From positions 77,030-141,029 of the forward strand of contig JABILX010000003.1 of NCBI GenBank assembly GCA_018654255.1: a stretch of 64,000 nucleotides of DNA, in the 5' to 3' direction. A program made the position numbers and the translations under genes. Of the stretch, positions 1 to 64,000 are shown one piece after another. Every line of letters starts with the position of its first letter. Within the stretch, counting starts at the first letter, position 1. This DNA is from Candidatus Peregrinibacteria bacterium. GTDB lineage: Bacteria; Patescibacteriota; Gracilibacteria; UBA1369; LOWO2-01-FULL-3. The notes under the pieces were generated by a model. That model was not told the DNA's origin, did not search any database, and was given only the letters and a program-made list of their open reading frames with translations.

Positions 1-33
1 CACAACAAGCCAACACACCTAAACACACCAACA

Positions 34-1272
34 ATGCTAGACCTAAAATTCATTATAGAAAATCAAAAACTTGTCACAGAAAACGCAAAGAAAAAAAACT
101 TTCCGATCGACATAGCAGCCATAGTCGAACTCGACAAACGAAGACGTGAACTTCTCCAAGAAACCGAAGAACTCCGAGCAGAGCAAAAGAAGCTCGGAAA
201 GAACGACATCGAAAAAGCAAAAGACCTCAAATCAAAGATCAAAGACCTCGAACCAGAATTAGACAAAACCCAAGAAGAACTAAATAAGCTCACAGCAGAA
301 GTTCCAAACTTAATTCTAGAATCAACACCAATTGGCGCATCTGAAGATGACAATAAAACAGAACGCAAAGAAGGAAAACCAACTGAATTCAAAGACTTTG
401 AACCAAAAGATCACATCACTCTCGGGACAGCCCTAGGCGTACTAGATCTAGAAAAAGCAGCTGAGATGTCAGGCGCGCGCTTCTATTACCTTAAAAATGA
501 AGGCGCACTAATCGAATTCGCACTCACTCAATTCGTGATGCAGAAACTTGTCAGCAAAGGATTCCACCCAGTAATCCCACCAGTCCTAGTGAAGGAGAAT
601 GCAATGTTCGCAACAGGCTTCTTCCCAGCAGAACGAAACGAAATCTACCACGTCAATCCAGAAGAAGACGACCTATACCTAGTCGGTACATCAGAAGTTC
701 CACTCACGATGCTTCACGCAAAAGACACTCTCCACGAAAAAGACCTACCAATAAGATATTGTGCATTCTCAACGTGCTTCCGCCGTGAAGCCGGCTCATA
801 CGGCAAAGACACAAAGGGAATCATCCGCGTCCACCAATTCGACAAAATAGAAATGTTCTCATTCTGCCATCCTGAGAAATCAGAAGAAGAACACGACTTC
901 CTCGTCAAAATAGAAGAAGAAATCATCCAAGACCTTGGACTCCCATATCGAGTAGTAAACATCTGCTCAGGAGATCTAGGTATGCCAGCCGCAAAAAAAT
1001 ACGACCTCGAAGCCTGGATCCCCACTCAAGAACGCTACAGAGAAGTAACAAGTTGCTCTAACTGCACCGACTACCAAGCACGCCGCGCAAAGATCAAATT
1101 CAAACCAGAAACTTCAAATCCAGAAACCCAAAAGACTGAATTCATCCACACCCTCAACGGAACCGCCTGCGCAATGCCTCGAATCATCGTCGCAATAATG
1201 GAAAACTTCCAAAAAAAGGACGGGACTATAGAGATCCCTGAAGTTTTGAAACCATACATGCCAAAAACGTAG
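34..1272 (+). CDS. serS: Seryl-tRNA synthetase
   Basis: Full-length ORF with N-terminal coiled-coil arm and class II motifs (GTSEVPLTMLH, FRREAGSYGKDTKGIIRVHQFDKIE, NGTACAMPRIIVAIMENFQ). Confidence 0.97.
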   Translation: MLDLKFIIENQKLVTENAKKKNFPIDIAAIVELDKRRRELLQETEELRAEQKKLGKNDIEKAKDLKSKIKDLEPELDKTQEELNKLTAEVPNLILESTPIGASEDDNKTERKEGKPTEFKDFEPKDHITLGTALGVLDLEKAAEMSGARFYYLKNEGALIEFALTQFVMQKLVSKGFHPVIPPVLVKENAMFATGFFPAERNEIYHVNPEEDDLYLVGTSEVPLTMLHAKDTLHEKDLPIRYCAFSTCFRREAGSYGKDTKGIIRVHQFDKIEMFSFCHPEKSEEEHDFLVKIEEEIIQDLGLPYRVVNICSGDLGMPAAKKYDLEAWIPTQERYREVTSCSNCTDYQARRAKIKFKPETSNPETQKTEFIHTLNGTACAMPRIIVAIMENFQKKDGTIEIPEVLKPYMPKT

Positions 1273-1278
1273 ATAAGA

Positions 1279-1752
1279 TCAGTGCTTTGACTCATCAATC
1301 CCCATCAACAAAGCAGCTTTTTCTTCAATTTGCTCAATAATCTCATCTAAACGCGCTTTTATTCCCGAGACTTCTTCCTGATTTCTCTCCAAACCAGCAG
1401 AAGCCCCCTCAAGATCTTCAACAGCCTCTTTAACAGAATTCCTCTTGGCCTCCATAGCCTTGGCATCTTCAGCAACCTGAATAGCTGCATCCTTCATTGC
1501 CGGCACACTTCCACTAGCCACGGCATTTAAAAAATCTATTCCCGACCCCAAAGCAACCTCCAAAGATCCCCTAAGAGAATCGATCGCAACATCTGCACTA
1601 CTAAAATAAGTATCAGCAGGTCCATAATCAGGAGCACCATGAAATCTAAGTTCTCCCATCAATTGTTCACCTTCCTGAAACAAAGACCCTATTTCAGCCT
1701 CTAAAGCTTCGCGATCCAAACCTTCCCCCACTCCATCAGCTTTATCTGTCAT
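1279..1752 (-). CDS. Small predicted coiled-coil protein, unknown function
   Basis: Intact 157-aa ORF between serS and rpoB; acidic/helical composition; no recognised family. Confidence 0.6.
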   Translation of the reverse strand: MTDKADGVGEGLDREALEAEIGSLFQEGEQLMGELRFHGAPDYGPADTYFSSADVAIDSLRGSLEVALGSGIDFLNAVASGSVPAMKDAAIQVAEDAKAMEAKRNSVKEAVEDLEGASAGLERNQEEVSGIKARLDEIIEQIEEKAALLMGIDESKH

Positions 1753-1881
1753 AATACAATTAGTTAAAAACTAAGGTAAAAAAGAATAACAAAGCAAACA
1801 TTAAAAATCAAACCACCAAGAGTAAAGCACCATAAAACCCGTCATCCCGCAACCCCTTTTCCTACCAGAAGCCCATAAGAT

Positions 1882-1909
1882 TTGACATTATAGTAGAAAT
1901 GACTAGAAT
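1882..1909 (+). promoter_or_regulatory. Sigma70-type promoter for rpoB
   Basis: TTGACA (1882-1887), 16 nt, TAGAAT (1904-1909). Confidence 0.65.
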
Positions 1910-1923
1910 ACCGCTGCTACCAG

Positions 1924-1996
1924 ATTAAATGGATGAGTTGTGATATAGGTGGCTACGACTCGCGCATCAGCGCACCCCAACTGTACCCCATTTAAT
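1924..1996 (+). promoter_or_regulatory. Long nested hairpin in rpoB leader
   Basis: ATTAAATGG (1924-1932) pairs with CCATTTAAT (1988-1996); inner AGTTG/CAACT and GGTGGCT/AGCgCACC helices; ends 10 nt before the rpoB ATG. Confidence 0.6.
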
Positions 1997-2006
1997 TATT
2001 TTCAAT

Positions 2007-5000
2007 ATGCCAAAAGCAAAGAAAACTTCGAAAAAAGCTTCAGCTAAAACTACAAAAGAAACCAAGAAAAAGACCGTAGTAAAAGCTAAGGCTTCTTCTC
2101 CAAAGAAGACAAAAACTATTACAATAAAGAGAACTCCAGCCCCAAAGGCAGGACCAAAGAAAGTAAAAGCAACCAAAGAAAAAACAATCACAACAAAGAA
2201 AACTTCGAAAAAAGGAAAGAAAAAAGAAGTCACAACAAAAAAAAGAGTTGAGAATTTGATCAAGCCTTCACAGATCCCTTTCTCAAAAGATCCGGTCACA
2301 CAAACTTCAAAAAGAAAATTCTTCACAGAACAAAGTGACAAAGGATTTCCTGTTCCAAGCTTGATCGAGATGCAAGTAGATTCTCATCAATGGTTTATCG
2401 AAGAAGGAATTCGCGACCTATTAGACGAAATTTCACCAATCCAAGACTTCTCAGGAAAAAAACTTGAGCTCAAATTCCTTGATCACGAACTCGGAGAAAT
2501 CAAACATGACGCAGAAACAGCAAAAGAGAAGAACATCACATTCGAAGCACCACTCAAGGTACACGTTCAATTGATAAACAAAGAAACCGGAGAAATTAAA
2601 GAACAAGATATTTTCCTTGGATCAATCCCTTTAATGACAAACCGCGGAACATTTATCATCAACGGAATCGAAAGAGTAGTAGTAAGTCAGCTAGTCCGAT
2701 CTCCAGGAGTATTCTTCTCAGGAAATGCACAAGCTCCAAAGATGCATAACGCAAAAATCATTCCAAAACGAGGAGCTTGGCTTGAGATTGAAACAGACAA
2801 AAAAGGTGTTATTGCAGTAAAGATTGATAGAAAGAGAAAAATCCCTATTACATCATTGATAAGAGTAATGGGATACGAGAAAGACTCTCAAATTCTTGAA
2901 CTATTCAACGACGTAGTTGAAAACATTGAAAACGACTACATCCTAACAACATTAGAAAAAGATAGCGCGAAAACAGTAGACGAATCCTATCAACAAATAT
3001 ACAGAAAAATAAGACCCGGAGACTTGGCTACACCAGAAAACGCAAAATCATTAATCGATTCCCTATTCTTCGACTACAAGAAGTATGACATGGGACCTGT
3101 AGCAAGATACAAATTAAACAAGAGATTCAAACTAGACACTCCAAACACAAAAAAGAATCACACATTCCAAGTCAAAGATTTAATTCTAATCCTAAAACAC
3201 CTAATAAGACTAAACAACGGTGAAGGCGGTCCAGATGATATCGACCATCTATCAAACAGACGTATTAGAGCGGTCGGAGAACTTGTACAAAACAAATTCA
3301 GAGTTGGACTACTAAGAACAGAAAGGATTGCAAAAGACAGAATGACAGTCATGGATCTCGAAACAGTTACACCAACACAACTTATCAATTCGAGACCAAT
3401 AACAGCAGCCCTAAGAGAATTCTTCGCAGGATCTCAGCTCTCACAATTCATGGATCAAACAAATCCACTCGCAGAGCTAGCACACAAACGAAGACTTTCT
3501 GCGATGGGACCTGGAGGTCTTTCACGTGAAAGAGCATCATTCGACGTACGTGACGTACACGAATCTCACTACGGTAGAATTTGTCCTATTGCAACACCAG
3601 AAGGACCAAATATCGGACTTGTAACACATTTGGCATCATATGGGAAAATCAACAAATACGGATTTATAGAAACTCCATTTAGAGAAGTAAGACAAAACGT
3701 AAAAAACAACGGAAAAGACGCAATCGGACACATCTCAAGAGAAGAAGTAAAGGTAGGAGGAAAAACAGTAATAAAGTCAGGACAAGTTTTTGATGAAAAA
3801 TCAGCAAAAGCAGCTGCAAAAGCCAAAGACACAGATGAAATCACGGTAAGAGGATACGCTACAAACAAAGTGAATTACTACGATGCTGACCAAGAATACG
3901 ATCTAATAATAGCTCAAGCTAATTCAGATCTAGACAAGACCGGCCAATTCAAACACAAGAGAATTTCAGCTCGTAAAAATGGTGAAGCGACTCTCGCACA
4001 CGTGAACGACATAACACACATCGACATCTCACCAAAACAGATTATTTCTGTCTCAACAGCATTGATCCCATTCCTAGAGCACGACGACAATACTCGTGCA
4101 TCAATGGGTACAAACATGCAACGTCAAGCAGTTCCACTAATCACAGCAAAATCCCCATTAGTAGGAACAGGGATGGAAGAAACTGCAGCAAAAAGTTCAG
4201 GACAAATAATAACCGCAGAAAGAGAAGGACAAGTACTTTATGTAGACGCAGAAAAAATAACAGTCCTATACGACAACGGTAAAAAAGTTTCGTACGAACT
4301 ACAAACATACAAACGTTCAAACCAAGCAACTTGTATGCACCACAGAGCGGCTGTAACCACAGGAGACAAGCTCAAAAAAGGAGACTTGCTAGCCGACGGA
4401 TCAGCTACGGATGACGGAGAATTAGCAATCGGACAAAATCTACTAGTCGCATACATGACATGGGAAGGCTACAACTTCGAAGATGCGGTAATCATCTCAG
4501 ACAGACTAGTAAAAGAAGGAGTCTACGATTCAGTTCACATAGAAACATACACCGTAGATGTACGAGATACGAAACTCGGCCCTGAGATCGTAACTCGAGA
4601 CATTCCAAACGTTGGTGAAGGAAGATTGAAAGACTTAAACGAAGATGGTGTAGTTAGAGTAGGAGCAACCGTCGCAGAAGGAGATATATTAGTAGGTAAA
4701 ATCACTCCAAAAGGAGAAACCGAACTAACCGCAGAAGAAAGACTTCTCCGAGCAATTTTCGGAGACAAAGCTCGTGACGTAAAAGACACTTCCCTACGCC
4801 TCCCTGGAGGTGAAGGAGGAAAGGTTGTAAATATCAAAATCTTCACAAGAGAAGCTGGTGATGAATTATCAACTGGAGTTAACAAACAACTCAGAGTAGA
4901 CGTAGCACAAACAAGAAAAGTTTCAGTTGGAGATAAGGTTGCAGGACGTCATGGTAACAAAGGTGTTATTTCAATCATCGTTCCACGAGAAGATATGCCT

Positions 5001-5711
5001 TTCTTGCCAAACGGAACTCCAGTAGACATCGTTCTAAACCCATTGGGTGTTTCATCTCGTATGAATATCGGACAGATCCTAGAAACTCACTTAGGATGGG
5101 CCGCAGATATTCTCGGATTCAAAGTGGCAACTCCAGCTTTAGATGGTATGCCAAATGAAAAGATTCATGAACTTCTAGAAAAAGCAGAACTACCAAAGAG
5201 CGGGAAAATCCAACTTCTAGACGGGAAAACCGGTGAACCTTTCGATCAACTAACAACAGTCGGATACACATATATAATGAAGCTTAACCACTTGATTGAA
5301 GACAAGATCCACGCTCGATCAGTCGGACCATACTCCCTCGTTACTCAACAACCACTAGGAGGTAAAGCACAACACGGTGGTCAAAGATTCGGAGAAATGG
5401 AGGTGTGGGCACTGGAAGCATATGGTGCATCTCATGTACTCCAAGAAATGCTAACAATAAAGTCCGACGACGTATATGGACGTTCAAAAGCATACGAATC
5501 AATTATCAAAGGAGAGCCGATTCGAAGACCTAGAACTCCGGAAAGTTTCAACGTACTTGTGAAAGAACTTCAAAGTCTTTGTCTAAATGTTGATCTGGTA
5601 AGAGAAGAGTCTAAACCGCTCGTTGAAGAACAAGAACCAGATGAATACATTGAACCTTCTGAAGAAGATGAAGAAGTTACAAAAACAACAGAACACGAAA
5701 AAATTAAATAA
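2007..5711 (+). CDS. rpoB: DNA-directed RNA polymerase subunit beta with Lys/Thr-rich N-terminal extension
   Basis: RpoB core motifs (GVFFSGNAQ, RRLSAMGPGGLSRERASFDVRDVH, GRHGNKGV, QPLGGKAQHGGQRFGEMEVWALEAYGA); about 100 aa basic extension at N-terminus. Confidence 0.97.
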   Translation: MPKAKKTSKKASAKTTKETKKKTVVKAKASSPKKTKTITIKRTPAPKAGPKKVKATKEKTITTKKTSKKGKKKEVTTKKRVENLIKPSQIPFSKDPVTQTSKRKFFTEQSDKGFPVPSLIEMQVDSHQWFIEEGIRDLLDEISPIQDFSGKKLELKFLDHELGEIKHDAETAKEKNITFEAPLKVHVQLINKETGEIKEQDIFLGSIPLMTNRGTFIINGIERVVVSQLVRSPGVFFSGNAQAPKMHNAKIIPKRGAWLEIETDKKGVIAVKIDRKRKIPITSLIRVMGYEKDSQILELFNDVVENIENDYILTTLEKDSAKTVDESYQQIYRKIRPGDLATPENAKSLIDSLFFDYKKYDMGPVARYKLNKRFKLDTPNTKKNHTFQVKDLILILKHLIRLNNGEGGPDDIDHLSNRRIRAVGELVQNKFRVGLLRTERIAKDRMTVMDLETVTPTQLINSRPITAALREFFAGSQLSQFMDQTNPLAELAHKRRLSAMGPGGLSRERASFDVRDVHESHYGRICPIATPEGPNIGLVTHLASYGKINKYGFIETPFREVRQNVKNNGKDAIGHISREEVKVGGKTVIKSGQVFDEKSAKAAAKAKDTDEITVRGYATNKVNYYDADQEYDLIIAQANSDLDKTGQFKHKRISARKNGEATLAHVNDITHIDISPKQIISVSTALIPFLEHDDNTRASMGTNMQRQAVPLITAKSPLVGTGMEETAAKSSGQIITAEREGQVLYVDAEKITVLYDNGKKVSYELQTYKRSNQATCMHHRAAVTTGDKLKKGDLLADGSATDDGELAIGQNLLVAYMTWEGYNFEDAVIISDRLVKEGVYDSVHIETYTVDVRDTKLGPEIVTRDIPNVGEGRLKDLNEDGVVRVGATVAEGDILVGKITPKGETELTAEERLLRAIFGDKARDVKDTSLRLPGGEGGKVVNIKIFTREAGDELSTGVNKQLRVDVAQTRKVSVGDKVAGRHGNKGVISIIVPREDMPFLPNGTPVDIVLNPLGVSSRMNIGQILETHLGWAADILGFKVATPALDGMPNEKIHELLEKAELPKSGKIQLLDGKTGEPFDQLTTVGYTYIMKLNHLIEDKIHARSVGPYSLVTQQPLGGKAQHGGQRFGEMEVWALEAYGASHVLQEMLTIKSDDVYGRSKAYESIIKGEPIRRPRTPESFNVLVKELQSLCLNVDLVREESKPLVEEQEPDEYIEPSEEDEEVTKTTEHEKIK

Positions 5712-5734
5712 TTACTTAAATAACCTTATTAAAA

Positions 5735-6274
5735 ATGAGATCAGTAAACAAAGTAATCATTGTCGGGAACTTAACAAGAGATCCTGAAATGAAACAAACA
5801 CCTAACGGTCAAAGCATCACAACTTTCGGTATCGCAACAAACAGAGAATGGGTAACACAGGAAGGAGACAGAAAACAATCTGCAGAATTCCACGAATGTG
5901 TAGCCTGGGCAAAACTAGCTGAAATCTGCGAAAAATACCTAAAGAAAAGCAAACTCGTATATGTAGAAGGCTATCTTAAAACAAGAAGCTGGGACACAGA
6001 AGAAGGAGTTCGAAAATTCAAAACAGAAATCGTAGTTGAAGACATGATCATGCTCAACAAAAGAGAAGACTCTGACGGAGAATACATTTCTAAGTCAGAA
6101 GACAAACCAGCAGAAGAAACAACTGCCGAGACTCCAGCAGAAGCTGAAGCTCCAGCAGAAGAAACACCTGCCGAGACTCCAGTAGAAGCTGAGGCTCCAG
6201 CAGAAGAAACACCAGCTGAGGAAACACCAGCTGATTCAGATGAAAATCCAATTGATAAAGACTTAGGTCTTTAA
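5735..6274 (+). CDS. ssb: Single-stranded DNA-binding protein with PAEETPAE-rich tail
   Basis: OB-fold SSB motif (VNKVIIVGNLTRDPEMKQTPNGQSITTFGIATNREW); low-complexity Glu/Pro/Ala tail. Confidence 0.93.
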   Translation: MRSVNKVIIVGNLTRDPEMKQTPNGQSITTFGIATNREWVTQEGDRKQSAEFHECVAWAKLAEICEKYLKKSKLVYVEGYLKTRSWDTEEGVRKFKTEIVVEDMIMLNKREDSDGEYISKSEDKPAEETTAETPAEAEAPAEETPAETPVEAEAPAEETPAEETPADSDENPIDKDLGL

Positions 6275-6301
6275 TATTTTAATTAAATAACAATTAAAAG
6301 C

Positions 6302-9300
6302 ATGGCTCAACCTTCCAGCAATAAAAAAAATCATTACGATTTTAACGCCATTGCCGTATCAGTTGCATCGCCAGAACAAATTCTTTCTTGGTCACACGGA
6401 GAGGTAAAAAAACCTGAAACTATAAACTATAGAACTCAGAAACCAGAACGTGACGGACTTTTCTGTGAAAAGATTTTTGGACCAACGAAAAACTGGGAAT
6501 GTTATTGCGGCAAATACAAAAGAATTAGATACAAAGGAGTAATTTGTGAAAAATGTGGAGTTGAAGTAACAAGATCATCTGTAAGAAGAGTACGAATGGG
6601 AAACATCAAACTAGCTTGTCCAGTGACACACATCTGGTATGTCAGATCTACTCCTAGTCGAGTCGGATTATTGCTAGACATCCCAGTGAAAACTCTCGAA
6701 CAAGTCATCTACTTCGCCGCATACATGGTAAAAGAAGTGGATATTGACGCAAGAGAAGACGCAAAAGCCCAACTAAAAGAAGAGTTCAAAACATTGAAAA
6801 AGAAAATACTGACAGAAAACAAAGATAAGAAAAAAGAATTAGAAGCAGAACTAAACGCTAGAAGCGCCAATGCGAAAGACACAAAAAAGGCTCTAGAAAG
6901 CCTAGAAAAGACATACGCAATGAAAGTTGAAGAACTAGATGAGCAGCACCAAACAGCAAAAGAAGATTTGAACGGCCTTAAAGACGGACAAGTGTATTCA
7001 GAAATTGAATACAGAGACATGTCTTTGAAATTCGGACACGTATTCAAAGCTGGAACAGGAGCAGAAGTTTTGAGAGAAATCATCGAGGAACTAGACCTCA
7101 AAAAATTACAAGAAACCCTGACTGAAGAAATCAAAAAGACAAGCGGACAAAGAAAGAGCAAACTTCTAAAAAGACTAAAACTAGCAGGAAGTCTTCAAAA
7201 AGCAGACATCAAAGCTGAATGGATGATCCTCACAGTTCTCCCAGTAATCCCACCAGACTTAAGACCAATGGTACAACTCGATGGAGGACGTTTCGCAGCA
7301 TCAGATCTTAATGATCTATATAGAAGAGTAATCAACAGAAACAACCGTCTAAAAAGACTCATGTCTATCGGAGCTCCAGAAGTAATCTGCCGAAACGAAA
7401 AAAGAATGCTTCAGGAAGCCGTCGACACACTTCTCAACAACAGCGCCCGCTCAGGAAGAGCGGTCTTCACTGCAGGAGACAAAAGAAAACTACGTTCTCT
7501 CTCAGACATGCTGAAAGGTAAACAAGGTCGATTCAGACAAAACCTACTTGGTAAACGTGTAGACTATTCTGGACGTTCTGTAATTGTTATCGGCCCACAG
7601 CTCAAATTACACCAATGCGGTCTACCAAAATCAATGGCTCTCGAACTTTTCAAGCCATTCGTAATTGGAAGACTAATTAGCGACGGTTACGCACACAACA
7701 TTAAAAATGCAGAAAAACTTATACAAGCATCTAAACGTGAAGTTTGGGATATCTTAGAAGAAGTGATTCAAAATCACTACGTCCTACTAAATCGTGCTCC
7801 AACACTTCACAGACTTGGTATTCAGGCATTCCAGCCAGTACTAACAGAAGGTAAGGCTATTCGTGTTCACGCTCTAGTATGTGCCGCTTTCAACGCGGAT
7901 TTCGACGGAGACCAAATGGCGGTACACGTTCCCCTATCAAAAGCCTCTCAAGAAGAAGCAAGGAACTTGATAAAATCAGCAAACAACCTTCTAAAACCAT
8001 CTAGTGGAGATCCAATCATTACTCCAACTCAAGACATGGTATTGGGATGTTACTATCTGACAAAACTAACCAACAATCGAAAAGGAGAAGGAATGGTATT
8101 CGTAAACGAACAAGAAGCAGTATTCGCATACCAATCTGACAAAGTCCACCTACAAGCTCCGATCAAGGCAAGAGTAAACGGCGAGATCATCGAAACAACC
8201 GTTGGACGATTGATCTTCAACTCAATCATCCCAGACCGAATGCCGTACTACAACGAATCTATCGGAAAGAAAAAATTGGGCCGAATTGTAAGAGACTGTT
8301 TTGAAATCTACAGAACAAAACGAACAGCACAATTAGGTGACGACTTGAAACGATTTGGATTCAAGTTTGCTACAAAATCAGGCCTATCAATTGCTGCTTC
8401 AGACATGGTCGTACCAAAAGAAAAAGTACAAATAGTCGAAGATGCCTCAGATTTAGTTAAGAAGATCAACAACCAATACTGGAAAGGATTGATAACTGAA
8501 GACGAAAGATACAACAACAACATCAAGGTCTGGTCAAAAGCTAAATCAGAGATCACAAACGTAATGATCCAAGGAATTAAGGAAGACAACGACCTCTTCT
8601 ACATGATTGATTCAGGTGCCCGAGGTAACTGGGGACAGATCACACAGCTCTGCGGAATCAAAGGTTTGGTAGCAAATCCAGCCGGTAAAACAATCGAGCT
8701 TCCGATCAAATCAAACTTAAAAGAAGGGTTCTCAATTCTTGAGTACTTTATCGCGACACACGGAGGACGAAAAGGTAAATCAGATACAGCGCTAAAGACA
8801 GCTGAAGCGGGTTACCTAACACGTCGTCTAGTTGATGCAGTACAAAACATAATAATAAAAGAGTACGACTGTAAGTCACCTCACGCTCACTTGATCACAA
8901 GAGAAGAAAGCGAAATGATAGGAGAAAAATTTGAACACAGAATCTATGGCCGAACCCTAGCAGAAGACTTAGTCGATCCAGAAACAGGTGAAATCATAGG
9001 GAAAAAGAGTAAAGAAATCGGAAACAAAGAACTCAAAAAGATCGAAGGTTCAACAGTGCAATCAGTAAAAGTTAGATCAGTAATGACTTGCCAAACCGAA
9101 GACGGAATCTGCATCAAGTGTTACGGAAAAGATTTGGGTAGAAATGAAACAGTGAACATTGGAACCGCAGTAGGAATTATCGCCGCTCAATCAATCGGTG
9201 AGCCAGGCACACAGCTAACAATGCGTACCTTCCACATGGGTGGCGTAGCCGAAGGATCAGATATCACACAAGGTCTAACACGTGTTGAAGAATTGTTCGA

Positions 9301-10231
9301 AGCAAGACCTCCAAAATCACCTGCAGTTATGGCAGAGATAAGCGGCAAAGCTTCCCTCAGACAAAAGGACAAGAAAGTTGAAATCTCAATTATATCTGAT
9401 GAACCTATAGAGCAAGAATACGAATTGAATTCAAATATGGTCCCAACTGTAAAGAAAGGCGATAAAGTAGCTCCAAAAATGGCAATAGCAAAGGCAGAAG
9501 ATTCAAAGGCAACACTAAAAGCAATTGAAAGCGGAAAAGTAAAACAAATTACTGACGACAAAATCATCACTATCTCTGAAGGACCAGTAGAAAAAACCTA
9601 CAAAATCCCTCAAGGAAAAACTGTCACAATCAAAAACGGTGATTACGTTGAAAAAGGAACTCCTCTTACAAATGGTCACTTGAATCTAAAAGACCTGATG
9701 AGCCTAACAGACATCTACAACGTAGAAAAATACATAATGACAGAAGTTCAAAGCATCTACGCATCTCAAGGACAAACAATTAACGACAAGCATATAGAAA
9801 TCATCTCAAGACAAATGCTTTCAAAAGTCAGAATACTTGAGAGTGGAAATTCTCCTTTCCTACCAGGAGAGATCGTAGACATCATTAGATTCGAACACAC
9901 AAACGAAGCCCTTAAGGGCAAGAAAAAACAACCTGCCAGAGGAGAACGACTACTTCTTGGTCTAACAAGAATCGCTTTATTCACAGACAGTTGGCTGTCA
10001 GCAGCTTCCTTCCAAGAAACAATCAGAGTTTTGGTAGAAGCTTCTACAACAAAAAAGATTGATGACCTTGTGGGACTGAAAGAAAATGTAATTATAGGTA
10101 AACTAATTCCTGCAGGAGAAACCTACAGAAAACAGAACGAGAAAGCCTGCAAAGACGCAGAAAAAGAACTAAAGAAAGACCGAAAAGAAGAATTGGAAGA
10201 AGAAGAATTAGAGGAATTACCGATAATTTAA
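6302..10231 (+). CDS. rpoC: DNA-directed RNA polymerase subunit beta'
   Basis: [16 protein letters not shown] catalytic motif, N-terminal Zn motif [23 protein letters not shown]-terminal Zn site. Confidence 0.98.
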
Positions 10232-10299
10232 GTGAATTTTACTTGCATTTATAAAACTCATCATATAGATTACTCCAGCATTTAACTTTAGAGGCACTT

Positions 10300-10719
10300 A
10301 TGCCAACAATAAACCAACTTATCAAAAAACCACGGAAGAATCCGGCAAAGAAGTCAAAAAGACCAGCTCTAATGACTACTTTCAACACACTCAAAAACCA
10401 ACACACTTCCCTCAAATGCCCACAGAAAAGAGGTATATGTGTGAAAGTTACTACAACCACACCGAAGAAACCTAACTCGGCTCTGCGAAAAATCGCACGT
10501 GTTAGACTTACAAACAAACAAGAAGTATTGGCCTACATCCCAGGTGAAGGACACAATCTTCAAGAACACTCAGTAGTAATAATAAGAGGAGGTAGAGTAA
10601 GAGACTTGCCAGGTGTCCGATACCACATCGTTAGAGGATCATTAGACACAGACGGAGTTAAAGACAGAAAACAAGGAAGATCAAAATATGGAACTAAGAA
10701 AACAGCAAAAGCTAGTTAA
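10300..10719 (+). CDS. rpsL: 30S ribosomal protein S12
   Basis: [65 protein letters not shown]. Confidence 0.97.
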
Positions 10720-10733
10720 ACCAAACTAAAAAT

Positions 10734-11201
10734 ATGCCAACAGTAATAACAAAAAGAGGAACAACATTCTTACCAGAGAACTCAAACCCAACTCAAGAAA
10801 AGTTCATCAACTATTTGATGAAAGACGGTAAAAAGACAATAGCTAGGAAAATTTTCAGTCAAACTCTCAAAACAATCTCAAAGAAAACTAACTCTGATCC
10901 AGAAAAAGTTTTCAAAACAGCTATCGAGAACGTAAAACCTCACATGGAAGTTAAGCCAAAAAGAATCGGTGGAGCAGTCTACCAAATTCCATTAGAGGTA
11001 AAAGGGAGCAGACAATTGGCACTTGCATTCAGATGGATCCTAAAAGCAGCTCGCGACAAAAAAGGATCTCCAATGGCTGGACGTTTAGCTACAGAGTTAA
11101 TTGAAGCTTCAAACGAACAAGGGTCATCTGTTAAGAAAAAGATCGACACAGAAAGAATGGCAGCTGCAAACAAAGCCTTCGCTCACTTTGCTAAGTACTA
11201 G
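10734..11201 (+). CDS. rpsG: 30S ribosomal protein S7
   Basis: S7 motifs (KRIGGAVYQIPLEV, ALRWI-like ALAFRWILKAAR). Confidence 0.96.
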   Translation: MPTVITKRGTTFLPENSNPTQEKFINYLMKDGKKTIARKIFSQTLKTISKKTNSDPEKVFKTAIENVKPHMEVKPKRIGGAVYQIPLEVKGSRQLALAFRWILKAARDKKGSPMAGRLATELIEASNEQGSSVKKKIDTERMAAANKAFAHFAKY

Positions 11202-11210
11202 AAAGAAGTC

Positions 11211-11280
11211 AAAAGCGCATAAAAAACGTGACGGCCAGGAGCTAGGTTTTTAAAGCTTTTTCAGCAAATCCCTACTGAAC
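11211..11280. repeat. Repeated structured intergenic element, copy 1 (short form)
   Basis: AAAAGC gcat AAAAAAC gtGACGGCCAGGAGctag GTTTTT aaa GCTTTT cAGCAAATCCCTACTGA; strongly similar to 25932-25998. Confidence 0.7.
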
Positions 11281-11303
11281 ACCCACCCTCACGAACTCAA
11301 CTC

Positions 11304-11331
11304 TTGACTTTACCCATTCACTCCCTATAAT
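11304..11331 (+). promoter_or_regulatory. Sigma70-type promoter for fusA
   Basis: TTGACT (11304-11309), 16 nt, TATAAT (11326-11331). Confidence 0.75.
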
Positions 11332-11382
11332 ACTCCAGCAATCCTATTGGTTGCCTTTATTATACATATAAAACACATAAAA

Positions 11383-13470
11383 ATGGCTGAAGATCTAAAC
11401 TACCTCCGCAATATAGGTATCATCGCCCACATCGATGCCGGTAAAACAACCGTCACCGAACGTTTCCTATATTACACAGGACGAACCCACAAAATTGGCG
11501 AAACACACGACGGTGAATCCCAAATGGACTGGATGGAGCAAGAGAGAGAACGTGGTATCACGATCACATCAGCAGCAACAACTTGCTTCTGGAAACCAGA
11601 AAGTGAAGACCAAAAATACAGAATCAACATCATCGACACCCCAGGACACGTTGACTTCACAGCAGAAGTAGAAAGAGCCCTCCGAGTACTAGACGGGGGT
11701 GTTATTGTATTTGATGGATCACAAGGTGTAGAGCCACAATCAGAAACAGTTTGGAGACAAGCAGACAAATACGAAGTACCAAGAATCGCATTCATCAACA
11801 AGATGGACAAGATGGGCGGAGACTTCGACATGAGTATCAAATCAATTTGGGAACGACTATCCCCTGACGCAGTCGCTATTCAACTCCCAATCGGAACTGA
11901 AAACGACCACAAAGGAGTAATAGATCTAATCACAAAAAAAGCATACGAGTTCGAAGGAGAAAAAGGCGAAGACATAAAGGAAGTAGAAATCCCAGCTGAC
12001 ATGACAAGCAAAGTCGATGAATACAGAGCTACAATGATAGAAAAAATCTCAGAATACGACGACGTACTAATGGAGAAATTCCTCGAAGGACAAGAACCAA
12101 CAGAAGCTGAAATCAAAAAAGGAATCCGAACAGCTACAACTGCAAACAAGATGTACCCAGTAATGTGCGGATCTGCTCTAAAAAACGTTGGAGCACAGTT
12201 GGTACTCGACGCTGTTTGTTGGTACCTTCCTTCACCAATGGATCTTCCACCAGTGCAAGGAATCAAACCACGAACAGAAGAACCAATAGAAAGAAAACTA
12301 ATAGATGACGAACCTTTCTCAGCACTAGCATTCAAAATCGCTACAGACCCATTTGTAGGAACACTAACTTTCTTCAGAGTATATTCAGGAAAAGTTGAAG
12401 CAGGAAGTTATGTGTACAATTCAAATTCTGATACAAAAGAAAGAATGGGCCGAATTCTACAGATGCACGCAAACTCTCGTGAAGAAATCAAAGCAGTACA
12501 CGCTGGAGACATCGCAGCTGTCGTTGGACTAAAGAAAACTTCAACAGGACACACACTCTGCGACCAACAAAACCAAATAATATTAGAACAAATCACATTC
12601 CCAGAACCAGTTATCGCGATCGCAGTTGAGCCAAAGACAAAGGCCGACCAAGAAAAGATGGGAGTCGCTCTTCAAAAACTTTCTGAAGAAGATCCAACCT
12701 TCCAAGTCAAAACTGACGACGAAACAGGTCAAACAATCATCTCAGGAATGGGAGAGCTTCACTTGGACATCATCGTTGATCGTATGAAACGTGAATTCAA
12801 AGTTGAAGCAAACATTGGACAACCTCAAGTTGCATACAGAGAAACAATCCAAGAAGAAGTTACAATGGAAGAGAAATACTCAAAACAAACAGGTGGTCGT
12901 GGTCAATTTGGTCATGTACATCTAAAGATCACTCCACAAGAGCCAGGAGCAGGATACGAATTCCTAGACTCAATTGTCGGAGGAAAGATTCCAAAAGAGT
13001 TCATCAAACCAGTAGACAAGGGTATCGAAGAAGCTATGACAAGAGGTATCTTGGCTGGATACCCAATGGTAGACATCAAAGTAGAACTATACGATGGTTC
13101 ATTCCACGATGTGGATTCATCAGAAATGGCCTTCAAGACAGCAGGTTCAATCTGTTTCCAAAATGGTTGCAAACAAGCCAAACCAGCAATTCTTGAACCA
13201 ATAATGGATGTAGAGGTAGTAACTCCTGAAGAATACTTCGGTGACGTTATGGGGAACTTAAACTCAAGAAGAGGACAAATCAAAGAAAGTGGAGAAAGAG
13301 GTATGGCAAAATTCATAAAAGCAATAGTCCCTCTAGCAAACATGTTCGGATACGTAACAGATCTAAGATCTATGACACAAGGCCGAGCAAGCTCTACCAT
13401 GGAATTCGGACACTACGACAAAGTTCCACAAAATGTTGCAGACGATATCATAGCCAAAAGATCGAGCTAA
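11383..13470 (+). CDS. fusA: Elongation factor G
   Basis: G1 [25 protein letters not shown] at 11383 ([18 protein letters not shown]) is more likely than the ORF-track start at 11347. Confidence 0.97.
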
Positions 13471-13476
13471 ATCATC

Positions 13477-13505
13477 TTGCACTTGAAGATCTTTTTCGCT
13501 AGTAT
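13477..13505 (+). promoter_or_regulatory. Sigma70-type promoter for tuf
   Basis: TTGCAC (13477-13482), 17 nt, TAGTAT (13500-13505). Confidence 0.55.
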
Positions 13506-13566
13506 ACCCCGCGCATTCACAAAAACATTACATATATACACAAATTAATCATTAAATAATCTAATT

Positions 13567-14760
13567 ATGGCTGAAGGTACATTTGATAGGTCAAAACCAC
13601 ACGTCAACGTAGGAACAATTGGTCACGTAGACCATGGTAAAACTACTTTGACTGCAGCAATCACCACTGTAGCTGCCAAAAAAATGGGTGGAGCAAATAA
13701 AGCCGTTGCTTTCGATCAGATCGACAACGCACCTGAAGAGAAAGAAAGAGGTATTACAATCGCTACTTCTCACCAGGAATATGAAACAGAAAAGAGACAC
13801 TACGCTCACGTGGATTGTCCAGGTCATGCCGATTACGTAAAGAACATGATTACTGGTGCAGCTCAAATGGACGGAGCTATCTTGGTAGTATCTGCTGCAG
13901 ACGGGCCAATGCCACAAACTCGTGAGCACATCCTTCTTGCAAGACAGGTGAACGTTCCATACATCATCGTATTTATGAACAAGATGGATCTTGCTGATCC
14001 AGAGATCGCTGAACTTTCAGAGATGGAAGTACGTGAACTACTTACAAAATATGAATTCCCAGGTGACGACACTCCAATCATCAAAGGTTCAGCTCTTAAA
14101 GCTCTTGAAAACCCAGATGACGAAGAAGCTACAAAACCAATCGTTGAACTTCTTGACGCTCTTGACGATTACATCCCACAACCAGAACGTATCTTGGACA
14201 AACCATTCTTGATGCCAGTTGAGGACGTATTCTCAATCAAAGGACGTGGTACTGTTGCTACAGGACGTGTAGACCAAGGTATCGTAAACACAAATGACGA
14301 AATTGAAATCATTGGTATCAAAGAAACTCGAAAAGTTATAGTTACAGGAGTAGAAATGTTCAGAAAAACTCTTGATGAAGGACGAGCTGGAGACAACGTT
14401 GGACTTCTTCTTAGAGGTATTGAAAGAGAAGAAATTGAAAGAGGACAAGTTTGTGCTAAACCTGGATCTATTCAACCACACACAAAATTTGAATCTGAAG
14501 TTTACATCTTGAACAAAGACGAAGGTGGACGACACACTCCTTTCTTCAAAGGTTACAAACCACAATTCTACATCCGAACAACTGACGTTACTGGTTCAGT
14601 TGAGCTTCCAGCAGACGTAGAGATGGTAATGCCTGGAGACAAGGTGAACATGATCGTTACATTAGGAGCTCCAATCGCTCTTGACGAAGGGACTAGATTC
14701 GCTATCCGTGAAGGAGGAAGAACAGTAGGAGCAGGAGTTGTAGCTAAAATAATGGAATAA
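13567..14760 (+). CDS. tuf: Elongation factor Tu
   Basis: [48 protein letters not shown]. Confidence 0.98.
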
Positions 14761-14782
14761 TTGTCTTTTATATGCCCTTCAG

Positions 14783-14931
14783 AGACTGATTCGGTCTTGA
14801 GGGGCCTTCAAAGCCAATCATTAAAAGCCCAAGCTGATGCTTTTATCAGCCTGGCCCCGCCAAAAGCGGGACATCCTTATACTCACTTTCAATTAAGCTT
14901 TAATTTATTAGAGCCGAGGATGTAAACTCGG
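14783..14931 (+). promoter_or_regulatory. Multi-hairpin tuf-rpsJ intergenic region (terminator/attenuator candidate)
   Basis: Hairpins AGACtgattcgGTCT, GCTGATgcttttATCAGC (14833-14850), CCCGCcaaaaGCGGG (14856-14870), CCGAGgatgtaaaCTCGG (14914-14931); GGGGCC (14801) can alternatively pair with GGCCCC (14853). Confidence 0.45.
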
Positions 14932-14961
14932 TAATTTAATTAAACATTAAACCAACTCACT

Positions 14962-15285
14962 ATGGCAACATCACAACGTTTACGTATCAAAATCAAAGCT
15001 TTCGATCACAAAGTAATCGACGAGACAGCGAAACTAATCATCGACACAGCAGAAAGAACAGGAGCTGTAATTGCAGGACCTATTCCCCTACCAACAAAAG
15101 TCGAAAAATTCACAGTCAACAAATCAACTTTCGTTCACAAAACTTCTCGTGAACAATTCGAGATGAGAACCCACAAAAGACTTATCGACATCTCTGAAGT
15201 TGCTCCAAAAACAATAGAGTCTCTCCAAAACCTCTCTCTTCCAGCAGGAGTAGAGATCGAGATCAAGATGTTGGCAGATGCTTAA
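14962..15285 (+). CDS. rpsJ: 30S ribosomal protein S10
   Basis: [54 protein letters not shown]. Confidence 0.97.
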
Positions 15286-15306
15286 GCCCACACAAAAAAC
15301 CAGGGC

Positions 15307-15336
15307 TTGACAAAAAAACAAAACCATGCGAAAATA
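15307..15336 (+). promoter_or_regulatory. Candidate promoter for the rpsJ-rplC intergenic RNA
   Basis: TTGACA (15307-15312), then a weak AAAATA -10 about 18 nt downstream. Confidence 0.35.
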
Positions 15337-15341
15337 CCCAC

Positions 15342-15671
15342 TCGTGATTACACTTTATTGTGTCACGATTTATGGGTTCTGTTCGACCATTCCAGAGCAT
15401 TCCCTCGCACCACGGTTAGGTGAGCCAGCCCACGTGCTATGAGCTCCCTTACCTCCCATCGGAGGAAGAGTGATTGCGTGGCACATATAAGGTCCGCTCA
15501 GTCGAAAGAACCCACCACCGATCCAACCAGATTCCCTTTAGAGGTTGAGTCTGGGATCACAATAAGAGTGTTTTGTATGGTTATGCTGGCTACCAGCAAT
15601 CCTCTATGCCCCTTGAGGATTCCTCCTTCCAACCCATGCAAAACACTCTCTTTCCAATTACCTTTGTAATC
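15342..15671 (+). ncRNA. Candidate structured RNA between rpsJ and rplC; family unknown, strand inferred from promoter
   Basis: Hairpin TCGTGattACAC/GTGTCACGA (15342-15369); long domain GGGTTCtgTTCGAC/GTCGAAaGAACCC (15374-15513); stem AGAGTGTTTTGtATGG / CCATgCAAAACACTCT (15565-15649) enclosing GCTGGctaCCAGC and AATCCTC/GAGGATT; hairpin ATTACctttGTAAT. Confidence 0.5.
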
Positions 15672-15698
15672 CTTTAACAAAAAATCTCAAAGATTCTC

Positions 15699-15727
15699 TT
15701 GACTCTCCTGTTGCACTTCTATATATT
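15699..15727 (+). promoter_or_regulatory. Sigma70-type promoter for rplC operon
   Basis: TTGACT (15699-15704), 17 nt, TATATT (15722-15727). Confidence 0.65.
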
Positions 15728-15828
15728 GCAGCAGCAATTTGAAAAGATTGTATGTTAATTACTCCTTATGAGGGCTTGCCGAAAAGTCTTCAAAGGACTA
15801 TCCAAATGGATATTAACCTCTACGTATT

Positions 15829-16404
15829 ATGCCAGGAATTCTCGGCAAAAAAATAGGTATGACTCGAGTCTTTCAAGACGATGGTCGCGTGATCCCAATC
15901 ACAATTGTAGAATGCCCTCCAAACGAGGTCACTCAGGTAAAAACAGTTGAGAAAGACGGATATCCGGCGATAGTCCTGGGATTTTCCAAATTAAAGAAGC
16001 CAACAAAGACCAAACAATTCCACTTTGTAAGAGAGTTCAAGTCAGAAGAAGACGTCAAGAAAGGAGATCAGGTAACTCTAGAATCATTCCAAGACGCAGA
16101 GGACGTACAAGTTATGGGAATTTCAAAAGGTAAAGGTTTCCAAGGAGTAATCAAAAGATACAACTTCTCAAGAGGTCCAGAAACTCACGGTTCACACCAC
16201 CACAGAAAACCAGGATCAATAGGAGCCTGTGCGAAACCAGGAAGAGTACACAAAGGTAAGAAACTACCAGGAAGAATGGGAACAGACCGAATAACACTAA
16301 GAAGCGTAAAAGTAGCATATCTAGACAATGAAAAGAACTTGATCGGACTCAAAGGCCCAGTTCCAGGCCCAAATGGAGCATTAGTCGTAATAACAAAGAA
16401 ATAA
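15829..16404 (+). CDS. rplC: 50S ribosomal protein L3
   Basis: GILGKKIGMTRVF, SKGKGFQGVIKRYNFSRGPETHGSHHHRKPGSIG. Confidence 0.97.
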   Translation: MPGILGKKIGMTRVFQDDGRVIPITIVECPPNEVTQVKTVEKDGYPAIVLGFSKLKKPTKTKQFHFVREFKSEEDVKKGDQVTLESFQDAEDVQVMGISKGKGFQGVIKRYNFSRGPETHGSHHHRKPGSIGACAKPGRVHKGKKLPGRMGTDRITLRSVKVAYLDNEKNLIGLKGPVPGPNGALVVITKK

Positions 16405-16411
16405 AACATAG

Positions 16412-17041
16412 ATGAAAGTAGACTTATACTCACAAACAGGAGAGAAAAAAGGAGAAGTAGACCTTAAAAAGGAAATCTTTGAAGTTCCATTCAACGAAGA
16501 CTTGGTTCACCAAGCTTTGGTTTATCAACTTTCAAACGCAAGAAGAGTAATAGCTCACACAAAATCAAGAGGAGAAGTAAGAGGCGGAGGAGCTAAACCA
16601 TTCAAACAAAAAGGAACAGGTAGAGCTCGTCAAGGTTCTAAGAGAAATGTTCACATGAGAGGTGGATGTGTAGTATTCGGACCTTCAAACGAAAGAAACT
16701 TCAAGAAACAAATGCCAAAGAAACAAAGAAGAAAGGCTCTATTCTGCGCACTTTCTGAGAAAGCAAGAAACAAAGAAATTATTGCACTAGATAAATACGA
16801 AGGAGAGATAAAGACGAAACCTCTCCAAGCACTAATTGGCAAACTGCCAATTAAAAGAGACGCGTTGATAGTAGTACCAGGAAGAGATAAGTCTGTAGAA
16901 TTATCAGCAAGAAATCTTCCAAATGTAAAAACTATCCACGCAAATTACATTAATATCAAAGATTTACAAAAATATGACACAGTCCTCTTCATGCAAGACT
17001 CGTTAGCAAAATTGGAAGAGGTATTTTTAAATACAAAATAA
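16412..17041 (+). CDS. rplD: 50S ribosomal protein L4
   Basis: RRVIAHTKSRGEVRGGGAKPFKQKGTGRARQGS. Confidence 0.96.
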   Translation: MKVDLYSQTGEKKGEVDLKKEIFEVPFNEDLVHQALVYQLSNARRVIAHTKSRGEVRGGGAKPFKQKGTGRARQGSKRNVHMRGGCVVFGPSNERNFKKQMPKKQRRKALFCALSEKARNKEIIALDKYEGEIKTKPLQALIGKLPIKRDALIVVPGRDKSVELSARNLPNVKTIHANYINIKDLQKYDTVLFMQDSLAKLEEVFLNTK

Positions 17042-17334
17042 TGGACTACCTAAGTACAATCATAAAGCCACTGACAACAGAGAAAAGCACTGCTCACAAT
17101 GCTCAGAATAAGTATATGTTCGAAGTCCAAAGGAAAGCAGACAAAACAACTATCAAGAAAGCATTCGAAGAGATATATGGAGTAAAAGCAGAAACAGTTA
17201 GAACATTCTTACTCCCAAGCAAATCAAGAATGCTTCGAAGAGGACAATTATGGAAGAAAAGACCTGTAGCAAAGAGAGCTATCATCACGATAGCAAAAGG
17301 AAAAACAATAGATCCTAATAAAATCAAAGCTTAA
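17041..17334 (+). CDS. rplW: 50S ribosomal protein L23
   Basis: IIKPLTTEKSTAHNAQNKYMFEVQRKADKTTIKKAFEEIYGVK. Confidence 0.95.
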   Translation: MDYLSTIIKPLTTEKSTAHNAQNKYMFEVQRKADKTTIKKAFEEIYGVKAETVRTFLLPSKSRMLRRGQLWKKRPVAKRAIITIAKGKTIDPNKIKA

Positions 17335-18167
17335 TGGCAATAAAGAAATACAAACCAACGACACCGGGAAGAAGAGGCATGTCCTCACCTTCGTTTGACG
17401 AAGTAACCAAAACCAAACCTGAGAAACGACTGGTTAAAAAAGCACAGAAACACGCAGGAAGAAACTCAAGCGGACAAATCACGGTTAGACACAAAGGAGG
17501 AGGACATAAGAGAAAATTAAGAATGCTCGACTTCAAACAAACCGAAAAACTCAATATCGAAGGGAAAGTAACAGCAGTAGAGTATGATCCAGGAAGAACA
17601 GCGTATATAATGCTCGTAACATACAAAGACGGTGATAAGAGATACCACTTAGCACCAGAAGGAATAAAGGTCGGAGACAAGGTAGAAACAAAGGTTAAAG
17701 CAAAAGCAAAAATCGGAGCAAGACTAACGTTGAAACACGTACCTGTTGGATACCAAGTACACAACATTGAATTAAATCCAGAACAAGGTGGAAAACTAGT
17801 AAGATCAGCAGGATCATACGCAACAGTAGTTTCTCTCGAGGGTAAAATGGCACAAATCCAAATGCCTTCAGGAGAGACTAGACTGATATCAAAAGAATCG
17901 TATGCAAGTATCGGAATAGTAAGTAACTTAGAACATTCAAATATCACATTAGGAAAAGCTGGAAGAAAGAGATGGATGGGAATAAGACCATCTGTAACAG
18001 GTAAATCAATGAATCCATGTGATCATCCACATGGTGGTGGTGAAGGACATCAACCAATCGGTATGAAACATCCAAAAACACCATGGGGAATGCCAGCACT
18101 TGGATTCAAAACACGCAGAAGACACCAATCAGATAAATATATCATTAAGGACAGACGTCATAAATAA
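17334..18167 (+). CDS. rplB: 50S ribosomal protein L2
   Basis: KPTTPGRRGM, GGGHKRKLRMLDF, RPSVTGKSMNPCDHPHGGGEG. Confidence 0.98.
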   Translation: MAIKKYKPTTPGRRGMSSPSFDEVTKTKPEKRLVKKAQKHAGRNSSGQITVRHKGGGHKRKLRMLDFKQTEKLNIEGKVTAVEYDPGRTAYIMLVTYKDGDKRYHLAPEGIKVGDKVETKVKAKAKIGARLTLKHVPVGYQVHNIELNPEQGGKLVRSAGSYATVVSLEGKMAQIQMPSGETRLISKESYASIGIVSNLEHSNITLGKAGRKRWMGIRPSVTGKSMNPCDHPHGGGEGHQPIGMKHPKTPWGMPALGFKTRRRHQSDKYIIKDRRHK

Positions 18168-18173
18168 ACACAT

Positions 18174-18452
18174 ATGTCTAGAAGCTCAAAAAAAGGACCA
18201 TTCGTAGACCCTAAGGTCCAAAAAAAAGTAGAAAGAATGGAAGAAACAGGAGATAAGAAGCCTATTAAAACATGGGCAAGAAGTTGTGACATCGCACCAG
18301 AATTCGTAGGACATACATTCGCGGTACACAATGGAAAACAATTTATACCAGTGTTCGTAACAGAGAGTATGGTTGGTCACAAGTTAGGAGAATTCGCCCC
18401 AGCGCGAAAATTTAAAGGCCACGGTGGTAAATTAGCTAAAGTAACCGGTTAA
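18174..18452 (+). CDS. rpsS: 30S ribosomal protein S19
   Basis: [40 protein letters not shown]. Confidence 0.97.
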
Positions 18453-18457
18453 AAATT

Positions 18458-18871
18458 ATGCAAGCAATAGCAAAACATCTTAGAATTTCACCAAAAAAAG
18501 CGAATTTAGTCGCAGGTTTGGTTAGAAAAAAACCAGTTCAAGATGCTTTGGACATCCTGCAATTCACACAAAAGAAAGCGGCCCCAATGATAAGAAAAGT
18601 AATCGCATCTGCAGCTGCTAATGCAAAAGAAACAGCAAAACAAGATATTGAATCATTACAGATAAAAGAAATAATTGTAAACGAAGGAACTACACTAAAA
18701 AGAAGCGTACCAATTTCAAGAGGAAGAATGCACCCCATCAAGAAAAGAACATCTCACATAAGAGTTTATCTAGAAACAAAGAAAGAGAAAATCAAAACGA
18801 AAACTCCAGCAAAAGCTGAAACTCCAGCTCCAGCTGAGACCCCCGCAGAAGAAAAACCTAAAACCAACTAA
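18458..18871 (+). CDS. rplV: 50S ribosomal protein L22 with low-complexity C-terminal tail
   Basis: LRISPKKANLVAGLVRKKPVQDALDILQF; tail KIKTKTPAKAETPAPAETPAEEKPKTN. Confidence 0.95.
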   Translation: MQAIAKHLRISPKKANLVAGLVRKKPVQDALDILQFTQKKAAPMIRKVIASAAANAKETAKQDIESLQIKEIIVNEGTTLKRSVPISRGRMHPIKKRTSHIRVYLETKKEKIKTKTPAKAETPAPAETPAEEKPKTN

Positions 18872-18876
18872 ATAAT

Positions 18877-19557
18877 ATGGGACAAAAAGTAAATCCAAAA
18901 GTAATTAGAATAGGAATAACCCGTGACTGGGACTCTAGATGGTACGCAGGAAAAAAAGAGTACGCAAAGTTGCTTCATCAGGATCTAGAAATAGAAAAAG
19001 CAATCAGAGCAAAGCTTACTGAAGGAGGAATCTCAAAAATAGAGATACTTAGAACCCAAGGAAAAGTAATCACAAACATTTACACATCAAAACCAGGAAT
19101 AATTATTGGAAGAGGAGGATCTGTAATAGAAGACTTGCGAACATTGCTTGAGAAGAAATTCAAAGTAACGATCGCAATCAATATAAAAGAAATAAAGAAA
19201 CCAATGATAGACGCAGGAACAGTAGCAGAATCTATTGCACAGCAAGTAGTAAAAAGAGTCTCATATAGAAGAGCTTGTAAGATGGCTATCGAAAAAGCGA
19301 TGGAAACCGGAGCAAAAGGAGCAAAGATAAAAGTAGCAGGAAGATTGAATGGAGTTGAAATCGCTCGTGAAGAATTCTTCTCACTAGGGAAAATTCCTCT
19401 CCACACATTCAGAGCAGATATCGACTATGCGACAGCAACTGCGCAAACAACATACGGAGCAATCGGAATAAAAGTATGGATATACAAAGGAGAAATATTC
19501 AAAAAAGACTTGGACTCAAGACTACAAAATGAAATTGAAGAAATTAAAAACACTTAA
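18877..19557 (+). CDS. rpsC: 30S ribosomal protein S3
   Basis: MGQKVNPKVIRIGITRDWDSRWYAGKKEYAKLLHQD, KH domain. Confidence 0.97.
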   Translation: MGQKVNPKVIRIGITRDWDSRWYAGKKEYAKLLHQDLEIEKAIRAKLTEGGISKIEILRTQGKVITNIYTSKPGIIIGRGGSVIEDLRTLLEKKFKVTIAINIKEIKKPMIDAGTVAESIAQQVVKRVSYRRACKMAIEKAMETGAKGAKIKVAGRLNGVEIAREEFFSLGKIPLHTFRADIDYATATAQTTYGAIGIKVWIYKGEIFKKDLDSRLQNEIEEIKNT

Positions 19558-19559
19558 TA

Positions 19560-19979
19560 ATGTTACAACCGCGAAAGCAAAAATACAGAAAAGAACACCG
19601 ACTAAGAGGGTCATACAAAGGTAAAGCAAATACCGGTAATGCGTTGAACTTCGGATCTCACGGACTCAAAGCACTATCTACATCAGAAGTGACTTCAAGA
19701 CAGATAGAGGCGGCAAGACGTGTTATGACAAGATACACAAAAAGAGGAGGTAAAATCTGGATAACTATATTCCCTCACAAGCCAATCAGTAAAAAAGGTG
19801 CAGAAGTACCAATGGGTGGAGGAAAAGGTGCTCCAGACAGATTCGTAACAATAGTTAAGCCAGGAAGAGTTTTGTTTGAAATGGATGGTATAGAAGATGA
19901 AACAGCGATAGCAGCACTAAAACTCGCTGCTTACAAACTACCTGTAAAATGCAAAGTAATAAGTAAATCTAATAAATAA
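19560..19979 (+). CDS. rplP: 50S ribosomal protein L16
   Basis: [51 protein letters not shown]. Confidence 0.97.
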
Positions 19980-20176
19980 TGTTCACAGTAGAAGAATTAA
20001 GAAAACTAGACACAAGCAAGCTCAGAGAAGAGCTAAAAAAAGCTGAAAAAGAACTTTTCAAGATAAGATTTGAAGTGACTTCTGGACAATCAAAAGCAAG
20101 TCACACAGTAAGAGAAAAGAAGATATACGTTGCACAAATGAAAACAATAATGTCAGAACCTAACCAAAAAGACTAA
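19979..20176 (+). CDS. rpmC: 50S ribosomal protein L29
   Basis: Size, position and EELRKLDTSKLREELKKAEKELFKIRFE. Confidence 0.93.
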   Translation: MFTVEELRKLDTSKLREELKKAEKELFKIRFEVTSGQSKASHTVREKKIYVAQMKTIMSEPNQKD

Positions 20177-20415
20177 TGAGATCAAAAAAAGGATCAGTAT
20201 CGTCAAACGTTCAAGACAAAACAATTATTGCCGAGGTTCATACATACAAAAGACACCCGAAATACAAGAAAAGATATCGAACAACAAAGAAATTTCACAT
20301 CGACAATCCTGAGAGTAAAAAATTCGAAATTGGAGATATGATCACATTCTATGAGACCAAGCCAATCAGCAAACTAAAAAGATGGACCCTGACAAAACCT
20401 AACAACGAAGCATAA
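20176..20415 (+). CDS. rpsQ: 30S ribosomal protein S17
   Basis: [66 protein letters not shown]. Confidence 0.95.
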
Positions 20416-20783
20416 TGATACAAGCAGAATCAAAATTAAATGTAGCAGACAACACAGGAGCAAAGATGGTTCAATGCATCAAAGTTCTAGGTGGTTCAAA
20501 AAGAAAATACGCTAGAATCGGAGACGTTATAACCGTATCAGTAAAAGAAGCAGCTCCACGTGGAATAGTTAAGAAAAAATCAATTCAACAAGCTGTAATC
20601 GTAAGACAAAGAAAAGAGATAGGAAGAAAAGACGGTTCATTCATTAGATTCGATGAAAATGCAGTAGTGATAATAGGCGCAGACAAACAACCTAAAGGAA
20701 CTCGTGTATTCGGACCAGTAGCAAGAGAACTAAGAGAAAGAGGTTACCAAAAAATTATCTCATTAGCCCCTGAAGTAATATGA
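20415..20783 (+). CDS. rplN: 50S ribosomal protein L14
   Basis: [37 protein letters not shown]. Confidence 0.97.
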
Positions 20784-21130
20784 AGCTCAAAATTGGAGAC
20801 GAAGTACAAATATTGACAGGAAAAGACAAAGGTAAAAAAGGTAAGATTACCAAGATATTCAGAAACTCAAGAAAAATCACAGTAGAAAAGGTAAACCTAC
20901 TAACAAAACATATCAAAAAAACAGCTCAAAGACCGGGAGAAAAATTAAGATACGAATTCCCTATCCAAGCATCAAACGCAATTCTTGTATGCCCAAAGTG
21001 TAAAAAAACAACAAGAATAGAAATGAAGAAATTGGAAAATAAGAAAAAAGAGAGGATCTGTAAAAAATGTAAAGATTCTGTAGACCAAATTGTAACAACT
21101 AAAAAATCAAGTTCTAAACAAAAGAAATAA
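20780..21130 (+). CDS. rplX: 50S ribosomal protein L24
   Basis: [28 protein letters not shown] overlap with rplN. Confidence 0.95.
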
Positions 21131-21132
21131 TC

Positions 21133-21678
21133 ATGGCAAAAGATTTAAAAACACAATACAAAGAAGTAGTAGCCCCAAAGCTAAAAAAAGACTTGGGACT
21201 AAAGAATATAAACGCCGTACCTAAGGTTAAAAAAATAACTATAAACGTTGGGATGGGATCAATTATTCAAAGCCAAGGCAAAGACACATCTCACATAGTA
21301 GAGAACCTAGCGAAAATTTCTGGTCAAAAACCAATCATCACAAAGACAAGAAAAGCGATCTCAAACTTCAAAGTAAGAGAAAACATGCCAGTAGGATTAG
21401 TAGTAACACTAAGAGGACAAAGAATGTATGACTTCCTAAACAAACTGATAAACATAACATTACCGAGAGTACGAGATTTCCGAGGATTATCAGCAAAAGC
21501 ATTCGACGGAAATGGAAACTACTCACTAGGACTAACAGAACACGTAGTATTCCCAGAGATCAACCCAGACGACGTACTACACTTACACGGAGTACAAGTG
21601 ACTATCACAACATCAGCAACAAACGACGAAGATGCAAAAGCACTTCTCACCGCCTTCAATTTCCCATTTAAAAAATAA
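21133..21678 (+). CDS. rplE: 50S ribosomal protein L5
   Basis: [42 protein letters not shown]. Confidence 0.97.
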
Positions 21679-21680
21679 TC

Positions 21681-21905
21681 ATGGCTAGAACAGCATTAGT
21701 AATTAAAACTCAAAAAAGAAAGCAAACCGCTGAGAAACAAAAGAAAGCGGGCAAGAAAGTTGAATTCTCAACAAAAATATACAACAGATGCAGACTGTGC
21801 GGAAGAAAGTTTGGATATATGAGAAGATTCGACATGTGCAGAATATGCTTCAGAGAACTTGCAAAAGAAGGGAAAATCCCTGGAGTTAAAAAATCATCTT
21901 GGTAG
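21681..21905 (+). CDS. rpsN: 30S ribosomal protein S14, zinc-binding type
   Basis: [38 protein letters not shown]. Confidence 0.95.
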
Positions 21906-21968
21906 GAACAAAAAGCACAATGCTTTAACGTCACCCACCCACTTAAGAAAAAACCTAAATTTAAAAAA

Positions 21969-22349
21969 ATGAACACAGACCCAATCGCAGACTTGTTAAC
22001 AAGAATTAGAAACTCATCAGGAGCTAACTTAAGCTCATGCACAATTCCATACTCAAAAATCAAAGAGAATATTTTAAAAATACTAGTAGAGAAATCGTTC
22101 GTAACTAAATACGAAAAAGTAGAAAACAAATTCCCAGAACTAGTGGTTCAACTAGAAGAAGGAAAAACAATTACTTTGAAAAGGATTTCTAAGCCAGGAC
22201 AAAGAATCTACGTCAAAAAAGACGATTTAAAAAGACCACTATTGAGTGGATTAGGAGTAAGAATAATCTCAACTTCAAAAGGTCTTATGACCAGTGAAGA
22301 AGCTTACAAAAAAGATTTAGGGGGAGAAATAATCTGTGAAGTTTACTAA
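21969..22349 (+). CDS. rpsH: 30S ribosomal protein S8
   Basis: DPIADLLTRIRNSSGA, ISTSKGLMTSEEAYKKDLGGEIICEVY. Confidence 0.96.
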   Translation: MNTDPIADLLTRIRNSSGANLSSCTIPYSKIKENILKILVEKSFVTKYEKVENKFPELVVQLEEGKTITLKRISKPGQRIYVKKDDLKRPLLSGLGVRIISTSKGLMTSEEAYKKDLGGEIICEVY

Positions 22350-22351
22350 AT

Positions 22352-22906
22352 ATGTCACGAATAGGAAAACAACCAATACAGGTCCCATCAGGAGTAACAG
22401 TAGAAATTACTGGTAATCAAATTAAAGTAAAAGGTTCTAAAGGAGAATTATCTCGTGATATACATCCAAGTATAGAGGTAAAACAAGAAGGATCAGAACT
22501 AATAGTTACCAGAGCAAGCGACTCTAAAGAAGATAGAAGTCTACACGGATTATTCCGATCACTAATATCAAACATGGTAATAGGAGTAAGTGAAGGATTC
22601 GAGAAAAAAATGGAAGTAATAGGAGTTGGATACAGATTCCAACCTAGCGGAAACAAGATCACTCTAACCCTTGGTTTCTCTCATCCAATCGAACACAAAG
22701 CCCCTGAAGGCATTACATTCGAAGCAGATGAAGACAACAAACAAATCCTGATAGTGAAAGGTATCGACAAAGAAACAGTAGGTGAAGTAGCAGCAAAAAT
22801 AAGATCTTATAGACCACCAGAACCATACAAAGGAAAAGGAATCAGATATATAGATGAATACGTAGCAAGAAAGGCAGGTAAAGCAGCAGGAGCTGCCGCC
22901 GAATAA
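22352..22906 (+). CDS. rplF: 50S ribosomal protein L6
   Basis: MSRIGKQPIQVPSGV, RSYRPPEPYKGKGIRY. Confidence 0.97.
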   Translation: MSRIGKQPIQVPSGVTVEITGNQIKVKGSKGELSRDIHPSIEVKQEGSELIVTRASDSKEDRSLHGLFRSLISNMVIGVSEGFEKKMEVIGVGYRFQPSGNKITLTLGFSHPIEHKAPEGITFEADEDNKQILIVKGIDKETVGEVAAKIRSYRPPEPYKGKGIRYIDEYVARKAGKAAGAAAE

Positions 22907-22934
22907 CAAACAATAACTAATCAATCCAAATAAA

Positions 22935-23279
22935 ATGTCATCAGAAAAAGAAAAAGCAAGAAAGGCACGTCACAATAGAGTAAGATCAAAAGTTAAAGGA
23001 ACAGCAGTTCGTCCAAGACTTGTGGTATTCAGAAGCTTGAAAGCAACTTATGCACAATTAGTTGATGACGAAAGCGGAAAAACAATCTGTTCAAGCTCAA
23101 CATTAAAAGTAAAAAAGGGACCAAAGCAAGAACAAGCGAAAGAAGTTGGACTTGAAATAGCTAAAAAAGCAACTGAGCAAAAAATAAAAGAAATTGTTTT
23201 CGATAGAGGAGGATACAAATACCACGGAAGAGTAAAACAAATAGCGGAAGGTGCTCGTGAAGGGGGTCTAAAATTTTAA
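22935..23279 (+). CDS. rplR: 50S ribosomal protein L18
   Basis: [50 protein letters not shown]. Confidence 0.96.
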
Positions 23280-23293
23280 ACTAAAAGAATACA

Positions 23294-23947
23294 ATGGCAA
23301 AAAAACCACATTCAAAACGCAGACCAGAAAGAGAAGCTAAGGAATTTGAAGAAGGAGTGCTTCAAATAGACAGAGTTACTCGTGTAGTAAAAGGAGGACG
23401 ACGTCTAAGATTCCGAGCTACAGTAATTATTGGTGATCGAAAAGGACGAGTCGGTGTTGGAGTTGGTAAATCTGAAGAAGTAGTAGGCGCAATTCAAAAA
23501 GCAATTGCAGACGCAAAGAAAAATTTGATTACCGTCAAATTAGACAGAACAACAATCCCACACGAAGTTACAATGAGATACAAGAGTGCTCACATCCTCC
23601 TACTCCCAGCAGCTGAAGGTACAGGTATTATCGCTGGAGGAGCTGTACGTAAGGTAGTAGAACTTTCAGGAATCAAAGACATTCTCTCAAAATCATTTGG
23701 AACAACAAATAAAATATCTTGCTCAAGAGGAACATTGAAAGCACTTGAAAACCTTAGAGAAACTCCGTTTTCAAAAAAGCAAAAACAAGCAGCAAAACCA
23801 GAGCAAAACAAGAAACCTGAACAACACAAGAGACCTGAACCAAACAAAAAACCTGAACCAAACAAAAACACTGAAACTGAAAAAAAACCTGAGGCTAACC
23901 CTGAGGCTAAAAAGCCAGAACCACAAGAAACTAAACCAACTAAATAA
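23294..23947 (+). CDS. rpsE: 30S ribosomal protein S5 with long low-complexity C-terminal tail
   Basis: EFEEGVLQIDRVTRVVKGGRRLRFRATVIIGDRKGRVGVGVGKSEEV; tail of repeated KPEQNK/KPEPNK. Confidence 0.96.
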   Translation: MAKKPHSKRRPEREAKEFEEGVLQIDRVTRVVKGGRRLRFRATVIIGDRKGRVGVGVGKSEEVVGAIQKAIADAKKNLITVKLDRTTIPHEVTMRYKSAHILLLPAAEGTGIIAGGAVRKVVELSGIKDILSKSFGTTNKISCSRGTLKALENLRETPFSKKQKQAAKPEQNKKPEQHKRPEPNKKPEPNKNTETEKKPEANPEAKKPEPQETKPTK

Positions 23948-24438
23948 TGTCATTAACAGAACTAAAAAGTAAGAATTTCAAAGCAAGAAAAAGAGTCGGA
24001 CGAGGAAACGGATCTGGACATGGAACATATTCATGTAGAGGTCAAAAAGGACAAAGCTCTAGATCAGGTGGAAGAAGAAAACCTGGATTCGAAGGTGGAC
24101 AGACTCCCCTACACATGAAGATGCCAAAACTCAAAGGTTTCACAAACATCAACAGAATTGATTACAAAGCAATTAACGTTGGAGATCTAGAAGAAATGTT
24201 CAAAGAAGGCGAAGTTGATTTAACAAATCCTAAAAATAAAGTTAAACTTCTAGGTAACGGAGAAGTAAACAAGAAGTTTACTATCAAAGTAGACTCAGCT
24301 TCTGCTTCTGCAATTGAAAAAATCAAGAAAGCTGGAGGAGACGTCGAAGTACTAGCTCAAAAAAAGGAAAAGAAAGACAAGGAGACCAGAAGAGCTGAAA
24401 GAATTGAAGCGAGAGAAAAAAATAAAACAGATGCATAA
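23947..24438 (+). CDS. rplO: 50S ribosomal protein L15
   Basis: RKRVGRGNGSGHGTYSCRGQKGQSSRSGGRRKPGFEGGQTPLHMKMPKLKGF; directly follows rpsE (no rpmD). Confidence 0.96.
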   Translation: MSLTELKSKNFKARKRVGRGNGSGHGTYSCRGQKGQSSRSGGRRKPGFEGGQTPLHMKMPKLKGFTNINRIDYKAINVGDLEEMFKEGEVDLTNPKNKVKLLGNGEVNKKFTIKVDSASASAIEKIKKAGGDVEVLAQKKEKKDKETRRAERIEAREKNKTDA

Positions 24439-25736
24439 TGTTCACCTACATCAAACAAATATGGAATTCTAAAACGATTAGAAACAAACTTCTTTTCACT
24501 TTAGGTATAGTTATTTTATATAGAATAATAGCCCAGGTATCTGTTCCAGGAGCAGACCTACAGGCAATCAAAGGAGTAATCGACAACAACGAACTTCTAG
24601 GAGCATTCAGTATGCTAACAGGAGGAAGCGCAAAGAACTTCTCAATCCTTTTGATGGGACTTTCACCATACATCAACGCATCAATCATCATGCAGTTGAT
24701 GACTGTTGTAATCCCAAAAGTAGAAGAACTTCAAAAAGAAGGAGAATCTGGAAGAAAAAAGATCAACTCATTTACACGATGGTTAACATTCCCATTAGCT
24801 TTCCTACAATCATACGGAATGATAATCCTGCTTAATTCACAATCTCAAGTTCCAATCATCAAAGAAATGGACAATCCTCTAGTAGTACTTACAACAATGT
24901 TAACTATCACAGCAGGTACAGTATTATTGGTTTGGCTTGGTGAACAAATGACAGAAAAAGGAATATCAAATGGTATCTCAATTTTGATCTTCGCATCTAT
25001 TATATCTCAGATTCCACAAATGATCGGACAAGGACTTTTCCTAGCACAAGCAGATGAATCAAAACTAATTCCATTCGTAGTAATCGTACTAATCACAGTA
25101 GTATTAACTACAGTAATAATATTAGTAAACGAAGCCCAGCGGCGAATCCCAGTAACATATGCAGGCCGAGGGGTCCGAGCAAAAAGCGACCAATCTCACT
25201 TACCTATAAGAATAAACCAAGCAGGAATGATCCCAATCATCTTTGCAGTTTCCTTGGTAAGTTTCCCGCAAATATTGGCACAATTCCTACAACGTGCAAA
25301 ATCAGATTGGCTAAGAGTTGCAGCAGAAAAAATGACAGTTCTATTTCAACCACAAAGTTTAACTTATCTTGTAGTATATTTCCTACTCGTAATTGGATTC
25401 ACATACTTCTACGTATCAATCACTTTCAACCCTGATCAGATCGCAGAAAGTATCCAAAAGAGAGGCGGTTACATCCCTGGAATAAGACCAGGCAAAAACA
25501 CTGCCGACTATATCGGAAAAATATCAAGCAGACTAAACCTCTTCGGGGGAATGTTCCTAGCTTTCATAGCTATATCCCCTATGCTAATCCAATCATTCTT
25601 CCGCAGCATGAGTATCGGAACAGTTCCTCTACTTGTGTCAGGAGCAGGAATGATCATCATCGTCGGCGTAGTCCTAGAGATCATCCGCCAAATCAACGCT
25701 CAGTTGATCATGCATGATTACAATAAGTTCTATTAA
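24438..25736 (+). CDS. secY: Protein translocase subunit SecY
   Basis: Multi-TM ORF with SecY motifs (GINASIIMQL-like, ERRIPVTYAGRG-like, GGYIPGIRPGKNTADYI). Confidence 0.97.
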   Translation: MFTYIKQIWNSKTIRNKLLFTLGIVILYRIIAQVSVPGADLQAIKGVIDNNELLGAFSMLTGGSAKNFSILLMGLSPYINASIIMQLMTVVIPKVEELQKEGESGRKKINSFTRWLTFPLAFLQSYGMIILLNSQSQVPIIKEMDNPLVVLTTMLTITAGTVLLVWLGEQMTEKGISNGISILIFASIISQIPQMIGQGLFLAQADESKLIPFVVIVLITVVLTTVIILVNEAQRRIPVTYAGRGVRAKSDQSHLPIRINQAGMIPIIFAVSLVSFPQILAQFLQRAKSDWLRVAAEKMTVLFQPQSLTYLVVYFLLVIGFTYFYVSITFNPDQIAESIQKRGGYIPGIRPGKNTADYIGKISSRLNLFGGMFLAFIAISPMLIQSFFRSMSIGTVPLLVSGAGMIIIVGVVLEIIRQINAQLIMHDYNKFY

Positions 25737-25744
25737 AGAGTGGT

Positions 25745-25870
25745 GAGATTGGCAATTCGAAACGAAGGGCATGCGTATTCAGCATGCCCGGAGTGCAGAA
25801 AAACTTTCAATCAAAATGCCAGCGTCAGCGATTAAGCATTTTGGGTAGAAAGTTTAGCCAATCCCCACTG
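25745..25870. repeat. Repeated structured intergenic element, copy A
   Basis: GAGATTGGC..CGAAACGAA..GGGCATGC/GCATGCCC hairpin, AAACTTTC/GAAAGTTT enclosing AAAATGC/GCATTTT, closing GATTGGC (25747)/GCCAATC (25857), tail AATCCCCACTGAA. Confidence 0.7.
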
Positions 25871-25875
25871 AAGTA

Positions 25876-25999
25876 GCGAGATTGGCGATCCGAAACGAAA
25901 GCAAACTCGCATGTTTGACGTAGCGAAGGAGAAAAAGCGATGAAAAATTACGACGGCCAGGAGTAAAATTTTTAAAGCTTTTTCAGCATTTCCCTACTG
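25876..25999. repeat. Repeated structured intergenic element, copy B
   Basis: Same order: GCGAGATTGGCgatcCGAAACGAA, CAAACtcgcatGTTTG hairpin, AAAAAGC/GCTTTTT enclosing AAAAATTA/TAAAATTTTT, loop CGACGGCCAGGAG, tail AGCATTTCCCTACTGA. Confidence 0.7.
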
Positions 26000-26051
26000 A
26001 CCACCATCCCAATTAATTGAAATCCAATCTCATTTGATATAAAATACAAAT

Positions 26052-26075
26052 AGCTAACACTGGTGACAAGAACTC
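26052..26075 (-). repeat. Partial duplicate of the 5' part of the adjacent tRNA-like gene
   Basis: GCTAACACTGGTGACAAGAACTCCA versus GCTAACACTGGCGACGAGACCACTCCA at 26160-26186. Confidence 0.55.
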
Positions 26076-26081
26076 CAAATT

Positions 26082-26115
26082 AATAAAGACCCCGCTCTAC
26101 TGGCGGGGCTTTATT
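26082..26115. terminator. Bidirectional intrinsic terminator
   Basis: AATAAAGaCCCCGC tctactg GCGGGGCTTTATT. Confidence 0.7.
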
Positions 26116-26120
26116 GTTGG

Positions 26121-26191
26121 TGGTGGACCCGTCGGGAATCGAACCCGAGCCACACAGTTGCTAACACTGGCGACGAGACCACTCCAGGCCC
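26121..26191 (-). tRNA. tRNA or tRNA-like gene; isotype not assignable, cloverleaf atypical
   Basis: Minus strand: GGGCCTG/CGGGTCC acceptor with G-U pairs, canonical T-arm TCGGG-TTCGATT-CCCGA, encoded ACCA. The D-arm/anticodon region is 36 nt (short) and pairs only as CAGT-GTTAGCA-ACTG. Confidence 0.45.
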
Positions 26192-26336
26192 ATTTATCCC
26201 CCAACATCATATTCATACAGCGCCACCCTTAACTAAATCTTAAAAAGATTTAACATTATTATTAACTTTTCCTTAAAAAACCCTTACATCTCACCTCCAA
26301 CTTAACTATAATATCCTCACTTATAACCCCAAACTT

Positions 26337-26963
26337 ATGGATCTAATATTCTTTGGTATGCAAGGTGCTGGAAAAGGAACCGTTGGAAAACAAGTAGCTA
26401 AACAACTAAACCTAGAAATCTTCGAAACAGGTGGAGCCCTTAGAAGCTTAGCCCAAGAAGACTCCCCTCTCGGCCACAAAATAAAAGAGATTATAGAAGC
26501 AGGAAACCTAGTCCCAAATGAAGTTGTAATGGAAATTGTTGAAGACTTCATGCAAAAACTCCCAGAAGGCAAATCAATCCTCTTCGACGGAATTCCAAGA
26601 TCAATAGAACAAGCAGAAACATTAAACGCACTTCTAGACAAAGCAGGCCGCACCTACAAAGCAGTCTTAATAAAAATCACCGAAGAAACAGCCCTAAAAC
26701 GACTCACCACCAGACAAATCTGCAGCAAATGCAAAAAAGTTTTCGCAGCAGACTACAAATCAGAAACCTGCAACGCACCAGACTGTGGAGGAGAACTAAT
26801 AACACGAGCAGATGACAACCCTGAAGCTATCAAAACCAGACTCAACGCCTTCAAGACAGAAACCCAACCAGCAATCAACACATACAAGGACAATATGGTA
26901 GAAATTGATGGAGAACCAAGTATAGAAGAAGTAACCAAACTAACAATCCAAACCCTACAATGA
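26337..26963 (+). CDS. adk: Adenylate kinase, Zn-LID type
   Basis: GMQGAGKGTVGKQVAK P-loop, LFDGIPRSIEQA, LID CSKCKKVF..CNAPDCGGELITRADD. Confidence 0.94.
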   Translation: MDLIFFGMQGAGKGTVGKQVAKQLNLEIFETGGALRSLAQEDSPLGHKIKEIIEAGNLVPNEVVMEIVEDFMQKLPEGKSILFDGIPRSIEQAETLNALLDKAGRTYKAVLIKITEETALKRLTTRQICSKCKKVFAADYKSETCNAPDCGGELITRADDNPEAIKTRLNAFKTETQPAINTYKDNMVEIDGEPSIEEVTKLTIQTLQ

Positions 26964-27715
26964 ACCAACAAATAGCAATCAAAACCCAAGCTGAAATAGA
27001 AATCATGCGAGAAGGCGGAAAGATACTCCACGAATGCCTCCAACTCACAGCAGATATGGTCAAACCTGGGGTTTCAACATACGAACTCGACAAATTTGCA
27101 GAAGACTTTCTCAGAAAACACGACGTCGTCCCCTCTTTCAAAGGATATCACGGATTCCCAGCCACCCTCTGTACCAGCGTAAACGAACAAGTGGTTCACA
27201 CAATCCCAACAAAAACCCAAATTCTAAAACCAGGAGACATCATTTCAATAGACTGCGGAGCAGTCCATAAGAAAATGCACACAGACTCAACAGTTTTAGT
27301 AGGAGTTCATCCCCTATCAAACCAAGCAGACTCCTTAATCAAAAACTCAGAAGACATCTTGGATTCAACCCTCAACTTCATAAGAGACGGCATATACTTA
27401 AACGATCTATCAGAACATATCGAAAAACAAATCCACCGACACGGATACAATGTAGTCCAAGAACTAACCGGGCACGGAATCGGCTACAAACTACATGAAC
27501 CACCCCACGTCTTGAACTACAAGGAAGGAACAGGTCGAGGTCCACAGCTAAAAGCAGGCACAACCCTAGCCATAGAGCCAATCTTTACAACAGGTAACGG
27601 CCGCATACAAACACTTCACGACAAATGGACGATTGTTACCGCAGATGGCTCACTAGCGTCACAAATAGAACATACAATTCTAATCACAGAAGACGGATAC
27701 GAAATCTTGACCTAA
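26960..27715 (+). CDS. map: Type I methionine aminopeptidase
   Basis: GDIISIDCGAVHKKMHTDSTVLVG, LTGHGIGYKLHEPPHV, LAIEPIFTTG; ATGA overlap with adk. Confidence 0.95.
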   Translation: MNQQIAIKTQAEIEIMREGGKILHECLQLTADMVKPGVSTYELDKFAEDFLRKHDVVPSFKGYHGFPATLCTSVNEQVVHTIPTKTQILKPGDIISIDCGAVHKKMHTDSTVLVGVHPLSNQADSLIKNSEDILDSTLNFIRDGIYLNDLSEHIEKQIHRHGYNVVQELTGHGIGYKLHEPPHVLNYKEGTGRGPQLKAGTTLAIEPIFTTGNGRIQTLHDKWTIVTADGSLASQIEHTILITEDGYEILT

Positions 27716-27817
27716 AACCCAAACCTGAACAAAGGATTGCAACACCACATTCTTTGGAAAAATCAACCCAAAATAGCCTCTAAAAGCAGATTCCCCCTTT
27801 TTTCCCTGTATTTCCCC

Positions 27818-27846
27818 TTGCACAACCTGGTACAGTTATGTAAAAT
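27818..27846 (+). promoter_or_regulatory. Sigma70-type promoter for infA operon
   Basis: TTGCAC (27818-27823), 17 nt, TAAAAT (27841-27846). Confidence 0.6.
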
Positions 27847-27916
27847 CCAGTCGCTTTTTCTAGGCCCCTCTTCCTATAAAGCGCTTAATTTAAGTGCAGC
27901 AAAATTAACAATTTTT

Positions 27917-28150
27917 ATGGCAAAAGAAGACAAAATTGAAGTTGAAGGACAGGTTCTAGAGCCATTACCAAACGCACAATTTATAGTAACTCTACAAGGA
28001 GAAAACTGGGAAGGAAAAGAGATCACAGCTCACCTAGCAGGAAAGATGAAAATGAACCACATACGAATTCTCCCCGGAGACAGAGTCACAGTTGAGTTAT
28101 CATTATACGACCCTACAAAGGGTAGGATCACTTACCGACATAAACACTAA
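27917..28150 (+). CDS. infA: Translation initiation factor IF-1
   Basis: [55 protein letters not shown]; the ORF-track start (27737) lies upstream of the promoter. Confidence 0.96.
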
Positions 28151-28152
28151 TA

Positions 28153-28266
28153 ATGAAAGTACGATCATCAGTAAAAAAAATATGCGACAAATGCAAGGTA
28201 ATCCGCAGAAAAGGAGTGATTCGTGTTATTTGCAAAAACAAACGGCACAAGCAGCGACAAGGTTAA
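28153..28266 (+). CDS. rpmJ: 50S ribosomal protein L36 (absent from ORF track)
   Basis: [37 protein letters not shown], 37 aa, read directly. Confidence 0.96.
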
Positions 28267-28270
28267 GTAT

Positions 28271-28311
28271 TAAGTAGTCGGTATTCACCCCCCCTGAATG
28301 CCGACTACTTA
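28271..28311 (+). promoter_or_regulatory. Strong hairpin between rpmJ and rpsM
   Basis: TAAGTAGTCGGTATTCA - C7 loop - TGAATGCCGACTACTTA, 17-bp stem with one G-U; no T-tract follows. Confidence 0.65.
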
Positions 28312-28330
28312 GGATTTAACTCCGAAAAAA

Positions 28331-28705
28331 ATGGCAAGAATAGCGGGAGTAAACCTCCCAAAAGAAAAACGCGTGGAAATAGGATTAACTTCGGTATTCG
28401 GTATCGGGAATAGTCGAAGTGCAGCAATCCTTAAAAAAACCAAGATAAACCCAGACACAAAAGTCGGGGAATTAACGGACACAGAAATTTCAAGCCTAAG
28501 AGAAGAAATTGAAAAAACACCAACAGAAGGTGACCTGAAAAGAAAAGTTGCCCTAGACATCAAACGACTACAAGAAACTGGAACATACAGAGGAGGTAGA
28601 CACCGAAAGAACCTACCTTGTAGAGGACAAAGAACTAGATACAACTCTAGAACAAAGAAGGGTAAGAAAAAGACAGTAGCTAATAAAAAAACCGTAACTA
28701 AATAA
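28331..28705 (+). CDS. rpsM: 30S ribosomal protein S13
   Basis: [58 protein letters not shown]. Confidence 0.96.
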
Positions 28706-28707
28706 TA

Positions 28708-29211
28708 ATGGCTGACGATAAAGATAAAGTAGATGTAAAAGCTAAGGCTGAAGAAGCGCCTGAGAAAGCTGATGTAAAGGCCGACACTAAGGCTGAAGCA
28801 GCACCAGCTGAAAAACCAAAGCTCAAATTAACAGCAGAGCAGAAAAAAAGAAGTAAAAGAAGATCTATTGTCGAAGGAAATCTTCACGTTCACGCTTCAT
28901 ACAACAACACAATCATTACTATAACTGAACCAAACGGAGACGTAATCGCATGGGCATCAGCAGGAGGCTCAGGATTCAAAGGAGCAAGAAAAGCAACACC
29001 ATACGCAGCTCAAATTGCAGCAGAAAACGCAGTTCAAAAAGCGAAAATCTATGGACTTGAAAGAGTCCACGCATATGTAAAAGGTGTTGGTAGCGGAAGA
29101 GACCAAGCCATGAGAGGCGTTACAGCAAATGACATAGAATTACTTTCAATCACAGATATAACAGGAATGCCGCACAACGGATGTAGAAAGAAGAAGAGAA
29201 GAAGAGTTTAA
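28708..29211 (+). CDS. rpsK: 30S ribosomal protein S11 with acidic/Lys-rich N-terminal extension
   Basis: NLHVHASYNNTIITITEPNGDVIAWASAGGSGFKGARKATPYAAQ; about 45 aa AEEAPEKADVKAD-type extension. Confidence 0.96.
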   Translation: MADDKDKVDVKAKAEEAPEKADVKADTKAEAAPAEKPKLKLTAEQKKRSKRRSIVEGNLHVHASYNNTIITITEPNGDVIAWASAGGSGFKGARKATPYAAQIAAENAVQKAKIYGLERVHAYVKGVGSGRDQAMRGVTANDIELLSITDITGMPHNGCRKKKRRRV

Positions 29212-29234
29212 TCCAAAATTAACTAATTTAAATC

Positions 29235-29858
29235 ATGAGATACACAGGACCAGTTTGCAGATTATGTAGAAGAGAAGGTGAAAAACTTTTCCTTAAAGGT
29301 GCAAAGTGTACATCACAAAAATGCCCACTTTTGAAAAAGAATTATGCACCAGGAGCAACAGGAGCAAAGAGCTCTTTCAAGAAACAATCTGAATACGGAA
29401 AACAATTAAGAGAAAAGCAAAAAGCTAAAAGAATTTATCAAACAACTGAAAAACAATTCAAGAAATACTACACAATGGCAGCTAGCAAAGATGGAATTAC
29501 AGGTGACACGCTTTTAAGATTACTCGAACAAAGACTTGATAACGTCGTATACAAAGCAGGTTTCGCAGAGTCAAGAAGACAAGCTCGACAATTAGTTGGA
29601 CACGGACTTATCAAAATGAATGGCAGAAAATGTACCGTTTCATCAAGATTAGTAAAAGTTGGAGACAAAGTGAAGACAAACCCAAAGACAAAAGGAGTCA
29701 AAGTATTTGAAGGCCTTGATAAACAAAAAGATCAATCACCAAAATGGCTAAAGACAGATCTAAAAGCTGGAGAAACAGAAGTCACATTCTTACCGGAGAA
29801 AGACGATACTGAAAGATCTATCCAAGCGCAGTTAATAGTTGAATTCTACTCTAAATAA
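29235..29858 (+). CDS. rpsD: 30S ribosomal protein S4
   Basis: MRYTGPVCRLCRREGEKLFLKG, EQRLDNVVYKAGFAESRRQARQLVGHG. Confidence 0.97.
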   Translation: MRYTGPVCRLCRREGEKLFLKGAKCTSQKCPLLKKNYAPGATGAKSSFKKQSEYGKQLREKQKAKRIYQTTEKQFKKYYTMAASKDGITGDTLLRLLEQRLDNVVYKAGFAESRRQARQLVGHGLIKMNGRKCTVSSRLVKVGDKVKTNPKTKGVKVFEGLDKQKDQSPKWLKTDLKAGETEVTFLPEKDDTERSIQAQLIVEFYSK

Positions 29859-29920
29859 TTTTAGGGCAATTTAAGCCCATTATTCCCCTCCCTTCCTATA
29901 CTAACCTTAAATCAACCAAT

Positions 29921-30895
29921 ATGCATATCATCCAAGAAGAAATTGGTATCCCAAAGATTAAAACTGATATTATCAGTAAATTTCACGTGGTCTTCACAAT
30001 GAGTCCACTCCCAACGGGATACGGGATGACTATTGGGAATGCTTTACGCAGAAGCTTATTATCTTCATTACCAGGAGCTGCCGTTACAGGCGTAAAAATC
30101 GACGGAGTGACGCATGAATACTCTACCATTCCGGGAGTAAAAGACAGCGTTCTCGATATCACTTTGAATCTCAAGTTGTTAGATATCAAAAAAACATCAA
30201 AAGAACCTTCTAAACTAAAATTAGAGGTTTCAAAAGCAGGAAAAATCACTGCAAAAGACATTCAATGTCCAAGTGACGTTGAAATCATGAACCCAGATCT
30301 ATACATCACAACTCTAGAAAAAGGATCAAAACTAAAGATGGAACTTAGAGTAGAAAAAGGTGTTGGATACATACCTGCAAATCAAAAGCAAAAAGAAGAA
30401 GACGATACAAGTATGATAGTAATTGACGCAGTTTATAGCCCAGTGAAGAAAGTTCGATTCGAAGTAGAAGCTACTCGTGTCGGACAAATGACAGAACTAG
30501 ACAAACTAACTCTAGAAATTCTCACAAACGGAACGATCTCTCCAGAAGACGCTCTCAAATTCTCTTCAAACATTCTAAAATCATACTTCGATCTATTCAA
30601 TATCGAAAACATTATGGTTGAGGATGAATTCATGAGTGACCTCAAGTCAATCGTACAAAAAGAAAAGGAAGAAGAGGCTAAGAAACCTCAACAAGAATCA
30701 TACACACCAATCGAGATCCTTGGATTCTCTCCTAGAACTTTGAACGCATTGATCAACGGAGGAATTGGTTCAATAGAGCAATTATCAAAATGTACTGAAA
30801 GCAAGCTATCTAACCTAAGAGGATTTGGTAAAAAAGCGTTGAACGAAGTAAAAGATGCTCTAGAAAAGAAAAATTTAACCTTATCTGAAGAATAA
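29921..30895 (+). CDS. rpoA: DNA-directed RNA polymerase subunit alpha
   Basis: PLPTGYGMTIGNALRRSLLSSLPGAAVTGVKIDGVTHEYSTIPGV, alpha-CTD helix-hairpin-helix. Confidence 0.97.
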   Translation: MHIIQEEIGIPKIKTDIISKFHVVFTMSPLPTGYGMTIGNALRRSLLSSLPGAAVTGVKIDGVTHEYSTIPGVKDSVLDITLNLKLLDIKKTSKEPSKLKLEVSKAGKITAKDIQCPSDVEIMNPDLYITTLEKGSKLKMELRVEKGVGYIPANQKQKEEDDTSMIVIDAVYSPVKKVRFEVEATRVGQMTELDKLTLEILTNGTISPEDALKFSSNILKSYFDLFNIENIMVEDEFMSDLKSIVQKEKEEEAKKPQQESYTPIEILGFSPRTLNALINGGIGSIEQLSKCTESKLSNLRGFGKKALNEVKDALEKKNLTLSEE

Positions 30896-31248
30896 TGAGA
30901 CATAAAAAAGACAGTGGAAAATTAGTCGCAGACAAAGGGCACAACACAGCCCTATTAAGAAACCTGGCAATGTCAGTGATAATCTATGAAAAGATCAAAA
31001 CCACTGAAAAAAAGGCACAAACAGTAAAACCTTTCGTAGAAAGACTGATTAACATAGCAAAGAAAAAAGAAAAAAGAGAAGCTATTCGTCAGATTGAATC
31101 TCTCCTTCAACACAAAAACAGCTCAAGAAAACTTTTTGAGGTGTTGGCAGACAAATACAAAGACAAAGAAGGAGGATACGTAAGAATAACCAAATTAGGT
31201 TATAGAAGCGGAGATAATGCTCCAGTAGTACAAATTGAACTAGTATAA
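30895..31248 (+). CDS. rplQ: 50S ribosomal protein L17
   Basis: MRHKKDSGKLVADKGHNTALLRNLAMSVI. Confidence 0.96.
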   Translation: MRHKKDSGKLVADKGHNTALLRNLAMSVIIYEKIKTTEKKAQTVKPFVERLINIAKKKEKREAIRQIESLLQHKNSSRKLFEVLADKYKDKEGGYVRITKLGYRSGDNAPVVQIELV

Positions 31249-31250
31249 AC

Positions 31251-31685
31251 ATGCAAAAAACATACACCCCAAAAAAAGCCGATCTAGATGACAAGAAATG
31301 GTACCTAATAGACGCTACCGACATGGTAGTTGGTCGAATGGCTACAAAGATCGCAGACATCCTTAGAGGAAAAAATAAGCCTATTTTTACTCCACATTTG
31401 GATACAGGAGATTTCGTAATAGTAATCAACGCTGAGAAAATCAAATTAACAGGAGCAAAACTCGATCAAAAGATGTACTACAGACACTCAGGGTACAAAG
31501 GCGGATTGAAGGCTGTTCCTGCAAGAAAAGTATTGGAAGAAAACCCAACTCAAATCGTCACAGAGGCGGTAAAGAATATGCTTCCAAACAACAAGTTAAG
31601 AAAAGTTTTCCTAAGTAAATTCAAAGTATTCGCAGGAAGCGAGCACACACACGAAGCTCAAAAACCTGAAGAATTAAAATTCTAA
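31251..31685 (+). CDS. rplM: 50S ribosomal protein L13
   Basis: WYLIDATDMVVGRMATKIADILRGKNKPIFTPHLDTGDFVIVINAEKIKLTG. Confidence 0.96.
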   Translation: MQKTYTPKKADLDDKKWYLIDATDMVVGRMATKIADILRGKNKPIFTPHLDTGDFVIVINAEKIKLTGAKLDQKMYYRHSGYKGGLKAVPARKVLEENPTQIVTEAVKNMLPNNKLRKVFLSKFKVFAGSEHTHEAQKPEELKF

Positions 31686-31694
31686 CCATAAGAA

Positions 31695-32258
31695 ATGACA
31701 CCAAAAGACGCGAAAAAAAGTGAAGTGTCGCCTGAGGCCCCAGCCGAAGACGTCAAAAAAGAAGTGAAAAAGCCTAAAAAGACTTTAGCTAGAGCAGATA
31801 GACCATTAGAAGTTAAAGAGGACAAACCATCGAAAAAGGCTAAACAAAGTCAAGAATACAAACTCCCTTCAGGGAAATATTATTACGCAAACGGTAAAAG
31901 AAAAACTTCCGTAGCAAGAGTTCGCCTATACAAAGGAGACGGATCAATCTTCATCAATGAAGAACCAATCAATAAATTCTGCCAAACAAAAGTACAAGTA
32001 GAACTAATTGGATTCCCTCTTCAATTAACAGGTACAGCAGGAAAGTTCAATATCACAGCAAAAGTAACCGGAGGAGGCCCAAACTCACAGGCAGAAGCTG
32101 TACGACACGGTATTGCTAAAGCTCTTGAAGTATTCGACGAAACACTCCGCCCTACTCTAAAACACGCAGGCCTTCTCACAAGAGACCCACGATCAAAAGA
32201 AAGAAAGAAATACGGTCTCAAGAAAGCACGTCGTGGACCACAGTTCTCGAAACGTTAG
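31695..32258 (+). CDS. rpsI: 30S ribosomal protein S9 with low-complexity N-terminal extension
   Basis: YYANGKRKTSVARVRLYKGDGSIFINEEP..KKARRGPQFSKR; about 50 aa Lys/Pro/Glu extension. Confidence 0.96.
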   Translation: MTPKDAKKSEVSPEAPAEDVKKEVKKPKKTLARADRPLEVKEDKPSKKAKQSQEYKLPSGKYYYANGKRKTSVARVRLYKGDGSIFINEEPINKFCQTKVQVELIGFPLQLTGTAGKFNITAKVTGGGPNSQAEAVRHGIAKALEVFDETLRPTLKHAGLLTRDPRSKERKKYGLKKARRGPQFSKR

Positions 32259-32270
32259 AGGGAAATCGAT

Positions 32271-32429
32271 TTACAAAGCATCAATCATTTTTTCCAGCTT
32301 CTCGACTTCACCCTTATCCTTTTCTTCACCAACAGAAATATCAACCATCTTGAGAATCTTTTTCATGGCTGCAATATCAGATTGCACCTCAGCAACCTGT
32401 AAAACCAGATTTTCAACTTCCTTCTTCAT
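32271..32429 (-). CDS. 52-aa small coiled-coil protein, absent from ORF track
   Basis: MKKEVENLVLQVAEVQSDIAAMKKILKMVDISVGEEKDKGEVEKLEKMIDAL*; starts 2 nt after the stop of the upstream LRV-like gene. Confidence 0.6.
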   Translation of the reverse strand: MKKEVENLVLQVAEVQSDIAAMKKILKMVDISVGEEKDKGEVEKLEKMIDAL

Positions 32430-32431
32430 TA

Positions 32432-33805
32432 CTACACACCTTTATAAACTATAGCTGGATTTTCAATAGCGGCTTGTGCAACCAAAACGTTTTCGTCCTT
32501 AGCAAGTTCTGACAAGACTACTCTTGGTGTTTGATGATTTTCGGCAACGGCTCTTCTTACTTTATAAGACTCATGACTAGCTAGCTTTCTAAGAGTTGAC
32601 TTAGGTGTATTATCATTATAAGCAACACTCATTAGAACATTTTTAGATTTGTCTTTCGAAGCTACATCAGCCAATCGAGAAGGCGAATTCAATCTCGCCA
32701 CAACCATAGCCCTAACATCATCAGCCTTGTCACTTAACAAATGATTTGAAACGAAAATAGAGTCCAAATGATAATTTCTCGCTAAATTAAATCTCACTTT
32801 CTTAGAAGAATCTTTTACTAATTTTTTTGCAACAGGTTTTGTAATCTGGTGATTTGATGCCACAGAAGCTCTAACTAATTCAGACTTATCCCCAGCAAGT
32901 AAAAGCAATAGGTTTTCTGGAGTAGAGTTCATTGAAGCAATGATTCTCCTAACCTGTTCATCCTCACTATGTGCATTTTCAAATAGAAAATCCGGATCAA
33001 CACGTCCTCCTTCATCTTGCAATTGATCATCAACGTCATCCATAAATTTCTGAGCCTCTCTAGACAACTTACGTCTTTCCATAGCCTTCACAAAGTTTTT
33101 ATTTTCCTCCAAAGCATTAAGAACCATAAGATCCTTTTCTTTATCATACATAGTAACAAGAATTTTCTCTCTAGTCTCAGGAGATTTAGCAACAGCAGTT
33201 CTAACCTCAGCATCTTTATCCTCAGAAAGAAGTACTTGAGCATCATAAGCATATCTAAACTCTTTGTTTGAGGCAATAGCACACCTCACACTCGCACTCT
33301 TATCTTTTGCAAGCATCTTGAGAAGCTTTTCAGATATAGAAAAATTCTCCGCAACATTTTTCCTAACAGCATCTTTCTTATCCATCGCTAACTTCTCCAA
33401 CGTTACTTGGGCAGTATGTGGATTTTTTGCTACAGCAGCCCTCAGTCTCCAATCAGGACTATCTGAAAGCGCATAAAAATATTCTTGAGAAAGCTTGACT
33501 TTTGAAACCTTATCGTAGACCTCTTTTACAAAGTCATCTCTAACCTTTCCCAAAGATTTCACCATTTCCTTGAGCTCTTTCTTGGCTTCCTTCGGAGATC
33601 CAAATAACTTTTTCAGTAATTCAGGTCCCTGCTTCGGAGATCCAAATAACTTTTTCAGTAATTCAGGTCCCTGCTTCGGAGTCTTAGCTGACTTGCTTGG
33701 AGCTTTATTTGCAGAAAAAGGTCCTCCTCTAGGAGAAACTTGCATCCCAAAGACAAGCCTTTGTGGAACGACTAGGTCCACATTGAAATCATTTTGTTTT
33801 TCCAT
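32432..33805 (-). CDS. Leucine-rich-repeat-variant / HEAT-like repeat protein
   Basis: Many repeats of the form LxxLAxDKxxxVRxAVAxNxxTP; tandem KQGPELLKKLFGSP near N-terminus. Confidence 0.75.
   Translation of the reverse strand: MEKQNDFNVDLVVPQRLVFGMQVSPRGGPFSANKAPSKSAKTPKQGPELLKKLFGSPKQGPELLKKLFGSPKEAKKELKEMVKSLGKVRDDFVKEVYDKVSKVKLSQEYFYALSDSPDWRLRAAVAKNPHTAQVTLEKLAMDKKDAVRKNVAENFSISEKLLKMLAKDKSASVRCAIASNKEFRYAYDAQVLLSEDKDAEVRTAVAKSPETREKILVTMYDKEKDLMVLNALEENKNFVKAMERRKLSREAQKFMDDVDDQLQDEGGRVDPDFLFENAHSEDEQVRRIIASMNSTPENLLLLLAGDKSELVRASVASNHQITKPVAKKLVKDSSKKVRFNLARNYHLDSIFVSNHLLSDKADDVRAMVVARLNSPSRLADVASKDKSKNVLMSVAYNDNTPKSTLRKLASHESYKVRRAVAENHQTPRVVLSELAKDENVLVAQAAIENPAIVYKGV
33591..33674 (-). 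repeat. Perfect 2 x 42-bp tandem repeat inside the LRV-like gene
   Basis: TTCGGAGATCCAAATAACTTTTTCAGTAATTCAGGTCCCTGC at 33591-33632 and 33633-33674. Confidence 0.95.
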
Positions 33806-33844
33806 TTTTAATTTTGTTATGGATTTATTTTTATTTTATATTAA

Positions 33845-33873
33845 ACTATACCACACCCAGGAAGGCTAGTCAA
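33845..33873 (-). promoter_or_regulatory. Sigma70-type promoter for the LRV-like gene
   Basis: Minus strand TTGACT, 17 nt, TATAGT. Confidence 0.7.
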
Positions 33874-33895
33874 CCTCCTCCACTAAAAAAACTCG

Positions 33896-34273
33896 TTACG
33901 CAACCGTCACATCAAACCCTCCCTTTTTCGGAAAGCGCCTTAAGGCTTCCGAGAAGTTTTTTGGATCTGACATATCTAAATCAGAAGCTTTTGCAGCCGC
34001 CATGTCAATCCCTGTAGAAGCAGTCTCTTTGATAAAAATTCGCGTCCTAGTCTGAACACCACAAGGAGTATAATCCTCTCTACGAAGACTAGCTCCCTCA
34101 CCAGCACCCCCTACAACCCAATCATCAGTATCAAAATGTATTAGACACTTCGAAGTAGTTCTAGGTCCCACCATTCCATAAGCTCTAAGATTCCTTCGAA
34201 CCACCTCAATAACAGTTCCTGGATCCACCTCAAACATTTCATCCAAACTAAAACAAGCTTCTTCGAATTTCAT
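33896..34273 (-). CDS. Unknown ~125-aa protein, family A member 1
   Basis: Shares EAC-x-L-x-E-xn-DP-x-TVI-xx-VR-xx-L-xn-FDxDDWVV-xn-GEG pattern with 36916-37194. Confidence 0.6.
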   Translation of the reverse strand: MKFEEACFSLDEMFEVDPGTVIEVVRRNLRAYGMVGPRTTSKCLIHFDTDDWVVGGAGEGASLRREDYTPCGVQTRTRIFIKETASTGIDMAAAKASDLDMSDPKNFSEALRRFPKKGGFDVTVA

Positions 34274-34286
34274 CTAAAGATAAGGT

Positions 34287-34544
34287 TTATAATCTAGTTG
34301 TCTGTTCAGGACCTGGTTTTTTAGAAGACTCCCAGCTATAACCATCTGGCATCATGCTTTTTTCATGAAGACCACGAGGCGTCTCAACCATATCGTCATC
34401 CCCTCCAACAACTTCAACAAGTTCAGCATAAACTTCTGCCGCAACTGGACCAACCGAACCAACAGCACCTCCAACCTCTTCTAAATCAAATTCTTCCAGA
34501 TCACCATCTGCAACTCCCCCTTCTCGTCGTTCTGTACCACTCAT
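34287..34544 (-). CDS. Small acidic protein, unknown
   Basis: Own promoter (34572-34600) and intact ORF. Confidence 0.5.
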   Translation of the reverse strand: MSGTERREGGVADGDLEEFDLEEVGGAVGSVGPVAAEVYAELVEVVGGDDDMVETPRGLHEKSMMPDGYSWESSKKPGPEQTTRL

Positions 34545-34571
34545 AATTAAATTTGTTAAATTTTGGAGCTG

Positions 34572-34600
34572 ATTCTAGCAATACAAAACACTCTTGTCAA
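34572..34600 (-). promoter_or_regulatory. Sigma70-type promoter for 34287-34544
   Basis: Minus strand TTGACA, 17 nt, TAGAAT. Confidence 0.7.
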
Positions 34601-34668
34601 CCTGTAAACACCCAAGTTTACAAATGGAAGCTATAAGAGAAAAAATGTAAACTCCTGCCCTCCCAGCC

Positions 34669-34697
34669 TTGACGAAAAGTATATTGTATGAGATAAT
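34669..34697 (+). promoter_or_regulatory. Sigma70-type promoter overlapping the ORF-track TTG start
   Basis: TTGACG (34669-34674), 17 nt, GATAAT (34692-34697). Confidence 0.6.
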
Positions 34698-34728
34698 AAG
34701 ACCTATAGAAATTTTAACAAAAGCATAT

Positions 34729-35157
34729 ATGCTCGATCAACCATCAGAAAATAGTCAAACTCTGGACGAATTGAACACCGCCCACCCAGTAGACAAGATC
34801 CTCGGACAATGGAAGGAAACCTTCACCCAACCACTTACAAATTTTCAATTGGCAAGTTTTTTTAGAAATTCAGTCACAGGAAGCTCTAGAGCAGAAGTAG
34901 TATTAGGACTACTCACAGTAGAAGCTGCAAAAACCGGAAGATGGAACAAGATAGAACTTACTCCAGAAACAAACGTAGAAACTTTGGACCAACTAAGAGA
35001 AAGTACAGATCAAGGGTTAGTTAAAGCAGAACAGGAAGGTCACATAGAATTAGCATTGGAAAACGGAAAATGCCATATAACACCAAAAGGACCTTTTGTA
35101 CTAGACCTGATTCAGCGAATAGAGAGATACGACAACAACAGTAGACAAGCCTCTTAA
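34729..35157 (+). CDS. Unknown protein, possible winged-helix
   Basis: ORF from ATG 34729 (MLDQPSENSQTLDELN); upstream TTG start lies in a -35 box. Fold call is weak. Confidence 0.55.
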   Translation: MLDQPSENSQTLDELNTAHPVDKILGQWKETFTQPLTNFQLASFFRNSVTGSSRAEVVLGLLTVEAAKTGRWNKIELTPETNVETLDQLRESTDQGLVKAEQEGHIELALENGKCHITPKGPFVLDLIQRIERYDNNSRQAS

Positions 35158-35205
35158 ATAAGTTCCCAAACTATAGTACAATCCATCATGGATTAATTTT
35201 TAGTC

Positions 35206-36138
35206 ATGTCATTCATTAAAGACTTTAAAAAACTGTACTGGGCCACTCCTCAAGTCCAAAACTGGACCCGTCAAAGTGAAAACTGCGACTACGGAGACAT
35301 CATTGTCGTATCAAAAAATTCATTCCTCTGTTTCAACAGCTCAAACCTGGAAAACTGCTATTATTGCTACTCATCTCGCAAAAACGAAGACTGCGGAGAC
35401 TGCCTATTCATCGAAAAGTGCAACCTCTGCTACGAATGCGTGGACTGCACACGTTGTTTCAACTCAAACTACCTGCAAAACTGCGAAAATTGCAGCGATT
35501 GCTCTCATTGCTACGACTGCAAATCCCTCGATAATTGCTTCGGATGCGTCGGCACATACCACAAACAATACTCAATCTTCAATAAACACTATAAACGCAA
35601 CGAATACCTGAAAAAGCTCAAAGAAATTCAAGCCTGGCCTCAAAAACGCATAGCCGAAGAAGTCGAAAAACTTCGCCTCAAATGGCCCCACATATACATG
35701 CATCAAGTCCACACTACGAACTGCCAAGGCGATTACGTAAATCACAGCAAAAACTGCTACTGGACCTTCGATTCATTCGAGTGCGAAGACTGCCTCTATA
35801 TCACAGAAGCATGCCTAGAAAGAGGGTGCAAGGACTCCGTGGACTGCGGCCCAATCGTAAATACCCTCGAACAATGCTACGACTGCTGTTTCTGCGGATA
35901 TCTCCACGAATGCAGCCACATCTACTGGGCCGATTGGATCTCAGACTGCCACTGGTGCACAAACATCTGGGACTGCAAAAACTGTTTCGGCTGCGATTAC
36001 TTAAAAAACAAGGAATACCACATTCTGAACAAACCCTACTCAAAAGAAGAGTACGCCCGCCGCATCAAAGACCACAAAAAAGAACTTCTCGAAGCCGGAA
36101 TTCAAGACTTCTATGGGTTGGTACACGGGGAACCTTAA
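35206..36138 (+). CDS. Cys-rich solenoid-like protein P1 (no zinc ribbon)
   Basis: About 35 Cys in 310 aa; two modules each ending FGCxxLxxKxYxIxNKxYxxxEY. Confidence 0.85.
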   Translation: MSFIKDFKKLYWATPQVQNWTRQSENCDYGDIIVVSKNSFLCFNSSNLENCYYCYSSRKNEDCGDCLFIEKCNLCYECVDCTRCFNSNYLQNCENCSDCSHCYDCKSLDNCFGCVGTYHKQYSIFNKHYKRNEYLKKLKEIQAWPQKRIAEEVEKLRLKWPHIYMHQVHTTNCQGDYVNHSKNCYWTFDSFECEDCLYITEACLERGCKDSVDCGPIVNTLEQCYDCCFCGYLHECSHIYWADWISDCHWCTNIWDCKNCFGCDYLKNKEYHILNKPYSKEEYARRIKDHKKELLEAGIQDFYGLVHGEP

Positions 36139-36141
36139 GTC

Positions 36142-36786
36142 CTAGCCATCCTCTCTATCAAGAACTGAGCCTGAATCAGTAGCTACCTTCTCACCCTCCC
36201 TAGAAGCAACTGGGAATAAACCCCTAGCCTCGTCAAGAAGAGGAGCCAATCTGCCTTTAAGAGCCTCCACATCAACAACAGAAGCACTACCTTTTCCTAA
36301 AAGACCAGCAACCTCCCCAACAATAGAAGACTGTATCTCTTGAATTTTAGCAAAAGCGTCTGCTCTCTCTCTCAATTCCTTCAATTTCGCCGGAACACCA
36401 TTAGTCATAGCCTTATATTCACCAAGAGTCTGTCCAACCATTCCTAAAGCACTCCTAACACATCCGAGAGCAAACTTTAACCCAGCCTCTTCATCGCCAC
36501 AAATCCCTTGAAGCGCTATCGAAGAAAGAGTCTGAGTCAAACGACTCACCTCCCCAACAAAAACATCAACAACAGCCTGAGCTTGATCACCATATTGGGA
36601 AACCTCTCCAGCCAATCTCTCAGAAAGACGCCTTTCCAAAGCAAGAGAATCAGAAGACCACCCTTGGTCAACATACAAAACACCTATTGCCGTCCTAAAC
36701 TCACGCTCATCAAAAACCTTTTTCTCAACACCTCCATCAAGAGAACCCCCTGCATCTGGCCCATCAGACATTCCATTATCAGCCAT
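36142..36786 (-). CDS. Unknown helical protein
   Basis: ATG at 36786 (MADNGMSDGPDAGG) preceded by AT-rich leader; upstream part of the track ORF looks non-coding. Confidence 0.55.
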   Translation of the reverse strand: MADNGMSDGPDAGGSLDGGVEKKVFDEREFRTAIGVLYVDQGWSSDSLALERRLSERLAGEVSQYGDQAQAVVDVFVGEVSRLTQTLSSIALQGICGDEEAGLKFALGCVRSALGMVGQTLGEYKAMTNGVPAKLKELRERADAFAKIQEIQSSIVGEVAGLLGKGSASVVDVEALKGRLAPLLDEARGLFPVASREGEKVATDSGSVLDREDG

Positions 36787-36915
36787 TTTTATTTGGTTAT
36801 AAAACTTAGGAGAAATAAATACCACACCAAACCTTTCCAAACAAGCGCAAAACCTTGCCTCAAGCCATATTATATTGCAAACTCCTAAACGTGAAGACAC
36901 TGTAGCAAGAGATTA

Positions 36916-37194
36916 CTACCCAGCTCGATGAACCACCACATCTAAAACCCTTTCAACGTCTCTCTTAACAGAAAGTCGAGCAGGCCTCAAAGACGCTCCA
37001 TTAAGATCATTGGTAACCCTGTTTAACTTATAAATTCCTTCTCCATCCCCTTCTTCAACAACCCAATCATCAAATTCATACTCATCACCACCACGACGAG
37101 CCCTTTCCAATTCAACCCTAACCGCTAAAATAACGGTCAAAGGATCCATTCCCAAATTTTCTCCTAATTGATTACAAGCTGCTTCTAATCGCAT
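36916..37194 (-). CDS. Unknown ~92-aa protein, family A member 2
   Basis: RLEAACNQLGENLGMDPLTVILAVRVELERA..YEFDDWVVEEGDGEG resembles 33896-34273. Confidence 0.6.
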   Translation of the reverse strand: MRLEAACNQLGENLGMDPLTVILAVRVELERARRGGDEYEFDDWVVEEGDGEGIYKLNRVTNDLNGASLRPARLSVKRDVERVLDVVVHRAG

Positions 37195-37267
37195 AAATAT
37201 TAAAGTTAAAAATTGTGTTGGCACCGATTATATTGTAAAATTACAATCTGTAAAGCCCCCAATCAAA

Positions 37268-38884
37268 ATGCCACAAGACAAAACCTGTAAAACCTGCTCC
37301 CAATCATTCAGGATCGCCTCAGAGGACGAGCGCTTTTACAAACTCTTCGACGCACCCCACCCAACAAAATGTCCCCAATGCCGCATGATCCGCCGTCTCC
37401 TCGAACGAAATACCAGAACTCTATATACAAGAAAATGCGACGCAACAGGCCAAGAGATAATCTCTCAATACCACGAAGACCACCCATTCCCCGTCTATTT
37501 TTACGAATACTGGTGGAGTGACAAATGGGATGCAAAAAAATACGCCCAAGACATCGACTGGAACAAACCTTTCTTTCCACAATTTGACGAACTAAGAAAA
37601 CGCGTCCCCCACATGTCCGCACACGTTATTGGCCCAACCCTAATTAACAGCAGATACACAAATTGCACAGGATACATCAAAAATTGCTACCTAACCTTCG
37701 AAGCCGATCACAACGAAAACTGCTACTACTCAAATCGAATCTACCACTCCCTAACTTGCGCAGACTGTCTCAATATCTTCAAATGTGAACTCTGCTATGA
37801 ATGTATCGACTGCAGCAATTGCTACAACCTACGATACAGTAATGACTGTGAAAACTGCATCGACAGTTACTTCCTCAGCAACTGCAAATCGTGCAAAGAC
37901 TGCATAGGATGTATCAATCTACGTCACGCCCGATACCAAATCTTCAACGAACAATACACAGAAGAAGACTACAAAGCCAAACTCAAAAAATATGACCTCG
38001 AAACCCTCGAAGGCCGCGCCACTCTCGAGAAAGAAGCCACTGAATTTTTCGCCACGCACCCCCACCGAAACCTTCACGAAGAACTAAACGAAAATTCACT
38101 CGGAGACTATTTATATAATTCAAAAGACGCATACTATTGCTTCGACTGCCGAGACCTGGAAGACTGCCGCTACTGCTCCCGAGTCTCAATGGGCGTAAAA
38201 AACTCAATGGACTACACCGCTTGGGGATCGTCGTCAGAAATGATGTTCGAATGCGCTGCATGTGGTGACCAAAGCTACAATCTAAAATACTGCTCAACCT
38301 GCACAAGCAGCAACTCAGATCTAGAATATTGCCTTCAATGCACAGGCTGCAAAAACTGCTTCGGCTGCATAGGCTTAAACAGAGAAAAGTATTGCATCTT
38401 TAACAAACAATTCACCAAAGAAAAATACGAAGAAACCGTTACCCGCCTCAAAAAACACATGCACTCTACAAAAGAATACGGCGAATTCTTCCCTTCTGAA
38501 ATTTCTGCTTTTGGATACAATGAATCCCTCGCTCAAGAACTCTTTCCTCTCAAAAAAGAAGAAGCCCTCGCCAAAGGCTATCAATGGACAGAGCGCGAAA
38601 AACCAACCCACAACTCATCCAACAAAAAAAATCTCACCTGTACCTCTTGCGACCAAGACTTCCGCACAACAGAACCCGAACTCAAATTCTACAAACAACA
38701 AAACCTCCCTATACCAGAAAAATGCTTCAACTGTCGTCACGAAGAACGTGCAAACAAAAGAAACCCTAAATTCTTCTGGGATCGAAAATGTGACAAATGC
38801 AACACAGAAATCAAAACAACCTATCCACCCGAGACAAAACATCCAATTTACTGCTATGATTGTTACAAAAAAGAGATAAATTAA
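37268..38884 (+). CDS. Cys-rich solenoid-like protein P2 with N- and C-terminal zinc ribbons
   Basis: N-term CKTCSQSFRIASEDERFYKLFDAPHPTKCPQCR; C-term CTSCDQDFRTTEPELKFYKQQNLPIPEKCFNCR (zf-trcl-like); Cys-rich repeats between. Confidence 0.85.
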   Translation: MPQDKTCKTCSQSFRIASEDERFYKLFDAPHPTKCPQCRMIRRLLERNTRTLYTRKCDATGQEIISQYHEDHPFPVYFYEYWWSDKWDAKKYAQDIDWNKPFFPQFDELRKRVPHMSAHVIGPTLINSRYTNCTGYIKNCYLTFEADHNENCYYSNRIYHSLTCADCLNIFKCELCYECIDCSNCYNLRYSNDCENCIDSYFLSNCKSCKDCIGCINLRHARYQIFNEQYTEEDYKAKLKKYDLETLEGRATLEKEATEFFATHPHRNLHEELNENSLGDYLYNSKDAYYCFDCRDLEDCRYCSRVSMGVKNSMDYTAWGSSSEMMFECAACGDQSYNLKYCSTCTSSNSDLEYCLQCTGCKNCFGCIGLNREKYCIFNKQFTKEKYEETVTRLKKHMHSTKEYGEFFPSEISAFGYNESLAQELFPLKKEEALAKGYQWTEREKPTHNSSNKKNLTCTSCDQDFRTTEPELKFYKQQNLPIPEKCFNCRHEERANKRNPKFFWDRKCDKCNTEIKTTYPPETKHPIYCYDCYKKEIN

Positions 38885-38889
38885 ACACA

Positions 38890-39813
38890 ATGCCAACCCC
38901 AGACTTCCAAACCCAATACAAAACCTTAGTCCACGCTTCCCCGCACCTCTCAACACACATCTACCTGTGCACGAACTCTGATTACTCAGACCAACTCAAC
39001 GAATCCAAAAACGCATACATCTGTTTCAACGGATACGGACTTGAGGATTGCATGTACAATTTCGACTCACGCTGGAACAAGGACTGCGCCGATCTAAGCT
39101 ACACAAACAAATGCACCCTCTGCTACGAATGCGTCGACACCGAAGACAGCTACAACTGCAATAAACTCCAGGATTGCGAACACTGCAGAGATTGCTCATA
39201 CTGCTTTGATTGTTTTGGATGCTCAGACTGTTTCGGTTGCGTAGGACTACGAAAAGCCACTCACCACATCTTCAATAAATCAGTCGACAAAAAAGACTAC
39301 CCAGAAGCCCTCACAAAAGCAAAACGACTCACCGAACAACGAATCTATTCCGACCTCGAAAATCTCCGCCTCAAAAACCCACATGTCGCAATGCGAACAA
39401 GACGCTCAGAAAGCTGCTTCGGCAACTACATCTACGACAGTAAAAACGCCTATTACACCTTCAAGTCACACGAACTTCAAGACTGCATGTACATGTACGA
39501 TTCCCGCGGCATGAAAGACTCCGTTGACATCGGCATGCTCCACAAATCCACTCTTATGTACGAATGCATCGAAGCCACCGAAAACTACAACTGCAATTTC
39601 ATTTACTGGTGCGCCAACTGCAACGATTGCGAATACATCATGTACTGTTTCAACTGCGACTACTGCTTCGGCTGCTTCAACCTGAAACACAAACGCTTCC
39701 ATATCTTGAACGAACCGTATGAAGAAAAGGAATATTTTGCTAAAGTCAAAGAGATCAAAAAAGCACTACGAGAACAGAACAACTACAAAAATTTCTTACC
39801 GGATATAATCTAA
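38890..39813 (+). CDS. Cys-rich solenoid-like protein P3 (no zinc ribbon)
   Basis: ATG 38890 (MPTPDFQTQYKTLV); same two-module layout, FGCVGLRKATHHIFNK and FGCFNLKHKRFHILNE. Confidence 0.83.
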   Translation: MPTPDFQTQYKTLVHASPHLSTHIYLCTNSDYSDQLNESKNAYICFNGYGLEDCMYNFDSRWNKDCADLSYTNKCTLCYECVDTEDSYNCNKLQDCEHCRDCSYCFDCFGCSDCFGCVGLRKATHHIFNKSVDKKDYPEALTKAKRLTEQRIYSDLENLRLKNPHVAMRTRRSESCFGNYIYDSKNAYYTFKSHELQDCMYMYDSRGMKDSVDIGMLHKSTLMYECIEATENYNCNFIYWCANCNDCEYIMYCFNCDYCFGCFNLKHKRFHILNEPYEEKEYFAKVKEIKKALREQNNYKNFLPDII

Positions 39814-39820
39814 ATTAATC

Positions 39821-40084
39821 ATACCAACAATAACCCAACTCCAAAAAGAAATAGACGCCCTAAAAGAACGAAACCACCGAGTCGAAGAAGACAAAGCTTG
39901 GGAAACCAGTTGGACCAGACGCATCATCATACTCGGACTCACATATCTAGTAATTTTAGTCTTTTTCCTAATATCAAATCTACCAGATCCATATTTGAAT
40001 TCAATAGTACCAACAGCAGCATTCATACTTTCAACTTCAAGCTTACCCCTCTTCAAGAAAATTTGGGTAAAATTTAAAAAATGA
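39821..40084 (+). CDS. Small membrane protein ORF lacking ATG/GTG/TTG start
   Basis: ATA-initiated reading: (I/M)PTITQLQKEIDALKERNHRVEEDKAWETSWTRRIIILGLTYLVILVFFLISNLPDPYLNSIVPTAAFILSTSSLPLFKKIWVKFKK*; stop overlaps P4 start as ATGA. Confidence 0.5.
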   Translation: MPTITQLQKEIDALKERNHRVEEDKAWETSWTRRIIILGLTYLVILVFFLISNLPDPYLNSIVPTAAFILSTSSLPLFKKIWVKFKK

Positions 40085-41358
40085 CCGAAAAAACCTGCAA
40101 AAACTGCACCTCCCCCTTTGAAGTCACACAAGAGGACCAATCTTTTTACAAACGCCTCAAAGTCCCACCCCCAACCTTCTGCCCAACCTGCCGCCTCCAA
40201 CGCAGGCTCGCCTGGCGTAACGAACGCCACCTCTATAACAACACGTGTAAAAAATGCGGAACAAACATTATTGCCCTCTACCAAAAAAACACCGAATACA
40301 CCGTCTACTGTCAAAAATGCTGGTGGTCTTTCGACTGGGACCCACGTCAATACGCACAAGAAATCAACTTCAACCGTCCATTTTTCGAACAATGGGGAGA
40401 ACTATTCAAAAAAGTTCCCGTAATCAACCTCAACAATGAACGCACAAGTATGGTCAACAGCGATTATTGCAATTACGTAACCGACGCCAAAAACTGCTAC
40501 CTCGTATTCGCTGCAAACTTCCTCGAGGATTGCATGCACAGCGACTATATTTGGGAATCAAAAGACACCGTCGACTGCAGCAATTCAACCGCGCTCGAAC
40601 TATGCTACGAATGTACAGACTGCGACCGATGCTACAATTGCAACTACGTAACAAACTCACAAGGATGCTCAGACTGTCACCTAGGATACGATCTCAAAAA
40701 CTGCGACAACTGCTTCGCCTGTGTCCAACTCAGAAACAAACGATACCACTTTCTCAATAAAAAACTCGAAGAAGAAGAATACAAAAACCGCGTGAAAAAA
40801 ACCTTAGCCAACCCCACACTCCTCGCCCAAACCCAAAAAGAATTCGAAGAACTCAATCTAGAACATCCCCGCGAATACACCAGACAACTCCGCTGTGAAA
40901 ACAGCACCGGAAACGCAATAAAAAACTGTAAAAACTGCCACTCTTGCTTCGAAGGATACGGAGGAGAAGATCTCAAATGGGTCGACAACTTCCCAGGCGA
41001 CACAAAAGACAGTTACGACATCTCGGGCTGTGCGGAAATCCAACTCTGCTACGACTCAGCCTGCGTCGGCCTACCCGCATACAACATGCGATTCTGCAAT
41101 ATGATCCTAAACGGCGGCCGCGACATGACCTACTGTGCATTCATGGATGTAGGCCGCGAACAATTCGGCTGCATCGGTACAAAAAAAGCAAAACACTGCA
41201 TACTAAACAAACAATATTCAAAAGCAGAATACGAACGCCTCGTCCAAAAGCTCATCGCCCACATGACCGAAACCGGCGAATGGGGCGAATTCTTCCCAGC
41301 AGAACTCTCACCTTTCAAGTATGAAGAAACTGTAGCTAATTTGTATTTTCCACGTTAG
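40081..41358 (+). CDS. Cys-rich solenoid-like protein P4 with N-terminal zinc ribbon
   Basis: CKNCTSPFEVTQEDQSFYKRLKVPPPTFCPTCRLQRRLAWRNE; Cys modules; C-term TGEWGEFFPAELSPFKYEETVANLYFP. Confidence 0.85.
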   Translation: MTEKTCKNCTSPFEVTQEDQSFYKRLKVPPPTFCPTCRLQRRLAWRNERHLYNNTCKKCGTNIIALYQKNTEYTVYCQKCWWSFDWDPRQYAQEINFNRPFFEQWGELFKKVPVINLNNERTSMVNSDYCNYVTDAKNCYLVFAANFLEDCMHSDYIWESKDTVDCSNSTALELCYECTDCDRCYNCNYVTNSQGCSDCHLGYDLKNCDNCFACVQLRNKRYHFLNKKLEEEEYKNRVKKTLANPTLLAQTQKEFEELNLEHPREYTRQLRCENSTGNAIKNCKNCHSCFEGYGGEDLKWVDNFPGDTKDSYDISGCAEIQLCYDSACVGLPAYNMRFCNMILNGGRDMTYCAFMDVGREQFGCIGTKKAKHCILNKQYSKAEYERLVQKLIAHMTETGEWGEFFPAELSPFKYEETVANLYFPR

Positions 41359-42167
41359 GAGAAATTATCTATAGTCCTAGCCAGAATTTTCAGAATCCCT
41401 TTCCCACTTCCTTTTTCAATACCTTTATACTCAGCAACATACAATAAATAAACAAGCTTATTCAACAAAGTAACAAAAGTCTTTTCCGTTATTTTTTCTT
41501 GCCTTTCTTCTACCAAAGATAGAACCCCTGCCACAAACTCCGACCGTCTCCTAATACTCGAAATTGTAATCCCAAAAGAATTCTTAAAAGAATTCATGAC
41601 CTTCACTATTTCTGATTTAACCACAGACACAGGGATAAGTTGTTCTCCCAAAGGGAATTTCATCAAATCTTTAGAGTCAGGCAACGATTCATTCTTATCA
41701 AAAATATAATTTCCAAGAGAAAAACCTACGGTAGACATCGGTGCCGGAGCCACAATCAGAGGACTAAAACCAACATAACGCCGTTTCCATGGCATTCTCA
41801 CCTGACACATTGCATAAACTTCCAATGATTCTTTAAACAAAAGCATGTATTCATGTACATCCATAAAAAAACTATCTACTTGCTCCTGGTCAGAAAAATC
41901 TATTTTGACAGAAGCTTCAATTATTGCTGATTTGACACTTTTATAAGTCAAATCCATATCAGGAATATTTTCCCCCATAATTCTAGATAACATCAAGTCA
42001 ACAGAATGAAACCACTGTGCACAGCTTTTTTCAACACATCTTTCAACCTCCATACTTTCAATAACTTTAACCCTTTCAGCCTTTTGAGATTTACCAACAA
42101 GACGCACAGACTTTAAACGAGACTGAGCTTCCTCCTTTCTTGGTTCCTGTTTTTCAAACTCTTCCAT
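41355..42167 (-). CDS. Unknown protein
   Basis: Intact 270-aa ORF; no recognised family. Confidence 0.6.
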   Translation of the reverse strand: MEEFEKQEPRKEEAQSRLKSVRLVGKSQKAERVKVIESMEVERCVEKSCAQWFHSVDLMLSRIMGENIPDMDLTYKSVKSAIIEASVKIDFSDQEQVDSFFMDVHEYMLLFKESLEVYAMCQVRMPWKRRYVGFSPLIVAPAPMSTVGFSLGNYIFDKNESLPDSKDLMKFPLGEQLIPVSVVKSEIVKVMNSFKNSFGITISSIRRRSEFVAGVLSLVEERQEKITEKTFVTLLNKLVYLLYVAEYKGIEKGSGKGILKILARTIDNFS

Positions 42168-42265
42168 ATTATTTTTTTACAAAGACACTTGAAAGACACA
42201 ATCACACATACATTACACAATGTTTTCACCAAAAAAGCAACACCCTCGAGTCTCTCTACAACAAG

Positions 42266-42544
42266 CTAATCCCCCACATTTTCCACTTCCTCATAAACCT
42301 TAGACCTGTGCTTAATAGCCAAAACCCTCACAACCTTTCCAACTATTTTAAAAACAACCCGATAATCCCCTACTCTCAAACTTCGATAACCTTTAAGAGA
42401 CCTCCTAAGAGGCTTTCCAAATGTTTCCGGCGCTGACACAAGCTTACTTTCAATACTTTTTCTCACTCTATCCTTTTCCTTTTTTCCAAGACGAGGAATA
42501 TCTTCTCTCACAACAAGCCCATGGTATTCAATCGAATATATCAT
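42266..42544 (-). CDS. RelE/ParE-superfamily toxin
   Basis: MIYSIEYHGLVVREDIPRL..PLRRSLKGYRSLRVGDYRVVFKI.GKVVRVLAIKHRSKVY. Confidence 0.85.
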   Translation of the reverse strand: MIYSIEYHGLVVREDIPRLGKKEKDRVRKSIESKLVSAPETFGKPLRRSLKGYRSLRVGDYRVVFKIVGKVVRVLAIKHRSKVYEEVENVGD

Positions 42545-42762
42545 GACCAAGCTTTATCATGAGAAATATATTTAGCCTTTTCAGTATCACGCTCTTCCGC
42601 AACCATATTGAGCATATCTGCCTCATCAATCTCAATCGCAATCTTAACAAGCTCACTTGCTTTAGTAGCGACAGGGACATTATCCCTATCTGCAAGCAAC
42701 TCCAAAGCTTTCTCAATTTCCTCAGAAAGTGTAATATTTACACGCTTTTTTGTAGTAGGCAT
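42541..42762 (-). CDS. Ribbon-helix-helix antitoxin
   Basis: MPTTKKRVNITLSEEIEKALELLADRDNVPVATKASELVKIAIE; ATGA overlap with the downstream toxin. Confidence 0.8.
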   Translation of the reverse strand: MPTTKKRVNITLSEEIEKALELLADRDNVPVATKASELVKIAIEIDEADMLNMVAEERDTEKAKYISHDKAWS

Positions 42763-42813
42763 AAAATTTAGTTTAAATTACCACAAAACCAGTGTAACAC
42801 AAGTGTATCACCT

Positions 42814-44085
42814 ATGTCAACAGCCAATATCTGCAAAACCTGCTCCGCCCCCTTCCAAATCACCTCAAAAGATGAAGAATTCTACAAACACTTAAAAGTC
42901 CCTCATCCAACACTCTGCCCAGCCTGCAGTAGCCAACGCCGCCTCGCGTACCGAAACGAAAACTGTCTACACAAAAACACCTGCCACCTCTGCAAAAAAC
43001 CAATGATATCAGTTTTCCATAAAAACACCCCTTACACAGTCTACTGCAACAATTGCTGGTGGTCAGACAAGTGGGATCCCATGGACTATGGCAAAAAACC
43101 AGACTTCAGCAACCCATTTTTCAACCAATTCTACAAACTCCAAAAATCAATCCCCCACTTCACACTCTTCCAAGACGGTACCTCAGAAAACTGCGAATAC
43201 ACAAATTTCGGCCTCTTCAACAAAAATTGCTACATGTCTATGTGTGGATACAGTGAAGACATTTACTACTCGTCGGTGATAATTAAATCAAAATCCTGCA
43301 TGGACTGCAAAAGAGCATTCTCTTGCGAACTTTGCTATGAATGTATTGAGTGTGACACCTGCTACAACCTAGACTTCGGAAAAGATTGCGCAAACTGCGT
43401 AGACAGCCAATTTCTCGAAGACTGTATAGGATGCAACCACTGCTTTTGTTGTGCAGGACTACGCCACAAAAAATACTGCTTCCAAAACAAACAACTCACA
43501 CGCCAAGAATACGAAAAACGTTTAGCCAAAACAAAACCCCTAGACACTAAACATTGGCAAACCCAACTCACAAACCTTGCCCAATCCGTCCCAAAAAACT
43601 ATATGCACGGCAACACCAATGAAAATTCAACCGGCAACTACTTAAACAATACAAAAAACTGCACCGAATGCTTCGATTGCGGCCACATGGAAGACTCAGC
43701 GTATTGTGATACCTGCGGACTTCAGGTCAAAGACGCATACAGAAGCACAAATTGCGGAGTAGGATCAGAACTATGCTATGAAGTAAACGGCGTAACCGCC
43801 CACCACAATTGCATCGCAATCTATTTTGCACGATCCCTATCAGATTGCCAATATTGCCAATACTGCTTCAACTCAAAAGACCTCTTCGGTTGCATCGGCC
43901 TCAACCAAAAACGCTACTGCATATTTAACCGTCAATACACAAAAGAAGAATATCACCAAACACGCAAACGCCTAATCACCCACATGCTAGAAACCGGTGA
44001 ATACGGAGAATTCTTCCCAATAAAAAACTCTCCATACCCATACAAAGACACTGTTGCAATGGATTATTTTTCAAAACAAACCTAA
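42814..44085 (+). CDS. Cys-rich solenoid-like protein P5 with N-terminal zinc ribbon
   Basis: CKTCSAPFQITSKDEEFYKHLKVPHPTLCPACSSQRRLAYRNE; WWSDKWDPMDYG; two Cys modules; C-term TGEYGEFFPIKNSPYPYKDTVAMDYF. Confidence 0.85.
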   Translation: MSTANICKTCSAPFQITSKDEEFYKHLKVPHPTLCPACSSQRRLAYRNENCLHKNTCHLCKKPMISVFHKNTPYTVYCNNCWWSDKWDPMDYGKKPDFSNPFFNQFYKLQKSIPHFTLFQDGTSENCEYTNFGLFNKNCYMSMCGYSEDIYYSSVIIKSKSCMDCKRAFSCELCYECIECDTCYNLDFGKDCANCVDSQFLEDCIGCNHCFCCAGLRHKKYCFQNKQLTRQEYEKRLAKTKPLDTKHWQTQLTNLAQSVPKNYMHGNTNENSTGNYLNNTKNCTECFDCGHMEDSAYCDTCGLQVKDAYRSTNCGVGSELCYEVNGVTAHHNCIAIYFARSLSDCQYCQYCFNSKDLFGCIGLNQKRYCIFNRQYTKEEYHQTRKRLITHMLETGEYGEFFPIKNSPYPYKDTVAMDYFSKQT

Positions 44086-45269
44086 AACCTCGGCCCATCA
44101 GGATCTCCAGCAATATCATTGTGCCAATCACCTTCAACAACCTTAGGCTTTCTCGAATGCACCTCCACAAGAGGCTTAGTATGATCATAGTCCTCCGGCG
44201 GACTATCGTCACGAGGACCCCTTATCAAATCCTCCATTCCAAGCTCATCATGCAAACACGCCAGAATAGCATCAGAAACATTTTTCGAAACCTGTTGAGT
44301 TGGTTTAGCAAGCCTTCTGCCTCCAGGTTTAGCAGGATCTTCAATAGTAGCTCTCAGCTCTCCAAATTCAGGAATCTTAACAATATTCGCAAACACTCGC
44401 CCTCCAGGAACAAGACGCTTAACCTCTTCACGAACCCAAAAACGATAACTTTCAGCAGTTTCTTCTTCAGCTAACCCAATACTATCTGGACCATTCATAT
44501 CTTCTGTATCAGCACCCTCAGATAATTTGAAGGGCGAAGTTCTAGGAGTAAAGTGAACAGCAATACTATCTGGATCCTTCATGTCTTCTGGATCAGCACC
44601 CCAAGATAATCTAAAAGGCAAAGTTCTAGGAGTAAAATGAACAGCAATATCCTCTCCCTCACTCAAAGAAATATCATGACAACTACCCTCATCCTCAATC
44701 AAAAACTGATCAGCATTCAATTTTGAAACAACTTCCACGAATTCCGCCTTTTTCTCCTCATTCATATCATAGAGTTGAGCAGCCAAAAGCAGAGACGGAC
44801 ACCTCACACGAAGGCGCGACAAATCGACCCCTCTCGCCTCTAAAATTTCAACAATTTTTGGTAAATTTCTTGTCACAAAACGATCAACTACAATCACCCC
44901 TTCCTCAGGAATTTCAAACCCATCTCCAAAACAAGCCTCAACATCGCTACTCGGCGCATCATTAGCCCCATATCCTCTGAAACCAGTAAGAACTCTGTGA
45001 ACATTAAATACTAACTCTGCCGCATCGTACAAACCCCCATCAATCATACTCTGAAATAAAGCCTGTGCTCTTACCTGATGTTCATGAGCTTTTTTATCCA
45101 CAACCTCATCACTCTCATCATCATTAACGTTCAATTGCTTTAAATAATCAACCAACATAACCTTGGTCGATTCATCAAAATCAACTTCATTAGCATAATC
45201 TTTAATCCAACCCCCAGGCTCTTCGAACATCCAGTGATCCGTTATTTTTCCCTCAATAGTTGTTTCCAT
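44082..45269 (-). CDS. Unknown protein with internal tandem repeat
   Basis: Intact 395-aa ORF with promoter upstream. Confidence 0.6.
   Translation of the reverse strand: METTIEGKITDHWMFEEPGGWIKDYANEVDFDESTKVMLVDYLKQLNVNDDESDEVVDKKAHEHQVRAQALFQSMIDGGLYDAAELVFNVHRVLTGFRGYGANDAPSSDVEACFGDGFEIPEEGVIVVDRFVTRNLPKIVEILEARGVDLSRLRVRCPSLLLAAQLYDMNEEKKAEFVEVVSKLNADQFLIEDEGSCHDISLSEGEDIAVHFTPRTLPFRLSWGADPEDMKDPDSIAVHFTPRTSPFKLSEGADTEDMNGPDSIGLAEEETAESYRFWVREEVKRLVPGGRVFANIVKIPEFGELRATIEDPAKPGGRRLAKPTQQVSKNVSDAILACLHDELGMEDLIRGPRDDSPPEDYDHTKPLVEVHSRKPKVVEGDWHNDIAGDPDGPRF
44477..44644 (-). repeat. Imperfect 2 x 84-bp tandem repeat inside 44082-45269
   Basis: CAATACTATCTGGA...AAAGTGAACAG unit starts at 44477 and 44561; encodes IAVHFTPRT(L/S)PF(R/K)LS.GAD.EDM..PDS twice. 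Confidence 0.85.
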
Positions 45270-45310
45270 ATTTTTTGGTTAAATACTTTTTGATTAACTT
45301 TCAGACGAGA

Positions 45311-45338
45311 ATCATACAGTAAACCACCAAGAAGTCAA
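45311..45338 (-). promoter_or_regulatory. Sigma70-type promoter for 44082-45269
   Basis: Minus strand TTGACT, 16 nt, TATGAT. Confidence 0.6.
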
Positions 45339-45400
45339 CCCTTTCGGCATTCTGAGAAGCCAGGGCTTCACCGCCTCTTTCGTACAAACAACTTATAAGA

Positions 45401-45406
45401 TATAAT
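45401..45406 (+). promoter_or_regulatory. -10 element directly before trmD
   Basis: TATAAT ends 6 nt before the trmD ATG (45413). Confidence 0.5.
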
Positions 45407-45412
45407 CCAACC

Positions 45413-46117
45413 ATGCGCTTCGACATACTCACAATCTTCCCGGAAATCTTCGACTCTTACCTGAACGAGAGCATTATCAAACGTGCCCGCCAGGAACGCA
45501 CCATCGATATATACACTCACGACATCCGCAAATTCTCACTCGACAAACACCACAAGGTCGATGACAAGCCATTCGGCGGAGGACCTGGAATGCTCATGAC
45601 CCCTCAACCCCTCCACGACGCCATCCAACACGTCCGAAAATTCAACTCAGGACCAGTAATTTTCTTATCTCCAGACGGCAAAATGTTTACCCAACGCAGA
45701 GCAGAAAAATTGGCCAAACGCCTCATAAAACAATCCAGCAAACACAAACCAAGCCGCTCCAATAAACCAACAAAGCCTCAACCAGGCATAATCCTCCTCT
45801 GCGGCCGATACGAAGGAATCGACCAACGAATCCGCGACCACTTCATTGACGAAGAACTCTCAATAGGCAAATACGTCCTCACAGGAGGCGAACTCCCAGC
45901 AATGGTAGTGATCGACTGCGTCGCCCGCCTAATTCCAGGAGTACTCGGCCACGACGACTCCCACGAAGAAGAAAGTTTCTCCCCAGCACTCAAACGCAAA
46001 AAAGAATATCCACACTACACGAGACCATCAACCTTCATGGGCCACCAAGTTCCAGACATTCTCCTTTCCGGCCACCACGAAGAAATCAACAAGTGGCGCA
46101 AACGAAAACTCCACTGA
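45413..46117 (+). CDS. trmD: tRNA (guanine-N1)-methyltransferase
   Basis: MRFDILTIFPEIFDSYLNESIIKRA, KVDDKPFGGGPGMLMTPQPL, LCGRYEGIDQRI, SIGKYVLTGGELPAMVVID. Confidence 0.96.
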   Translation: MRFDILTIFPEIFDSYLNESIIKRARQERTIDIYTHDIRKFSLDKHHKVDDKPFGGGPGMLMTPQPLHDAIQHVRKFNSGPVIFLSPDGKMFTQRRAEKLAKRLIKQSSKHKPSRSNKPTKPQPGIILLCGRYEGIDQRIRDHFIDEELSIGKYVLTGGELPAMVVIDCVARLIPGVLGHDDSHEEESFSPALKRKKEYPHYTRPSTFMGHQVPDILLSGHHEEINKWRKRKLH

Positions 46118-46290
46118 TTGCATAATATGCATTGAAACATTGCTTTAACCTGATCAAGAGGTTGACCAAAACAAAAAAGACAGCATGCTTTCCCGGTTAG
46201 CAAAAAATCAAACCTGTAAAAAATCCTTAACCGGGGTTGACAAAGACCCACTCAAGACCCACCCCCCCCAAAAACCCCAACCCCTCCCCT

Positions 46291-49014
46291 ATGCACCGCA
46301 AAGCCCTAGACAAATTATTCCAAGAACTGTCATCGAGACCAGAAGGCCTCAAGACCGAGGAAGCTCAAAAAATCCTCGCAAAAATAGGCCCAAACACAAT
46401 CAAAACCAAAACACGCCCACTATGGTTCATAGAATTCCTGAAGGAATTCCTCGACCTAATGGTAATCATATTAATCATAGCCTGCATAATCGCTTTTGCA
46501 TTCAACGAAACAACTGACGCAACAGTAATCTTGAGCATAATCATCCTCAACGCAACAGTAGGATTCGTGCAAAAATATAGAGCCGAACGTGCAGTAGAAG
46601 CCCTTCAAGCAATGGTTGCCCCACACGCAAGAGTACTTCGTGATGGCCAAAGAATTGAAATCCCAGCAGAAGATCTCGTCCCAGGAGACATACTCCTCCT
46701 AGAAGAAGGAGTGAAAATAACAGCAGACGCACGAGTTATAGAATCCTATCAATTAGAATGTAATGAATCCGTCCTCACAGGAGAATCAACTCCCACAAAA
46801 AAAGAAGTAATAACACTAAAAGGCAAATACCTACCAAAAATCGAGCACAACAACACAGTATTCACAGGAACAATAATCACCCATGGAGCAGGAAAAGCCA
46901 TAGTTATAGCAACCGGAGACAAAACAGAATTTGGTAAAATTACAAAACTAACAGCAGAAACAAAACAAGACCTATCCCCACTTCAAAAAGAATTGAAAAG
47001 AATTGGAATATTCATAGCCATTCTCACACTAGCAGTCTCAAGCATAATATTTGTAGCAGGACACTTCTTCCAAGGAAAACTATTCATCGACAACTTAATA
47101 TTCACAATATCAGTTGCTGTCGCAGCCGTACCAGAGGGGCTTCCAGCGACAATAACAATAGCGCTAGCCCTCGGTGTACAACGCTTGGCAAAGAAAAACG
47201 CGATCACAAAACAACTCTCATCAGTAGAAACCCTGGGAGCCACAACAGTAATTCTCTCAGACAAAACAGGCACTCTCACTCAGAATGAGATGACAATCAA
47301 AGAAATATTCCTGAACAATCAATACGCAGAAGTAAGCGGAATAGGATACGCACCAGTAGGAGAAGTTGAATTCTTTGAAGAAAAAACCGCACACACAAAA
47401 GAAGCCCTCAAATGGATGGCAACCATCGGAGTCCTCTGTAACGAAGCTCGCCTAAACAAAACACAAAACAATAGATACGAACTCATCGGCGACCCAACCG
47501 AAGGATCAATCCTCACCTTCATAAAAAAAGCAGGCTTCTCTTTCCGCGAACTCGCAGACACAAATGCCTTCCTAGAAAAACTCCCATTCGACTCAGAAAG
47601 GAAAAGAATGTCAGCAGTAGTAAAAAATCTGAAATCACACCAAATCTTTGTGCTAACAAAAGGCGCTCCTCTATCAATACTAGAAAAATGCACAGGCGTT
47701 CTAATCAATGGTAAAAAAATAGATCTAACCAAAGCAAAAAAAGCTGCCCTTTTGAAACAATCAGATGAGATGTCGAAAAAAGCCCTCAGAGTAATCGCAT
47801 TCGCATACAAAGAAATGCCAAAAAAACAAAAGGACAAATACACAGAAGCCGCAACTGAAAACAACTTAACATTTGTAGGTTTCGTAGGAATGATCGACCC
47901 CCCAAGAAAAGATGTAGCAGAAGCAATAGCCCTCACAAAAGAAGCCGGCATCAAGACATATATAGTCACAGGCGACAACGGATTCACCGCAGAAGCAATA
48001 GCTAGAAAGATAGGTCTAATCACCTCAGAGAAATATGAAATCATCACAGGAAACGATCTCAACAAAATATCAAAAAAGAAACTTATAAAACTTTTATCTG
48101 ACAAAGAAAAAGAAATAATCTTTGCACGCGTAAGCCCTCAACACAAACTCAAAATAGCAGACACAGTCAAAGAGCTAGGAGAAATCGTGGCAGTGACAGG
48201 CGACGGTGTGAACGACGCCCCAGCACTCAAACGAGCCGACATAGGAATAGCAATGGGCATCACAGGCACAGACGTATCAAAAGAAGCCGCCAACATGATT
48301 CTGGCAGACGACAGCTTCAGCACGATAGTCAGAGCCATAGAAGAAGGCCGCACCGTCTACTCAAACATGAAGAAATTCATTTTCTACATATTCTCCTGCA
48401 ACATTGGTGAATTAATATTGATATTCGGAGCAATCCTAATCTCCCTGCCAACACCACTGACAGCCGTCCTCATCCTCACGGTAAACGTAGGAACAGACAT
48501 CCTGCCAGCCCTAGCGCTAGGAGTCGAACCAATCGAAAAAGACATAATGTCGAGCCCACCAAGAAATCCAAAAAAACACCTCATAAACGCCAGGTTCGCA
48601 TCAAGATTCGCATACATCGGAGTCTTCATAGCAGCAATCGTTACAGGAGTCTTCACTTGGAATTTATATAGATATGGCTGGTCGTTCGGAGACACGTTAG
48701 ACACAAACACAGTCGCATACATGAAGTCGACAACAATGGCCTTTGCCACATTAGTAGTCATCCAACTCTTCAACGCATACAACGCAAGGAGTCAAAATAA
48801 ATCCATCCTAAGCATTGGCTTCTTCAAAAACCCATTCATGATAATAGCAATCCTCATTTCAGCAGGCCTACTTTACGGAATCACTGAAATCCCACTCTTC
48901 CAAAATTATCTATCAACAACAAGCATCACAGGCACAGAATGGGCTATAATTTTAGTCTCATCTTCATTCATATTGCTAATTGAAGAAACCAGAAAAATCC
49001 TATTCAAAATATGA
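46291..49014 (+). CDS. P-type cation-transporting ATPase, Ca2+-ATPase-like (P2)
   Basis: DKTGTLTQNEMT, TGES, TGDGVNDAPALKRADIGIAMG, PEGLPATITIALALGVQRLAKKNAI. ATG 46291 preferred over TTG 46237. Confidence 0.93.
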   Translation: MHRKALDKLFQELSSRPEGLKTEEAQKILAKIGPNTIKTKTRPLWFIEFLKEFLDLMVIILIIACIIAFAFNETTDATVILSIIILNATVGFVQKYRAERAVEALQAMVAPHARVLRDGQRIEIPAEDLVPGDILLLEEGVKITADARVIESYQLECNESVLTGESTPTKKEVITLKGKYLPKIEHNNTVFTGTIITHGAGKAIVIATGDKTEFGKITKLTAETKQDLSPLQKELKRIGIFIAILTLAVSSIIFVAGHFFQGKLFIDNLIFTISVAVAAVPEGLPATITIALALGVQRLAKKNAITKQLSSVETLGATTVILSDKTGTLTQNEMTIKEIFLNNQYAEVSGIGYAPVGEVEFFEEKTAHTKEALKWMATIGVLCNEARLNKTQNNRYELIGDPTEGSILTFIKKAGFSFRELADTNAFLEKLPFDSERKRMSAVVKNLKSHQIFVLTKGAPLSILEKCTGVLINGKKIDLTKAKKAALLKQSDEMSKKALRVIAFAYKEMPKKQKDKYTEAATENNLTFVGFVGMIDPPRKDVAEAIALTKEAGIKTYIVTGDNGFTAEAIARKIGLITSEKYEIITGNDLNKISKKKLIKLLSDKEKEIIFARVSPQHKLKIADTVKELGEIVAVTGDGVNDAPALKRADIGIAMGITGTDVSKEAANMILADDSFSTIVRAIEEGRTVYSNMKKFIFYIFSCNIGELILIFGAILISLPTPLTAVLILTVNVGTDILPALALGVEPIEKDIMSSPPRNPKKHLINARFASRFAYIGVFIAAIVTGVFTWNLYRYGWSFGDTLDTNTVAYMKSTTMAFATLVVIQLFNAYNARSQNKSILSIGFFKNPFMIIAILISAGLLYGITEIPLFQNYLSTTSITGTEWAIILVSSSFILLIEETRKILFKI

Positions 49015-49020
49015 GAAACC

Positions 49021-49293
49021 ATGAAAATAGTCGTGCCAAAATCAGGATACATTAGAATAAAAGTGACCCCAAACGCACCAAAAACCGAACTGTTTGATAT
49101 ATCACAAGAAAACATCGACGGCCGAGACGTAACCACCTACAAGATCAGACTCAACGCTCCTCCAGAGAAAGGAAAAGCAAACCAAGAATTAATCCACTTT
49201 CTCACCAAACACATGAACCTGCCACCAAACACCTTCACAATCATAAGCGGCAAAACCGATCGCCTAAAACTTCTAAAAATCCACCAACACTAA
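49021..49293 (+). CDS. YggU/DUF167 family protein
   Basis: IRIKVTPNAPKTEL..YKIRLNAPPEKGKANQELIHFLTKH..SGKTDRLKLL. Confidence 0.8.
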   Translation: MKIVVPKSGYIRIKVTPNAPKTELFDISQENIDGRDVTTYKIRLNAPPEKGKANQELIHFLTKHMNLPPNTFTIISGKTDRLKLLKIHQH

Positions 49294-49295
49294 AC

Positions 49296-50036
49296 ATGTC
49301 CCACAAAGCCAAAAAACATTTAGGCCAAAACTTCCTTCAGTCTCAAACAATCGTAGAACAAATCGTAGAAACCGCAGAAGTTACAAACAAGGATCGTATC
49401 TTGGAAATCGGCCCGGGACTTGGCATTCTCACGGAAGAACTCGCAAAAAAAGCCGCACACACAACAGCAATCGAAATAGACCAAGACTTAATTCCAGGAC
49501 TAAAAAACAACCCAGCCCTCGCAAGAGTAGAGATCATCAATGAAGACGCCCTCCAATTCACACCACCAAAAACCGGCAAATACAAAATCGTTGCAAACAT
49601 CCCCTACTACATAACTTCTCCACTCATCACCCATTTTCTGACCACAGAAAACCCCCCAGTCTCAACAACTCTCCTTATCCAAAAAGAAGTCGCAGAAAAA
49701 ATTGTCACAGACCCTCCAGAATCAATCCTCGCACTCCAGATCCAATTATATGCAGAACCAACCTTGGCATTCCTTGTCCCAGCAAAACATTTCAATCCAA
49801 AACCAAAAGTCGATTCAGCAGTAATCCACCTGGAAACTCTCCAAAAAAACGCACGCACAAAAAATCCAGAAAAAATCCTCAAACTAGCAAAACAAGCCTT
49901 CTCCCAAAAACGGAAAAAACTTTCAAATACACTCAGAGACTACAAGCCACAACTCACAAAACTAGACCTCCAAGACAAACGCCCCCAACACCTAACAATC
50001 AAAGACTGGGAACAACTAGCTAACAACATCAAATGA
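49296..50036 (+). CDS. rsmA: 16S rRNA dimethyladenosine transferase
   Basis: KKHLGQNFLQSQ, ILEIGPGLGILTEEL, VANIPYYITSPLI, QKEVAEKI. Confidence 0.94.
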   Translation: MSHKAKKHLGQNFLQSQTIVEQIVETAEVTNKDRILEIGPGLGILTEELAKKAAHTTAIEIDQDLIPGLKNNPALARVEIINEDALQFTPPKTGKYKIVANIPYYITSPLITHFLTTENPPVSTTLLIQKEVAEKIVTDPPESILALQIQLYAEPTLAFLVPAKHFNPKPKVDSAVIHLETLQKNARTKNPEKILKLAKQAFSQKRKKLSNTLRDYKPQLTKLDLQDKRPQHLTIKDWEQLANNIK

Positions 50037-50815
50037 ATCCATTAGAAAAATCCAAATCTCACGACAAATCCCCTGACAAAGCCCCAAAAAAACCTCGCAA
50101 ACACATACGAAAAGCAGGTCAGTTAGATCGCAACGAAATGTCTGAACTTTTCAAAATGGCCCAGCTCGGGAATCAACCTGAATGGTTTCCAGAACACCTC
50201 CATATCACAATCGACGACGGCCCATACCCACACCACCTCAAAAAGATATTACAAGTACTCGACAGACACAACGTAAAGGCAACTTTCTTCCTGATAGGCT
50301 CAATGATCGAGAGCCAGTACAGAAAAGATCCAAAAGGAACCCGTAAACTCTTGTTAAAACTTCTCAACAAAGGACACGAAATCGGCTACCACAGCTACAA
50401 CCACTGCCACAACCAAAGAGTAAAAAACTGCGGAGGAAAAACATTCGAAAGTCTCAGCGCAAAAGACATCGAATATGACATAGAAAAATTCAAAGAAACG
50501 CTAGAGAAAGTCCTCGAGATCTGTTACATAGTAAAGATCGGCCGCACACCAGGAGGAAAAGGACGAACCCGTAGAGCCGTAAGTGACGCCTTCAGAAACC
50601 AAAATTTAGAAGTACACAAACATTGGCACGATGAACCTGCCCGAAGAGAAAGGCCAAGAGACCCAAAAAAATACCACGAACTCAAAAAAGACCACATCCT
50701 TCTCTTCCACCAAAAAAAAGAAACAGCAAAAGAACTAAACGATCTCCTCCACAAAATCCGCAGAAACGAGCCCCCTCCTACAACACCTTCGCCAAATCCT
50801 CCTTCATCGCAATAA
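50033..50815 (+). CDS. Polysaccharide deacetylase (NodB-like) family protein
   Basis: HITIDDGPYPHHLKKILQVLDRHNVKATFFLIG, GHEIGYHSYNH. Confidence 0.83.
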   Translation: MNPLEKSKSHDKSPDKAPKKPRKHIRKAGQLDRNEMSELFKMAQLGNQPEWFPEHLHITIDDGPYPHHLKKILQVLDRHNVKATFFLIGSMIESQYRKDPKGTRKLLLKLLNKGHEIGYHSYNHCHNQRVKNCGGKTFESLSAKDIEYDIEKFKETLEKVLEICYIVKIGRTPGGKGRTRRAVSDAFRNQNLEVHKHWHDEPARRERPRDPKKYHELKKDHILLFHQKKETAKELNDLLHKIRRNEPPPTTPSPNPPSSQ

Positions 50816-51743
50816 CAGCTTCACGAGCCGCATCCGCATAAGCTTCCGGACCCCGAGACTCATCCTTTTCATAAGCAAAAGTAATTCCACGCGACGAGTT
50901 CACTATAGCTCCAAGACCATCGTCGTTGAAACAAGGCTTAACATCAGCAGCTCCCCCACCTTGAGCTCCATATCCAGGAACCAAAAAATACACACCAGGC
51001 ATAATTGCACGCAAAGCCTTCGCCTGTTCAGGGAAAGTTGCACCAACAACAGCTCCAACGTTGCTATATCCACTGTCTCCTACACTATCTGCACCCCAAC
51101 TATCAACGTAATACCCCATCACTTCATACAAAGGCAACGCATCCTTCTTCCCACCTTTTACCACATCACCAAGCACAGCCAAATCCTGCAAATCCGCAGA
51201 TGATTTGTTAGAAGTCTTAACTAAAATAAACAACCCTTTCCCATCCTCAGTCGCAACCTTAATAAAAGGAGCAACTCCATCCAAACCAAGATACGCATTT
51301 ACAGTCACACTATCCGCATCAAAAACTCTCATAGACTCCTCCTCAACAGCCGTCTCACCAAGATACGCTTTCGCATACGCCTCGGCAGTCGATCCGATAT
51401 CATTTCTCTTCACATCCGCAATCGTAATCAACCCTTTCTCATGAGCATAATCCAAAGTCTCTTGATACGCACGCATCCCCTCAAATCCAAAAATCTCGTA
51501 AAAAGCAACCTGCGGTTTAACAACAGGAACCAAGTCCGCCACCCCATCGATAATCCCCTTATTAAATTCAATGATCGCCTCAGCAGCCGCCCTCAAGGGA
51601 TTCTTCAAATTCTCCTCCGCCTTAAAAGCCTTCTCCCTAATAAACTCAGGAATCTGTTTAAGCCGAGGATCCAGCCCAACACAAATCGGCGTCCCCTTCT
51701 TTTTAATAGCTTCTATCATTCTATCTGTGAAATGTTTTTGCAT
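50778..51743 (-). CDS. pyrF: Orotidine-5'-phosphate decarboxylase
   Basis: ICVGLDPRLKQIPEF, ITIADVKRNDIGSTAEAYAKAYLG, VPGYGAQGGGAADV. Confidence 0.95.
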   Translation of the reverse strand: MQKHFTDRMIEAIKKKGTPICVGLDPRLKQIPEFIREKAFKAEENLKNPLRAAAEAIIEFNKGIIDGVADLVPVVKPQVAFYEIFGFEGMRAYQETLDYAHEKGLITIADVKRNDIGSTAEAYAKAYLGETAVEEESMRVFDADSVTVNAYLGLDGVAPFIKVATEDGKGLFILVKTSNKSSADLQDLAVLGDVVKGGKKDALPLYEVMGYYVDSWGADSVGDSGYSNVGAVVGATFPEQAKALRAIMPGVYFLVPGYGAQGGGAADVKPCFNDDGLGAIVNSSRGITFAYEKDESRGPEAYADAAREAVIAMKEDLAKVL

Positions 51744-51798
51744 GTGAAAGTTTGTTTAAGTTCTCTCGCCCCCTTTTCGCAAGAGAGTATAGCAAAAC

Positions 51799-52764
51799 TT
51801 AAGACCGACCACTAGATCTATCTCTCCTCCTAACGGGAGGTGGCTCACGCTTAAGCCTGTAACAATCATATCCACACGCTTCCAATCTAGGCTTATAAAT
51901 CTTACAAATCCCTTTGATTTCGCCCGAATCTCTCTCTGGATCAAGTAAACTTCTCCAGTACTCAAAAAAATCTCTAGCATCTCGTCGATCCCAATCACCA
52001 TTCTGCATAAACGTCTCAAAAACAGTTATTCTAGCAAAAGACCCATCAGTATTAGCCAAAAGATCTTTAAAGAAAGACATCGGTAACTTCAATTTTTTTC
52101 TTGCCTGAGCAACCCAAGCAGAAATCTCAGCAGACTTCGTCTCACTCTCAGCAGACCTTACTCCACCTTCAGTATTAGAATCCTTACAAATCATCTCAAA
52201 CCAAGCCAAAACAACATCCTCATTTATCTTCACCCCATCCTCGGCCATCATCCAAAGCACATACTTCCTATGATCAAAATCCTTACAAACCTTGAACCAA
52301 TTCAGAAAGAAATTAGTATCCGGCTTATGCCCTTTTAGCTTCATCCTATCTCTAAAAGCACCAAAAACTTCGAAACACTCTTCTTCACCATGAGTCTCTG
52401 ACACCACACTGACCACAAAATTCAACTTAATCAAAAAACTAAACCGCCTTTGCAAATCCCGCACACTCTTCCCAAGAGAATCCAATTTGTCACACTTAGA
52501 AGTCCATGCAAACTCACTTAATCTAGTAACATCCGTAGAGATACCACTAATCAAATCATTAATATCCCCACACTCAATCTCCAAATCAGGGTCACCACCT
52601 TCTTTCAAAAGAGGATACTTAGCAAAAAACTCACAAACACTCGGAATTCCCTCAGCAACCCAAGTCTTCATTTCCTCCAAAACCTTTTTGGTATCTTCAC
52701 AAAGATCCGAACAAACTTCGTTCTCAACCATCCCCCATCTGATTTTCTCACCTCCATCTAGCAT
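51799..52764 (-). CDS. Unknown protein
   Basis: Intact 321-aa ORF with promoter; no recognised family. Confidence 0.6.
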   Translation of the reverse strand: MLDGGEKIRWGMVENEVCSDLCEDTKKVLEEMKTWVAEGIPSVCEFFAKYPLLKEGGDPDLEIECGDINDLISGISTDVTRLSEFAWTSKCDKLDSLGKSVRDLQRRFSFLIKLNFVVSVVSETHGEEECFEVFGAFRDRMKLKGHKPDTNFFLNWFKVCKDFDHRKYVLWMMAEDGVKINEDVVLAWFEMICKDSNTEGGVRSAESETKSAEISAWVAQARKKLKLPMSFFKDLLANTDGSFARITVFETFMQNGDWDRRDARDFFEYWRSLLDPERDSGEIKGICKIYKPRLEACGYDCYRLKREPPPVRRRDRSSGRS

Positions 52765-52788
52765 ATTGACACAATAAAAATGGAGGTT

Positions 52789-52818
52789 ATTCTAACCTGA
52801 TAAACTCATAATTGTCAA
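52789..52818 (-). promoter_or_regulatory. Sigma70-type promoter for 51799-52764
   Basis: Minus strand TTGACA, 18 nt, TAGAAT. Confidence 0.6.
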
Positions 52819-52825
52819 CAAAGCT

Positions 52826-53494
52826 CTACGCAAACCCATGCTTCTCTCCCCACCCAGCAGTATCTTCTTTGAAATCCATAACAGTTTCGTACATTTCCTC
52901 TGAAATATCGCCTCTTTCACGAGCCAACCCAATCAAGTCAGTAAACCCAGTCAAATTAGTAAGCCGAATCTCAGCTTCAGCGAACCTATCAGCAGACTTC
53001 TGAAGCTCCCAACTCACAATCGCAAAGATATCAGTCACAGTCCCATTCGCCTCACGCACAGCTTCCGCCGCCTTCACGCTCGATCCACCCGTAGAAATCA
53101 AGTCCTCAACTATCAAAACTTTCTGCGCCGATTCAAGATATCCTTCAATTTGCTTCCCAGCACCATGCTCCTTTTTTTCAGGTCTAATATAAATCATCGG
53201 AAGATCCATTTTCTGCGCCAAGAAAGCTGCCCAAGGAATCGCAGCAGTCGCAGTCCCTCCAATCACATCAGGCATATCCATCTCCCCACGAGCAACCTTC
53301 GTCTCAACCAACTCCTTGAAAGTATCAACAACAGACTCCCTCTCTTCAGGAAAAGAAATCATTTTTCTATTATCACAATAAACAGGCGACTTGATTCCAC
53401 TAACCCAAGAAAAAGGCGGATCAACTTTCACCATTACAGCTTTTTTATCCAAAAGGTTTGTCGCGATCTTTCGCGAAATTTCATTTGAGTCCAT
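52826..53494 (-). CDS. pyrE: Orotate phosphoribosyltransferase
   Basis: VLIVEDLISTGGSSVKAAEAVREANG PRPP motif; start MDSNEISRKIA. Confidence 0.93.
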   Translation of the reverse strand: MDSNEISRKIATNLLDKKAVMVKVDPPFSWVSGIKSPVYCDNRKMISFPEERESVVDTFKELVETKVARGEMDMPDVIGGTATAAIPWAAFLAQKMDLPMIYIRPEKKEHGAGKQIEGYLESAQKVLIVEDLISTGGSSVKAAEAVREANGTVTDIFAIVSWELQKSADRFAEAEIRLTNLTGFTDLIGLARERGDISEEMYETVMDFKEDTAGWGEKHGFA

Positions 53495-53530
53495 ATTAGT
53501 TATTTTAAATTTTAGAAAAGCCAAAATAAT

Positions 53531-54355
53531 TTACCACTCAACTTTCTTCCCCATAGAATCCCTATGATACTTCCCAAATTCACTAAACCCCAAAGCCCTT
53601 TCCCCATCAAACACAGTACCTTCCTTGCAAACACAAACTCCGGTTTCATCCACACAACACTGTCCACAAACTCCAAATCCACATTTCATATATCTCTCAA
53701 GTGCCAATTCGCTTTTGATCCCTTTATCACGCGCAATCTCAGCCGCTCTCTTCATCATCATTTCAGGTCCACATGCATAGATTTTCGAAACACCTTCACC
53801 ATCTTTTGAAGCAATAATCTCCTCAAGAATCTCAGTATTATATCCTTCGTGTCCCTTTGAACCATCATCAGTTGCAGCATGATAAGTCACGTTAGAACCA
53901 AGAGCAGAAACCCTTTCCTCGTAAAGCAAAAGATCCTCGCTCCGGGCTCCAACAACAAAATCCACCTTACACCCATCCTCTACAGCAGCTCGCGCCAATC
54001 CATACAAAGGAGCAGCCCCATATCCACCCGCCAACAAAACCAAATGCTTACCCTTTTCCCACTTATAATGAGTCCCAAAAGGTCCTCGAATTCCAATCAA
54101 ATCTCCTTCTTTTAATTTAAATAATTCCTCAGTTGCAGATCCAACCTTTGCAATCGTCAGCCAAAACTCCTTCCCATCGTCATACGCAATCGAAAACGGT
54201 TTCTCATCTACGCCAGGAATCCAAAGCATCAAAAACTGCCCAGGCTTACTCTCCAAGTTATATTCAAACTGGAAAGTCCAGATAGTATCTGTCTCCTTCA
54301 CGATCTTCTTGATCGGAATCGTTTCCGGTATTGTATTGAAATTCTTTACGTCCAT
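53531..54355 (-). CDS. pyrK: Dihydroorotate dehydrogenase electron-transfer subunit (PyrK-like)
   Basis: FAD/NAD domains (LLAGGYGAAPLYGLAR, CGPEMMMK) and 2Fe-2S Cys set CGFGVCGQCCVDETGVCVC. Confidence 0.88.
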   Translation of the reverse strand: MDVKNFNTIPETIPIKKIVKETDTIWTFQFEYNLESKPGQFLMLWIPGVDEKPFSIAYDDGKEFWLTIAKVGSATEELFKLKEGDLIGIRGPFGTHYKWEKGKHLVLLAGGYGAAPLYGLARAAVEDGCKVDFVVGARSEDLLLYEERVSALGSNVTYHAATDDGSKGHEGYNTEILEEIIASKDGEGVSKIYACGPEMMMKRAAEIARDKGIKSELALERYMKCGFGVCGQCCVDETGVCVCKEGTVFDGERALGFSEFGKYHRDSMGKKVEW

Positions 54356-54412
54356 TTTTATTCCTGTTATCTCCCGAACTCGGCTACCCCCTTTACCTAA
54401 GTCCGAACTTAA

Positions 54413-55366
54413 CTATTTAATACTTCCAATCAAATCCCCCACAACCTCAACCCCATTCGCATCACACCAATCACCCATTTCTTTCACAACCTCACCAAAA
54501 CCACCAACCTCTCTATAATAAACCATCGTCCCCATCCCAACCAAAGTCGCTCCAGCCATCATCATCTCGATAGCATCCTCTCCAGTCATCACTCCTCCAG
54601 TTCCAATTATCGGCAACCCCGTCGCTTTATGAATATCATTAACAGCTTTCACCGCAATAGGTTTGATAGCAGGCCCACTCACTCCTCCAACTCGATTCGC
54701 CAAGATCGGCTTACGAGTCTTCAAATCTATAACCATCCCAGGCCCAACAGTATTGATCGCACAGAAACCATCCGCTCCTTCATCAGCACAAGCTTTCGCA
54801 ATTCGTCCAATATTTGGAACATTAGGAGATAACTTCACAATCATCGGAATCTTCGATCCCAACTCATCCAACTTTCGACGAACAACCTTCGTCACATCAG
54901 CCGCCAGAAGTAAATCACAAGCAAAAGGTATTCCAAACTCATCCTCAACATTCGGACAAGATATATTTACTTCAAGAATGTCGGGTCGCGACTTCACAAT
55001 CTCCTCAGTCAAATCCGCAAACTCACTCTGTTTTCCAGCAACAATACTCGCAATCACCGGCGCCGGCCGTACATTCTTCGCACCAGACCCCGCTGGCTCT
55101 CCATACTCAGCAAACAACCCTCGAGCCTTCTCAATCCCCGCATCACTCAACCCAACCGCATTCAAGAAAAAGTGCTCAGTCCCAAACATCGTTGGATTCT
55201 TGTGTCCTTTATGTTCTTCCATCCAAATCGATTTCGTCGTAACCCCTCCAGCTCCCATCTCCACAACTCTCTTCAAAGACGCAGAAGTAACCCCCAAAAC
55301 ACCCGACGCAAGAACAGTTGGGTTCTCAAACTCTACGCCACAGAAATTTACTTTTAGGTTTGCCAT
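54413..55366 (-). CDS. pyrD: Dihydroorotate dehydrogenase, class 1B-like catalytic subunit
   Basis: NPTVLASGVLG, EVNISCPNVEDEFG, GTGGVMTGEDAIEMMMAGA; start MANLKVNFCGVEF preferred. Confidence 0.93.
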   Translation of the reverse strand: MANLKVNFCGVEFENPTVLASGVLGVTSASLKRVVEMGAGGVTTKSIWMEEHKGHKNPTMFGTEHFFLNAVGLSDAGIEKARGLFAEYGEPAGSGAKNVRPAPVIASIVAGKQSEFADLTEEIVKSRPDILEVNISCPNVEDEFGIPFACDLLLAADVTKVVRRKLDELGSKIPMIVKLSPNVPNIGRIAKACADEGADGFCAINTVGPGMVIDLKTRKPILANRVGGVSGPAIKPIAVKAVNDIHKATGLPIIGTGGVMTGEDAIEMMMAGATLVGMGTMVYYREVGGFGEVVKEMGDWCDANGVEVVGDLIGSIK

Positions 55367-55427
55367 CGCCCAAAGTTTATCAGACATACTCTTTATTTTA
55401 AACACAATTTTTGGTAGGATCTCCCCC

Positions 55428-55997
55428 ATGCCAAATCCAGAAATCCAAACCTTGAAAGCAGTAATCAAAGAAGCCTCGATGAGAGAGGATTTTCAACTTG
55501 CGCTTGAAGAAGCCACCAAGCTAAGAATCCTTCAAGAAGAAGACCAAGACTGGCCCGGATTAGTAGAGACAACACAAACAATAGAACAAATCCAAGCAGC
55601 AATAGAAAAAACACTAAGTGACCAAGCAAACACAGAACCCACTCCAGAAACCCAACCAACTCCAAAACCCAAACCCGTCCCAACCGCACACCAATCCCCC
55701 TTCCTATACAGCATCGAAAAAATACTGAAAGTAGCAGACGTCATGATCCAAGAAAACCCTGAAGAAGCACTGAAGTTTTTGAAAGAAGCACAAGCCACAC
55801 ATCCAGAAGCTTACTCGCACCCAAAAGCAAAAAAACTTGCAGACAAAAAAATAGGCCTAAACTTAGCGATAAGAATCGTAAGATACCCAAGCACAATACG
55901 CATATTAAAAAAATCATACTTAGTAAGAGCCTCCATCGTGTTAAAACTCATGGGCAAAGACGAGCTAGCTTCACAGTGTAAAAAAAGAATCCGTTAA
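55428..55997 (+). CDS. Unknown protein, possibly truncated by frame change at A7 run
   Basis: MPNPEIQTLKAVIKEASMREDFQLALEEATKLRILQEED..; the +1 frame stays open to 56124. Confidence 0.55.
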   Translation: MPNPEIQTLKAVIKEASMREDFQLALEEATKLRILQEEDQDWPGLVETTQTIEQIQAAIEKTLSDQANTEPTPETQPTPKPKPVPTAHQSPFLYSIEKILKVADVMIQENPEEALKFLKEAQATHPEAYSHPKAKKLADKKIGLNLAIRIVRYPSTIRILKKSYLVRASIVLKLMGKDELASQCKKRIR

Positions 55998-56193
55998 CGA
56001 AAGAAAACAAACTAAACTCCTTCCACTCCTAACTTCAAAAGCCCTAATCCCAAGTATAAAAGCAGGTAGATTCAAAATAAGACTATTCAAACAAATTAAA
56101 CAAGAATTAGAAGAAGTTTTATAACAACGACGGAAGAACCATAACAACAATACTCGAAATTCTCCGCTCCCTTTAGCCTCCCCAAACCTGCTC

Positions 56194-56221
56194 TTGACTT
56201 TTCCCTCATCCCTGTTATAGT
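56194..56221 (+). promoter_or_regulatory. Sigma70-type promoter for pyrB
   Basis: TTGACT (56194-56199), 16 nt, TATAGT (56216-56221). Confidence 0.7.
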
Positions 56222-56245
56222 ACCGACGACCCTAAAACCACACAA

Positions 56246-57256
56246 ATGACCGATCAATCTTTCACAGAAAAAATATCAAAAGAAAGAAGTGGTCGTAATT
56301 TATCATGTACTGACATCACAAGCTTCGACAATCTAACAAAAAAAGATGTCGAGCTAATATTCGACCTAGCAAAGGTAGCCGAAGAACTTCTAAAAGGAGA
56401 TATGAAAAAAACCTCCCTTCTAAAAGGTAAATCTCAAATAAATTTCTTCATGGAAGAGTCTACTAGAACAAGAACCTCTTTTGAACTAGCAGGAAAAAAT
56501 CTCGGAGCAGACACGATCAACATTTCAGGAAACAATTCTGCTCTAACAAAAGGTGAAACTTTGTTAGACACAGCAATAACGATCGACCAGATGCAACCAG
56601 ACATAGTAGTTATGAGAACCGGATTCTCTGGAGCAGCAGAATTTTTTGCAAAAAACATGAAAGCAACTGTAGTAAACGCGGGAGACGGCTGGAACGAACA
56701 CCCAAGCCAAGCACTCCTGGACATATACACAATGCTCAAACACAAACCAAAACTTAAAGGTAAAAAATTAACAATAGTCGGAGACGTACTTCACTCAAGA
56801 GTATTCGGATCATTAGTAAGAGCGGCCAAAAGGTATGGCCTCGAAATAGTAGTCTCAGCTCCACATACATTGATTCGCCCAAACATGGCTGAAGCCTGGA
56901 ACATCCAACACGAACCAAACATCGAAAAAGCACTAAAAAACACAGACATCGTATACGCACTGCGACTTCAAACAGAAAGAGCTGCGAACGCAGATGTTCC
57001 AACCTTGAGAGAATATTCAAAGACATACGTCATCAACGCAAAGAGAATGCAACTCGCAAAAAAAGACGCCATAGTTATGCACCCAGGCCCAGTAATCCGT
57101 GAGCTAGATGTCCACACAAACATATTAGAAACGGACCTTTCAGTAATCCCTGAACAAGTGTTTTCAGGATACTGCGTACGATTTGCTCTACTTCTACTTC
57201 TAGGCGAAAAACGCAAAGAGAAAAACCCAGAACCAAGACTATATAAACCAATGTAA
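56246..57256 (+). CDS. pyrB: Aspartate carbamoyltransferase catalytic subunit
   Basis: FFMEESTRTRTSFELAGKNLGAD, NAGDGWNEHPSQALLDIYTM, MHPGPVIRELDVHTNI. Confidence 0.95.
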   Translation: MTDQSFTEKISKERSGRNLSCTDITSFDNLTKKDVELIFDLAKVAEELLKGDMKKTSLLKGKSQINFFMEESTRTRTSFELAGKNLGADTINISGNNSALTKGETLLDTAITIDQMQPDIVVMRTGFSGAAEFFAKNMKATVVNAGDGWNEHPSQALLDIYTMLKHKPKLKGKKLTIVGDVLHSRVFGSLVRAAKRYGLEIVVSAPHTLIRPNMAEAWNIQHEPNIEKALKNTDIVYALRLQTERAANADVPTLREYSKTYVINAKRMQLAKKDAIVMHPGPVIRELDVHTNILETDLSVIPEQVFSGYCVRFALLLLLGEKRKEKNPEPRLYKPM

Positions 57257-57268
57257 AAGCACTCAATA

Positions 57269-58576
57269 ATGACAAACACACTACTAATAAAAAACGGACA
57301 CATAGTAGACCCAGCCCAAAAACTGGATCAAAAAGCCGATATCCTGATAGAAAATGGTAAAATTAGCAAAATAGGCAAATCACTACCCCCCCCCTCAAAA
57401 GCAAAAATAATAGATGCAAAAGGTAAAATTGTCTCCCCAGGCTTCATTGACATACACGTGCATCTCCGTGAACCAGGCCGAGAAGACAAAGAAACTCTTC
57501 GAACAGCATCAAAAGCAGCCGCAAAAGGTGGAATCACAACAGTAGTCGGCATGCCGAATACAAATCCAATAGCCGACAACCAAACAGTAATAGAATTTGT
57601 ACTCTCAAAAGCAAAAAGAGAATCTCTAATAAACATACAAGCCTGTGGCTCTATAACAAAAGGCGAAAAAGGACAGGAAATTGCGGAAATATGGGAAATG
57701 AAACAGTCAGGAGCAATAGCTGTAAGCGATGATGGGTTCGACATTCAAAATCTCGACGTATACAGAAAAGCCCTCCAATACTGCAAAACTCACGACATGC
57801 CTATCATTTCTCACACCGAAGATGTAAATCTAGCAAAGGACGGACAAATGCACGAAGGCACAGTCTCAACTCTATTAGGACTCAAAGGGATCCCTGCTTG
57901 TGCAGAAGACGCAGCAACAGCTAGAATCATTACTTTAGTAGAAGATGTAGATCACAGAATGCACTTCACTCACGTATCAAGCAAAGGAGCAATAGACATG
58001 ATAAAACTGGCTCAACACAAACACCTCCCCGTCACAGCCGACACAACCCCTCACCATTTTTCACTAACAGACGAAGCAGTCGCAAACTACGACACAAACG
58101 CAAAAGTAAACCCACCACTAAGAAGCGAAGACCATCGACAAGCCATCCTCAAAGGACTCAAAGATGGAACTCTCTCATGCATAGTAACCGACCACGCCCC
58201 ACATCTTTGGACAGAAAAACAAAGAGAATTTCAATCAGCTCCAGCTGGAATAGTAGGATTCGAAACAATGTTATCACTCATAATCACAAACCTAGTAAAC
58301 ACAAAAGTGCTCACCCTCTCAGAAGCAATTGCAAAAATAACAATCAATCCAGCAAAAACCTTGAGCCTACCAGACATAGGAACTCTAAAACCTGGCTCAC
58401 GAGCAGACATAACTATCTTCGACCCCAAAGCAACCTGGACCGTCGACAAAACAAAATTCGAATCAAAAGGAATGAATACGCCATTCCATGGAATGAAACT
58501 ATACGGAGTAGTAACCGACACCTTTGTAAAAGGTAAACAAGTCCTTCAAAACGGAAAAATATGCTCGACTACATAG
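57269..58576 (+). CDS. pyrC: Dihydroorotase
   Basis: VSPGFIDIHVHLREPGREDKETLRTASKAAAKGGITTVVGMPNT, SDDGFDIQ, IVTDHAPH. Confidence 0.95.
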   Translation: MTNTLLIKNGHIVDPAQKLDQKADILIENGKISKIGKSLPPPSKAKIIDAKGKIVSPGFIDIHVHLREPGREDKETLRTASKAAAKGGITTVVGMPNTNPIADNQTVIEFVLSKAKRESLINIQACGSITKGEKGQEIAEIWEMKQSGAIAVSDDGFDIQNLDVYRKALQYCKTHDMPIISHTEDVNLAKDGQMHEGTVSTLLGLKGIPACAEDAATARIITLVEDVDHRMHFTHVSSKGAIDMIKLAQHKHLPVTADTTPHHFSLTDEAVANYDTNAKVNPPLRSEDHRQAILKGLKDGTLSCIVTDHAPHLWTEKQREFQSAPAGIVGFETMLSLIITNLVNTKVLTLSEAIAKITINPAKTLSLPDIGTLKPGSRADITIFDPKATWTVDKTKFESKGMNTPFHGMKLYGVVTDTFVKGKQVLQNGKICSTT

Positions 58577-59289
58577 CCCTAACCATAGGGGGAATAATAA
58601 TAGGATTCATAGGCGTAACACTAGGAGGATCGATGTTTATTGCGATTCCATTTTTGCAAATACTTTTTCCTGGACTTAACTACGGCCAAACAATTGGCAA
58701 TATAAAAGTTGGATCATTTGCACGCAGCCTAGCAAGCACTCTAAGCACATGGAAAAAAATCCAGTTCAAAGAAATAGCAACATTTATCCCACCATTTATA
58801 ATAGGCTCGATAATAGGATCAGCCAGTATCGCAAAACTTGATCAAAAATATCTAATAGTAGCAGTAATCAGCGCTATAGTTTTATCCGAGCTAAGTCCAT
58901 ATTTAGCAAAATTCATAAACAAAAAAACTCGATTCATAGCCAGCATAATACTAGGAATATACACAGGGTTTATAGGAGCCGGGATCAGCATACTTTTGGT
59001 CGCACTCCTAAGAACAATCTTCCCAAAAAATGAACAAATAATATTTGTAAAAATTCAAGCCCGCTTCATTGAAGCGACAGGCACAATCGCAGCAATCATA
59101 ACCCACATATATTACGGAAACATAGTGTTTCCAATCTGGTTACTTTGGAGTATAGGAACCTTCACAGGTGGATATATTGGCGGCACGGTACTAAAAAATA
59201 CAATAAAAATAAAATCAAAATATCAACGCATATACTTAATAGCAGTATACGTAATCGCGATCACCCCTCTTGTTATAAAACTACTGTAA
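58561..59289 (+). CDS. TSUP / TauE-SafE family membrane protein
   Basis: Polytopic ORF: GGIIIGFIGVTLGGSMFIAIPFLQILFPGLNYGQTIGNIKVGSF and the repeat IYTGFIGAGISILLVALL. Confidence 0.8.
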   Translation: MLDYIALTIGGIIIGFIGVTLGGSMFIAIPFLQILFPGLNYGQTIGNIKVGSFARSLASTLSTWKKIQFKEIATFIPPFIIGSIIGSASIAKLDQKYLIVAVISAIVLSELSPYLAKFINKKTRFIASIILGIYTGFIGAGISILLVALLRTIFPKNEQIIFVKIQARFIEATGTIAAIITHIYYGNIVFPIWLLWSIGTFTGGYIGGTVLKNTIKIKSKYQRIYLIAVYVIAITPLVIKLL

Positions 59290-59373
59290 CCCCACCACGT
59301 CAACCACCCTTAACCTGTAAAAGTCACCACGTGGTGACTTCCCAACCTGTGAAATATCGGAAATAGAAAACCT

Positions 59374-59811
59374 CTAAATCCCCCTAATCCTCTTCACGTC
59401 AGCAATAAATTCCTCGAAGAAATTATCCAAAGCTTTATAAGCCTTTTCTCTCAATTCAGGATAAATAACAGTAAAATCTATCAAACAAGCAACAAAATCT
59501 TTCCCAGGATTTATAACTCTTTCTCGGTCAACAAAATCCCGAAAATGAGACAAAAACTTCTCATCCATATTTTTAATCATAGAAGCAACCAAAGCATTTT
59601 CACTATGACGAATCAACATCTCTTTGTAATACATTTTTTCATCAACAGAAACCCCGCACTGATCAATCACAGAGTCATACATCTCAGAAACAATTTTCAT
59701 ATACGCACCAGTCACAACCACAGTTGTTTTCTGAGCATCACTAAGAGTTTCTAAAACTGACAGAGCTTCTCTTTTAACCTGTTTTTTCTTTGACTTCATT
59801 TGTTTTTTCAT
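59374..59811 (-). CDS. Unknown protein
   Basis: Intact ORF, overlaps the upstream gene 59774-62521 by 38 nt in a different frame. Confidence 0.55.
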   Translation of the reverse strand: MKKQMKSKKKQVKREALSVLETLSDAQKTTVVVTGAYMKIVSEMYDSVIDQCGVSVDEKMYYKEMLIRHSENALVASMIKNMDEKFLSHFRDFVDRERVINPGKDFVACLIDFTVIYPELREKAYKALDNFFEEFIADVKRIRGI

Positions 59812-62521
59812 CGTTAATTTCTTTTACTTTATATTTTGAAAAGTCCATTTCAATATCAGAGCTCAAGCTTACAACCAAGTCCTCTAACCTCTTTTCGATA
59901 TTAGAAATCTTATTGTCCATACTCTTAACACTTGTTTCTGGATTTTTTTCACGTCGTTCAGACGCCTTCTCAGTAAACTCGTATTTTGGCTTAGCAAATC
60001 CCTGACCTCCTTGCTTAAATTCACCCTTAACAGCTCCCCATTCAGAAGCCCTTCTTTGTTTACCAGCTTCTCTTTTCCCCTTCCAAGACTCCTTAACCTT
60101 AGCACCAGCTTCTTTGGCCGTAACAACCGGATGAGTAATTGACTTAATAGGATGTGCCAGAAGATGCAAAGGAACCCTCAGGGCATGCAAAGGATATCCA
60201 ACCAAACGAACAGGGACTGTTATCATCTTCCCCGCCAAAGCAAGACCACCTTTGAGCCCCCACCTCACGGCCAAAGACAAAGGCTGCTTAATCAAATTAT
60301 GTCCCAAAAATTTTGCAGTATCTCTACCAATGTCTCTAAGTTTATCACCTAGCCAAGACCCATGCCTATGATTCAAAGCCCATCCAGCATGAAAACCCAA
60401 ACGAGAAACTGCACCAGTATTCAAGGAATCCCCTTTGAAATAGCCAGCAGCTTCAAGCTCGTCCATATATTCAGACTTACTAATCTCTCCCCTCGTTAAT
60501 TTTTCTTGAGCACGCTTAACTTTCAAATTTAACAATTGCTTTTCCAACACAACTCTCTTCCTCTGAACCTCAAAAAACTTTTGCATCACACCTTCAACAA
60601 CCTCTTTTTCGGAATTAAATGCCTTGATAGCCTGCGACTGACTAAGACCACGCTCTTCACTCAAAAGATTAAAAATACCCTCACGTATAGCACTATGTTG
60701 AATACTGTTAGAACCATTGTGTTTTTCAAAAGCAACCAACATATAAAATCCCTTCTTTTCATCCATCCTTTTAGACTTAAAAAGCCTTTCAATAGACCTC
60801 TTTGTTCTAAAATCAGAAGGATCAAACCCCTCAAAAGGCTTATAAACAGTTCCTCCAACATTGTATGAGAAATTCATAAATCGATCTTTGAAAACAGCCT
60901 CAGACATAACAGCCAAAAGATCTCTTGGAGCTCCATCAACAGCCTCAGACATTCTCTCCCCAGTTCTTTTTTCCCACAAACGATCTAAAAGTTGCCTCTT
61001 TGCCGCCTTCTCTAATTCCACAAGATCCATCTCCCTACCTTCTTCAGTCTGACTTATACGATGTATGAGTAATTTAAGAGCAAATTGCTCATCAGTAATA
61101 TCTATATTTTTATCAGCAGTACCTTTGTCAATTTCAAGCTGTTTCTTTTTTGACCTAATCTCATCCTCCAACCGGCCCCTCCTACCATAAACTTTCTCAG
61201 CAATAGCATTTTTGTCAGTCAGATTAGGACTATATTTTTCATAAATACTTTTTAGAGTAGCAAAATCAGTAGGAACTTTCGCAGTCTTTACAGATTCAAA
61301 ATCAGAATCAATCTCATCAGATTCAAACCCCTCTATTTCAGACTTCTTCAAAGCAACAAATTGCTTCAAAACATTCTCGAGAACCTTCTTGAATTCCTCG
61401 ACCTTACCTTTAGCGTTTTCAAAAGATTTTTGTCTATCTTCAACATCAGCCAACGTATCACCAGCATCCTTCAACTTATCTTCATTCACGTTAGAATCTT
61501 TCTTGCCAGCAAGAGACTGTAGACTCTGTAAAAAAGATTTGTTTTTACTAACCTCAGAAGAAGAATCCCCAATTTCTAGAGGAGATTTTTCAACCGCATT
61601 TCCACCTTCCATCACCTTAACTTTCTGCAACCCTTCAATTTCAACGACCAATCCCTTCAACTTACTATCTTCCGAATCCCATTCCCTATCCAAATAAACA
61701 ACAACATCTGTAAGAGCCTTCTGTTGCTGCTCCAACAACTCTACATCTCTTTTATCCTGATCTAACTGAGCTTTTGATTTTGCTTGCAGAACACCATTCA
61801 AGATTGCCAAAACATCCCTCCTCTGTTCACCCTCAGGAACTTCCTGTTCTTCAGTCATTTCTCGCAAAACATCAAGCCCAACAGAAAGATCATTCCTATT
61901 TTTCAAATCAGGAATATTGCCACCTTCTTGAGTCGTAAAAACCCGAACCTTAAGTCTTTTATTCAAATCAGTAATAAAACCATCAGGCCATTGAAACTCA
62001 AATCGTCCTTCTTCACCAGGATGATCATCAGGTTGAGCACGCTCAGCACCATCTTGATCATCAGGTTGAACATCTTCAACTTCAATATTCAACCATTTTT
62101 TGATAGCAATTTTCGCACGCTCAGGATCTAAATCACTAGGTTTTTCAATAGACCCACCAGCTTCTTCTTCATATTTTTCCCTCAAAGCTTCCCAAGCACC
62201 ATCCCAAAGATTTCTATCCTTATACAAATCGATAATTCTACTCCTTATAGCATTCCTTATTTCTGGAGTAACCCTCATATCCTCAAATTCAAGCTTGAAA
62301 CCATGATTTCCAACCGTGCTCCTAACAGCTTCATGAATATCAGTATTTTCAACCGCATTTTTACTAGCATCAAGACTAGCCGAATAATTCGGATTAACCA
62401 CAGCATCACCAGCATTTGGATCAGGATTATCAAAATCTGGTACCCTAGGAACACCAGAAGATCCATCTGGATCAGATGGATTGCTTGAATCATCGCTATT
62501 TTGGGAGTCAGGACCCGTCAT
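59774..62521 (-). CDS. Large unknown protein: acidic disordered N-term, central coiled coil, basic hydrophobic segment near C-term
   Basis: 915-aa ORF with promoter at 62556-62584; coiled-coil heptad-rich middle. Confidence 0.7.
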   Translation of the reverse strand: MTGPDSQNSDDSSNPSDPDGSSGVPRVPDFDNPDPNAGDAVVNPNYSASLDASKNAVENTDIHEAVRSTVGNHGFKLEFEDMRVTPEIRNAIRSRIIDLYKDRNLWDGAWEALREKYEEEAGGSIEKPSDLDPERAKIAIKKWLNIEVEDVQPDDQDGAERAQPDDHPGEEGRFEFQWPDGFITDLNKRLKVRVFTTQEGGNIPDLKNRNDLSVGLDVLREMTEEQEVPEGEQRRDVLAILNGVLQAKSKAQLDQDKRDVELLEQQQKALTDVVVYLDREWDSEDSKLKGLVVEIEGLQKVKVMEGGNAVEKSPLEIGDSSSEVSKNKSFLQSLQSLAGKKDSNVNEDKLKDAGDTLADVEDRQKSFENAKGKVEEFKKVLENVLKQFVALKKSEIEGFESDEIDSDFESVKTAKVPTDFATLKSIYEKYSPNLTDKNAIAEKVYGRRGRLEDEIRSKKKQLEIDKGTADKNIDITDEQFALKLLIHRISQTEEGREMDLVELEKAAKRQLLDRLWEKRTGERMSEAVDGAPRDLLAVMSEAVFKDRFMNFSYNVGGTVYKPFEGFDPSDFRTKRSIERLFKSKRMDEKKGFYMLVAFEKHNGSNSIQHSAIREGIFNLLSEERGLSQSQAIKAFNSEKEVVEGVMQKFFEVQRKRVVLEKQLLNLKVKRAQEKLTRGEISKSEYMDELEAAGYFKGDSLNTGAVSRLGFHAGWALNHRHGSWLGDKLRDIGRDTAKFLGHNLIKQPLSLAVRWGLKGGLALAGKMITVPVRLVGYPLHALRVPLHLLAHPIKSITHPVVTAKEAGAKVKESWKGKREAGKQRRASEWGAVKGEFKQGGQGFAKPKYEFTEKASERREKNPETSVKSMDNKISNIEKRLEDLVVSLSSDIEMDFSKYKVKEINDEKTNEVKEKTG

Positions 62522-62555
62522 ATTTTCACTTTTTTAAACATATATTTATCCATAA

Positions 62556-62584
62556 ATTATACCATTTTTCAGGTTAGGATTCAA
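62556..62584 (-). promoter_or_regulatory. Sigma70-type promoter for 59774-62521
   Basis: Minus strand TTGAAT, 17 nt, TATAAT. Confidence 0.65.
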
Positions 62585-62613
62585 CCCATCAAAGCCAAAC
62601 CAGAGCCAATATG

Positions 62614-62642
62614 TTGACTCATCCTCACTCCCCCTCTAAAAT
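62614..62642 (+). promoter_or_regulatory. Sigma70-type promoter for carA
   Basis: TTGACT (62614-62619), 17 nt, TAAAAT (62637-62642). Confidence 0.7.
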
Positions 62643-62665
62643 ACCCCCGACAACAATCCCTTTTA

Positions 62666-63802
62666 ATGCCAAAACAAGCAACTCTCGTCCTCAAGGACGG
62701 AACAACCCTTCAAGGAGAATCGTTTGGTGCAGACCTCCCCTGCGCAGGAGAGGTAGTTTTTAATACAGGTATGATGGGGTATCCGGAAAGTTTCACAGAC
62801 CCCTCATACAGAGGTCAAATTCTCACCCTCACCTACCCGCTAATCGGAAACTACGGGATTCCAGGTGAGTGCAAAGACGACGACAATCTTCCAAAACACT
62901 TCGAATCCAACAAACCTCACATCAGAGGATTAATTGTCAGCGAATACAGTGAAAATTATTCACATTGGGAAGCCAAAAAATCGCTCGCAGACTGGCTCAA
63001 AAAACACAAAATCCCAGCAATAACAGGTATAGACACCCGCGCTCTCACCCAAAAACTCCGCCAACACGGAACAATGCTCGGGAAAATTGTCCAACAGACC
63101 AGCAAAGCTGGTCGCGTCGAAGACGCCAAAGACGAAACGCCATTCGAAGACCCAAACAAATCAAATCTAGTAGCAGAAGTTTCAATCAAAAAACCAATCC
63201 TATATAAAAGAGGCCCAAAGAAAGTCATCGCCGTCGACTGCGGAATGAAACACAATATCCTCCGCTCACTCCTAGCAAGAAACCTAACCGTACTCAAAAC
63301 ACCTTGGGACTACGACTTCATCGAAGCACAACGCACCGGCACACTCCCGATAGAAGACTTCAACGGAATCTTCCTATCAAACGGACCTGGAGACCCAGCG
63401 ATGCTCGAGCCACTACACAAAATCATTCAAAAAGCACTCAAGCTCAAAAAACCAATCTTTGGAATCTGCCTCGGGAACCAAATCCTCGCAACAGCTGCCG
63501 GCGCAACTACATACAAACTCAAATTTGGACACCGAGCCCAAAACCAACCTTGTCAGGACGTCGACCCAGATTCTCCAAGCTTCAAACGATGCTATGTCAC
63601 TTCACAAAACCATGGCTTCGCAATAAAAGACGAATCCCTTTCAAAAGATTGGAAAGTTTGGCTAAAAAACCTCAACGACGACACAAATGAAGGCATCAGA
63701 CACAAAACTCTCCCGTATTTTTCATGCCAATTCCACCCAGAAGCAACACCAGGCCCAACAGACACGGAACACTTCTTCGACGAGTTTGTAGGGATGCTTT
63801 GA
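62666..63802 (+). CDS. carA: Carbamoyl-phosphate synthase small subunit
   Basis: EVVFNTGMMGYPESFTDPSYRGQILTLTYPLIGNYG, GPGDPAMLEPL, GICLGNQILATAAGATTYKLKFGHR. Confidence 0.95.
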   Translation: MPKQATLVLKDGTTLQGESFGADLPCAGEVVFNTGMMGYPESFTDPSYRGQILTLTYPLIGNYGIPGECKDDDNLPKHFESNKPHIRGLIVSEYSENYSHWEAKKSLADWLKKHKIPAITGIDTRALTQKLRQHGTMLGKIVQQTSKAGRVEDAKDETPFEDPNKSNLVAEVSIKKPILYKRGPKKVIAVDCGMKHNILRSLLARNLTVLKTPWDYDFIEAQRTGTLPIEDFNGIFLSNGPGDPAMLEPLHKIIQKALKLKKPIFGICLGNQILATAAGATTYKLKFGHRAQNQPCQDVDPDSPSFKRCYVTSQNHGFAIKDESLSKDWKVWLKNLNDDTNEGIRHKTLPYFSCQFHPEATPGPTDTEHFFDEFVGML

Positions 63803-63919
63803 CAATCCCCCCTCCAACCCTTAAGCTACGCCCCTAACCACACAAAATGAATCCCCGAGAAAGGGCTCTTTCTCCTGACGAAATCAGAGAATGCAAATCC
63901 ATCGTTCTAACCACAAAAT

Positions 63920-64000
63920 ATGTCAGACACCCAACAACCCAAAACTCCCCCTTTCCCCCTCCGACAAACCCTACCAGAAACAGAAGCCTGGGAGAATATT
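63920..64000 (+). CDS. Partial CDS running off the window
   Basis: MSDTQQPKTPPFPLRQTLPETEAWENI... open to the end. Confidence 0.45.
   Translation, partial: MSDTQQPKTPPFPLRQTLPETEAWENI

Follow-up and report, generated by a model that had tools for sequence, protein, structure and literature searches.

Insect antifreeze proteins of the Tenebrio type (PF02420) are secreted, disulfide-bonded proteins with a 12-residue turn and regularly placed cysteines. The same cysteine lattice as in the proteins reported here is found in phrog_15341 (function unknown). Relatives also occur in the T4-like Campylobacter phages CP220 and CPt10, as single solenoids of 124-142 aa that lack zinc fingers and lie among phage genes; the CPt10 annotation noted insect-antifreeze repeats in its protein. 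Cysteine-rich extracellular proteins of Ca. Peribacter, from relatives among the Peregrinibacteria, have a mean length of 1,655 aa, and a signal peptide is present in most of them (PMC4736985). Type IV secretion systems (T4SS) are widespread in Patescibacteria, with 5,713 VirD4 homologues in 2,918 genomes, most of them far from virB4 and with no substrate named; in Gracilibacteria, VirB6 is scarce or absent and other components are not associated with virB4 (PMC12102498).

Here we report that five genes, P1 to P5, are members of a large family of bacterial proteins not described before; neither the family nor the gene module around it turned up in the literature searched. The phrog_15341 profile matches all five proteins (E from 6e-12, for P1, to 3e-5) and the body of 36 of 42 family members, and the CP220 and CPt10 proteins, whose similarity to the family is weak (tblastn, best E 8e-4), are probably members of phrog_15341. 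The family shares the 12-residue turn and regular cysteines of the insect antifreeze proteins but has neither an export signal nor co-lost pairs of body cysteines. A PF02420 search gave no match at E<=1 for P1-P5 or at E<=1e-3 for the 42 members, and no antifreeze protein was among the Foldseek matches listed. Like the Ca. Peribacter proteins the family is cysteine-rich, but its members are 300-620 aa long and lack signal peptides.

Results

The window, i.e. the whole stretch of 64,000 nucleotides analysed, comes from a 1.24 Mb Patescibacteria genome (Peregrinibacteria-like). P1 to P5 (Table 1) all have open frames at their expected starts, share 31-40% identity and have a common body that can be aligned across all five. 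Cysteine content is 8-11% in family proteins. CxxC steps number 17, 23, 14, 13 and 18 in P1 to P5, where shuffled sequences of equal composition give 3.8, 3.3, 2.3, 2.4 and 3.5. Cysteine pairs at lags 1, 2, 4 and 5 are nearly missing; the cysteines thus form a strict period-3 lattice, far from chance. The five cysteine-saturated genes first noticed from the sequence alone are therefore real, but they are not all: about 15 full-length copies are spread over some ten loci of the genome. Only P2 has the complete architecture, in the order N-terminal treble clefs, solenoid 1, helical linker, solenoid 2, helical segment and C-terminal treble clefs.

Table 1. Genes P1 to P5 and predicted domains of P2 (positions in the window).
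Feature	Coordinates (strand)	Length	Cys	Description	Basis	Nearest relative (identity)
P1	35206..36138 (+)	310 aa	35	Body-only member, two predicted solenoids, no zinc fingers	ORF, Cys lattice	Peregrinibacteria L036 (58%)
P2	37268..38884 (+)	538 aa	43	Full-architecture member, zinc fingers predicted at both ends	ORF, AF2 model	
P2 residues 1-98	37268..37561 (+)			Predicted N-terminal treble-clef pair	Joint Cys loss, helix/strand pattern	
P2 residues 122-229	37631..37954 (+)			Predicted beta-solenoid 1	DSSP on AF2 model, coevolution	
P2 residues 265-383	38060..38416 (+)			Predicted beta-solenoid 2	DSSP, coevolution	
P2 residues 455-538	38630..38881 (+)			Predicted C-terminal treble-clef pair	Weak Pfam matches, joint Cys loss, charge	
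P3	38890..39813 (+)	307 aa	27	Body-only member	ORF, alignment	L028 (55%)
P4	40081..41358 (+)	425 aa	33	Predicted N-terminal treble clefs and both solenoids, no C-terminal zinc pair	ORF	L070 (60%)
P5	42814..44085 (+)	423 aa	40	Predicted N-terminal treble clefs and both solenoids, no C-terminal zinc pair	ORF, alignment	L095 (51%)

An AF2 model of P2, computed from a 140-row alignment, reached a pLDDT of 91.8 and a pTM of 0.91. DSSP delimited two beta-solenoids in this model, a turn taking 12 residues in the first and 12-13 in the second, and coevolution peaked at the same separations (12 and 12-13 residues, respectively). Because the confidence of the model is joined by an independent 12-residue coevolution period, each member is predicted to contain two short quadrangular beta-solenoids with a mostly cysteine interior. 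Every third solenoid residue points inward; Cys occupies 52% of these sites and Ala just 2%. In full-length members, the solenoids are predicted to be carried between zinc-binding treble clefs. The sequence-only reading had proposed a solenoid or beta-helix with stacked cysteines, to be checked with AlphaFold, and the model indeed places the cysteines inside confident solenoids. The body fold had no match at E<=0.001 among solved structures (PDB). The left-handed hexapeptide beta-helix gave no structural match, the best PDB entries being LpxD and GlmU (E>=0.015, probability <=0.16). Sequence searches of Pfam, NCBIfam, PADLOC and the PDB returned no match for the body either, and a characterised enzyme was rejected on this ground.

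Cysteines of the ends and of the body behave differently across the family. Terminal cysteines of most sites are lost as sets (phi 0.66-1.0), C57 being associated with the remaining site B cysteines at just 0.36-0.37. In P2, site A is complete (C7/C10/C35/C38) and site B is reduced to C57; the C-terminal sites are C458/461/486/489 and C508/511/529/532. Pairs of body cysteines reach a phi of 0.41 at most, and each of these residues is replaced on its own, by Ser, Leu, Val, Ile or Thr, none having a constant partner. Judged by co-loss, metal-site behaviour appears only in the terminal sets, whereas the body cysteines behave like exchangeable, tight-packing buried thiols, and the covariation argues against fixed metal sites among them, as a metallothionein-like store would have. 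Of the metal binding suggested earlier, zinc at the terminal treble clefs is thus retained and the body cysteines are not; a metal or disulfide ladder as a conserved feature is ruled out by the co-loss pattern, and a signal peptide is missing as well. Nearly all members have neither a signal peptide nor a hydrophobic membrane segment, and the proteins are presumably cytosolic.

The terminal domains resemble zf_Tbcl (PF13451) and zf_Tbcl_2 (PF23477, TIGR04272), in which four-Cys sites are likewise found. Family matches are weak (E 1e-3 to 1e-6); 8 and 16 of the 42 members, respectively, match at E<=1e-3, and the window proteins stay under the Pfam cut-offs. The C-terminal pair of P2 matches zf_Tbcl and zf_Tbcl_2 with E values of 3e-4 and 1e-4, missing the gathering cut-offs (20.9 vs 24 and 22.1 vs 27 bits), and P4 matches zf_Tbcl with E=0.001, also under the cut-off. 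The C-terminal fingers also show a weak match (E 0.006) to zinc-finger proteins of the LIM type.

Genome searches found the family at hundreds of other loci, upholding the earlier remark that such proteins recur in CPR genomes without a known function. The best paralogue of a copy in its own genome is 35-41% identical, whereas distinct orthologues in other genomes are mostly 45-70% identical. Since own-genome paralogues are more distant than foreign orthologues, the local expansion assumed earlier is unsupported; tree and best-match tests rule out local duplication, and the copies are ancient paralogues. Repertoires are mosaic, each own-genome copy being closest to a different genome, with few shared sets. 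Family genes form head-to-tail, same-strand arrays, the longest containing 20 genes in 36.6 kb (G289) and ending in a gene for an ATPase without a membrane helix. The distribution is patchy and all-or-nothing, single-copy genomes exist, and a second bacterial phylum (that of G287) also holds the family. Contamination was rejected as a source of non-CPR copies: three contigs are alike in composition and unlike CPR. A plasmid search gave one zinc-ribbon match and nothing else, and a phage search by tblastn at 1e-5 gave nothing. Phage origin was likewise rejected, the only candidates being the Campylobacter phage relatives, at a relaxed E value, and a 42-residue family fragment in a T4-like IMG/VR contig, located at a contig edge that may result from the assembly.

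Of 113 orthologue-like pairs, 102 were less divergent in the body than at the ends, against 19 of 150 random pairs; the former were picked by overall identity, which may favour conserved-body pairs. In five syntenic pairs, dN/dS was 0.007-0.033 for the body and 0.10-0.35 for the ends, and the contrast was weak or reversed in pairs taken from one single-cell lineage. The bodies are thus frozen within lineages and are the most divergent part between lineages, the zinc ends showing the reverse. Frozen bodies, contrasting with divergent paralogues, suggest dedicated, conserved targets.

Of 287 Patescibacteria genomes, 20 encode a subfamily of ATPases of about 750 aa. All 20 contain the family, and no family-negative genome has this ATPase; within the class, 18/18 family-positive and 0/8 family-negative genomes carry it. 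A family gene lies within 1.5 kb of the ATPase gene in 18 of the 20 cases, and within 181 bp in 14. The enzyme has the domains PF02534 (35-40 bits, cut-off 20.1), DUF87 and TraG-D_C, a Walker A motif (GKSGTGKS), and a fold like VirB4 (TrwK, E 6e-15) and TrwB (TM-score about 0.65 by target). It shares domains and fold with VirD4/TraG and VirB4, but has its own N-terminal domain, is dedicated to the family by position and lacks the N-terminal membrane helix in 20/20 cases. Paralogues carry this helix, and the maximal 19-residue hydropathy is 0.57-1.24 in the 20 linked enzymes vs 1.95-3.19 in 13 paralogues. In one genome pair that also provided a syntenic family comparison, the ATPase dN/dS was 0.009. 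The family is thus linked to a VirB4/VirD4-type ATPase without transmembrane (TM) segment, by position and by presence/absence.

Beside this ATPase, just two kinds of gene recur widely, those of the family and one for a TrmB-type regulator, which is often present; the arrays likewise have no widely recurrent neighbour other than the ATPase and the regulator. The sequence-only reading, made without tools, had not seen the ATPase, the regulator or the operon arrays. In the genome studied here, two of four such ATPases adjoin a family gene; the window array has no adjacent ATPase, and the ATPases sit on other contigs. One genome (G046) has the ATPase with no family gene within 10 kb. In the second phylum, about 20 genomes that lack the family have related ATPases (<=52% identity), and no ATPase match was obtained for several genomes with a single family copy.

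Discussion

Our preferred interpretation, which we rate somewhat short of an even chance, is that P1 to P5 act in the cytosol as the recognition proteins of a gene module not described so far. They would be the recognition parts of a motor-driven machine in these tiny symbiotic bacteria, because the family goes together with a single motor enzyme dedicated to it. The surface of each solenoid would bind a single partner, specific and conserved, and the zinc-finger ends that members have in common would join the solenoid to a machine used by all. This machine would most likely be the ATPase, acting on the captured partner by translocation, unfolding or remodelling. With more reserve, the whole may be pictured as a novel cytosolic machine in which one TM-less VirB4/VirD4-type motor would be served by Cys-lined beta-solenoid adaptors, each specific for a target, with up to twenty or more in a set that differs from genome to genome; its distribution would be patchy in Patescibacteria and extend to a second phylum.

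Family proteins could instead be substrates exported by a T4SS-like apparatus, the VirD4-type ATPase acting as coupling protein and the zinc ends as export signal. This is possible but unlikely. It would fit the VirD4/TraG core of the ATPase and its likeness to TrwB and VirB4, and one linked ATPase bears a zf_Tbcl_2 finger, as the family does. However, the linked subfamily lacks the membrane helix of its paralogues, and the bodies are extremely conserved, whereas effector bodies usually drift or diversify. The wide occurrence of T4SS in Patescibacteria, with VirD4 mostly distant from virB4 and substrates unnamed, speaks for export; the scarcity or absence of VirB6 in Gracilibacteria, where other components are not tied to virB4, speaks against it (PMC12102498).

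The ATPase also resembles HerA (DUF87; HerA structures, E about 4e-12; PADLOC mad8, 3e-13), and it might be a DNA or RNA motor for which the family provides sequence- or structure-specific guides in defence, DNA uptake or RNA handling. Both the basic character of the C-terminal zinc pair (mean charge +6.4 family-wide) and the patchy, all-or-nothing distribution would be in keeping with such a role. We consider it rather improbable, as the solenoid bodies are acidic (mean charges -3.7 and -1.8) and up to 20 co-directional paralogues are unlike any known defence system. Unlike HerA-NurA and other known anti-phage systems, the ATPase has no recurrent nuclease or defence partner beside it, nor does any other effector recur beside the pair; PADLOC gave no match for family proteins.

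That the paralogues are different subunits of a large hetero-oligomer, such as a filament or shell, with the ATPase needed for building it, is less probable again. The 20 family genes of the long array do resemble one operon (junctions of about 0, -21 or 8 bp) and body surfaces are extremely conserved, but repertoires are mosaic and single-copy genomes occur. The sequence-only reading of a metal store or disulfide-rigid protein would explain the cysteine content, the CxxC steps and the Cys-lined interior; single replacement of body cysteines, the missing signal peptide and body surfaces conserved as for a specific ligand make it very improbable. A variable surface or antigen family that arose by recent duplication in place, suggested by paralogue arrays and patchiness, is contradicted by the absence of recent duplicates, by dN/dS far under 1 and by the missing export signal, and hardly deserves credence.

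Patescibacteria have thousands of VirD4-type ATPases to which no substrate has been assigned (PMC12102498); the family provides candidate partners for some of them and makes their substrate question directly testable, and the dedicated, conserved targets suggested for the solenoid bodies could be fished out. Patescibacteria genomes are tiny, yet family-positive members of this lineage hold many copies (about 15 here, 20 in one array). The predicted four-sided, 12-residue solenoid lined with free cysteines is also distinctive among solved structures at the threshold used. Family architecture is otherwise uniform, with one GNAT fusion (L040); most other N-terminal extensions resemble over-long frames.

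Five cysteine-rich genes and their surroundings

The sequence-only reading had proposed five related genes for cysteine-rich proteins with regular CxxC steps. All five frames (P1–P5) are present at exactly the positions it gave, and CxxC steps in their products exceed those in shuffled sequences four- to sevenfold, with nearly no cysteine pairs at lags that are not multiples of three. The proteins have a common alignable body (31–40% identity); among them only P2 has the complete architecture, with two solenoids flanked by terminal zinc fingers. The window corresponds to positions 77030–141029 of contig C3 in its own genome (1.24 Mb, 9 contigs), and the array is flanked by a ribosomal-protein region and trmD (gene names by eye). 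No antitoxin was identified beside the ParE-type toxin gene of the window. Genes named by eye as pyrF, pyrE, pyrK-like, pyrD, pyrB, pyrC and carA (50778–63802) correspond to pyrimidine biosynthesis, which is unusual in Patescibacteria; nucleotide synthesis has been reported in Peribacteria (PMC4736985).

Family genes and neighbouring features of the array region
Feature	Position	Strand	Remarks
Helical-repeat protein, HEAT or leucine-rich-variant-like, 457 aa	32432–33805	-	Assigned from sequence only; just upstream of the array region
P1	35206–36138	+	35 Cys
Interleaved frame	36142–36900	-	No Pfam match at E≤0.01
Interleaved frame	36916–37224	-	No Pfam match at E≤0.01
P2	37268–38884	+	43 Cys
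P3	38890–39813	+	27 Cys
P4	40081–41358	+	33 Cys
Interleaved frame	41355–42167	-	No Pfam match at E≤0.01
ParE-type toxin gene	42266–42550	-	PF05016, E 1e-8; between P4 and P5
P5	42814–44085	+	40 Cys
Interleaved frame	44082–45269	-	No Pfam match at E≤0.01

Predicted fold and role of the cysteines

The fold, the zinc sites, the operon-like linkage and the selection pattern described here were obtained by computation. In the AlphaFold2 model of P2, built from an alignment of 140 rows (mean pLDDT 91.8, pTM 0.91), zinc-finger-like domains stand at both termini; between them come two solenoids joined by a helical linker, and then a helical segment. A bridge residue occupies every third position of the first solenoid. 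Mutual information among 229 sequences, which is independent of the model, is highest between positions 12 residues apart in solenoid 1 and 12–13 apart in solenoid 2, which gives each turn four sides of three residues. The inward-facing residues of solenoid 1 are 52% Cys, 15% Ser, 13.5% Leu and 2% Ala. Foldseek searches against the PDB and viral models returned nothing at E≤0.001; the best PDB matches are left-handed helices (probability ≤0.16), and those in the viral library fall on the zinc fingers.

A cysteine ladder for metal binding or disulfides had been suggested beforehand. Metal binding is supported at the protein ends, where the cysteines fall into four sets, within each of which losses mostly coincide across the family (phi 0.66–1.0), as would be expected of zinc sites; the exception is C57 of the second N-terminal set, with phi of only 0.36–0.37. 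A ladder of conserved sites is not supported in the body, where the strongest pair reaches phi 0.41, the mean for pairs one turn apart in the stack is about 0.12, and cysteines are substituted singly by Ser, Leu, Val, Ile or Thr. This pattern is best read as that of buried packing thiols. A membrane or signal-like segment is absent from nearly all members, making the reducing cytosol their likely location.

Distribution of the family

In the genome containing the window, full-length copies number about 15, spread over some ten places and four contigs; two of its copies (C3:171387–172655 and C9:40147–41154), with an internal stop or a shortened frame, are possibly decaying. At least 545 loci were confirmed by scanning GTDB species contigs, and the 78 that were kept come overwhelmingly from Patescibacteria (Peregrinibacteria, Peribacteria, Gracilibacteria, Paceibacteria and others). 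Of 287 evenly sampled Patescibacteria genomes, 24 have the family, one of them by a finger-sized match only, and a genome typically has many copies or none. Most full-length members measure 540–620 aa. In one member (L040:3806–5998) a GNAT acetyltransferase domain is fused in frame at the N-terminus; no other domain fusion was seen.

Copies are arranged head to tail in arrays. The extreme case (genome G289, C1:1–40000, loci L217 and L218) has 20 family genes within 36.6 kb, all on the same strand; the spacing at their junctions is about 0, -21 or 8 bp, and the row is interrupted once, by an unrelated ATPase-like insertion. It ends with a shorter ATPase without membrane helix, and genes resembling rsmI and metG (by eye) follow closely.

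A second phylum, to which contigs titled 'delta proteobacterium' and 'Bdellovibrionales' belong, also has the family, in 13 of the 46 genomes covered; sizes of 2.6–4.8 Mb occur among the positive genomes, and some, including G287 and G304, have 25–30 or more copies, scattered and mostly outside arrays. Contig composition argues against contamination as their source.

The body is covered only by phrog_15341, an uncharacterised phage family. Campylobacter phages CPt10 (L209:4905–5330) and CP220 (L210:4887–5258) encode short Cys-lattice proteins, that of CPt10 being annotated with insect-antifreeze repeats. The end of a contig from a T4-like phage carries a 42-residue solenoid-cap motif (L132:5838–5966), oriented divergently from the gene for the tail sheath. 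A partial literature search found no description of the family or its module; a prior mention elsewhere is possible.

Association with an ATPase subfamily

Neighbour clustering gave one recurrent partner, a VirD4/TraG-type ATPase, mostly on the same strand, at 19 of the 78 loci; a regulator of the TrmB type, in many cases divergent, stands at 14. The window's genome has four such ATPases, of which two (on C9 and C1) adjoin family genes; of its seven TrmB genes above cut-off, three are no more than about 1.2 kb from a family gene. Nearly all of the sampled Patescibacteria genomes (283/287) have the ATPase superfamily. A subfamily of about 750 aa, set apart at E<1e-180, occurs in exactly 20 of the 287, all family-positive, and in 0/263 family-negative genomes (hypergeometric estimate about 1e-26, calculated by hand and ignoring relatedness); inside the class the figures are 18/18 versus 0/8 (about 6e-7). 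A family gene lies within 1.5 kb of 18 of the 20 subfamily genes and within 181 bp of 14. Within 10 kb the family is found at 19/20, and besides it only TrmB recurs widely. The N-terminal membrane helix, present in 13/13 paralogues examined, is missing in 20/20 subfamily members. In G163 a short ATPase frame adjoins family genes.

Among the ATPases of the second phylum, the seven closest (56–67% identity) all come from family-positive genomes, some directly adjoining a family gene. More distant relatives without membrane helix occur in about 20 family-free genomes, so the association, strong in Patescibacteria, does not hold everywhere without exception. At L261, L246 and related loci of this phylum, VirD4/VirB4-type ATPases without membrane helix form near or adjacent same-strand pairs that have no solenoid family gene with them.

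Opposite evolution of bodies and ends

Local expansion had been proposed for the five genes. Some local duplication did occur, the nearest tree neighbour being on the same locus for 19 of 198 copies against 4.4 expected, but it did not make the arrays. The closest relatives of P1–P5 are each in a different genome (51–60% identity); the best own-genome paralogue, over all own copies, reaches 35–41%. Of 113 pairs at 58–99% identity, 102 have a body less divergent than the zinc ends, as opposed to just 19 of 150 random pairs. For five syntenic pairs from two Peregrinibacteria, dN/dS is 0.007–0.033 in the body and 0.10–0.35 in the ends, with 0.009 for an ATPase fragment and 0.062 for a superoxide dismutase-like gene. 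Four pairs from single-cell genomes depart from this: the contrast is weaker, or in one of the four reversed. This opposite evolution suggests that each solenoid may have its own invariant partner and that the ends serve a common purpose.

Proposed function

We infer that the family members would be adaptor or recognition proteins and the ATPase their common motor. The zinc ends would be natural candidates for the common interface, since they are common to full-length paralogues, their C-terminal pair is basic (+6.4) and one linked ATPase carries the same finger type. The ATPase model (pLDDT 85.5) resembles VirB4 TrwK and VirD4 TrwB, then HerA. In a survey of Patescibacteria type IV secretion, VirD4 homologues located well away from virB4 and without known substrates number in the thousands (PMC12102498), a gap that the family/ATPase link may help to fill. 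Solenoid proteins that are themselves export substrates of a T4SS-like system are a possible explanation, if a rather unlikely one. A nucleic-acid machine formed by the family and the ATPase seems less probable again, and a hetero-oligomeric assembly of family members is the most doubtful of the three. Under the adaptor reading, P1, P3 and other members that consist of the body alone would require end domains supplied separately; small zinc-finger frames adjoin body-only genes at some loci.
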